Of a stretch of 64,000 nucleotides of DNA, positions 1 through 64,000 are shown piece after piece. Below the pieces are notes generated by a model that saw nothing but the letters and a program-made list of their open reading frames with translations, was not told the origin of the DNA and made no database searches. How positions within the stretch are numbered: position 1 is the stretch's first letter; each line of letters starts with the position of its first letter. Source of the DNA: Selaginella tamariscina (lineage: Eukaryota > Streptophyta > Lycopodiopsida > Selaginellales > Selaginellaceae); NCBI GenBank assembly GCA_003024785.1, contig PUQB01000140.1:171590-235589 (forward strand), given 5' to 3'. The translations under genes and the position numbers were made by a program.

Positions 1-11321
<11,321 letters not shown>

Positions 11322-11412
11322 GGAGCTCCTTCCTACATTTTCCCCTCAAATACCCTAAACCCCAAAAACCCTAATTTCATTTTAACCTAAACTTAATTTA
11401 TTAATACTTTAC
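11322..11412 (-). promoter_or_regulatory. ATR 5' leader / proximal promoter with telo-box-like motifs
   Basis: Directly upstream of the ATR start codon, the + strand reads CCCTAAA and AACCCTAA within a C/A-rich stretch (11,341-11,375). Telo-boxes of this form are common in leaders and promoters of plant S-phase and ribosomal genes, which would fit a replication-checkpoint gene. I cannot place the transcription start or a TATA box. Confidence 0.4.
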
Positions 11413-12270
11413 AAATACAATGGATGTGCAGTCAATACAGCATTCTTAAGCTATATTCAGGAATATCTCCATATTATTCTGTATGCGACATACGTTGACT
11501 CCTAATGCCACCTGTCACTGCCCCCAGCTGTTCTAAACCTTGGTGTCGGAACCATCGCCTTTTTGTACCCATGTTTCATCGTCCCAAAATAAACCTGAAT
11601 AATAATATACATACATATACACACACATAGATAGATAGATAGATACACACTATATACATACACATATATACACATACAGATATACATATATACTTACGTC
11701 ATTGACGTGTTTGGGATACTCGTAAGTATTCCCTAACATGAGTTTATTCCCAGGAAGCACCATAACAGCCTAATTTAAATTGTTTATTTGATATATTATT
11801 ATATATCGTATACAATATTAATATAATATATATTACTATATATAATATAATGTGATATTTAAATATATAATTTCGTATTGGGCCACTTTGTCCAAGTCTG
11901 AGTTACCGGATTGTAGGACTCCATTGCACTCACGAAAGAGTTACTTATTTTATTCGTTGGATCCTGTAAATAAACAAATAAATAAATAAACATAATGTAT
12001 ATGCAAAATCAAACATATTTATAAATATATTAATATACTTACAAACCTGCACACATGAGATCACCACGTGGCGTAGGCATACTAGGCATAATAAATTAGT
12101 ATTTAACTAATATAAATTGATTTACTAATGTAATTAACCTTGCCGTCCAACAGGTATCTCCATGGTGATCTATTTGTTCAGCACCTTGATTCCATTATCA
12201 GTTTTAATATCGTATATAAATGTGTATTTTACGAGTGCGTTTCTCCCTCCAAAAATATGTATTTTTCCTA
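11413..12270 (-). pseudogene. Decayed partial duplicate of the kelch-repeat gene
   Basis: This stretch is collinear with the 3' half of the kelch gene at 17,439-20,578. It has pieces matching exon 7 (about 11,415-11,600), exon 6 (about 11,697-11,770, truncated), exon 5 (about 11,877-11,967), a fragment of exon 4 (about 12,042-12,092) and exon 3 (about 12,138-12,255). Exon 7 lacks an internal block, exon 4 is mostly missing and several splice sites are gone, so it cannot encode a working propeller. It is useful as an outgroup: it keeps five C at 11,521-11,525 where the full gene has four, and a GCT-type codon that the full gene lost in exon 3. Both differences are frame-correcting relative to the full copy. 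It lies about 90 bp upstream of the ATR start. Confidence 0.85.
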
Positions 12271-12807
12271 ATAAATTAAATAATTAAATAATTATAAAAA
12301 ATATACGCTACATTTTCTATCTTTATATATATATATATATATATATATTTCAGAGGTACTTTTAATATATTTATATAGATATGACTTTAACACACTTAAG
12401 TTATAACTTTTAATATAATTTGAAACCTAAATAACCGATACTAAACTAAATATAAAAACATTAATTATATAGAAAAATATATTATGTATTCAGAAGGTCT
12501 TTTGTCTTCCATGAAATAAGTTACACAACGTAAATATAAATGCATCACAAAACAGACGGTACGTGCATATACAAACCTGCTGTATCATCAGCTACATTCT
12601 CCGATGCTTATCGGAAACCGAAGGCCGGAATGTGTTGAAAACTTCAGATTTCGCCGGATCCTGCTTGAAACGGGGCTTCTTCGCACGATCGGCCCTAGCC
12701 TGTGCGATGCCGCTGCTCTCTCCGGATTGTTTTGACCCTGATGAAAATATATGGTTCGACTGTGGATCTGGACCATTCTATTCCAGATTTGACAACAATG
12801 ACGAGTG
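12271..12807. other. AT-rich spacer, no gene recognised
   Basis: Mostly AT-rich DNA with a TA microsatellite near 12,325-12,348. A more GC-balanced piece at about 12,590-12,805 has open frames on both strands (about 80 codons each), but neither resembles a known family. It may be a remnant of the gene that follows. Confidence 0.4.
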
Positions 12808-13347
12808 ATGATTGGAAACAAAAAGAAGATAACGACCAATTTCAGTATTTACCTCCTTAAGGTATGTTTAATTTATTAATTATTTAATTAAAAACATAAC
12901 TGTCATTTGCAGGAACTTCAATGCCACACGGGTCTTTACTTGAACATGTTCAAGTTAGAAGAAATATTTCAAGAGGATTGGAGGACTTGTACGTTCAGGT
13001 TTCCAAATTTACCAGTCAAGGTAAAGCAATTTAGTCCACAGTTTAAGACAAACATTAAGAGAGCTGGAATGTGGGCAATATGTGGATAACAGAACGGTGG
13101 GTCGAATATGCTACTAGTGCTGGATGAGGTAATGGAGGACACAGTACAACCCTTCTTACTCTTCATTCAGAGTAAATGCTCTGGCGATCCTGCTAAAGAA
13201 CCAAAGGTAACATGGCACCTTGTGGAGCAAAATCTAAAAAAAGACATGAGATATCTCATTCATCTGAATAATACTTATGTTCCGGAAGGAAGTAAGTCCA
13301 TACGGCTAGTTTGCACAATAGGCCCCCTTAATTTCAATACTGTTTAG
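12808..13347 (+). pseudogene. Unrecognised small two-exon gene, probably broken
   Basis: Product not recognised. The model starts at ATG 12,808, exon 1 ends at 12,861 before a GTATGT donor, and exon 2 starts at 12,913 after TTTGCAG. The frame then runs to a TAA at 13,087-13,089 and continues in the same frame to a second stop at 13,347. Reading through would give about 160 residues; otherwise it is a 77-residue peptide. Composition is ordinary globular (LNMFKLEEIFQEDWRTCTFR before the stop, VMEDTVQPFLLFIQSK after it), unlike the AT-rich surroundings, so it is probably a once-coding sequence. No signal peptide or membrane segment is visible. It could be a captured fragment of a larger gene. 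Confidence 0.35.
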
Positions 13348-15110
13348 GGGGTTTTAGGATGCGTACATGTTATAACATGAGAGGAAAAATTAAAAAATTG
13401 TGATTTTACTTGGGCAGTTTACTCTTTTAAATAAAGCAATACCTTTGTATAAGTCAAACAAATAAAAAAAGGTTGAAACAAATAAACAAAATGAATGCTT
13501 TTTTAACAACACATTCATATTTAAAGGTGTATATGTTTTATCTTTAATATAAATCAAAACCAAAAAAAAAAAATGTGAATCCTCATGTTCCCATTTAAGG
13601 GTGTACATATTATATTTAAGTAGTGCATTTTTATCATGTCTTACATAGGTGTTTTTCATTTCATTCGTTTGTATGTTATTTCTTTCTTTCTTTTATTTTT
13701 ATTTATTCTTTTATAATGTTTAATTTTTATTCTTTTACAAATTATTCTTTTGAAGATATGAATATGCGTGAATTACATGAAAGAACTAGTTCGCCATTAA
13801 AAATAATTGATTTTTGTGTTGAAATCGATTTATTTTTAAAGGACCGTGTTTTGTGAAAAATGTGAAAACTTAATGAAAGTGAGAAGAAATAATATAAGAA
13901 AGATGTAATGAAATGAAAATATAAGATATGTTATTATTAAAATTTTATTTTAAAACTGGCACTTGGTTTTTATAATAATTTAGAACTTGCAAAGGGGCCC
14001 CCTCGTTAGGATATGGTAAATTATATTTACCTTAATTCCCAAGAGTTTTCTTAAGTACATTTATTAGGGTTTTTTAAACTTTATTTACTTACATCAGTGT
14101 TGAAACATTGTGAACATATAAATTAATGCATTCATAAAGCTTTATAAATGCATTTCCATTGCCTACAAACTTTCTACGCCATATATATTCTTGAAAATAA
14201 CTGTTATACATATTCTATACCTTCACCAAACACCCATTGACCCTTTATTTTTTTATTATATTTACGTTTACCAAAAATTATTTCTACTATTTTTCATGGT
14301 TTTCCACTTTTAATATTACTATTTTATAAATTAAGATAACAAATATCTTTACATAATTATACCAATCAACAATAATATGTGGAGACCATCATCTGTTTGT
14401 TACATTTTAATTGATTAACAATACATAATATAATCATTTATTTCCATTCTAAAGTCAGTTTACACAATGTCTACCCTCCCCTTTTTATTTGTATTTAATA
14501 TGAATAACAACTTCCACATGAGAAGTTTGCTCGGAGGGTTGTGATTGGGAACAGCTTTGGTCTAGTAAATAATATTACAGCAGTCTGCCATGTGAAAAAG
14601 TGCAACCTATTAATGTATAATCTTAAAGATTGAATCTTAGTCATCATCCACATACATAAACATATACATTTCGCCATATATGCATATATATGACATGTAC
14701 TTGTATATTCACCATGACATGACTAACGGCTTTGGCATATTATTTAGAGTTTACAAGTAGATTCTTAGTTAAAGCACATTACAACAAGGATATATTTATA
14801 TAAATTAACAATATATAAACATTAAATATAAACATATAATTTCTAGTTTCAATACATGTATATTTAAATTATGTATGTATTTATGGTATATTTATATATA
14901 AGCAAGACTCTCTAGTTAATTGCTCCTATGTCCCTAGTTAATGTATTTTATATACATATATAATTATGTTATGTATGTAGAGAGAGAAAGATACCTAGTT
15001 ATAACCAATATAATGGAAGAATTCATTCATAAAACTTTGATAAAACCTCATCACTTACAAAATGATACCTTATATTATTATATATATTGTATATGTGTTT
15101 ATTTATATAT
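13348..15110. other. AT-rich intergenic DNA, no gene seen
   Basis: Strongly AT-rich with poly-A/T runs. Short frames here have biased compositions (Phe/Tyr/Lys) and no similarity I recognise. No RNA gene seen. Confidence 0.6.
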
Positions 15111-15112
15111 AT

Positions 15113-16220
15113 ACATAGTGTGATTTCTAGTCCATTTGGGAGATGTTAGGGAATTGTGACAAGCAACTCTTATACGAAATTAATATGTTAAAAAAATGTA
15201 AGGAACACGAAGCCTTAACATTTATATGTTTATTTATATATATATACATAGTGTGATTTCTAGTCCATTTGGGAATGATAGTACCTTTACATCTAGTACT
15301 TTTGAAATCATTTCCTACTTCAGCACCACCAAAGCTAAACATGGAGAGAGCATTCTTTAAAGTATAAACATATGTAACATTAACACACACACGCATACAA
15401 ATAATGAATGTGATTTCTTATGTTCTTAACTTATGAATATCATATTATAATATGTTTAACATAAATACTACTACTATTCAAGAGAGTCTCCTACCACTGT
15501 TCAAGGGTCCAAGGCTACTATTATTGTATAAGGCTTGCTATATGAGGTCGGTGTTGTCCAAGCCAAGGTTAAGTCCTAATCTCTTATTCACATGTGAGGC
15601 TCCTACAATGGACAAACGAACCAATGCCAAGGAGAAGGCTTACTTACTGGCATTTGGAAATGCCACTATGTGGAGTTGAGACAAGACCTAACCCTAAAAC
15701 CCTAGGGTTGGTGGTTAGGCCAGGATTTGAATCATGTGGCAAGCAGGATGTCCATAAAAAAATTAACAACAATAAATATTTATTTAAAGAATGACTTTCT
15801 TCTGAAATTAAGACATGTTTAAGAAAAATTTTTGGCATAAGTTGTTAGACTTGACAGAGTCGTCAAAAGAATATGGATTTAAAACAAATTTACCTATACC
15901 ATCTCCACTCTTAAAGAAATAATAAGCATTTAAAACGTTAAAGTAGAGGTCTAAAACATGTGATACACAACATTAATAATAAATTCTTATGATATGTTGT
16001 ATGCAAGAAGTTTTGTGGTCATTCTATCAAATTCAAATTTCAAGATCTTTTATAATGGGCAAATTATCTAAGTGAATGCAACTTTTAATTGAGATGCCCA
16101 CATCTAGTCCATTTTGGAAATGTTAGGGAATTGTGACAAGCAACTCTTATATGAAACTAATATGTTAAAAGAACAATGTAGGAGACACGAAGCCTTGACA
16201 TTTGAGTTTTGTAATTCTTG
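15113..16220. repeat. Dispersed repeat, at least two long copies and one short copy
   Basis: A segment of about 90 bp starting TCTAGTCCATTTGGGA at 15,128 recurs near-identically at about 16,106-16,203, both followed by an ACGAAGCCTT block. A shorter copy of its start (CATAGTGTGATTTCTAGTCC) occurs at 15,113 and again near 15,248. Between the long copies lies a more GC-balanced piece (15,480-15,760) without a recognisable protein. This looks like debris of a repeat family; I cannot classify it. Confidence 0.6.
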
Positions 16221-17438
16221 ATTTTTGAGCAAATTCTGCCCACAATTGTGTAACACATAATAGATACCCAAGATGTGTGTTTGAGCCTTTAGTGTCACCA
16301 TAAGGCATTGTTTAATTATTATCACAAGCGATTTTAAGTTCAATTCTTTTAACAACACCTTAGAAACATTTTTGTGGCTTAGGCCTTCGCATGCCTTCTA
16401 TGCAAACGGGTAGTTACACTTGCCATTATGATTCGTGCAATGATGCAAAAGTAACAAGATCTCAGTATCGAAGGTACAAGGAGAGGGCATAGAGATCAAT
16501 AATAGGGCAACAAGAAACACTATGCTAGGACTTTTTAAGTAGCTATGTAAATGATGTATAATTCAATATGCAAAGGGAAGAATATTTTTTAAATCTAGTT
16601 TCTACAAGCATATGTCGTTCGTTGTACAAGAGGCAGCAATTGGCCCTATTTCATGAAGTGTCTATGCAGAAAGAGCTATGGAGGATTAAGACTTATACAT
16701 AATTTAATTTGGTGTTGTCGAAAACCACATCAAAAGCCACTCTATTGATGTATATATAGAACACTATTGACCACATAGGAGATAAAGCTTATCAGTGTAA
16801 AGGATGATAACCATGAGATAGACACACTTGAGAAGGGAGCAAAGGGGTTGAAGTCTATTATCCAATTAGCAAGAGTGTTTAACAATATGCAAGATTCTAT
16901 TAAACCATATATAAAGCCATGCTATTAACCACACACTCAAGATTGTATACTAGACGCCACATTATAAACCATTACAAAAGCTATAATCCCGTTCACCACT
17001 AAAAAAAAAGCTACACTTAAAAAAAAACTAGACAGAAAGCCACCACGGCTACGTGATGAAATGTATAGTTGACCACACCGAAACAAAAAACCACACACTC
17101 ACTGTCTCCTTGTGGTTCTCCAGGAGTTGGAAAGTCAAAGAAGTAGCAGATCTCTTCATAATCTGCCTCAATATTTGGAGCACCACAGCGCCCATCTATG
17201 TGGGAGTTTACTCTGAGAGATATTCTACCTTCTGACTGGAGCCTTCCACCTGTTCTCGCGGAAAGGTGACCTCCATATGTCACATGTGTATGTGTGGTAC
17301 ATATAAAGGAAACTCGTGTATATAACTAATGTTTGTGGGAATAAAGGATATATGGAGTCTTACACTTCTATTGTCTTTTAACATGTCATATTAATTTTGA
17401 TACTCAATAGTATTTACAAATACATTTACTATTTACAT
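16221..17438. other. Intergenic stretch; one weak coding-like patch
   Basis: Mostly unremarkable DNA. At 17,017-17,283 the minus strand has an 88-codon frame whose middle is of more balanced composition than its flanks (residues such as GRISLRVNSHIDGRCGAPN), possibly an exon remnant. I see no convincing splice pair or family match, and it could be chance. Confidence 0.3.
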
Positions 17439-19022
17439 TTATAATGGATAAGCAGTCAATGCAGCACTGTCATTATACGCCTCATTTCTTAAGTATATGT
17501 ATACGTGGGGATGATCTATATCCAGGAATATCTCCGTATTATTCTGTACGGGACATACGTCAACTCCTATACATACGGCAGCACCTCCAAATACGAACGC
17601 AATCCACCTGTCACTGCCCCAGCTGTTCTAAACCTTGGTGTAGGAATCATCGCCTTTTGCACCCATGTTTCATCGTCCCCAAAATAAACCTGCATACAAT
17701 ACACACACACACACATACATATATACACATACGTATATATATACATATATACTTACTTCATTGACGTGTTTGGGATACTTGTAAGTATCGTTCTCTTTGT
17801 AGTGACCTTCTCCTCCAACTAACATGAGTTTATTCCCAGGAAGCACCATTACAGCCTAATTTAAATTGTTTAATTGAAATATATATTACTATATATAATA
17901 AAATGTGATGATATTATAAATATATAATTTAACTTACTGCATCTCCACGCGGCGTCAACATATTGGGCCTCTTTGTCCAAGTCTGAGTTACCGGATTGTA
18001 GGACTCCATTGCACTCACAAAAGAGTTACTTATTTTATTCGTTGGATCCTGTAAATAAATAAATAAATAAAACATGCAAAATTAAACATATTATAAATAT
18101 ATTAATATACTTACATAATAACCTCCAAGAACGTATAATTCGTTCATGAAACCTGCACACATGAGATCACCACGTGGCGTAGGCATACTAGGCACTTTGC
18201 TCCATATGTTTTTTACTGGATCATAAACTTCCACAGTATTTAAATATGAATAATCAAAAGCATATCCTCCAGCCATATAGATCTGAAAAAACATTAATTA
18301 TTTTAATAAATTAGTATTTAACTAATCTAGTTTATTAATAATTTAATTAACCTTGCCATCCAAGCTTGCAGCACAGGTATCTCCATGGTAATCTATTTGT
18401 TCAGACCTTGAGTCCATTTATCAGTTTTAATATCGTATATAAATGTGGATTTTACGAGTGTCGGAGTATCAGCACTGGAGTCGTTTCTCCCTCCAACAAC
18501 ATATATTTTTCCTAATAAATTAAATAATTAAATAAATATAAAGAATATTAATTGTATAAAATAATACGCTACAATCGTTAAAAAAAATGATTTTTCTAAT
18601 AAATTAAATGAATGATTAAATATAAAGAATATTAGCTATATATAAAAAAATTACTATGTATTATGATGTGTGTATAAATATATATAGATATAACTTTTAT
18701 TAACTTATACTGAATTAATTATAATGCGTACCGTTTAATAAAGCAGCACCAAACCGATATCTTGGCTGAGGCATGGATGAAACCTTGGTATAATTTCTAA
18801 ATATCGCGTCATATTTCCACACGTCAGCAGTTACATTTCCTTCTGAAAGTGCTCCTCCGATAATATATATAACCTCGTCAGGGTCGACTCCAATTGCAGC
18901 GTGATCAGATAATTTATCTAACGGGATCCAAAACTTAATTAATTAAATTAATCCATATTTATTTACTAATTTTAAATTATATTAATTTTATATCCATATG
19001 TTTACAATATATATGTATACAT

Positions 19023-19085
<63 letters not shown>

Positions 19086-19251
19086 CATATATACATATAC
19101 ACACACACATAAATATTGCAGTGTGATCAGATAATTTATCTAACGGGATTCAAAAACTTAATTCATTAATTAATGCATATTATGTATTTACTACATATAT
19201 ATTATATTAATGTTTATATACAGATATAGAATACGTATTCAAATGTTTATG

Positions 19252-19294
<43 letters not shown>

Positions 19295-19956
19295 TATAAT
19301 ATATATATATATACACATCAATACACACACACACACATACATATATTTTTCTAGACTAAATAGCAAAACTAAAAACTTTTATTTTTCCTAATAATTTAAA
19401 TGATTGATAAATATAAAGAATAACTATATAAAAAATACACTGTATTAAGAAGTTATTCTGTATTAGTATTTATCGTGTATTTATATATATATTCAGAGGA
19501 TATTTATATAGATATGATTTTAACACACTATGATAGACACACACACACACGTACATACCTACATATATATACACCATAGTATACACACACACAAACACAG
19601 ACAAGCATATAAACAAGCTTAACTGGGAAGAGATGGCTTCATCTCTTCAGCGTGATCAGATAATTTATCTAACGGGATCCAAAACTTAATTAATTAAATT
19701 AAACCTATATATTTACTAAATTTAAATTATATTAATTTTTATATACAGATATATTCATATGTTTATAGGTTTGCATACAAATATCTCTCTCTATGTATAC
19801 ACACACACAAATATTGCAGTGTGATCAGATAATTTATCTAACGGGATTCAAAAACTTAATTAATTAATTAATGCATATTATGTATTTACTAAATATATAT
19901 TATATTAATGTTACAGAATACGTATTCAAATGTTTATGAGTCTGCATATGTCTATA

Positions 19957-20000
<44 letters not shown>

Positions 20001-20578
20001 ACATCAATACACACACACACATATATTTATATACATACTTTTCTAGACTAAATAGCCAAACTAAAAACTTTTAATTTTCCTAATAATTTAATGATTGATA
20101 ATATAAAGAATAATAACTATATAAAAAAATACACTGTATTATCGTGTATTTATATATTCAGAGGATATTTATAGAGATATGATTTTAACACGCTATAGAC
20201 ATACACACACGTACATACCTACATATATATACACCATAACACACACACACACACACAAGCTTAACTGGGAAGAGATGGCTTCATAGTCCAGAATCCACTG
20301 CCACGGAATAAACTCCCTCCATATACGAGTCCATTTATATCTTTCTTGCCAGTACCAGAAACCAATCCAACCGTTGGATGAGGAACAATCCCCTCACGCT
20401 TTACCAATCTAGAGATCTTATTCGCCTGGGAGCCCATTACTGCTGCAAACGTAATTAGCAGTATAATTAAGATAAACCCAAGTGCTAAAACTGCATATTT
20501 TAGCAGTTTAGCTGATTTCTTAAGACTATTAATCTCGCTTTGTAGTGCTCCTGTGTCCTCCATGTACACCGCTTTCAT
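17439..20578 (-). CDS. Kelch-repeat protein with N-terminal membrane anchor
   Basis: Seven exons on the minus strand: 20578-20266, 18917-18732, 18511-18352, 18282-18115, 18048-17938, 17855-17757, 17689-17439; stop TAA at 17,441-17,439, about 430 residues. Residues about 25-50 are strongly hydrophobic (LLKYAVLALGFILIILLITF) after a short charged N-terminus, suggesting a type II signal anchor. The rest has kelch signatures: double-Gly strands (IYIIGG, IYVVGG, IYMAGG, LYVLGG, LMLVGG, FVFGG) followed by tryptophan positions (VWKY, NIWSKV, QTWTKR), so at least five blades and perhaps six. Kelch propellers are protein-binding scaffolds; partner and location are unknown, but the anchor suggests a membrane site. 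Exon phases close exactly if one base is added in exon 3 and one in exon 7 (four C at 17,617-17,620 against five in the pseudogene copy), so it is probably functional with two consensus errors. Intron 1 carries an internal duplication of both exon edges. Confidence 0.8.
18905..20290. repeat. Tandem duplication inside kelch intron 1, copying exon edges
   Basis: The acceptor-side sequence TGATCAGATAATTTATCTAA of exon 2 occurs at the true site (about 18,903) and again near 19,128, 19,653 and 19,819. The 3' edge of exon 1 (AAGCTTAACTGGGAAGAGAT) occurs at the true site near 20,258 and again near 19,616. The intron interior (TTTTCTAGACTAAATAGC block) is present near 19,347 and 20,039. Together these show a unit of about 0.65-0.7 kb duplicated in tandem, and a smaller internal repeat. 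CT, CA and TA microsatellites sit inside each unit. Confidence 0.8.
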
Positions 20579-20775
20579 GACTTTGATGTGTGTATATATC
20601 AGAGTTTTAAGCTATTTAAATATGTCTTTAACAAACCAAACAGGACGATTTTAATAACAAAACACTACATAATTTAACAAGAAGTCATTGATCACGTGTG
20701 CATCCGTAATATTTATTTATATATTGATATACTTATTGTATATTCATGAAAAGGAAAAAGACTTTTTACCGGTTA

Positions 20776-20885
20776 TATATAATATAACCATCTCTTTTTC
20801 GACGCGTACAGGTAAATCTGGAATAAAATTATATATAACCGTCTCTTTTTCTCGACGCGTACAGGTAAATCTGGAATAAAAATAC
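20776..20885. repeat. Two-copy tandem repeat upstream of the kelch gene
   Basis: A unit of about 53 bp containing TCTCTTTTTC, CGACGCGTACAGG and TAAATCTGGAATAAAA is present twice in tandem. It lies about 200-300 bp upstream of the kelch start codon. The embedded GACGCGT might be a regulatory motif; no direct support. Confidence 0.75.
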
Positions 20886-21149
20886 AAGCAGATTTTTTAT
20901 TTTAGAATATCAAATGCATGATCAGCTTTTATTTTAGACTATTATATACTCAAAGTATTACATATATCATACTAAAAATATATAATTAGTTAAGCATATA
21001 ATTATATAGACTTATTATTACATAAGATTAATAATATAAAATCGTTGTCAACTGCGTGGATAGTTACATGATGCACTTAGAATGTCAGCTAAAATAGAAA
21101 GAAAATCGTAAGTCAATGAGTAACTTTGTGCATGTTCTTAGATTATTTA

Positions 21150-23050
21150 TTAAGATATAATGGATTTGACTTTGTTTTCTATTTTAAACTAGCCTTTGAT
21201 TTTTAATTTTAAAACTTTTTTAAGTATATCTTATCTATATTAAATTAACTTATTGACTTTTAATTTAAAAGCTTTTTAGGTATATTTTATCTATATTAAA
21301 CTAACTTTTGACTTCTAGTTCTAAAACTTATTATATATTATATTAAAAATCTTGAGTTTAACAAAGCTTCTTATTTGCCAGATAATTTAGAGTTTATAAA
21401 TTTTATAATGTTTACATCATAATGTTTATTATAATATAGAGATATATGCTTGTAATGTTTATTATGATATAGAAATATTGGCATATTTAAGAAACCATAT
21501 AATTTTATATGAGATTTTTAAAATTAAATATCTTCAATAATTCATGGTTCATATTCATTTTATAATATGTGATAATGCAATATAAATTGTTGTTTTTATT
21601 ACATTGTATGACATTTAATTGAGTATATATCTGTAATGACAAAAATAGCTTAATTCTTTGTAAGGATGAAGCCAAGCCAAGATATTGTATATAAAGCATT
21701 TCTAAATAAATGATACTTTAAATAATTTGTTGTATAAAAAATATTAAAATATAATTATCTTGTTCACATTGTTATAATACTTGATTTAATATTTATATTC
21801 TTCTAATTTAAATATTACAGGATTAAAATACAACATAAAATACTTTGTTGTTATATATGTAGTTATTCTCTGTAATCCTTGCATAAATACACCATTTAAA
21901 TAATGAAATATGCATCATGAACGTACATAATATGCATAAAAGTTTGCATGTATATATTTATATTCATGCATGTGTTGATTGCTACATCCAGTTTCACTAA
22001 TTGAAGAAGTGCATGAACAACAAGATCTAAATCTGTGTATTTGTTAACAATTTAATTAACTTGTTAACCTCTTTGTTTACATGTTTCCCATACTTATTTT
22101 AAATAAAACTAAATTATAAAAACATATGCAAAACTTTATTTTAACTTTACATATTATAATGTTAGTTCTTAGAGACATGCCCAATATATTTATAAAACAT
22201 TTGAATAATTTAATGAATATTTAGTATTGTTATGTGGAGATTGTAGTAGGAAGATTATATAGAGTTATAGTATGATTTTTCAATGTTTAGAAACTAAAAA
22301 CAGTAATAAATAAGTTTCGATCAAAACTCAAATAAAAAATTCCAATTTTAAATCCCGTTGTGACTCGTCCCTACGATATATAAGTTTATAATTATTAAAT
22401 TTTAGTTGCTAAAATAATAAAATATTCTCTCTTACGCACACATATATCTAGTTAGTCTCTCTCTCACGTACACGCACAAAAAAAAATGTATGATAATATA
22501 CAGAGCTAATTCAATATAATATTTACATTACAAGATATTGCAATGCAATAGATTGAAGTAAAATAAAAATGTTATATTGGTGTTAAAAATCAAAATAATC
22601 ACATTGCGTTTTAATATTTGTTACTGACAAATATATGAAATCTTGATTATAAAGAGATACAAGTAAATTAATTAATTAATTATAAACTGAATGTTGATGC
22701 GATTGGTAATAAATATCAAAATGTACTTTATAAATTTAAATGTAAAATAATTGAAATCAATCAAACTTTGTTTTTTTCAGGGCAATCGGCGAGATTGACA
22801 AGATTTATGACTTTATTATGTATATCTTATCTATATTAAACTAACTTTTGACTTTTAAATTTAAAATATTTTTATAAGTATATCTTATCTATATTAAATT
22901 AACTTTTGCTTTTTAATTTAAAGCTTTGTTAAGTATATTTTCTATATTAAACTAACTTTTGACTTCTAATTCTAAAACTTATTATATATTATATTAAAAT
23001 CTTGAGTTAACAAAGCTTCTTAGTTGCCAGGTAATTTGTTTCTAAATTTT
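21150..23050. repeat. Pair of ~230-bp direct repeats, each built of ~60-bp subunits
   Basis: The segments 21,170-21,385 and 22,805-23,035 match along their length. Both consist of two to three units of the form AAGTATATCTTATCTATATT + AAATTAACTTTTGACTTTTA and end with the same CTTGAGTT..AACAAAGCTTCTTA block. The 1.4 kb between them is AT-rich without genes. They could be ends of a degraded element, but I see no clear termini. Confidence 0.7.
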
Positions 23051-23507
23051 ATATAAACACTTGACCATTGTTGTTAATTATAAGAATCCTATAATGTACT
23101 ATACTATAGAGATATATGTTTGTAATGTAATTTTGATATAGAGATTATGCATATTTAACATAACGTGGAAAATGTATATGTATGTATGTGCTGTGTAAAT
23201 GCATATTATATAGATATAGTATAATAATCACTTATATATTTTATATATGTGTGTATATATATATATATACATATGTATACCATATAATTACATATACCTA
23301 CATCTGCATTTTTACTACTTATAATCATATATATATTCGTGTATTGTATACCAATATGTAGATCCTTATACGTTAAATGTATCTTATATACATACACGCA
23401 TATGTAGCTACATATGAATACAATGACGTGCATTTTCTTATACATACATACATACATATATATATATATATCATACACACACACGTGTATGAAGATGTAG
23501 AACTTAC

Positions 23508-23847
23508 CAATCGACGATGCACGAGAAGTCCTAGCTTGACCACTGCACATGAGATGTTAATATCATGTATCAGTGTCTATCAGTTTAAAACAAGTAATTA
23601 GATTGTTTAGCCTTTATATTGTGTGTGTGTGAGAGAGAGAGAGAGTTGCTTGTACTTGTATACATTTACTGATTTATACACATTATATTATGTAAATAAA
23701 CACTATGGATGACAGACAACACACGCGTGTGTGTATAATCTAACCTTAAGTTTGCTGCTTCAAGGAATACAAATGGACATCCAGGTTCTTAAGATCCAGC
23801 CCAGCCTTGAAGTGAATCTCTCTCAGACTATTACTCGAAAGCTTAGC
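23508..23847 (-). pseudogene. Two isolated exon-like segments of an unknown gene
   Basis: Minus-strand segment 23,847-23,745 is flanked by good splice signals (TCTCAG before, GTTAGA after), as is segment 23,542-23,508 (TGTGCAG before, GTAAGTTC after). The first reads as LREIHFKAGLDLKNLDVHLY-type sequence but meets TAA just before its donor. The codon-like composition and splice sites stand out in an AT desert. I do not recognise the family. Either a relic of a captured gene or two exons of a gene with very long introns. Confidence 0.3.
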
Positions 23848-23849
23848 CT

Positions 23850-26800
23850 GAGAGAACAAAGTATGTAATTAGCTAAATTTTCATCATATGAAAACATCAG
23901 ATGAACAACGTATAAGTTTTCATGTTTATGTGAAAACTCATTCTTAATTATTGACTTATTAAGCCTGATCCATATGCAAATACAAACTCCTTATTTATAT
24001 TGATTTATAACTTCTGTATTTTTAAAGCTTGATACTACTACTTTAATTAAGAACTCTTCATAATCTTTCTTTTATTTTTATCATAAAATAAATTTTTAAT
24101 TTTTATTGTTTTTCAGTAATTTACCATTTTTAATTATTGGGTCGCATGATTTAATGTCTTGCATTATGAAACTTGTTTTTAAATTTATTCAGGAGATGAT
24201 TCATTTTTACCATTTGTTAATTAAGGCAAAACATAAATAAAATAATTATAAATCATATAAGATGTTAATATGACCATCAAAAATAGAAATTTATTATATA
24301 TATATATATAATTACATTTTACATATAAAAAAGTGATTAACTTCGAAATGCACATTTTATTGTTAAGAATGTTTAATTACACATCAAACAACTAAATATG
24401 TCTTAATTTGGTATAATTTATAAATTTAGATACATACGATTAATGTTTATATATGATTTATGGTTGTTTTAATTGTTTTGTTTTTACATTAGGATGATAT
24501 TATGTTTTTATGTTATGATTTTGTTTTACATGTAATAAACAAATGGATAAATTCAAACATTTATTAAATGTGAAAAAATCATAAATGCAAAGGTAAAACA
24601 TAATAAAATAATGCTAGTAAAATTCAAAATAAATAAATTACATAAGATATTATAATGAACATTAAAAATTATATCAATAATAATATGTTTTATACTAGAA
24701 AATGATTAGCTTTGAAATTGCATGTCTTTCACTTTAAATAATCAAATATATTTTAATTAATGTAGTTTATGAATTTGGGTTCATGTGATTCATATGTGAT
24801 TGGTTTTATATTATTTTGTATTTGTATTATAATGATATTTTCTCTTTATGTTTATGATTTATTTCATATGTATAAAAAATGAATAAATAATGAAAGGTGA
24901 ATCATTTCATATGTAAGCTTAAAAAAAATTTCATAAGATAAAATAAATCAATTATGTTATATTATGAATTAAAAATGGTGATTATTAAGGATTTTAAAAT
25001 TTATTATGTGAAACAAGAAAAAAATTATAAAGATCTTAATTAATTAACAGTTTCTTAAAATACAAAGGATGATAATTAATATAAATAATGAGTTTTTTTG
25101 CACATAAATGTAGTTTATTAAACATTAATAAGTTAATGATTAAAAATTATTTTCTCATGATTTTCAAGAAATATGAAAGCTAAAGTATGAAAATTAAACA
25201 TGTATTAAATGAATAATATATTGAATAATACTTTTAAAAGGTTAAAATAAAAATACAAGTTAAATATAAGAACATAATGTAAGATGTTAAATATGAAATT
25301 TAAATTGTGTATGTATACAACCTTGTAATAATTAACATTAATGTCTTATAATTATTAGTATATAAAGTGTTAAAAAAATTATTAAAAAAAATCAAAGTAA
25401 TTTTAATGTTAAAGGATGTGGTGAGTTTCATTTAAAAAATTTAAGTGTTAAATGATCGATTTATCTTTCTCTCATGATTTTGAATGAGTTCAACTTAATT
25501 GTGTACACACATAATAAGATGATAAGTTAGGCTCAAGACATGTTATTTAAGATTATGGATTGAATATATAAAAAAAAGTAAAATATACTTATTATAATGA
25601 GAGGTGTTATTACAAGGTTCTTAATTAATCTCTACTATAACAAAGTCAAGTAAAGTAAAAATTCATTTTGTTAAATTATAATAATTAGTTTTATATGATA
25701 CTAAAGAAGTTGTAAAAACTTTTACAACATATTTTTTAACATGTTAAATATGTTTAACGATATTTTAATAATGATGCAATTGCTAATTTGAATAAGGTTT
25801 TTTTTTTATTGAACAATATCTAATAATGATACAATATATTTACAAATATAAGTTGTTAGTTATTTATTGAAGTTTATATGATATACTTTTGTAGTTAATC
25901 TTAATTTTCTTTTTATTATTATTTTTATTTTTATAAACTCATAAATTATAAACATAAACTATTTTTAATTAAAATATACCCCTCTTGCATATTCATTATC
26001 TCTCTCTCATCAATATAGATAAAGATACATTTATTGTTGTGTACTTTGTGCATCTCAATGTGTGTGTTTGTGTGTATGTGTGTGCCCTTGGTACTTCATA
26101 TATGTTATACTAACGTCAAATTGTCTTGTTTCTACATACATAAATAAAATAAAATACCATTAAAAAAAACTAAAAAATTAAAAAATTATATTAAAATAAA
26201 TAAAATATTAATACTCCATATGAAATACCATTATAAAAGTATTAATCACTTAATTTACTATAATGTGCAATAACATATTACAACAACATTTGACTATGAT
26301 AGATTGTATTTGTATTATTTATGATTCTATGTTGCTTAATTAATTAATATTTTAATTTTATGAGTTTGTTAAAACTAAAGCTTTATTTACAAACATATAA
26401 AATCATTTAATAAATATTTAACTAATAAATTTGCATAAACAAAAATTATTTAAAGTTTTTATTTAACATTATCAATGAATTCACATTTATACATATGACT
26501 AGTGGTACAATTAATACATCATGTGTTTAAATCCAATTAAAGATTTTCATTGTGGTAAATAATAATGTATTACGTTTATGATCGGTAAAATAAAACATTA
26601 AATACATACATACATACATACATATATATATATGTGTGTGTAGACATGTACATGAAAATTTAATATAATACATGTATTCATTTGTCTCATGTTGACCTTC
26701 CAATTAAGTGATAATTAAGAATATTATCTTTACATTGAAGTTAATTATGTTAATTTTTAACTTCAATCTTCACATATCATTTAGCTAGGTTAATACTTAA

Positions 26801-26989
26801 CCATGCGAGTTAAACCAATTTATATGAATTAATTTTGGTGCCCATACAATTTACGGTTATTAATTAGGAAATTACATTTATACCCTCAAATTTATCATAT
26901 TTACATATGTACATTTAGAAGTTTTATATTTACATCTATACCTCTGTAAAAGTTTTAAATTATATATATATATCCTTGAAAAACTTGAA

Positions 26990-27062
<73 letters not shown>

Positions 27063-27539
27063 TACCCTTTTAAATAACAATGTTAATTAAAATATATTTT
27101 TAATTCATAATATCTTACAAATAAAATAATTGAAATTTATTAAGTGTTAAATGCTAAAAAATCTCATAGTAAAAAATAAAATATTTTAAAAATAATATAT
27201 TATATTGTGATATATATGTTTTATAGGTTGTAGTTTGGACCTAAATATCATAAAATAAATTAATTATAAAATTTTATTAATTTTTTAAAAATAATTTTAA
27301 ATTTTTGAAGTTTTAAATTGAAGTTTCATGGGTATATATGTAAATATAAATTTTAATTAAAATTAGTTAATTCGTAATATTTTAATTAAAATCATAAACA
27401 TATAAAAAATATTTTTAGTTAATATTATTATTTTAAAAGTTAAAATATTACGAATGAAGTTTTTCAAGCGTATATATGTAAATTTAAAACTTTTAAAGAT
27501 ATATATATGTAAATATAAGACTTCTAAGAGCATATATGT
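23850..27539. other. AT-rich desert without genes
   Basis: About 3.7 kb of very AT-rich DNA with poly-A/T runs and short TA, CATA and CT/TA microsatellites (for example 26,994-27,061). No reading frame of note and no RNA gene seen on either strand. Confidence 0.7.
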
Positions 27540-27690
27540 TGTCATAGTTTTTACTATGACTCTTCTTAACTTTGGACGTTGATTGTTGTTATTTACTGTA
27601 CTATGTTGATAAGCCCTAGGTGTAGAAGAAACAGGCCCGCTTAGTGCACTTGGATATCTAATGACACCCGGCCAGACCATCACTATGACT
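27540..27690 (+). repeat. LTR-like end fragment, inverted relative to 36,430-36,539
   Basis: Begins TGTCATAGTTTTTACTATGA, itself a 20-bp inverted repeat, and for about 110 bp is the inverse complement of 36,430-36,539 with scattered mismatches. The TG start and the context of the other copy, directly after a gypsy polyprotein tail, suggest the 5' end of a long terminal repeat. This copy stops after about 150 bp. Confidence 0.6.
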
Positions 27691-28479
27691 TATGACTTAT
27701 GTAAATATGATAAATTTTAGGGTATATAATGTAATTTTCCCTATCAATTAAGCAATTTTGTTAAATAAAATTGAGTTATCTTTATCTTAACCATATTAGT
27801 TATGTAAAATAAGGTAATTAAGTCAAACTTGATTAATTTCTATAACTTAGTTATGTTAATATGTGAAGACATTTATCAAATTTCACTTAAGATTCAAAAT
27901 AATACCGTTTGTTTAGTGAGTATATTGTGTATTTATTTTTTATGTATTGATAAAATATGAACATTCATCCAGGTACGAAAGCAGTGTTTAGATCTCATTT
28001 GCAAAGAGTTACACATTTTTTGATGTTTGCTTGGTAACGTTACATTGTAGATCATATTGAACGTCATGTGTGACATCTGAAGGATTCTCAACCACCTATA
28101 GTCATCATAGTAGGCCATCATAAAAATATCCCACCATGTGATGCTTCAGAGTTGCACCTACCATGCTAAACCACGTTCTGTTGGTGTTGCTCATTGCAAG
28201 CGTTGTACATGATGGGCATCACCATAAACATCCTCATCAAAATTGTTCCCTAAATTATCATTAGCTTCTTCCCATGGGTCTTTAGCAGAGTGCTTAGAGT
28301 CTAAATCAAAATTAGGCAGGAAACAAAAAGCAAACTCCATAGCCATGAACAAAACCAACCATAGTGACAATCCCTTGGATTCTTAAATCCCTGAAAGTGA
28401 CTTTTTATTAGAAACATAAAGACAAAGGAAAGCAATAACAACCAAGATCCAAAATGCAAACTACAAGCTACATGGTCGA

Positions 28480-29553
28480 CCTATTCCTTACTACCACTGC
28501 AATTCTCATGGTTATAGCAAACTAAAGAATTGCAGCATCTTATCCCTTGATGCTGCCATTTGCATGTCAATCTACCACTCAAACTGTGAGTTCCTGACTT
28601 CTAATTGTCGGTCAAACTGTGAGTTCTTCACATGAAGCTGTTGGTCATACTGCTTCTCTTTCATCTCAAGTTCATGTAGTAACAATTTGTTACCATCTTA
28701 TAGGGCTATGACAAGGCTAGACTTCTTCTTCTTTTTTTGCTCTTTCCATTTTCTTGTGCTCCCAAGGATCTTATCATTGTTCTCATCTGACCTTCATCAT
28801 CCTTTGTAGGGTAGCCTATTGAAGCTGTACCAAAAGTTGGTGTTGTTGGAGGACCTTAGTCAAAATCATTGCTGAACTATGAAGTCATGGAGCTTCGGTC
28901 ACCTTGGAATGAGTCCACCAGTTCATACAAATTCAAATCCATGATTGGAAGATTAAGTTGTTTCTACTTTGTTGTGACAAACTTGAATACCAAGCAGCTC
29001 TTGTCTTTTTATTGTGATCTAAGATAGCCTTGTAGTCATTGACTATGTTCTCCCATTTCTTTTGACACTGCTCTACATCTCAAAATTCGATTTAGCTTCA
29101 TTTGGATTGCAATGTTGTTCTAGCATTGTATGCAGTGACTTAAGCTAGTTGCCTGCTTTTCATTCCCGTCAGAGCAAAGATTTCTTGCCATTTCAACTCA
29201 ACAAGCACATGCATTTCTATTTGTGTTCAGTTCCTAGACTAATGCCTTTTACTAGGCCTTCCACCATTCTTTTGGTTTTGCAAAGCTTGCCCTTGTGAAA
29301 CATGTCCACAGCTCAATCCTGCCCCTTCACCTAAACCTACCCATGCCCCAACATCTTTCACTTCATTGAAGATCTGATCAATCAAGCTTGGGCCAAGGCC
29401 AAAATATAGCTCAACCGAGCTATACCCATCATTCAATTGGGCTGAACAAAGCTCGGTTGAGCTCTGGCCAAGCCCCAACCCAGGTGAAAGCTGAGTTAAA
29501 TGGAGCTTGATTGAGCTCCATTCAGCTAGGCCATTGCCAATTTGTTGATGCAA
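28480..29553 (-). pseudogene. Trihelix/Myb-SANT-like DNA-binding protein remnant
   Basis: Minus-strand reading shows three recognisable parts in order: a Leu/Gly-rich N-terminal region (ATG-type frame from 29,553), then near 29,070-28,970 a trihelix/Myb-SANT-like segment (QCQKKWENIVNDYKAILDHN), then near 28,730-28,560 a charged helical stretch with ELEMKEKQYDQQL, probably coiled coil. The pieces are in different frames with stops between, so it is dead. Such proteins occur as plant trihelix factors and as the second protein of PIF/Harbinger transposons. I found no matching transposase nearby, so the origin is open. Confidence 0.55.
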
Positions 29554-29639
29554 CCCTAATGTTGCAATAGGGTCTTCATCCTACCCTATTGATGTAAGTG
29601 TCAAGCCACAATCCAGAAACAAGAAAGAGAGCAGGATTC

Positions 29640-29905
29640 TAAGAATAAAAAGGCTTGAACTCAGGAGCAAGGATAGGAATTAAAAACTCAGGAGCAAGAC
29701 AAGGCGCAGGACAGAATCCAGGGCAGACAAGGCGCAGGACAGAATCCAGGAGCAAGACAGGAACATGATAGGATCTGGGAGCAAGACAGGAGTAGGACAG
29801 GAAGGCGCAAGACAGGATCTAGGAGCAAGACAGGACCAGGATAGATCCGGGAGTAAGACAAGAGCAGGAGGCAAGGAGTAAGACATGAATAAGACAAGAA
29901 CAAGA
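29640..29905. repeat. Purine-rich tandem repeat (GGAGCAAGACAGGA-like)
   Basis: About fifteen degenerate units of roughly 14-22 bp built on GGAGCAAGACAGGA / GGCGCAGGACAGAATCCA fill this stretch. It follows directly on a segment (29,592-29,690) that is the inverse complement of 34,590-34,685 at the other end of the gypsy element, where the unit appears only about twice. It probably arose by slippage of that leader. Confidence 0.75.
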
Positions 29906-30239
29906 ATGATCGTAGAATGGCTGGTGTTGATAGTAACTGATTGTACAACAATTAGTTGGAGCTTTTATGCTCACAACTCCAAGAGCTAATCTAGGCATGA
30001 ATGTTAAAAGTGGTTGCATGCATCTAAAAGTGGTTATATGCATGCATAGGCTAAATGAGTCCACATGTCCCTTATCCTCATGGCATATCCTGTAGCATAT
30101 CCTGTAGGCATATTCTGTAGGAATATCCTGTAGGCATATCCTGTATCCCGTATCCTGTATTCGGAATCTTGCATCTTGTATCGAGTTGTGATAGCACCTC
30201 CTCCCTAAGACGAGTTCCACGAGTCTTGGGACTTGGTTT

Positions 30240-30410
30240 AGCAGGATAATGCCAATGGAAGGCAGCAACCTTGGAAGAAGCATGGAGTAAGTTGGATGCA
30301 GGTTCCCAAGTGCGATCGTAGGCAAATAACCTTTCCAATCCACAAGTATTAGTTGGCGGCGATAAGACGAAATCAAGGATGGCTGCAACTTCGTACTCAG
30401 TTCACATCAA
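30240..30410 (-). pseudogene. Chromodomain remnant at integrase C-terminus
   Basis: In the minus strand, blocks resembling VDWKGYLP (about 30,340), YDRTWEPASNLLHAS (about 30,320-30,278) and AFHWHY (about 30,260) match the shell of a chromodomain (WKGY, TWEP, NL, FH). This places the element among plant chromoviruses. Two frames are needed to read it. Confidence 0.65.
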
Positions 30411-30764
30411 TGACCACAGGAGGGGGAGGAGAAGAAGCACGACCAGGAAGAGAAGAAGGATGATACGACTCCAACAAAGAGGTGTGAAACACAGGATGAA
30501 GTTTCACCGTAGATGGTAACTGAGTCGGAAAGCTACAGGATTAACCTCAGCCGCAATCCTGTAAGAGCCCAATTGTTGAAAATCCAACTTAGAAGAAGGC
30601 TTGTTGGTGCGAATATGTCGACGAAGAAGCCACACGAGATCACAATCTTTATGCAGTGCCAGTTGATGGTGAGCATCAGTATATAATGCTTGTACCATTC
30701 TTGTGTCTGCTGAAGATGAACCCAGAGATCATCTTGTACCTGATAAAGATGTTGGAGATGATCC

Positions 30765-31450
30765 TGTACTATAGGAGCAGAAGAAGGAGAAGCAGGAGGA
30801 GCAAAGTCAAAATGTGGATGGTAGCCTGTAAGAGCAAAGAAAGGTGTCTAGCTTGTAGATGCGTAAACGAGTTGTTGTAGGCAAACTCCACCATTGGAAG
30901 AAGGTCCAACCAGTTGTCCTGTTGGTAACTAATGAAGCAGCGAAGATATTGTTCCAAGGTCTGAATCGTGCGTTCTGACTGCCCATTAGTTTGTGGATGA
31001 TATCCTGAAGAAAAGATCCACTTTAACTTGTAGACTTCAAAGAAAGCTCTCGCCAAAACCTTGGACATGAATTATGGCCCTCGATCGGAAACAATGCTTT
31101 CAAGAAGACCATGATGTCGGAACACTTTGCGAATCACCAACTCAGCAGTTGTTTGGCATGTAGCTATCTTGTTGCAGGGTAGAAAGTGAGCCTATTTGGT
31201 GAAACGGTCAACCACCACAAAAACTACGTCGAATCCACGAGAAGGAGGAAGATTGGGAGGAAATCCAAGAAATGGACCTCCAAGGAGCAGAAGGAACAGG
31301 AAGAGGACGAAGAAGACCAGAGGGTGCGTGACGAGGCATCTTCGACCTATTACAGATGTCATAGCTCTATACAAACCTTTCCACAAAACCTCGCAACCCA
31401 GGCCACCAATATTGCGAGTCACCAACTCCATTGTCTTGGTCACACCAAAA
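30765..31450 (-). pseudogene. Gypsy integrase remnant
   Basis: Shows the integrase core landmarks: FVVVDRFTK near 31,205, a SDRGP-type site near 31,080 followed by a stop, and [20 protein letters not shown] with [17 protein letters not shown] near 31,000-30,870. The central Asp is followed by a TAA, so this copy cannot make integrase. Confidence 0.85.
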
Positions 31451-31779
31451 TGTCATGTAGCCGGGGTATCAAACAATCCTATACCACACAAGTCCTGTAA
31501 ACACAAACAGGAACATACAGGGAACCTTCCCGGTACATGAGTCCATCCTGTATGGTGAACAACTAGTCTGAACGGAACTGAGGAAGAGAATGGGAACTTG
31601 CGATGTCAGGACTAATGTGTGAGAACAATTCTTTGCCAAGTCTGTCTGTAGCCAACTGCGAACAGATGTCCTGTAGAAGTGTTGAATTTGCTGGAGCCTA
31701 ATGAACCTGTAATGCCGCAAGCCAGAATTGATCAGGACCCAACAACACTTGTTTTTGACAGTCATATGCAGGATCGCCT

Positions 31780-32190
31780 GGGGTCAGTGCAAGGTAAGAG
31801 CGCCTAGACAATGTGTCCGCCTTGCCATTTGAAAACCCGGCCTGTAGACGATGACAAAATCAAAACGTGATAGGAATTTCGCCCACCTAGCCTATCACCG
31901 ATTGAGAACTCGAGCCTTTGAAAAAACTCTAGGTTCTTGTGATCCATAAGGACTTGTATAAGATGCGCAGCACCTTCCAGGAAGTGCCGCCACTCCTCAA
32001 ACGAATCCATAATGGCCTTGAGTTCCTTGTCATGAATCTCCTAATTGATCTTCGCCAAAAGGAACTTACGAGAGTGAAAGGCTACAGGATGAGTAACTTG
32101 TCTTCTCCAATTGTGATAGGATAAAACCTACCGCAAAATCCGAAGCATCTTTTAATAAAGAAGGACGGGAAGGATTAGGATGTGCTAGGA
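31780..32190 (-). pseudogene. Gypsy RNase H remnant
   Basis: Minus-strand blocks include an SQ-type strand end near 32,085 (DASDFAVGFILSQLE) and [20 protein letters not shown] near 32,010, matching the position of RNase H after RT in gypsy elements. Stops and frameshifts are present. Confidence 0.7.
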
Positions 32191-32499
32191 TCGGAGCTGT
32201 CGTGAAGGCGTTCTTGAGTGCTGTGAATGCATGTTCTGCCTTGTCGGACCAAGAGAAAACCCCTGTTGCTTGGTGAGTTCCGTGAGTGGAAGTACACGCT
32301 TGGAGAAGTCCTGTATGAACCGCATGTAGAAGTTTGCAAAGCCAAGGAAACATTGTACGTCTCGTACAGACTTGGGCCTCTCTCACTCCACGATGGTTTC
32401 ACCTTGTGCATGACCATGGAAACCAGCAGGAGAGACGATGTAGCCCAAGAACTCCACAGAATCCTGTTGAAAAAAACACTTCTCCAACTTCGCATACAT

Positions 32500-33250
32500 G
32501 CTTGTGAAGCCGTGTAGAACTAATCGTACATGCTTGTCATGTGCGCCTGGTCCTTGGAGAAAATCAAAATGTCATCGAGGTAGATCACCACAAACTGGTC
32601 CAAGAAGTGCGAAAGATGTCGTTCACCATGTGTTGGAACATAGCTGGGGCATTGGTAAGCCGAAAGGCATCACCGTGTACTCGAAATGTCCATACCTTGT
32701 ACGAAAGGCAGTCTTCACTCATCGCCTGGACGAATCCGTACAAGGTTGTAGGCCCCTTGTAAGTGATCTTTGTGAACACCTTTGCTCCTCGCAGCCGATC
32801 GAGAAGTTCCGGAATCAATGGCAACAGGTACCATTCCGAATGGTGACTTGATTTAAATCCCTGTAGTCCACAACCAAACGTAAACTCCATCTTCTTCTTG
32901 ACAAAGAAGATAGGTGCTCCTGTAGGGACTTTGAGTGACGAATGAAGCCGGATGCCAAGTTGTCATCGATGTACTGATGAAGAACCTCCAATTTTGTAAG
33001 TGACAATGCATAGATCGTCCAAATAGTGGAGTCTTTCCTTCCGCAAGATCAATAGGACAGTCGTAGGACCTATGAACAGAAAGAATTGTAGCCTTGTGCT
33101 TATCAAAAACGTCCTGAAAGGAGTGATACTTGGATGGTAGGGAAGAAGGAGGAGAAGGAGAAGGAGCAGGAGAAGAAAATTGAAAAACAGGGGAGTCAGA
33201 TATAAGACCATCGGCCACCTCTATAGGAACTGCATGCTTCAACTTCACCA
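32500..33250 (-). pseudogene. Gypsy reverse transcriptase remnant
   Basis: Minus-strand fragments in three frames give an RT start (HSFQDVFDKHKATILSVHRS), a middle segment (FRLTNAPAMFQHMVNDIF) and the catalytic-site box VIYLDDILIFSKD at about 32,595-32,557. The YLDD Asp pair is still present, but frameshifts separate the blocks. Confidence 0.8.
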
Positions 33251-34182
33251 CCAGAATGCCATGTTGAGTTGCTTAGATTTCTCAACCTCCATAGGAACTA
33301 CTCCAGAAGGTGTTGCAAGAACATGTACCACAGTTGTAGGATTGGTTTGCAGGAACTGCTGATAGGATCTTTCCTAACGATGCTTGAACAAACGGTTGTC
33401 ATAGCGAATGCTTGTTACATGATCTCCACTAATGTTTGGCATCCGGTAGCATAAGGAGAATGTCCTTCACGTCATCCCTCAACCCAAAACAGAAGTATTC
33501 GATCAATGCAGTCTCGTCCCATGGAATGTTCGTGCAAAATTGCTGAAATTCGAATGCATAAACGGAAGCTGGTCGGGATTCTTGGGTGAGTTTTCGTAAC
33601 TTTGTGCATGCAAAATGATATTTATCAGGATCTCCAAAGCAGGCTTTAACGACAGCCACAAAACCTTCAAAGTCTTCCATTAATGGGTCGTCAGACGACC
33701 ATCAGCCACCTCTACAGGAACTGCATGCTTCAACTTCACCACTGGAATGCCATGTTGAGTTGCTTAGATTTTTCAACCTCCATAGGAACTACTCTAGAAG
33801 GTGTTGCAAGAACATGTACCACAACTGTAGGATTGGTTTGTAGGAACTGCTAACGGGATCTTTCCTAACGATGCTTGAACAAACGGTTGTCGTAGCGAAT
33901 GGCTTGTTACATCTCCACTAATGTTTGGGCATCCAGTAGCGTAAGGAGAAGGTCCTTCACGTCATCCCTCAACCCAAAACAGAAGTATTCGATCAATGCA
34001 GTCTCGTCCATGGAATGTTCGTGCAAAGTTGCTGAAATTCGGATGCATAGACGGAAGCTGGTCAGAATTCTTGGGTGAATTTTCGTAATTTCGTGCATGC
34101 GAAACGATACTTATCAGGATCTCCAAAGCAGGCTTTAACGACAGCCACAAAACCTTCAAAGTCTTCCATTAATGGGTCATCA
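33206..34182. repeat. 491-bp tandem duplication within gypsy gag
   Basis: 33,206-33,696 and 33,697-34,182 are near-identical: both start GACCATC[G/A]GCCACCTCT and end CATTAATGGGTC. They contain the same gag C-terminal and spacer sequence, with a few per cent substitutions and small indels. Confidence 0.9.
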
Positions 34183-34561
34183 CGCTCCAGCAAGGGGGCA
34201 ACCCAAGCCCGTGAAGATCCAATTAGTAAGGATGCCAAAAGGCTAACCTTTTGTGCATCAGTCAAGTAGTGGCGTGGTTGCATGTGGATCAAGAGCCAGA
34301 TCTGATTCAGGAAACCTTGGAAATTGGCGCAATTGCCATTGAACTTTTTTGGCATGCTGATCTTTAACTCCGAAGAAAAGTTCGATGGAGAGGGAACCAC
34401 CGATGCTTAAGAGAGAGCCTGCACAGCAGCTTTGGAGGATGCATCGGCAGCTGCATGCGCCGTGTTGGTGGAACCTTGCAAATTGGTGACCACTTGGCGC
34501 AAAGTGGCCAGCTCATGAAACAACATTTGGTGCTCACTTGAAAGTGCTCAAAATTAGTCAT
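33430..34561 (-). pseudogene. Gypsy gag remnant
   Basis: The clearest part is about 112 codons at 34,400-34,062 with a retrotransposon-gag-like run (LNQIWLLIHMQPRHYLTDAQ, then ASLLIGSSRAWVAPLLE, then GDPDKYRFACTKLR). The capsid-like region is followed by a 491-bp tandem duplication that repeats its C-terminal part. Several frames are needed to follow it; no zinc knuckle seen. Confidence 0.75.
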
Positions 34562-34899
34562 GATCTATGATCTTCGTCTATGCATCTTCCTGCTCCTTGT
34601 CCTGCTCCTGAGTTAAGCCTTCTTGTTCTTGGAATCCTGCTTTCTTCCTTGTTTTTGGATCATGGCTTGACAGTTTGATAGTGGAGGTGCATAAGCATGA
34701 TTTGTGGAGGTGCATAAGCATGTGGAGACTTCTTCAGGGTTACAAATGGCAAGGCATCATAGCCTATGGTGGTTATTAATCGATCTCTTTTATAACTTGT
34801 TATTAATAAATCTAATGTGCAGGTGCTCTCTTTTTATTTTATTACCTTTTTTTTTTTTAATTACAGGAGATCCCAAAAGAAGACATTAGAAAAAGGTGC

Positions 34900-36539
34900 G
34901 GTTATCCTCCCTATTAGAGTTTTAACCCAAAGGGTTAACACGTGGTAACACGTGGCTGCCAAGTGGCCTTCCGGCGTCAATTCCCTATGTGAACAACACT
35001 AAGTCTTTCAAGATGACCCTAAGAGTCTGACTTAGATGCCTAGTTAAACAGAAGATTTACAGTAATACCCTAATCCCCTAGAATGACCATCCCCTGAACC
35101 CTAGAGGATATCCCGAGTAGACTTTAGGATCCTATCCTAGTGGACCTAGATAGGCTCATGCTCTAACCTCATCAAGGAGATGTGCCTTACACATACCCCA
35201 TGATAGAGCTAAGGCATCGTCACTTACCCCTTGAGGAATCACCCTCATTTAGAAGTACAACCCCTTTAAGGCAACAAGGGTACCCTGAACCACGACTAAC
35301 CTAAGGGTTTGAGTGGCTAAGTCATATCCTAGACCTAGGGCTAGTACTTAATGAGGACATGAGTGTGCACTGTAGGCGGACACGAGTTTTGCTAAGCAAC
35401 CTCCCTAAGGCTAGGTTTGGATAACCCTAAGTACATGACCTTGCGAGTGCCTCATGAAAGAGCTCCTGCTAACAAGTTTAGGTTGTTCAACCCTTGGATT
35501 CCAAGGAAAACACTTCCCTAGCCAAGTGTGCCAAAGCACACCTAGTTATAAGACCTAACCTCCTCGGGCTGATGCCCAAGGCTTAGCACCCTAGTACGAG
35601 CACAAGCATGCCTATTTGCCAGAGTATCTAGCCCCTTGGCAACAAACCCAAGACACAACCCCAAAGGGCATGCCTCGGGCATTGTATCACGTGACGTCTA
35701 GCCCAGTGTCACATCTTCATGTGACACTACCTTCCACGATGTGGGCTATCATGCCATAGCCCTTAGATGCAAGAGTTGCACCAAGTGCCACAAATGTGGC
35801 TCTAAGTGTCAATTATAGAACCCCTTAGTGAACCCTTAGGAACTAGGCAACGTGAACTTGTCAAACAAGATTCCACGCCCATAGTTGGACAGGACACAGA
35901 TGTGCCTTGCTTGGCCATGAGTGCTACACTTGGCTTAACGTGGAGGAGAAGGCTAGAAACAAGCCTCAACCTCTGCCTCTTGGAACATGTATTCTGACAA
36001 GACCTCCAGGCATGGATTCGCTAACGTTAAGGGTAAGCTACCTCGAAGGTGGGACGTACCCCTGTTATCTGGAAATTAGGGCAGCACAACAGAAGGTTGT
36101 GCCTTGATGACACAAGCTATTTATGTGACAGAGCCCCCCCCTCTTTTCCTGTATGTGTAAGTAGGCTGGCACGAAATGCCAGCCCCTTAGTTAATGAGAT
36201 GAGTTTGCACACTAACCCCTACCCCTAAACCCTACTTAAGGGGTGGGGGTTTTAGGGCGTGGGTTAGGATAACCCTAGGGTGTTTCTAACCCTATTTAAC
36301 ATGCCAAACTCATCTTAACTAGGACATCAAAATCGGGGGTGGTTTTCTAGAAGGTAAGTGCTACTTTCGATTAGAGTTTCTCGCAACATCTAAAGATAGC
36401 CGGCTAGATTACCCCTAAATACTTAAGTGCACTAAGCGAGGCTGTTTCTCACTACATCTAGAGTCCATCAACATAGTACAGTAGGTAACAACAGTCAACG
36501 TCCAAAGTAAAGGGTCGAGTCATAGTAAAAACTATGACA
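34900..36539 (-). mobile_element. LTR-like block, possible solo LTR of a second gypsy element
   Basis: On the minus strand this block begins TGTCATAG at 36,539, directly after the tail of a gypsy-type polyprotein, as expected for a 3' LTR. Its composition (CCCTAAG/AACCCTA-rich, more GC than the neighbourhood) is uniform for about 1.6 kb. I cannot fix the other border; 34,900 is an estimate from the change in composition. No gene within it is convincing. Confidence 0.45.
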
Positions 36540-36592
36540 CACTCCCCACCTTTAAAAATGTCACGTCCTCATTAACGTATAACTCTAAGACT
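36532..36592 (-). pseudogene. C-terminal tail of a gypsy polyprotein
   Basis: The minus strand reads NEDVTFLKVGS then a stop at 36,534-36,532. A tail of this type, ending in TFLKxG(G/S), is common at the end of plant Ty3/gypsy polyproteins and lies next to the LTR start. Upstream sequence is no longer recognisable. Confidence 0.5.
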
Positions 36593-38321
36593 AGATAATG
36601 TTAGAAAAAAATTAACCAAAACTAACATATCACTCTATGTGGAGTCAGTCAAAAGTTCACATAAATTTTATTATCCCCCTTGCATTACGCGAAACTAAGT
36701 ACTTTAGAACTGTCATTCACTGAGTCGTAAACCCAGCTGCCAGAGGCACCACTTGCAACATGAAGTCACTTGGAGACCTTTTGCACGTCTGCAAAGTCTG
36801 CCACCTGACTCACACAACACTGGTTAATTTCTTTACTAAAATTTATATTGGAGGCCTCTAGTTAATGTTGCCAACCCTTGGTTAATAAAAATAAACACTT
36901 GCTTTATTCCTTTATATTAAACTGTTGACGACCTTTGTCATCTAGCGCACAACAAGCACTTTGAATCCATCTCAAGTGCTTAACCAAACACCTTCATGTT
37001 TTTCCAATTGTTCCACATTTTCACATGTCACGGTATTATAGCCTCACTTTTCTCTATCCCTCAATGTTTCTCATTACCCTTTTCATAAGGGTTTGCTACT
37101 ATACCTATCTCTCGTTAGTATATAGCTACGCCAAACTAAGTATGAGACTTTTATTGGAATCAAGCTCTTTTCCGATATTAGAGTACTATTCCCGAACCCT
37201 GTTCTTTGTAGACATGTCAATCTGGCCAGAGGCAATCCCAGAGGTGCATGGTTGTACACATGTATATGACAAGATCTTGCCAATTTAAAATTAGCCCATC
37301 CACTTGATGTGTCATTGACATAACTTTATTTCTAAATGGAACTCAAATTCAGTTAAATTCGTGACCAAGTGTGATAGCACTACCATTTGTCTTTTGCAAC
37401 CAACTTGTACTCTTTAATAACATAGGAAACAGATAAGCTAATATACTTTTCTACAAACCAATGTGAAAATTAGGAAATTCAACCCATCTCTAGTGTCTCA
37501 AATAACAATCTTTAGATAGCATGTGTCTTAACTAACACTCATTGTACTCATTCCCCAAAGATCACATCATACTAGATGCCGTTCAATAATTCCTAACTCT
37601 TTATATCACTAAGTTCAAAAATACCAAATTTCAAAACTTAATTTCCACGATAAGAGTCTCCTTGAACTCAGAATACTGCACGCCACTATAATATTATATT
37701 CATGTCCAACTCTCAAACTGATTATGTAAATGTTTTCAACATTATACCGAAGTATAGCATTTTCACTAATATAACAATTAGTGTTTTATAAACATCTTTT
37801 TAAACTAATCCTTATTTATAAACAGTTGTAATTTCGATATTGATACTCTCGAATGGATAATGATCGTTTTAACACTCAAATCCTAAGCTTACTAACTAGT
37901 TGTTATACTAGTGGATATAAACTTACGATTATATCAATTTATCGAAATGCTACAACTTAATATAAACATGGTCTTATTTACATGAATCGAACTTGAGTTT
38001 TTGAGATGGAAATATAATGTTATGACAGTATTCGAGGAACTTGTTCAGAGACTAAAGGAATCATGAACTAGTGTCTAGTTCATCTAACTGATTTAGTAAG
38101 ATATCAACCTCCACATAAATGTTATCATAACACTGAAGTGTTATATCAACTTCATGTTTCAGTCATACCTTATAATTCAATAGATCTCCTCAAACATGAA
38201 TAAATATCTAGTTCAGTACATCGAACTAAGATACATTATTCACTTTAGACACCTAGCAATCATCAAAATACCACATTGCTCCTTAAGCAATGTATTAAGA
38301 AACTCCTCATTTCTCAATTAA
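36593..38321. other. Intergenic DNA, no gene seen
   Basis: Unique-looking sequence of moderate AT content. Short frames (for example 37,025-37,288) have no recognisable family or splice support. Confidence 0.6.
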
Positions 38322-38347
38322 ATGCACGTTGTAACTAAAGTGGGCAT
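38322..38347. repeat. Left terminal inverted repeat
   Basis: Reads ATGCACGTTGTAACTAAAG then TGGGCAT. Its inverse complement is at 61,114-61,139 (one mismatch) and 60,011-60,036 (two mismatches). Against the 61,139 end the inverted match continues inward for about 1.1 kb. Confidence 0.8.
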
Positions 38348-38590
38348 GATACGTGAAAATGGGAATATAAATAAATTACTATTAATACTTAAGTTTTAAT
38401 TATTAATTAATCATTTAATTAATATGTAATTAAGCCTTAAATATTAATTAATTAATTAATTAATCATTCAATAACCTTACTTAGTAAGGAATATTCCTAA
38501 ACTATCTTAGAATATTCATATTATTCTAAAATAGTTTACAATAATGAAGAAATATTATCAAACATAATTACAAATGAAATCATTTCCTTA

Positions 38591-39938
38591 TCAACATGTT
38601 AATTTATTTATAAATACTTTCTTCCTAACCATACAGAGAAATCTCCTCATTTTGTCTAAATCATCACTCTCCGGATTAATCAAATCATTTTGGTTAATAT
38701 CTTGATGTTGTTGCCACCACCTAACACTCTTACGAATGCAATTGGGAGTTGCCATCCTTGTAATACATAAGATGTAATAAGACCAGGTCTGCATAAAGGC
38801 TCATCTAAGAATGACGTTCCTTAAGAATAATATTATAAAGCGCCCGGTTGCTATCCTTCATTTTATAAAATTCAAAATCACGAAAAAGAAAAGCTTCAGG
38901 AAATGTTTGATACGGTGGATACTGCTTCACAAAAATTTTCGAGATTCTTCTTTCTGAGGCACGTATCCAAGTAGTTTCACTAGCTCATCCATATATTAGT
39001 ATCAGAATATGGATCGAAAGTGATTGGATGAATACAAGCAATGTTTTGGTTGAGCATAGCCTTCTGAGGAGAGTTGTCTACTACTAAGATATGTGCATTC
39101 TCATTATCCTTAAGCGACTGATCTCTCCATGAGTCCCAATTATTCTTTCATTCTTGAAGAAGTATGGCTTGCTTTCCTTTCCTATATTGTGAAATTCGAA
39201 GGTTTATAAACATTCGTTGGTCAAAAATCCAATCTTTACGAATCACTTCTTCTGCAACACTACAATGTTTCTTAAGCAAATTCAACAGCGGTGTTAAGTT
39301 ATGAATCTGTATGCATGACCAAATCCCCACAAGCGCACCCATCTCCTTAAGCTTTTGAAAGAGACGATCCAACCCTGGACGAAAAATAATATCATATCGA
39401 AATTTACCATGACAAGGAATGAAATCTCCTTGTTTGATTTGTTTTTCTATCATCGAGCCTTTGTCGATGAAGCAGAACACCATTAACATCCAACAACACA
39501 ATATGGCCATGAGTAACATGAGATAGCGTTGCCTCTTGAATACTTTGCAAACCACTTGTTTGCTCCCTTTCACATTTATCCGTTTGCCACTATCTCGTTG
39601 CCTATCCCTTCATCATTTAATTGTACATCATCCTTACAAGATTCAGATATTGCATGCGCTGAAGAAATTGATTTCGGAACTGAAGCCAATAAAAATGATG
39701 ATGAAAAACTGAAGTGGCCCCCATGGTAACGATGTTTTGAGCTGCATTATTATCCATTTCCTGCATGAACTCTGTCATTCTGACATGTGGCACAAGAAAT
39801 TGTCGCCAAACCCCTCTCTTACCTCATGCAATGCTGAAAATCCATGTTCTCAATTGTTTCATTACATCTGCAAAATGATAATTAGCTGACCTTAAAATTA
39901 TCAAGGTATATTATTTACCTTGTTAATGTGTGACCCAT
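38591..39938 (-). pseudogene. HAD-superfamily NIF/FCP1-like phosphatase gene, copy 1
   Basis: NIF/FCP1-type phosphatases use a DxDx(T/V) aspartate to dephosphorylate proteins. Here the minus strand reads HIVLLDVNGVLLHR at about 39,515-39,470 (DVNGV in place of DxDGT; several plant relatives have DxNG), then FRPGLDRLFQKLKEMGALVG and IWSC at about 39,390-39,320, and an ILVVDNSPQKAML-type motif near 39,090-39,050. The model starts at ATG 39,938 (20-nt exon to 39,919), exon 2 is 39,867-39,823, and exon 3 begins at 39,779, all with good splice sites. Several frame changes in exon 3 and near 39,150 mean it is decayed or contains errors. Its 3' 1.1 kb forms the left inverted repeat. It lies about 90 bp downstream of the ParB/MTase-like gene on the same strand. 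Confidence 0.7.
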
Positions 39939-40023
39939 GTTTGAACTAAAAGCTTCATTAATCCTTGAGAATTTATTTTCTGTACAAATATAAAGAAATA
40001 TACAAAAATGCCTTATGTTACAC

Positions 40024-43000
40024 TCATTTACAACTATTCGTCACTCTAAAATTCATTAACAATTCTTCTTCGCTATTACCTTCTGAGTGAGGCGAAGAAG
40101 GTCTAAGCCGCTTGTGAGATGGTTCAAGATCTTCTGCATCTTCTATTGATGTTTCCATGGGTCTGGAGTGTGCGAATGTTCTGTACTCCTCGAGATAACT
40201 TCCGGTCTAATATCTGATTGAAGTTCGTTCTCAGACTCCGACATTGAACCAGATTCACCTTCAGAGCTATCGCACTTATCTGGAGGGAACTTTCTCAAAT
40301 ACTCCTTTATGGATTCGTTGGGGTACTCAGTTGAGAACCTATCTATCCACTTGTTCAGGTCCTCAACCATGGTCTTATCCTTTTCAACGGCAAACACACA
40401 TGTATGCCGAAGGTAACACTCCTTCAAGACGGACCCCCTAGTGCAGTAGTCAAAAACCCACGCATCACTGTGAGGACCCCTGATCAAGTTGACGATGCTC
40501 CGTGCCGCTTGACTTGTATGTTTGGATAACGTACATTGCCGAATACGTCACTCACCTATCGGTGTATCGGATGGAGGTTCAGGGCCGTTGGAGTGCAAAC
40601 AGATGCCTGGCCAGTCATTTGGAAGCTTGAAATTGTTTGGCGCATTCCTAACAACCAAGTGAACAACGTATCAATGCACTTGGGATTAGCATCGTTCATA
40701 TAAAATCCTGTCCAACGATGTCTATTCTTCTTGGCGAAGGCGAAGGCAAAAGTATCGGTGACATGAGCAAGAATCAAGAAATAAATACCTGAAAAAGTAG
40801 GTATCAGTGAAGAGCGCAAGCATGAATTCAATAATAAATACCTTCTATGTATATGCTTGCACGGCTAAGTTTCTCCACCAGATCCTCTAGTGCCCTATCT
40901 GTCGAAAGATTTTTTGACACCCGCCGATCCATCACGAACAATTGAAACGGTTTCCTACAAGCAGTGATGTTACCCCATAAAGTCTCCGAATCTAACAACA
41001 AACATCTGTAGGGCTTGTCGTGATTCGTAGCATCCTCCTTTATAAGGTTCAATTCGGTTCTCCGCTGCTGAAGGACTGCCATAAGAGAAGGCGTCATCCC
41101 AATGTTCTCCTTTTTGGCGTTGGCGTGCAATAGATTCTTGCCTAGATCTTCCGATTGGTTCACCCATTCGACAAGCATATCATCGTTCGTCACATGCAAA
41201 TATTTGCTGACCTCTTCATATGTTGAAGTCGAGGTCCAACCCAGTTTGTGGCAGTGTATTCCCAACCACTCCTTGAAATGCCTGACCGTCTTCAACTCCA
41301 TTGCCTTGAGATGAAAAGGAGAGGTTGGGCTGCTGTTATTAATTTGTAGTTTGCCATCGATCACCAAATCAGCCAAGACTTCCATCTCCTCCATCGTTGT
41401 TCCATTTAAAGGCTTCAACCATGTGAGCTTGAAATCGTTGTCTACATCCTTTGTAGATTGAACAGACTTAGCCTTCGGCGTCTTACTGGGTTTCTTTGCA
41501 GACTTTTCTGAGGGCTCCCCTTCACTTGTCTGCTTCTTCTTCAGTGTTCCTTTTGAAAAGGATTCCATAATCCCCAACCATTTGGCAAAGATCCTATCTT
41601 CGGGGCAAGAAATCAACATCATCAGAAAGGATGTTTCCTTCCCGCCCACCTGGGCAAAATCAACTGCTGCAATTTCTTCAACTCTCTGAGGAAAAAAGAC
41701 AGATTAATATACCGGCGAGATAAATCCCGCCCAAACAATTTGCTTACCCGGTATTCCGCAGATTGTGTATTCCCTGCGGTAGCTCTTTGTGGTCGCTGAA
41801 GAGATTCCCACACGGCTCGCGTGTGTTTAAACTTCTCCCATATTTTGCTGTTGTAGTGGTTGGTGTCGGCAGCGTCCCATTCCGCCGATAACTTATGGTA
41901 CTGCTCGATTGTGAGATTCGGCTTAGCTAAAAACGCCGATCTTTTTGTCAGCTTCTCACGGGTATGCTCGGAAAGTTTTGTTGCCATCGTTCCTTTGTTG
42001 TGTTCATCGAGAAGTCGTTGGGCTGCCGTTATTGTGTGCTGGCCACTAATGATGTAGTACTTGATAGATTTTATTCTCCGTCTGAATCTTCATGAGTTGT
42101 TCTGGTGTTGTGATCCAGACTTTGTCAGCGCCCTTCCTTCTTTCATAGTATGGACACAAAACAGCATTATGTGGAACGGTATAAGAATTGTCGTCCTTCA
42201 TCTTCTCCATGAGCTCAGCTACACGTTCCTGGTTGAGTGGCCTGTAATTGAAGTTTGGGTTGACGCTGCAATATTTAACCCTACAAGGATAAATCTTATC
42301 ATCCAACATCATTTCCTTGTGACTTATTGCAGCATGAGATGCCACAGGTGCAGCTGACAAAACGATTGATGATTTTCTTTTGCGATCCGAATCAACATGT
42401 GTGATCCCCGACTGCAGCTGTTCTAGTGTTCTCGGCACACTCTTCCAGCTCCCGAAGCTTCCTAAGCAAATTGAACGTGATCTGTAGAGAACCTGAGACC
42501 GAGCCACCTCTCAATCTCCCTTATGATGTCGCTGTGTTCTTCTTCAATGTGAAGAGGGAAGATTGCTTCCACTTGCTGATTTTCTGTATTGTGAAGCAAT
42601 ATCTCCTGACAATACACCTACTCGATGAGTCTGAAGATCTTCGAAGTAGACATCCAGATGGATCCCCTCCATAGATGGGCTTTCGTTGAGTTGAAGAAGA
42701 ACTCCAAGGTCAACATCATTAGTGAACACGTGAACGTCATTATCCACAAGTCGACAAAACCACCCGAATTAATGTTGTAACTGACGACCTCTGGATCCGA
42801 GAACGTGACATTGGATGGAACAAGGCATATCTGTCGAGAATCGTCCAATCTGGGTTCGCAGCCTGCTTTCGGTGCTTGACTAGCGAATCTACTTTCCATT
42901 GTTTTGCTTGTCCATGAGATGTGACAGAGGTTAATTTGACAGCAACCATGGTTGCCCAATGCGCTTCCCATTTATCTTAAAATATGGCCAAGTTGATTCC

Positions 43001-43182
43001 AGAATCCCCCTGCCCATCTCTTCTCCTGCTCTTGTCTTTAATGTCACCTTCAATTCCACATCTGAATACAAAAATGATAGTTCAAGTATCCGAGTATAAC
43101 AGATTTATTTTAATTCTTACCCAGAATTTGACGACGACTCCATACTAATGACTCGATCTCCTTGTTTGATCAAATCGTCCTT
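40024..43182 (-). CDS. ParB-like domain + DNA methyltransferase-like protein, copy 1
   Basis: Exons by splice sites: 43182-43121, 43061-41748, 41685-40842, 40788 to about 40,024. Order: an N-terminal transposon-associated domain (MGRGILESTWPYFKINGKRI), a basic region, then a ParB/sulfiredoxin-like fold at about 42,300-41,980 with NPNFNYRPLNQERVAELMEK and, across a poly-A slip, YYIISGQHTITAAQRLL (the GxH motif of ParB-like domains). A Lys/Ser-rich linker leads to a region ordered like a beta-class amino-methyltransferase: CRKPFQLFVMDR where DPPY is expected, then SDAWVFDYCTRGSVLKECYL and CVFAVEKD resembling motif I (D-x-F-x-G-x-G ... E-x-D). Catalytic residues are not conserved, so activity is doubtful. 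An acidic Ser/Glu-rich tail ends it. ParB-methyltransferase fusions are known from phages and bacteria. Several one-base breaks differ between this copy and copy 2, so it may be intact in reality. Confidence 0.7.
41714..41731. repeat. Palindrome variant inside a ParB/MTase-like gene intron
   Basis: GGCGAGATAAATCCCGCC, two mismatches from the 18-bp consensus palindrome, lies in the 62-bp intron between exons 2 and 3 (41,686-41,747). Its equivalent in unit 2 is at 51,458-51,475. Confidence 0.85.
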
Positions 43183-43284
43183 CTGCAAAATAATACACTA
43201 TAATACAAATCATATAAAAACGCACACACACTTGTATAAACCCGAATATACAAAAATAATACACAGAGAGAAGTAGACGTAATT

Positions 43285-43371
43285 AACTGTCCGAAGCTCA
43301 CATTTGTGTTAGTGCAAAAGAAAGATAACATTTCGTTTTAGAACCACCACAAATGTGAGCTCTGGACAGTT
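43285..43371. repeat. Long hairpin (about 23-bp arms) upstream of ParB/MTase exon 1
   Basis: AACTGTCCGAAGCTCACATT + TGTG at 43,285-43,308 is complementary to 43,348-43,371 with one small internal mismatch and a 39-nt loop. It is preserved in unit 2 (about 53,028-53,115). It could be a miniature inverted-repeat element or a structured transcript. Confidence 0.8.
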
Positions 43372-43485
43372 TTACATAGATTCCTAGCTTTTACTCGAAA
43401 TATTATGATAAGATGATAAAAGTAAATAAAATGAGATATGCAACTTATATATACTAATACACATATATATTCACATGGAAGGTGC

Positions 43486-45000
43486 GGCGGGATTAATCTC
43501 GCCACCCCTTCAATGCCTCCTGAAAGAGTGGGCGGGATTAATCTCGCCACCTTTCTGGAGGCCTTGAACGGGAGTGCGGAATTAATCTTGCCACCCTTCT
43601 CGGTCTCAGAGAGAACTGGGCAGGATTTATTTCTCACACCCCTTCAGTGACTCCAGAAAGGAGGCGGGATTAATCTCGCCCACCATGTAAGGGATGGTTA
43701 AATGAATTTCCCCACCCTTCCCAATTCTCTCCATTGGTATGTTGTAAACCTTCTACGTCTCAGACAGAAACGTTTGGGATTGGTCCGACTCACCAATGGA
43801 GAAAAAAGGAAGGGTGGCGGGATTCATTCCTCCAACAGGCATTGAAGACTCGGCGGGATTAATCCCGCCGCCCAGGGCCTTCACTCGGTCCCTATGCGGC
43901 GGGATTAATCCCGCCGGACGCCAATTCCCTGCGCGGAATCGGGCGGGATTAATCCCGCCGCCTAGGCACTTCAGAGGCCAATGGCGGCGGGATAATCCCG
44001 CCCGATTCCGCAGGGAATTGGCGTCGCGCGGGATTAATCCCGCCTCCCAGGCCCTTCACTCGGGCCTTAGTCGGCGGGATTAATCCCGCCGACGCCACCT
44101 TTCTCGTTCTCAGAGAAATTGGGCAGGATTTAATCTCACACCCTTCAGGGGCTCCGAAAAGGCGGCGGGATTAATCCCGCCCCATGTAAGGGATGGTGAA
44201 ATTAATCCCACCACCCTTCTCAGTTCCCTCCATTGGTATTTTGTAAACCTTCTCCGTCTCAGAACAGAGTTAGTCGGGATTGATTCAACATACCAATGGA
44301 GGAAAAAAGAAGGTGGCGGGATTAATCCGCCACCGGGCAATGAAGGTTCGGAGAGACTAATCCCGCCGCCCTCTCGTAAATCATGCGCTCACACATATAT
44401 ATTGGCTGCGGCATTTTGAACAGGGATGGGTGGGGGCGGGATTAATCCCGCCGCTTATATCCTGCGGAAGTGCCTGAGCGGCGGGATTAATCCCGCCGCC
44501 CTCCGCGAAGGGCATGAGCGTGGGGCGGATTAATCCCGCCGTTCATGTCCTGCGTGAATTCCCTGGGCGGCGGGATTAATCCCGCCGCTTACGCGCAGGA
44601 CATGTCATGCAGGCTCTTCGGTTAGCCTTCCGTGCAGGATCTTTCATGCAGGCTCTTCGGTTAGCCTCATGAGCGGCGGGATTAATCCCGCCGCCCATCC
44701 CCTGTAAATGCCCTGCGCGGAATCCGCCGGGATTAATCCCGCCCATTAGGGCCTTCACACAGGCCATTGCCGGCGAGATAAATCCCGCCGCATTCCGCGC
44801 AGGGCATGGTGGCGGCGGGATTAATCCCGCCGCCGAGGCCCCTCACGCAGGCCATGGGCGGCGGGATTAATCCCGCCGCTCTTCGTTTGTCTAGAGCGGG
44901 GGATTAATCCCGCCGCCCATAGCCTGCGTGAAGGGCCTCGGCGGCGGGATTAATCCCGCCGCCATGGCCCCAACCATATAGCGGCGGGATTAATCCCGCC
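43486..45000. repeat. Palindrome cluster A: 13 perfect 18-bp copies and variants
   Basis: Perfect GGCGGGATTAATCCCGCC starts at 43852, 43898, 43942, 44073, 44164, 44435, 44480, 44569, 44675, 44814, 44860, 44943 and 44983. Variants with one or two changes start at about 43486, 43531, 43663, 43816, 43986, 44027, 44315, 44524, 44726, 44772 and 44896. Most centre-to-centre steps are 40-47 bp or about double that. Spacers are unrelated to the palindrome, GC-rich, and often inverted repeats of each other. An 80-bp spacer motif (CTCCATTGGTAT...) is duplicated near 43,727 and 44,227. Confidence 0.97.
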
Positions 45001-45049
45001 GCTCGAGGGCTTAGCGTGTGTGCGAGAGAAAAATTAATAAATAAAAAAA

Positions 45050-45075
45050 TTATTACAGATAAAAACACACATATA

Positions 45076-45130
<55 letters not shown>

Positions 45131-45492
45131 GTATGTATAGGAGTGTACGTGTGTGTGCAAGAGATAGATAATAAATAAAATTATACAGTACTGGTACACA
45201 TAATATATGTGTGTACATAGGTATATATATGTGTGTATATGTATATCGTGTGTATCGTGTGAGCGAAACAAATAAAATCATACAGATAAACAAACACACA
45301 CACACACATATATATACACAAGAGTGTGTGTGTGTGCGAAAGATAAAACTAATAAATAAATAAAATTATACAGATAAACACACACATATATATGTGTGTA
45401 TATAGATATATAACCCATAGAGAAAGAGAGAGAGTCTGTGAATATATAAGCATATATATAAACTAGTGTGTATACTATTTGTTAATATGCAT

Positions 45493-45533
<41 letters not shown>

Positions 45534-46215
45534 AAGCAGTGTGCGTGTGTGGGAGAGATAGATCAAAAAAAAATTATATAGATACTGGTACACATAATAT
45601 ATGTATGTATATATGTATATAGGTATATATATATGTGTATATGTATATGTGTGTATGCGTGTGTGAGCGAAACAAATAAAATCATACAGATAAACAAACA
45701 CACACACACACATATATATACACAGGAGTGTGCGTGTGTGTGAGAGATAAAACTAATAATAAATAAAATTATACAGATAAACACACACATATATATGTGT
45801 GAATATAGATATATAACCATATGAATATATAAGCATATATATAAACTAGTGTTGTATACTATTTGTTAATATGCATTGATTATAATATATATATATATAT
45901 TATATATATATATATAATATATATATGTGTGTGTGTGTGTAAGCAGTGTGCGTGTGTGTGGGAGAGATAGATCAATAAAAAAAAATTTATAGATACTGGT
46001 ACACATATATTGTATTTTATATATGTATAAGGTATATTATATATGTGTATATGTATATCGTGTGTATGCGTCATACAGATAAACAAACACACACCCCACA
46101 CAATATATATACACAAGGGTGCGTGTGTGTGCGAGAGATAGAATCAATAAATAAAATTATACGCACACTCCTATACATATATACTACATAACATATACAC
46201 ACACACACACACACA
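45050..46215. repeat. About 400-bp tandem units of TA/CA microsatellite
   Basis: The landmark ACTGGTACACATA recurs near 45,190, 45,583 and 45,993, and ATACAGATAAACAAACACAC near 45,281, 45,687 and 46,073, so a unit of about 400 bp is present about three times. Frames across it encode only Tyr/Ile/His/Thr repeats. Confidence 0.85.
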
Positions 46216-46227
46216 CACAGATCTCAC

Positions 46228-46300
46228 CTGTGTGCACAGCCGCCGCCGCCGATTTCACAGCTGCCGCCTCTTGAAACCCTAAGAATTACTAAATCCTAAA
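46228..46300 (-). other. Inferred first (noncoding) exon of ParB/MTase-like gene
   Basis: A GC-rich patch with a strong minus-strand splice donor (CACAG/GTGAGATCT at 46,228/46,227) and a telo-box-like CCCTAAG stands out from microsatellites on one side and AT-rich DNA on the other. It lies upstream of exon 1's acceptor at 43,182. If joined to it, the roughly 3-kb intron would contain all of cluster A. Inference only; unit 2 lacks it. Confidence 0.35.
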
Positions 46301-46600
46301 GGAATTAAATATATATTAACCCTAATAGAATATTCCTTTCTGAGAATATACTTAAACTCTTAAAAATAAAAAATATAGAATTCGCCTTAAAACGAATATT
46401 CTTTTATTATATTATTAGTGTGTGCGTGGCGTGGGTGTATCACATACACCCCAAAAATATAATGCAGGGATTTAACATGTGTGTGTCCATGAGAGTGTTA
46501 AAGTTTCAGTGTATCAATACATACATACACATGCATATATTAATACACATCATATATACATACACACGTGTATACACAAGACTTACATACATATTACATG

Positions 46601-47228
46601 GGTTTAGGGTTTAGGGTTTAGGTTTTTGGATTTAGGATGGATCATGCATGGTGTNGGGTTTAGGGTTTAGGGTTTTGGATTTAGGATGGATCATGCATGG
46701 TGTGTATGTATGAGAGAAGAGAGAGTGTTGAAAAATTATTTTTGTACACATTGCATATATTAGTACACATATATACTTACACATATTATACACAGATATA
46801 CATACATAGTATATGAGAGAAGAGAGACAGTACATATTATGGATCATTCATGGTGTGTATTATACACACAGACATACATACATATTAGTACATAATATTT
46901 GAAAGACCGAGTACATATTATAGATCATGCATGGTGTGTATGTTTGAGAGAAGAGACACAGTACATATTAACATGGATCATGCATGGTGTGTATGTATGA
47001 GAGAAGACAGAAAGTAACATATATACATACAAGTACACATATATACATACACACGTGTATACACACAGACATACATACATATTACATGAGTAAATTCATT
47101 GTGTTACATATTAGGGTTTAGGGTTTAGGGTTTAGGATGGATCATGCATGGTGTGAAGAGAGAGTGTTGAAAAATTATTTTTGTACACACATGTATACAC
47201 AGGGTTTAGGGTTTAGGGTTTAGGGTTT
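46601..47228. promoter_or_regulatory. Telomere-like repeats, CATGCATG motifs and GA stretches, unit 1
   Basis: TTTAGGG-type repeats at 46,601-46,624, 46,656-46,673, 47,111-47,135 and 47,202-47,228; perfect CATGCATG at 46,643, 46,692, 46,926, 46,979 and 47,143; each is followed within about 30 bp by GAGAGAAGA-like runs. It sits between the two divergent genes. Telo-box, RY (CATGCA) and GA motifs are known Polycomb-recruiting elements in Arabidopsis. An ambiguous base (n) lies at 46,655. Confidence 0.6.
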
Positions 47229-47459
47229 GCTCCCAACAAGCTTAATATAAATATTACACATGTAAATTCAATGTGTTACATACACACAGATTAAGTACAT
47301 ATATCATACATGCGTTGAACATGATGTTTCAATAAAGAAGCAACATATTTCTTCAGTTTGGTTTAGGGTTGTGCATGTGTGTGCATATGTGTTTTTGTAA
47401 GTTCTTGTAATGCGTGTGTAAATTTATGATTGTGTTTATATATGTGTGCAAAACAAACA

Positions 47460-48200
47460 TCGAATAATTAAGAAAATAATATTAATAAACACACTATGAA
47501 CATATTTTAAATTATACATAATAATATTAATATATAGCCATATATAGTTTTAATAATATATATTAATTTAATATTGATAAAAAGGTTTAACATTGAAATA
47601 TTCTTGAAATAATAAGAAATTAATTGAGAAAATCCCATTAATATATACAAATGTAAATTAAGTACTCAAATAATTAACTAAATTAATTATCATAATCATG
47701 TTTAATATTGGAATATTCTTGGAATAATAAGAAAATAATAAAGAATATCCCATTAATATAAAGAAGATTAATTACTCAAGTAATTAAGGAAATGATATTA
47801 ATATACACACTATGAACATATTTTAAATTATACATAATAATACATCATTTTATCTAATATATAGTCATATATAGTTTTAATAATATATATTAATTTAATA
47901 TTGATAATAAGGTTTAACACAGGAATATTCTTGAAATAATAACAAATTAATTGAGAAAATCCCATTAATATATACAAATGTAGAATAATTACTGCAATAA
48001 TTAAGAACAAGACTAATTTAATTATGATAATCAGGTTTAATATTAGAATATTCTTCAAATATTAATAAAATAATAAAGAATATCCCATTGATACTAGGAA
48101 ATGAAAATTAAATACTCGAGTAATTAAGAAAATAATAATAATAAACAGACTATGAATATATTTTAAATGATACATAATAATATATCAATTTATTTATTGT
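47460..48200. repeat. About 330-bp AT-rich tandem repeat, unit 1
   Basis: The block CACTATGAACATATTTTAAA ... AATCCCATTAATATATAC recurs with a step of about 330 bp (47,490, 47,811, and a third start near 48,147). Unit 2 carries the same at 54,255-54,985. No coding content. Confidence 0.75.
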
Positions 48201-48529
48201 ATAAGTATATATTATATATATATATATAATATAAATATACTTGAATACTAAGAATGTAGAATATAGTCTAAAATTTCGTAATATTAAACAGCTTGAATCA
48301 CTTGAATAACATTAAATGCAATTTTAAAATACTCATTGGAACTGGAGAGTATATATGTCAGAGTGTCGGATATTTGTGTCAACTCATCTTAAATTTTATT
48401 TCCTGTTCTTTTTAAAAAATTTGAATTTCTGACATATGTATTATCGGTCTGACATGTAAATTTGAAAATGCATTTAATTTCCCACTCAAATTCAGATCTG
48501 GTTATTTTCTCCGGCAAGGGTTTCTTCAT

Positions 48530-48647
48530 TTTTGTATTTTTCACTCTTTAGATCTTCTTTTTTCTTCATAGTGATCATCTCAGGAGCGAGATTAAATTGG
48601 GTGCTATTCTTTATAAGAAAGCATGGCGCCTTCAGTGCTGTTTACAA
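48530..48647 (+). other. Orphan first exon of the DUF7869 gene, unit 1 copy
   Basis: A CT-rich leader-like stretch ends at a strong donor (TTTACAA/GTAAGTATT at 48,647/48,648), identical to the site at 55,417 in unit 2. In this copy the duplication junction at 48,981 cuts it off from its gene. The 5' limit is uncertain. Confidence 0.4.
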
Positions 48648-48815
48648 GTAAGTATTATAAACAAATTTAAAAATATTATAAAGATTCACTCTCTTACATT
48701 CTCTCTTAAAATTACAATTTAGGGGTTTAGGAATGCATTAGGATTATAATATATTCCGTTAGGGATTTATCCCGTTTAAATATCCTTTTAACTTAATATC
48801 TAGGTTAACCGGGGC

Positions 48816-48937
48816 GGCGGGATTAATCCGGCCATTTCTTTTTCGCCTCTTCGAAGAGGTGGCGGGATTAATCCCGCCACCATCTCTCGGGCAATGCTTC
48901 TCCGCCACTGAAAAAGAGTGGCGAGATTAATCCCGCC
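48816..48937. repeat. Short palindrome cluster at the unit 1/2 boundary
   Basis: One perfect copy at 48,861-48,878 and two variants at 48,816 (GGCCGGATTAATCCCGCC on the minus strand) and 48,920 (GGCGAGATTAATCCCGCC). It corresponds to 55,588-55,709 of cluster C and is truncated by the duplication junction. Confidence 0.95.
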
Positions 48938-48981
48938 GATAACCTTCTCAACTGATGAAGAGTTACCAGAATTTATTAGAT

Positions 48982-49678
48982 CTTTACGAATCACCTCTTC
49001 TGCAACACTACAATGTTTCTTAAGTAAATTCAACAGCGGTGTTAAGTTATGAATCTGCATGCATGACCAAATCCCCACAAGCGCACCCATCTCCTTAAGC
49101 TTTTGAAAGAGACGATCCAACCCTGGACGAAAAATAATATCATATCGAAATTTACCATGACAAGGAATGAAATCTCCTTGTTTGATTTCTTTTTTCTATC
49201 CTGGGCCTTTGTCGATGAAGCAGAACACCATTGACATCCAACAACACAATATGGCCATGAGTAACATGAGATAGCGTTGCCTCTTGAATACTTTGCAAAT
49301 CACTTGTTTGCTCCCTTTCACATTTATCCGTTGCCACTATCTCGTTGCCTATCCCTTCATCATTTAATTGTACATCATCCTTACAAGATTCAGATATTGC
49401 ATGCGCTGAAGAAATTGATTTCGGAACTGAAGCCAATAAAAATGATGATGAAGTGGCCCCCATGGTAACGATGTTTTGAGCTGCATTATTATCCATTTCC
49501 TGCATGAACTCTGTCATTCTGACATGTGGCACAAGAAATTGTCGCCAAACCCCTCTCTTACCTCATGCCAATGCTGAAAATCCATGTTCTCAATTATTTC
49601 ATTACATCTGCAAAATGATAATTAGCTGACCTTAAAATTATCAAGGTATATTATTTACCTTGTTAATGTGTGACCCAT
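48982..49678 (-). pseudogene. HAD/NIF phosphatase-like gene, copy 2, 3'-truncated
   Basis: Same gene as at 38,591-39,938, starting at ATG 49,678 and cut at 48,982 by the duplication junction. Here the N-terminal 120 codons read cleanly from near 49,520 through SHVTHGHIVLLDVNGVLLHR before frame is lost. The WSC segment (MGALVGIWSCMQIHNLTPLL) remains; the last HAD motif is gone. Confidence 0.7.
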
Positions 49679-49789
49679 GTTTGAACTAAAAGCTTCATTA
49701 ATCCTTGAGAATTTATTTTCTGTACAAATATAAAAGAAATATACAAAAATGCCTTATGTTACACTCATTTACAACTATTCATCACTCTA

Positions 49790-52700
49790 TCAATTCATTA
49801 TCAATTCTTCTTCGCTATTACCTTCTGAGTGAGGCGAAGAAGGTCTAAGCCGCTTGTGAGATGGTTCAAGATCTTCTGCATCTTCTATTGATGTTTCCAT
49901 GGGTCCTGGAGTGTGCGAATGTTCTGTACTCCTCGAGATAACTTCCGGTCTAATATCTGATTGAAGTTCGTTCTCAGACTCCGAGATTGAACCAGATTCA
50001 CCTTCAGAGCTATCGCACTTATCTGGAGGGAACTTTCTCAAATACGCCTTTATGGATTCGTTGGGGTACTCAGTTGAGACCCAATCTATCCACTTGTTCA
50101 GGTCCTCAACCATGGTCTTATCCTTTTCAACGGCAAACACACATGTATGCCGAAGGTAACACTCCTTCAAGACGGACCCCCTAGTGCAGTAGTCAAAAAC
50201 CCACGCATCACTGTGAGGACCCCTATCAAGTTGACGATGCTCCGTGCCGCTTGACTTGTAATGTTTGGATAACGTACATTGCCGAATACGTCACTCATAC
50301 CTATCGGTGTATCGGATGGAGGTTCAGGGCCGTTGGAGTGCAAACAGATGCCTGGCCAGTCATTTGGAAGCTTGAAATTGTTTGGCGCATTCCTAACAAC
50401 CAAGTGAACAACGGTATCAATGCACTTGGGATTAGCATCGTTCATATAAAATCCTGTCCAACGATGTCTATTCTTCTTGGCGAAGGCGAAGGCAAAAGTA
50501 TCGGTGACATGAGCAAGAATCAAGAAATAAATACCTGAAAAAGTAGGTATCAGTGAAGAGCGCAAGCATGAATTCAATAATAAATACCTTCTATGTATAT
50601 GCTTGCACGGCTAAGTTTCTCCACCAGATCCTCTAGTGCCCTATCTGTCGAAAGATTTTTTGACACCCCCGATCCATCACGAACAATTGAAACGGTTTCC
50701 TACAAGCAGTGATGTTACCCCATAAAGTCTCCGAATCTAACAACAAACATCTGTAGGGCTTGTCGTGATTCGTAGCATCCTCCTTTATAAGGTTCAATTC
50801 GGTTCTCCGCTGCTGAAGGACTGCCATAAGAGAAGGCGTCATCCCAATGTTCTCCTTTTTGGCGTTGGCGTGCAATAGATTCTTGCCTAGATCTTCCGAT
50901 TGGTTCACCCATTCGACAAGCATATCATCGTTCGTCACATGCAAATATTTGCTGACCTCTTCATATGTTGAAGTCGAGGTCCAACCCAGTTTGTGGCAGT
51001 GTATTCCCAACCACTCCTTGAAATGCCTGACCGTCTTCAACTCCATTGCCTTGAGATGAAAAGGAGAGGTTGGGCTGCTGTTATTAATTTGTAGTTTGCC
51101 ATCGATCACCAAATCAGCCAAGACTTCCATCTCCTCCATCGTTGTTCCATTTAAAGGCTTCAACCATGTGAGCTTGAAATCGTTGTCTACATCCTTTGTA
51201 GATTGAACAGACTTAGCCTTCGGCGTCTTACTGGGTTTCTTTGCAGACTTTTCTGAGGGCTCCCCTTCACTTGTCTGCTTCTTCTTCAGTGTTCCTTTTG
51301 AAAAGGATTCCATAATCCCCAACCATTTGGCAAAGATCCTATCTTCGGGGCAAGAAATCAACATCATCAGAAAGGATGTTTCCTTCCCGCCCACCTGGGC
51401 AAAATCAACTGCTGCAATTTCTTCAACTCTCTGAGGAAAAAGACAGATTAATATACCGGCGAGATAAATCCCGCCCAAACAATTTGCTTACCCGGTATTC
51501 CGCAGATTGTGTATTCCCTGCGGTAGCTCTTTGTGGTCGCTGAAGAGATTCCCACACGGCTCGCGTGTGTTTAAACTTCTCCCATATTTTGCTGTTGTAG
51601 TGGTTGGTGTCGGCAGCGTCCCATTCCGCCGATAACTTATGGTACTGCTCGATTGTGAGATTCGGCTTAGCTAAAAACGCCGATCTTTTTGTCAGCTTCT
51701 CACGGGTATGCTCGGAAAGTTTTGTTGCCATCGTTCCTTTGTTGTGTTCCTCGAGAAGTCGTTGGGCTGCCGTTATTGTGTGCTGGCCACTAATGATGTA
51801 GTACTTGATAGATTTTTATTCTCCGTCTGAATCTTCATGAGTTGTTCTGGTGTTGTGATCCAGACTTTGTCAGCGCCCTTCCTTCTTTCATAGTATGGAC
51901 ACAAAACAGCATTATGTGGAACGGTATAAGAATTGTCGTCCTTCATCTTCTCCATGAGCTCAGCTACACGTTCCTGGTTGAGTGGCCTGTAATTGAAGTT
52001 TGGGTTGACGCTGCAATATTTAACCCTACAAGGATAAATCTTATCATCCAACATCATTTCCTTGTGACTTATTGCAGCATGAGATGCCACAGGTGCAGCT
52101 GACAAAACGATTGATGATTTTCTTTTGCGATCCGAATCAACATGTGTGATCCCCGACTGCAGCTGTTCTAGTGTTCTCGGTACACTCTTCCAGCTCCCAA
52201 AGCTTCCTAAGCAAATTGAACGTGATCTGTAGAGAACCTGAGACCGAGCCACCCTCTCAATCTCCATTATGATGTCGCTGTGTTCTTCTTCAATGTGAAG
52301 AGGGAAGATTGCTTCACTTGCTTGATTTTCTGTATTGTGAAGCAAATATCTCCTGACAATACACCTACTCGATGAGTCTGAAGATTTTCGAAGTAGACAT
52401 CCAGATGGATCCCCTCCATAGATGGGCTTTCGTTGAGTTGAAGAAGAACTCCAAGGTCAACATCATTAGTGAACACGTGAACGTCATTATCCACAAGTCG
52501 ACAAAACCACCCGATTAATGTTGTAACTGACGACCTCTGGATCCGAGAACGTGACATTGGATGGAACAAGGCATATGTGTCGAATCGTCCAATCTGGGTT
52601 CGCAGCCTGCTTTCGGGTGCTTGACTAGCGAATCTACTTTCCATTGTTTTGCTTGTCCATGAGATGTGACAGAGGTTAATTTGACAGCACCATGGTTGCT

Positions 52701-52928
52701 CCAATGCGCTTCCCATTTATCTTAAAATATGGCCAAGTTGATTCCAGAATCCCCCTGCCCATCTCTTCTCCTGCTCTTGTCTTTAATGTCACCTCAATTC
52801 CACATCTGAATACAAAAATGATTAGTTCAAGTATCCGAGTATAACAGATTTTATTTTAATTCTTACCCAGAATTTGACGACGACTCCATACTAATGACTC
52901 GATCTCCTTGTTTGATCAAATCGTCCTT
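49790..52928 (-). CDS. ParB-like domain + DNA methyltransferase-like protein, copy 2
   Basis: Exons 52928-52867, 52805-51492, 51430-50588, 50534-49790. Same domains as copy 1. Some breaks of copy 1 are absent here: the segment YALFHPMSRSRIQRSSVTTL to NDVHVFTNDVDLGVLLQL is one frame, as is the C-terminal tail to its stop at 49,790. Others are specific to this copy: four C at 50,220-50,223 where copy 1 is in frame, and a lost T near the N-terminus. One break is shared: four C at 52,411-52,414, 42,664-42,667 in copy 1. The poly-A run before the GxH motif is five here and four in copy 1, whereas six would keep frame. The inferred upstream exon and cluster A are deleted, so expression of this copy is doubtful. 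Confidence 0.7.
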
Positions 52929-53027
52929 CTGCAAAATAATACACTATATAAATTATATAAAAACGCACACACACTTGTATAAACCCGAATATACAAAAAT
53001 AATACACAGAGAGAAGTAGACGTAATT

Positions 53028-53115
53028 AACTGTCCGAAGCTCACATTTGTGTTAGTGCAAAAGAAAGATAACATTTCGTTTTAGAACCACCACAAATGTG
53101 AGCTCTGGACAGTTT
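53028..53115. repeat. Long hairpin, unit 2 copy
   Basis: Same inverted repeat as 43,285-43,371: arms around AGCTCACATTTGTG and CACAAATGTGAGCT, with matching outer ACTGTCC/GGACAGT. Confidence 0.8.
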
Positions 53116-53229
53116 TACATAGATTCCTAGCTTTTACTCGAAATATATATGATAAGATGATAAAAGTAAATAAAATGAGATATGCAACTTATATATACTA
53201 ATACACATATATATTCACATGGAAGGTGC

Positions 53230-53423
53230 GGCGGGATTAATCTCGCCACCCTTCAATGCCTCCTGAAAGAGTGGGCGGGATTAATCTCGCCACCTTTCTG
53301 GAGGCCTTGAACGGGAGTGCGGAATTAATCTTGCCACCCTTCTCGGTCTCAGAGAGAACTGGGCAGGATTTATTTCTCACACCCCTTCAGTGACTCCAGA
53401 AAGGAGGCGGGATTAATCTCGCC
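53230..53423. repeat. Palindrome cluster B (variant copies)
   Basis: Variants GGCGGGATTAATCTCGCC at 53,230, 53,274 and 53,406, identical in sequence and order to 43,486, 43,531 and 43,663 of unit 1. The deletion junction at 53,465 follows immediately. Confidence 0.95.
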
Positions 53424-53480
53424 CACCATGTAAGGGATGGTTAATGAATCTCGCCACCCTTCCCCGTTACATATTACATG

Positions 53481-53950
53481 GGTTTAGGGTTTAGGGTTTA
53501 GGGTTTTGGATTTAGGATGGATCATGCATGGTGTGATGTATGAGAGAAGAGAGAGTGTTGAAAAATTATTTTTGTACACATTGCATATATTAGTACACAT
53601 ATATTTACACATATTATACACAGATATATACATAGTATATGAGAGAAGAGAGACAGTACATATTATGGATCATTCATGGTGTGTATTATACACACAGACA
53701 TACATACATATTAGTACATAATATTTGAAGACCGAGTACATATTATAGATCATGCATGGTGTGTATGTTTGAGAGAAGACACAGTACATATTAACATGGA
53801 TCATGCATGGTGTGTATGTTATGAGAGAAGACAGAAGTACACATATATACATACACATGTATACACACAGACATACATACATATTACATGAGTAAATTCA
53901 TTGTGTTACTTTAGGGTTTAGGGTTTAGGGTTTAGATGGATCATGCATGG
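53481..53950. promoter_or_regulatory. Telomere-like repeats, CATGCATG motifs and GA stretches, unit 2
   Basis: TTTAGGG-type repeats at 53,481-53,505 and 53,911-53,934; CATGCATG at 53,523, 53,751, 53,802 and 53,942; GAGAGAAGA runs after them. Because of the deletion it lies about 550 bp upstream of the ParB gene's first kept exon. Confidence 0.6.
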
Positions 53951-55290
53951 TGTGAAGAGAGAGTGTTAAAAAATTATTTTTGTTACACACATGTATACAC
54001 AGGGTTTTAAGGGTTTGCTCCCAACAAGCTTAATATAAATATTACACATGTAAATTCAATGTGTTACATACACACAGATTAAGTACATATATCATACATG
54101 GTTGAACTGATATTTTCAATAAAGAAGCATGAGAAGGGTTGTGCATGTGTGTGCATATGTGTTTTTGTAAGTTCTTGTAATGGTGTGTAAATTTATGATT
54201 GTGTTTATATATGTGTGCAAAACAAACATCGAATAATTAAGAAAATAATATTAATAAACACACTATGAACATATTTTAAATTATACATAATAATATATGA
54301 TTTTATCTAATATATAGCCATATATAGTTTTAATAATATATATTAATTTAATATTGATAAAAAGGTTTAACATTGAAATATTCTTGAAATAATAAGAAAT
54401 TAATTGAGAAAATCCCATTAATATATACAAATGTAAATTAAGTACTCAAATAATTAACTAAATTAATTATCATAATCATGTTTAATATTGGAATATTCTT
54501 GGAATAATAAGAAAATAATAAAGAATATCCCATTAATATAAAGAAGATTAATTACTCAAGTAATTAAGGAAATGATATTAATATATATAACATATTTTAA
54601 ATTATACATAATAATACATCATTTTATTAATATATAGTCATATATAGTTTAATAATATATATTAATTTAATATTGATAATAAGGTTTAACACATGAATAT
54701 TCTTGAAATAATAACAAATTAATTGAGAAAATCCCATTAATATATACAAATGTAGAATAATTACTGCAATAATTAAGAACAAGACTAATTTAATTATGAT
54801 AATCAGGTTTAATATTAGAATATTCTTCAAATATTAATAAAATAATAAAGAATATCCCATTGATACTAGGAAATGAAAATAAATACTCGAGTAATTAAGA
54901 AAATAATAATAATAAACAGACTATGAATATATTTTAAATGATACATAATAATATATCAATTTATTTATTGTATAAGTATATATTTATATATATAATATAA
55001 TATAAATATACTTGAATACTAAGAATGTAGAATATAGTCTAAAATTTCGTAATATTAAACAGCTTGAATCACTTGAATAACATTAAATGCAATTTTAAAA
55101 TACTCATTGGAACTGGAGAGTATATATGTCAGAGTGTCGGATATTTGTGTCAACTCATCTTAAATTTTATTTTCTGTTCTTTTTAAAAAATTTGAATTTC
55201 TGACATATGTATTGTCGGTCTGACATGTAAATTTGAAAATGCATTTAATTTCCCACTCAAATTCAGATCTGGTTCTTTCTCCGGCAAGGG
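53951..55290. other. AT-rich spacer between divergent genes, unit 2
   Basis: Equivalent to 47,150-48,520 of unit 1: AT-rich with about 330-bp tandem repeats (54,255-54,985). No gene seen. Confidence 0.7.
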
Positions 55291-55417
55291 TTTCTTCATT
55301 TCTGTATTTTTCACTCTTTAGATCTTCTTTTTTCTTCATAGTGATCATCTCAGGAGCGAGATTAAATTGGGTGCTATTCTTTATAGGAAAGCACGGCGCC
55401 TTCAGTGCTGTTTACAA
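55291..55417 (+). other. Inferred noncoding first exon of the DUF7869 gene
   Basis: CT-rich leader-like DNA ending at donor TTTACAA/GTAAGTATT (55,417/55,418). The next acceptor in the right place is TTATGTGCAG/GACAAT at 56,414/56,415, just before the transposase ATG. Frames joined across it contain a stop before the ATG, so it would be untranslated. The intron would contain cluster C. Inference from splice signals only. Confidence 0.45.
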
Positions 55418-55587
55418 GTAAGTATTATAAACAAATTTAAAAATACTTATAAAGATTCACTCTCTTACATTCTCTCTTAAAATTACAATTTAGGGGTTTA
55501 GGAATGCATTAGGATTATAATATATTCCGTTAGGGATTTATCCCGTTTAAATATCCTTTTAACTTAATATTCTAGGTTAACCGGGGC

Positions 55588-56266
55588 GGCGGGATTAATC
55601 CGGCCATTTCTTTTTCGCCTCTTCGAAGAGGTGGCGGGATTAATCCCGCCACCATCTCTCGGGCAATGCTTCTCCGCCACTGAAAAAGAGTGGCGGGATT
55701 AATCCCGCCGATAACCTTCTCAACTGATGAAGAGTTACCAGAATTTATTAGAAAGAGTTGTCGGCGGGATTAATCCCGCCAACCATTTTAGGAGGCAGGG
55801 AAGGGGTGGCGGGATTAATCTCGCCACCACATTCCCTGTTTTAAGGATTTGGGGACAGGATTTATCCCGAGATCTCTTTGAAATCATAGTTTTGGAGAGA
55901 GTTATGTGCGGGTTTAATCCCGCCACCCATTCCCCGTCGTAAGAATTGTGGGCGGGATTAATCCCGCCTTGGACTCTCCGACGGAAGAGCCGGCGGGATT
56001 AATCCCGCCGCTCTCTCCGGGGGAGTCCGGCGGGATTAATCCCGCCGACTCCTTCCTCGTCGGAGAGAGTCGGCGGGATTAATCCCGCCGGACTCCCCCG
56101 AGGAGGAAGAGGCGGCGGGATTAATCCCGCCGGCTCTTCCTTGTCGGAGGGAGTCCAAGGCGGGATTAATCCCGCCGACTCTCTCCGAAGGGGTTGAGTC
56201 GGCGGCGGGATTAATCCCGCCGACCGTTCCTCGTCGGAGGGATTCGTGGGCGGGATTAATCCCGCC
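55588..56266. repeat. Palindrome cluster C: 11 perfect copies upstream of transposase
   Basis: Perfect GGCGGGATTAATCCCGCC starts at 55633, 55692, 55763, 55951, 55992, 56029, 56072, 56114, 56159, 56204 and 56249; variants at 55588, 55808 and 55907. The last eight are spaced 41, 37, 43, 42, 45, 45 and 45 bp. Spacers there are themselves near-palindromic (GACTCCTTCCTCGTCGGAGA + GAGTC and relatives). The cluster ends 155 bp before the transposase start codon. Confidence 0.97.
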
Positions 56267-56414
56267 CATCAGTTGTATTAATCAAACATGAGATATTATC
56301 TCTAAACATAATTATGTATTATTGCATATGCATATTATTAAGTAACCGTAATTCAGATTTCTTAGAAATATTGCATAAACAGATATCATAAATAATACAA
56401 TTATTTATGTGCAG

Positions 56415-59400
56415 GACAATATGTTTAATACTGGAGATAAAGTATGTCTTCTTCGGAACAACGAGATAGTTGGCACTGGAACTGTGGAAGTTCGAGATAA
56501 TAATGCATCATGTCACAATATTGCCCAAGGATCTTGTGTGTACGTATGGGTGAACACCATTTACAAGCATGTTGAGGTTCTGGGAATGGAATTTGAGGAG
56601 GGTTCTCCTGTATTGTGGAATTTGGATGAAGTCAAGGCTGACACAGAATATGCAGAGTCACAAACAAATAGTAGCACGAGTTTACCAGATGATGGCTTGC
56701 CTGCTGTGATGGATGAGGTGATTCTCTTTCTTCGTGAGATTGAAGTCGGAAGAGGCATCATCACAGCTATAAATCCAATGGAAGCAGTGTCAGAAGAGAA
56801 ACTAGGGTCCGACTTCGTGGGTGTAGTTGTGACAGAGGTTTCACCTAATGGCACATTGTATCCTGGATCCCTCGTGAGGTGGCGAACATCTGAATTAAGA
56901 CGGCAAGATGGTTCAACATATTCTGGGTTGGATTTCAATAATAACAACCCGGAAGAACAACTCATATTTGAAGAGGTTCCTTGCATTGGTCCTATTGTAA
57001 GAAAAAGGCGATTCATGGGTTGTAGATCTTCCCCTGCAAGTTTCAGCAAGAGGGTAAAGATGGATCCTACATCTTCCGAAAGTGTTACGAGCATTTCCAC
57101 GATTGACTGTTGCAAGAAGAAGTGTTGTCAGATGGCAGACCGGAATGAAATTACCCAATGTAGACATGTCTTTCGTATGCTCACCCAAAAGCAAAGGCAT
57201 GAGTTTGTATATGCTGCACTAACTGGGTGTATTGATGGAATGGCCTCGGACACAGGTTATCAGAGTACATCCATGGTATTTAATAAGGTGGCCATCTGCT
57301 TCAAAGCTTGGTACAGTATATACGGGATCCCAAAGACCACGTTCTACCGTCGGAGGGATGAGTGGCTAGATGGAGCGCGAACCTCAGTTCATGGGAACAC
57401 TCGCTTGGTCAAAACCCGCTCTCACATCATGGCAGCCATAGAGATACTCAAGGCTTTTGTGGAAGCAAATGCAGACAGGATGCCTCACAAATGCCGAACC
57501 ACAAATGCAGGGGTCAGGGAAAATCTCAAGGTTTTGCCTTCAATCTACACTCAATTGAAACTGTGTGAACATGTGAACAAGTGCCTCAGTTTGATGGGGC
57601 TCCAAGCAATCTGCACTGGTACCTTCAACAACATATGGAATACTCATTTTAAGGATGTGGAGATTGCAAAACACTCTAGCTTTTCTAAGTGTGACACTTG
57701 TACATCATTGAAGGCTGCAGAGGCTTGTGCAAAAACCTTGGTGGAGATCACTACCATTCAAAGGAAGATGGAGGCCCACATGATTGCACAACAAACTTGC
57801 CGGTCTCAGTACTATGCACACCGCATGCTTTCTGTGTCACGCCCATCAGAGTACCTGTGCTTGATCCATGACAAGATGGATCATTCAAAGACCAGCATTC
57901 CAAAGCTCTTTGCAACACCAAAGTGCCTTGGAAATGTCATGAAACTTCCGATTTCATTGACAGGTGTGCTAACACATGGACACGGTTGTGAGTCATATGG
58001 ACACTTTTCACTTCCACATTGGTCTAGCGACTCCAATTTCACTATTGGGTCGTTAGCCATGTGTTTCAGAAACCTTGAAGCCCACTCACAGACAAGTCCT
58101 ATCAGTGATCTCAAAGTGAAGAAACAACACCTTCAACCTTTACATAATGCTCTCATGAACACGTCTGCACTTGAGGCTACTTGGGAATATGAGAGGCATT
58201 GTCAGCAACCTGCACAAAAAACAGATGGCCCTGTTGAGAGTTCAGGTTCAGTGGAGGGATCTAGCTCAAATAGTGTACATGTGTCCTCAACATCAAATAA
58301 GCTTCCTCGTCATTTGCTTTTACAGATGGATAATTGTGCAGGCGAGAACAAAAATAGGTAAATCATTTTACTTAAGGGTTTCTCAAGCTCATACTTACTT
58401 TTATTTTCTAGATATGTGCTAGCATACTTGTCAATGCTTGTTGCCAAAGGTGTGTTTGAAACAATCACGCTCAGTTTCCTTATGGTTGGTCACACTCATG
58501 AAGATATTGATGCGTTCTTCAGCAAGGTCTCCAACTCTACAAAAAGGACAAGTGCACTTACCTTACCGCATATGATGAATCTTTTTGAAAATTGCATCTC
58601 CAAAAAAAGTTGTGCTTTGCTTGTGACTGAGGTGCCAGACTTCAAAAAATTTCTCAAGGAGTATATAAAAGAAGGGAGTGATTCTTTAGTTGGTCACCTT
58701 GTGCCGCTACAATTCTTTTTCTCCATACGAGATGGTATACCTATTATGCAGTACAAGTTACGGCCATCAGAGCAGGAGTGGTTACCGAAAGAGGGCTTAA
58801 TGCTCTTCAAAAGTGGAGAGGATGGAAAGCCACTTCTCCCAGAAGGACAACCAGACCCTATTCCATTGAGTGCCCAGCTCAAGGAACAAGAGGTTATTAT
58901 TGATGGCATCAAAAAATATGTGGCATGGGTTCAAAAATCGATGCCAAAGAATTCTGATAAGGCAACTGGTTACTCAGAACTATATAAGCATGTGGTCACT
59001 ATTGGGAGACTGTTGTTCGAGAGTTGGAAGGGCCTACTGTCACAAGTACAGAATTGCAACACCCTTTCTGGCCTAAAACAAGGTGGCGAGAGGAGATTGA
59101 AATGACATCACTGAGCATAGACGACATAGAAGCCAGTAGTGATGTGGAAGTGCAAACCCCACACTTTGTTGGACAAAGGAACCAAAAACCTAAAGCATAC
59201 TTTTTGCTGCAGGATCTTCAAAAACTAATGATGGTTCTCATTACTCCAGATGCGTCATATAATCAGCCTATTTGGATGGGTCAAATTATCGACACACCTG
59301 AAGTAATCACAAAAAATAGTATTGTTAAGGTTGCATGGTTCAAACCACAAAAAAGGCGACACGAGAAGGAGAGCGAAAGATATAATGGATGCCTAGAGAA

Positions 59401-59536
59401 AACATGGTCTCCCAATCAAAAAGACCCAGCATGTTTTATAAATGTTAAATCCATTCGATATGGGTGGATGTCAAGAAGCGTTGATAAAGTCACGATTAAC
59501 AAAACTGCAAGGGAATGTATGTTTTCTGAAGCTTAA
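56415..59536 (+). CDS. DUF7869-type putative DDE transposase-like protein
   Basis: Exon 56,415-58,357 (ATG at 56,421, just after a good acceptor), intron 58,358-58,411 (GTAAAT...TTCTAG), exon 58,412-59,536; about 1,020 residues. Domains: two N-terminal repeats of a plant-transposon-associated domain (GDKVCLLRNNEIVGTGTVEV near residue 10; EVGRGIITAINPMEAVSEEK near 110), a nuclear-signal-like KRR with a Cys cluster (CCKKKCCQ, near 232), then an RNase-H-like core with acidic positions in DKMDHSKT (D484), QMDNCAGENKNRY (D637) and VGHTHEDIDAFFSK (E/D 676-679), the signature I associate with the DUF7869 family. The C-terminus has a chromo/PWWP-like strand pattern (PIWMGQIIDTPE). The core resembles a DDE nuclease; activity is inferred. 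One break at 59,030-59,032 (GGG) is explained by one missing G, otherwise the frame is open. This is the only nearly intact gene of the element and the best candidate for mobilising it. Confidence 0.8.
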
Positions 59537-60010
59537 AGCAATTACAAAATTATAAAATATCATATATTTAATATTCATAATTATTATAAACTCTTTAATA
59601 ATAGTACCAAATTGTATACTTAACTATATAAATTTAAAAAATGATATGGAAGATTGACTATATTATTATAGGATTTTATATATATTATTACTACTACAAA
59701 TTTTTAATTAATAATGTTATATTTAAATATTAATATTTTAATAACAACATCAATATTTATATAATGTACCTCTTATGCTCTTCCTTAATTGTTATATTAG
59801 GCAATATATTATATAATTTAATACTTCTACTTTTATAATGTTATTAATTTTTGTTCAATGAATGCTATAATTTATTAAAGGTAGAATACAAAATAGAATA
59901 TTCTAAAGAATATTCTCTTTTCAAATATATTTAAAGAATATTCCTTTAATATTAGAAAATGCTAATTAAATAGCTAAAATTGCTAATTATTAGGAAATGG
60001 GACTATAGCC
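59537..60010. other. AT-rich 3' flank of transposase
   Basis: AT-rich DNA between the transposase stop and the right terminal repeat. AGAATATTC-type motifs (59,895-59,945) resemble those in 38,500-38,540. No gene seen. Confidence 0.6.
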
Positions 60011-60036
60011 ATGCCCATTTTAGTTACAACTTGCAT
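60011..60036. repeat. Right terminal inverted repeat (inner copy)
   Basis: ATGCCCATTTTAGTTACAAC + TTGCAT, the inverse of 38,322-38,347 with two mismatches. Sequence changes abruptly at 60,037 to HAD-gene sequence. Confidence 0.75.
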
Positions 60037-61139
60037 AAATTTCATTCCTTGTCATGGTAAATTTTAATATAATATTATTTTTTGTTCAAGGTTGGATCGT
60101 TTCTTTTAAAAACTTAAGGAGATGGGTGCACTTGTGGGAATTTGGTCATGCATGCAGATTCATAACTTAACACCACTGTTGAATTTGCTTAAGAAACATT
60201 GTAGTGTTGCAGAATAGGTGATTCATAAAGTGACCAGCGAATGTGTTATAAACCTCTCGAATTTCACAATATAAAAAAGGAAAGCAAGCCATACTTCTTC
60301 AAGAATGAAAGATTAATTGGGCTTCATGGGGAGATCAGTCGCTTAAAGATAATGAAGAATGCATATATCTTAGTGGTAAATGACTCTTCTCAGAAGGCTA
60401 TGCTCAACCAAAACATTGCTTGTATTCATCCAATCACTTTCGATCCATATTCTGATACTGATATTATGAATGAGCTAGTGAATTACTTGGATATGTGCCT
60501 CAGAAAGAAAAATCTCAAAAACTTTTGTGAGCAATATCCACCGTATTAAACATTTCCTGAAGTTTTTCTTTCTTGTGATTTTGAGTTTTATAAAATGAAG
60601 GATAACAACCGGGCGCTTTATAATATTATTTTAAGGAACGTCAATTTTTAGATGAGCTTTTATGTAGACATGGTCTTATTACATCTTATGTAGTAACAAG
60701 GATGGCAACTCCCAATTGCATTCGTGAGAGTGTTAGGTGGCGGCAACAACATCAAGATATTAACCAAAATGATTTGATTAATCCGGAAAGTGATGATTTA
60801 GACAAAATGAGGAGATTTCTCTGTATGGTTAGGAAGAAAGTATTTATAAATAAATTAACATGTTAATAAGGAAATGATTTCATTTGTAATTATGTTTGAT
60901 AGTATTTCTTAATTATTGTAAACTATTTTTAAAATAATATAAATATTCTAAATATTTTAGGAATATTCCTAACTAAGTAAGGTTATTGAAGGATTAATTA
61001 ATTAATTAATTAATTAATATTTAAGGCTTAATTACATATTAATTAAATGATTAATTAATAATTAAAACTTAAGTATTAATTATTAATTTTTTATATTCCC
61101 ATTTTCACGTATCATGCCCATTTTAGTTACAACGTGCAT
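60037..61139 (+). pseudogene. Inverted copy of the element's left end with HAD gene 3' part
   Basis: Over about 1.1 kb this is the inverse complement of 38,322 to about 39,425, with about 10% differences. It carries the HAD WSC segment (60,110-60,200) followed by a stop, then an open frame at 60,241-60,549 with the last HAD motif (ILVVNDSSQKAML; one Asp of the usual VDD/VDN replaced by Asn). A TAATTAAT-rich tail and terminal repeat follow at 61,114-61,139. It is diverged and truncated, so not a working phosphatase. Confidence 0.85.
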
Positions 61140-61440
61140 CAAAGGATTTAATATATTCACTAGAGGAATTATAACTTCCATGTTTTGTACTCCTTGATGA
61201 GTTATATGTTGACGATTGGCACATTCAACAATCAAATGTCCAAATCCCTGACACTCAAAACATTGTATATCATGTCCATGCTATTTACCACATCCACAGC
61301 CTCCGTACCCACATGAAAGTGCTCAATTTAGACATGTGGATCTTTTGTGGTTGCTCCTGACAAGAGTTGAACTGAAGACAAGGATTATACCCAATTATAT
61401 TCTGAGTTTTTTTGCTAGGACACCAAATAATTGTTGTGTC
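61140..61440 (-). pseudogene. Retrotransposon gag zinc-knuckle fragment
   Basis: The minus strand at 61,262-61,220 reads CFECQGFGHLIVEC, a CX2CX4HX4C zinc knuckle as in retroelement gag proteins. Flanking sequence is frameshifted and short. It directly abuts the outer end of the composite element. Confidence 0.65.
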
Positions 61441-64000
61441 TGCACTTGTGATTAATTAGGGCAAGGTATGGATGCAGCCATATTTAGTAACCTTTGGTCT
61501 TTGGTCTCGTGACATCCTATTTAACATACATATATGGTTTCAATATATACCTTAGAATATACTCAAGGTATATTCCGTAAAATCCTTACATAAGATAAAA
61601 TTCTTTTAAAATACTAGGAAATGTGTGTTTTTATTTTTTAATCCTTGCACAATGATATTATCACACACATGTGTATGCATTTTTCAATTTAATTTAAATT
61701 TAAATTTGTAATTCAAACTTCAATTTGTCCAACTTCATAGTCACTAAACTTATATTTAATTATTTTCTTTTAATATTTTAAATTTTTAAAATTGGAATGA
61801 TATTTTAATAATATGTTCCAATCCAATAATCAATATTACCAAGATTTAGGGTGCTAAATTAATTATGGTATTTATTAATAACTTAGATAATTTATTATTA
61901 TTAAGGTCAATTTTTATATAATTTTTTTTAAATTTACATTTAAAATTTATTTACTAAATTTTACTTTAGGTTTTATTAAATTTATAAAAATTAAAATTCA
62001 TTAGTTGCATGTGTGTGTGTACATGTTATAAATGGACTTATGCATAATGAAAATTAAGAGAGAAATTGTAAAACATGATGTAAATAATAAAATAATTTAT
62101 TTAAAAGATAAGAGAAAGAATTTATGAAAGTGTATTTAATCACCTCTAGAAATCATTTATTTGTGAATAAGTTATAATAGTGTCATTTTTTAATATGTAA
62201 TACTTGTGTATGTTATAGAAAGAAAACATTGCATTTTACACTTATATATTTTTATATTTTATATGTTTTTACTAAAGAAACCTATGTAGTAAAAGATGGT
62301 CATTCCAAAGTGTTTTATTTTTTATTAATATTAACACTAAAATGGCCTCACTTAAATATTCTTGTCTCCATTTTATACCACTAATGATCACAAAAAACTC
62401 TAATTTTTTATTTTTGGACAATTTTAATTATTATAAGGTTTATTATAAATCATTTTTCATTTATTTTAATGTTCCTTGACTATTATTTCGTTTTTATACA
62501 ACGATAATATTATTATTTATATCAAACCAATAATACACCTTGTACACTTCTAAAACATACTCTTTATTAAATATATTAATTTATATATATATCATATATA
62601 CATCTTTATTCTTCTATAGTAGTTTTTCATATCTAGAAGTTTTAATATTCATAACCATAAAAATTATAAATATAATAATTTAAAAGTGTGTGTATATTAT
62701 ATAATAATGTTTATAATTCATGTTATTATCTTATAATATACCCCATGGGCAAATTAATAAAGACCTATATAAAGTTGGAAAAGTTCATCATTAAAGCCTT
62801 TACAAATATTTATTAATAATTATTCTTAAGTTTTTTATAATTATAATTTTAAAATAATTAATATGTAATTCTATGTATTTTTGTTCATACGAAGATAGCA
62901 TGCCTATATGATAATAAAATATCAAATTTTATTTTACATAATTTTACATTATTATCATCATTTATATCATTAGTTAATTCATTTTCAAAGTTATTTATGT
63001 CGAACATGTGAATTCTTTCCACTTTAAAAATAATTTAATATAATAATATAACTTGTATTGCTTTTTACTTACTAAATTTATTTAAAGTATTAAAATCATT
63101 TACAAATTTCTAAAATTTATTTATATTTTTAATATTCATAAAAAATTAAAACAATTATGGATTTTGTATATGTATTACTTTAAAGTAAACAATTAATTTT
63201 TCATTTTTTTCTTCATCTTCTTCATGTATATATGGGTGTGAACCTTGAAGTAATTATGTTATGTGTGTGTGTGAGTGCACTTGTGTATATGTAAGAGAGA
63301 GTGTGTGAGTGCACTTATATATGTGTAACAATTAGTTATAAAAGAACTAAAATTAATAATTGATATAATATATTAATTGTTATTCTTAATCATTATTAAT
63401 TTATGCTTTGTCTTTATAATGTCATTAATATTAACAATAATAAAATGAAATTTCTTTTCTTTGTCTCCTTCTACAAAAGAAAATATGTTATTTAATATAA
63501 TGATGTATGGGTATACACACAATTACATAAATCATTTAATTATAAAAACCAAATGCAAATCATAAAACAATGAGTTTTAGTTCTACTACATATATATTCA
63601 TATACAAGTAATGATAGAAAAATATTGTTAATAAATTTGGCCCTAGCTTAATATATAAGAAATGCTATAAAAAATCTTAAAATGTTATATAAGAACATAT
63701 TGTATTATTAACATAACATGTAAATATGCATGATCACTTAAATAAATAAGATTTAAGATGAAAGTGTGGTTTAAAAAGAATTAAAACTTACACTCTTGTA
63801 TTAATTTCGTAAAAGTGTAACTTTGAGTATAGAATTATACAAGAATGATGAAAGTAAGTTAGTTCTTTTTAAAATTTAATATTTTATTATTTGTTATATA
63901 TATATAAAAAAAACTATATTTATCGTATTAATACTCGTTTCTTTAACATTTTTCAATAAATTAACTCTAATATCTATTGTTACATAATTTAATACTCTAG
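61441..64000. other. AT-rich DNA without genes
   Basis: About 2.5 kb of strongly AT-rich sequence with short GT/GA stretches (63,260-63,310). No coding frame, RNA gene or element end recognised on either strand. Confidence 0.7.

Follow-up and report, generated by a model that had tools for sequence, protein, structure and literature searches.

Arrays of an 18-bp palindrome before both genes of a giant DNA transposon family in Selaginella tamariscina

What does a perfect 18-bp palindrome do in dense clusters around the genes of a Selaginella tamariscina transposon, and which protein might recognise it? A reading of the sequence alone (hereafter the sequence-only reading) had counted 25 perfect copies and about 20 near-copies, all between 41.7 and 56.3 kb of the window, the whole 64-kb stretch of DNA that was analysed. 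This count was confirmed. Allowing up to 4 mismatches raises the window total from 25 perfect copies to 49 sites (25, 12, 6, 3 and 3 with 0 to 4 mismatches, respectively); at up to 3 mismatches there are 46, compared with a mean of 0.01 in shuffled sequence. The first site starts at 41714 and the last ends at 56266, with none in the rest of the window scanned at up to 3 mismatches. None of the 49 lies inside an inferred coding exon.

Palindrome sites and the element that carries them

The sites form groups of 26, 3, 4 and 14, together with two intronic sites (Table 1), and 29 of the 43 within-group distances measure 35-46 bp, the remainder lying within 31-153 bp. Three main sites had been described earlier; the clustering stands, but the groups are not independent, several being duplicates because two blocks of the element recur within it (Table 1). 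At each position of the 18-mer, 82-100% of sites share the commonest base, compared with 29-63% in the 30 flanking bases on each side. With duplicates removed, 41 sites of up to 4 mismatches carry on average 0.85 mismatches in 18, while the spacers reach just 75% identity to their best partner (64% after shuffling). A core that stays near consensus while its spacers diverge agrees with the earlier suggestion of selection or recent amplification.

Table 1. Features of the transposon copy and its surroundings, in window coordinates
Feature	Position	Strand	Remarks
Giant DNA transposon copy	38323-60035	.	21,713 bp; end motif TGCACGTTGTAACTAAAGTGGGCATG, inverted at right end
Internal duplication, first copy	39232-43722	.	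partner 48980-53464, 98.5%
ParB-like gene, copy 1	40143-43143	-	frame broken
Inferred intron, ParB-like gene copy 1	41686-41747	-	same intron as in copy 2; palindrome 41714-41731
Array A, upstream of ParB-like gene copy 1	43486-45000	.	26 sites; site scan
AT-rich spacer between arrays	45001-48815	.	AGGGTTT-type repeats
Second duplicated block	46650-48980	.	partner 53481-55752, 95%
Truncated array B left by duplication	48816-48937	.	3 sites; site scan and repeat comparison
Captured NIF/FCP1-like phosphatase fragment	48982-49562	-	also within 39148-39609 and 60229-60549
ParB-like gene, copy 2	49790-52889	-	domain about 51.6-52.05 kb; inferred ATG 52889; frame broken
Inferred 61-bp phase-0 intron, ParB-like gene copy 2	51431-51491	-	palindrome 51458-51475; stretch recurs in another copy
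Start of array A in second duplicate	53230-53423	.	4 sites; about 340 bp upstream of inferred ParB-like ATG
Array B	55588-56266	.	14 sites, 11 perfect; ends about 155 bp before inferred DUF7869 ATG (56421)
DUF7869 protein, putative transposase	56421-59105	+	long open exon and one inferred in-frame intron (58358-58411)
Inverted copy of element's left end, beyond right end	60036-61138	-	92% identical; sequence comparison; probably fragment of another element copy

The element has its end motifs at 38323 and 60010-60035, and its ends read TGCACGTTGTAAC. That it is mobile, as had been proposed, is upheld by copies with both ends and by end motifs elsewhere in the genome, where the 30-mer of the right end occurs 1,166 times. 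In six further copies that have both ends the element is 13.6-14.8 kb long; the window copy is larger because of its internal duplication. TAAA flanks the window element on both sides. Across seven copies, two of which share flanks, no target-site duplication is consistent, the best being a 4-bp one in 3/7 at a one-base offset; for Sola2, an AT-rich 4-bp duplication is described (PMC3627910). The pieces of the NIF/FCP1-like fragment match PF03031 when read together (E 2.5e-10), and a single piece by itself falls under the cut-off (17.0 vs 21.8 bits).

Distribution and conservation across copies

The exact palindrome occurs 27,128 times in the 300.7-Mb assembly that contains the window, and a reversed-pattern control 0 times. 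Co-localisation with the element genes was followed at 100 listed palindrome places, all on contig 1, whose fetched stretches hold 101 perfect copies. By a strict count, 96 of these lie within nine copies of this element, that is, nine stretches with multi-kb element matches outside the arrays. Four of the remainder lie in an old derivative and one in a stretch matched by array-type sequence alone. A lenient count, made with a matching element whose arrays were left unmasked, places 99/101 inside a match or no more than 1.5 kb from one. The idea of a dispersed satellite independent of the element genes is rejected: the palindrome is very common, but the copies sampled on contig 1 are nearly all inside the element. 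Outside the plant, no pairs of the full 18-mer were found in GTDB contigs, and IMG/VR yielded no pairs of its inner 16 bases and one single match.

The tie between palindromes and element genes was likewise borne out by layout. All six copies with both ends, two of which share the same flanks, perhaps through duplication of a single insertion, share one site in the ParB-like intron, array A before that gene and array B before the DUF7869 gene. Array B is found in 17/17 copies with 6-19 sites each, and in 16 of them the DUF7869 open frame begins 128-130 bp after its last site. Between copies, mismatch amounts to 3.1% in the core, whose columns were chosen by similarity, 12.0% in spacers and 3.9-4.1% in neighbouring non-coding DNA. 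Substitutions in 376 sites carrying no more than 3 mismatches are spread unevenly over the half-site: G6, A7, T8 and G2 changed 7, 14, 3 and 17 times, T9 changed 23 times, and G1, C3, G4 and G5 changed 59, 38, 48 and 67 times. Such a pattern is as would be expected of a protein footprint.

The genes of the element

The product of the plus-strand gene matches the Pfam model DUF7869 (PF25273) twice, with E 2.6e-12 and 4.5e-27 (47.2 and 95.3 bits, curated cut-off 26), and is likely a transposase. Its exon has 7,372 candidates in the genome; the best-scored 67 contain no stops, and 23 matches, the window's included, share the top score at 100% identity. A PDB search gave one match (E 0.59), searches in the literature and among IMG/VR relatives led nowhere, and an AlphaFold model of the core, built without relatives, reached a pLDDT of 35.5. 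A PDB search with one ATR-like exon also led nowhere. Among the exons scanned against Pfam, DUF7869 and NIF were above cut-off and the rest sub-threshold, including Transposase_23 (13.8 bits, cut-off 21).

The minus-strand gene may encode a ParB-like domain, to which the similarity is faint. Scored with a profile built from 16 phage ParB domains, the ParB-like stretches rank first and second among 1,508 six-frame stretches, at 9.4 and 9.1 bits, the following one reaching 3.3. The assignment scores 10.5 bits, and the score of the uninterrupted copy is reached by 0/1,000 shuffles. With hhalign the score is 15.0, compared with a maximum of 7.1 over 100 shuffles, yet the probability is 2.5%. A profile of nine full-length ParB-methyltransferase fusions missed the stretch (rank 20 of 403 in the window), and no Pfam ParB model matched the protein. 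Searches returned two designed proteins only from the PDB and one weak unnamed family from PHROGs, and led nowhere in phages and IMG/VR. The ParB-like protein proposed by the sequence-only reading is thereby kept as a domain-level resemblance. Its frame runs without interruption through the part read of one other genomic copy (C612) and is apparently broken in both window copies and in 6/6 contig-1 copies with both ends, so that for those copies the protein could act only in trans.

The idea that the sites are parS-like found no support. Possession of a ParB-type N domain is not in itself evidence of parS binding, and the bacterial parS consensus gave 2 matches vs 2.01 expected, a chance level on which identity with parS is rejected. 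The element and bacterial ParB-parS have in common palindromic sites and, faintly, a ParB-type N domain; they differ in that the element lacks parS enrichment and a match to a Pfam ParB model, and has arrays of up to 26 sites. No ParA partner was found among the window proteins scanned. The methyltransferase-like region that had also been reported found no profile support: 30/100 shuffles score as high, and the region is absent from the best eight six-frame stretches. Where a DPPY-type motif IV and an FxGxG motif I were sought, the uninterrupted copy reads MDRR and DYCTRGS, in a by-eye alignment that is uninformative if wrong.

Candidate roles of the arrays

The palindromes could be promoter-proximal candidate binding arrays for a dimeric regulator or anti-silencing protein encoded by the element, a reading to which a probability of about 0.5 is given from sequence comparisons. 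The element would consist of two divergent units, the ParB-like gene (-) and the DUF7869 transposase-like gene (+), with an array upstream of each and one more site in the ParB-like intron. One of its own proteins would densely occupy the arrays, the first candidate being the ParB-like accessory protein and the second the DUF7869 protein. Occupancy would keep both promoters accessible or under regulation throughout the family, and it is proposed that the element would in this way recognise its own copies in trans. The action would be analogous to that of VANC on VANDAL motif arrays and of TnpA on Spm. In Arabidopsis, VANDAL transposons have short tandem motifs in their non-coding parts, variable between relatives and bound by a TE-encoded protein; the VANC21 motif is given as a 9-mer, not a palindrome (PMC5735166). 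TnpA of En/Spm is described as an element-encoded activator of its element, correlated with DNA demethylation (PMC10398659). The two systems provide precedents for recognition of motif arrays by a TE-encoded protein. Non-coding arrays of short motifs are shared with VANDAL; the 18-bp palindrome is not, and none of the exons scanned matched a VANC or MULE protein family above the Pfam cut-off. Counting against binding arrays are the frame breaks of the ParB-like gene, the faintness of its ParB resemblance, core mismatch only slightly under that of neighbouring DNA, and two further observations, decay in the derivative and one exceptional copy.

These two observations also suit non-functional amplification, in which GC-rich palindromes would form hairpins or cruciforms, expand by slippage and inverted duplication, and hitch-hike in the transposon. 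The old derivative, about 78% identical, keeps 4 perfect of 16 sites, as under neutral decay. The exceptional copy (L049) has an identical transposase exon and 6 degenerate array-B sites, 0 of them perfect, and some copies may therefore do without an intact array. Array B is one large inverted repeat with very strong foldback (DNA-fold z -26.9 at 55940-56270), its site number varies between copies, and the best spacer partner is inverted for 20 of the 29 non-duplicate spacers (two-sided binomial p 0.06). Slippage, however, would duplicate spacers too, and these are about 25% off their best partner when the core is about 5% off consensus; moreover, the two arrays and the intron site keep their places in 6/6 copies, in near-fixed phase to the gene start. 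Amplification without function is given a low but real probability.

A host transcription factor could instead bind the sites, with host regulation driving both element promoters. The sites do lie upstream of both genes, and the half-sites resemble the E2F (GGCGGGAA) and WOX (TTAATSS) motifs, the candidates being E2F-type factors (GGCGGGA site) and WUSCHEL/WOX-type factors (TTAATCC site). However, the half-motif GGCGGGATT never occurs alone in the window, having 0 occurrences outside palindrome sites. Six strict E2F-type strings are also absent from the arrays, TTTCCCGC occurring once in the window (10308), TTTGGCGC twice (40636, 50381) and the other four never. With the sampled copies so nearly confined to one element family, a host factor is rather unlikely.

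A bolder form of recognition by the element itself is quite doubtful: a ParB-type protein captured from a prokaryote would load at about 27,000 palindromes, spread or clamp on about 2,000 copies, mark them as self and hold both promoters open against silencing. Docking of the transposase for transposition itself, as on CACTA subterminal repeats, would fit short repeated motifs in a DNA transposon with a likely transposase, and is improbable. In six copies with both ends the left end is followed by about 3.3-3.4 kb before the first site is reached, and about 3.8 kb separate array B from the right end; no site of this palindrome (up to 3 mismatches) lies within 3 kb of either end, and subterminal transposase sites are rejected on that account. 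The copy with an identical exon and no perfect array-B site also speaks against docking. Spm sites are subterminal, unlike the internal ones here, and the termini of this element are not CACTA. A repeated peptide (AGLIPP/GGINPA-like) conserved at the protein level is scarcely credible: several open frames, each some 80-110 aa long, do run through the arrays, but array length varies between copies, and the many inter-site distances that are not multiples of three (31, 35, 37, 40, 41, 43, 44, 46) led to its rejection.

Among known systems close to this element is Sola1-1_Ec32, a giant transposon of Ectocarpus with a ParB-like gene on the strand opposite the transposase and a predicted methyltransferase; its authors propose that these proteins act on their own transposon by binding and modifying it (PMC12477816). 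The Selaginella tamariscina element is likewise a giant DNA transposon with a putative ParB-like gene opposite its transposase strand, and differs in that a methyltransferase is unsupported. Giant transposons with ParB and methyltransferase are already in print, and ParB-like accessory genes, for which no target appears to be named, are known from giant algal transposons; the main text of that report, with 0 occurrences of 'palindrom', mentions no palindrome array (PMC12477816). In a literature search covering openly licensed papers, the palindrome arrays appear new. Dense perfect palindromes before both genes of an abundant family, many of whose transposase exons are intact, would offer a candidate target, on which the proposal that ParB-like proteins bind their own transposon becomes directly testable. 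The arrays may also be a second case of VANC-like recognition of motif arrays, with unusually many identical sites. They are rich in CpG because the palindromes themselves supply it, the spacers having observed/expected ratios of 0.56 and 0.71.

Distribution of the palindrome and its element

The 18-mer GGCGGGATTAATCCCGCC is a perfect palindrome, present in the window in 25 exact copies, all at 41.7-56.3 kb, and the sequence-only reading was accurate on both count and position. By base composition, about 3e-8 exact matches would be expected in the 16 kb around the sites. Allowing up to 3 mismatches, 46 sites are found in the window (shuffled mean 0.01), and allowing up to 4, 49; all fall in the same interval, and half-sites do not occur even once outside full sites in the 64-kb window.

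In the assembly searched (300.7 Mb, 1,391 contigs; the window is its contig 439:171590-235589), 27,128 exact copies were counted, with 0 for the reversed control. Co-localization was followed for the 100 palindrome places listed, all on contig 1, with stretches fetched for all. Element copies (multi-kb matches, ~92-99% identity to the window element) are present in 9 of the 11 cluster stretches, and within these nine lie 96 of the 101 perfect palindromes fetched, so that the association with the element's genes first noticed in the window holds in this contig 1 sample. Four more belong to an old, rearranged derivative with a ParB-like region ~78% identical, and the last lies 12 kb beyond it in a stretch whose matches are all of array or microsatellite type. 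The right-end 30-mer of the element, exact in 4 of 7 copies, occurs 1,166 times in the genome, suggesting right ends on the order of 2,000. Among the best 67 of 7,372 candidate matches to the 660-aa DUF7869 exon, 23, the window's own included, share the top score at 100% identity, and none of the 67 contains a stop codon, which suggests that the family was recently amplified.

Architecture of the element and its arrays

The window copy has an inverted motif common to both ends and is flanked on both sides by TAAA, with no target-site duplication consistent across 7 copies. It contains an internal duplication, because of which several palindrome groups are alike. Plant telomere-type AGGGTTT repeats within the element may have mediated this duplication, since one duplicated block starts in or beside them. 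Repeats of this TTTAGGG type, together with the nuclear UME-domain gene at 2133-10435, suggest that the host is a plant or alga. Directly to the right lies an inverted copy of the element's left end (92% identical), probably from another element copy.

Coordinates of features (window positions unless a contig is named)
Feature	Position	Strand	Remarks
Exons with UME domain	2133-10435	-	E 2.6e-15; microsatellite-rich introns; nuclear host gene ~28 kb from element; looks to us like an ATR-type kinase gene
Decayed Ty3-type retrotransposon	29000-36000	-	DUF4939 scores above its cut-off, Ty3 capsid and integrase score below theirs
Element copy	38323-60035		
Internal duplication, first block pair	39232-43722 = 48980-53464		
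Internal duplication, second block pair	46650-48980 = 53481-55752		
AGGGTTT repeats	46600-47228, 53480-53935		
Captured NIF/FCP1-type phosphatase fragments	39148-39609, 48982-49562		Near left end of element
Captured NIF/FCP1-type phosphatase fragment	60229-60549		In inverted left-end copy past right end
DUF7869 gene, start	~56421	+	
DUF7869 protein, N-terminal part	56421-57014	+	Sub-threshold Transposase_23 (TNP1/EN/SPM) match, 13.8 bits (cut-off 21)
Old rearranged derivative (L057, L055, L058)	C1:2052000-2063500		AT microsatellites between the palindromes; 4 of 16 sites perfect
Element copy L049	C626:49105-54084		

Six contig 1 copies that retain both ends are 13,554-14,796 bp long and hold 26-40 sites when up to 3 mismatches are allowed, of which 7-25 are perfect; the flanks are identical in two of the six, which may represent one duplicated insertion. 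In all six, one site ~3.3-3.4 kb from the left end occupies an intron of the ParB-like gene and is followed by array A (11-25 sites) upstream of that gene, 3.0-3.6 kb free of sites, array B (12-16 sites) and the DUF7869 gene. Array B forms a long foldback. Across 17 copies (the window, these six and ten from other contigs picked by transposase score) it has 6-19 sites, the last at -128 to -130 from the open-frame start in 16 copies and at -152 in one.

The 41 non-duplicate window sites deviate from consensus at a mean of 0.85 of 18 bases, and the spacers reach a best-partner identity of just 75% (shuffled, 64%). Between copies, differences amount to 3.1% in core columns, 12.0% in spacers and 3.9-4.1% in neighbouring non-coding DNA. 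Spacers thus turn over through gain and loss of units with the core kept in each, and the core changes only slightly more slowly than plain flanking DNA. Constraint is further counted against by copy L049, whose transposase exon is identical to that of the window yet whose array B consists of 6 degenerate sites, none perfect, and by the old derivative, which looks neutrally decayed. Among 376 sites (197 perfect), half-site changes fall mostly at G1, C3, G4 and G5 and rarely at G2, G6, A7 and T8. The commonest variant, GGCGGGATTAATCTCGCC (38 sites), replaces the cytosine of a CCG (CHG) context and leaves the CpG intact.

Putative role of the arrays and the encoded proteins

Because two divergent gene units each have a dense upstream array of dimer-type sites, and an intron site also exists, the arrays point to putative cis-regulatory sites that would be occupied by a dimeric protein. 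A host factor might be the binder, but one encoded by the element is more likely, given that the arrays sampled lie almost entirely within the family and the half-site never stands alone in the window. The closest demonstrated mechanism is that of VANDAL elements, in which VANC binds a short motif accumulated as tandem repeats in non-coding parts and brings about the loss of DNA methylation there (PMC5735166). TnpA of Spm is cited in PMC10398659 as a further element protein with demethylating, activating action. In Ectocarpus, a ParB-plus-methyltransferase protein encoded opposite a Sola-1 transposase has been proposed to act on its own transposon, binding and modifying it (PMC12477816); the target of such a protein could look like the palindrome arrays.

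On the plus strand, DUF7869 (PF25273) scores above cut-off in both exons, which carry motifs such as MDNCAGENKN and GHTHEDID; judged by eye, these look like those of a DDE transposase. On the minus strand, the ParB-like protein of the sequence-only reading is weakly supported. With a profile of 16 phage ParB domains, its two window copies take the top two places among 1,508 six-frame stretches (at 9.4 and 9.1 bits, against 3.3 for the third), and the domain of an uninterrupted copy on contig 612 reaches 10.5 bits (at most 6.5 in 1,000 shuffles). However, hhalign gives a probability of only 2.5% despite a score of 15.0 (100 shuffles reach 7.1 at most), the gene ranked 20 of 403 and was not singled out when a profile built from nine full-length phage ParB-methyltransferase fusions was used, and Pfam matched no ParB model in the protein. 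The region after it, proposed in that reading to be methyltransferase-like, resembles such an enzyme by eye alone: MDRR and DYCTRGS stand where DPPY and FxGxG motifs are expected, as aligned by eye, 30 of 100 shuffles reach its profile score, and other profile and Pfam tests of the region gave no support. A NIF/FCP1-type phosphatase fragment follows it (E 2.5e-10, pieces joined).

The inferred intron of the ParB-like gene is 61-62 bp long, is bounded by GT..AG and contains the palindrome. The reading frame is apparently broken in all six both-ended contig 1 copies and both window copies; on contig 612, only two intron-like gaps interrupt the gene's open stretches of 291, 304 and at least 250 aa, and many more of the genomic ParB-like matches listed are free of stops in the matched part.
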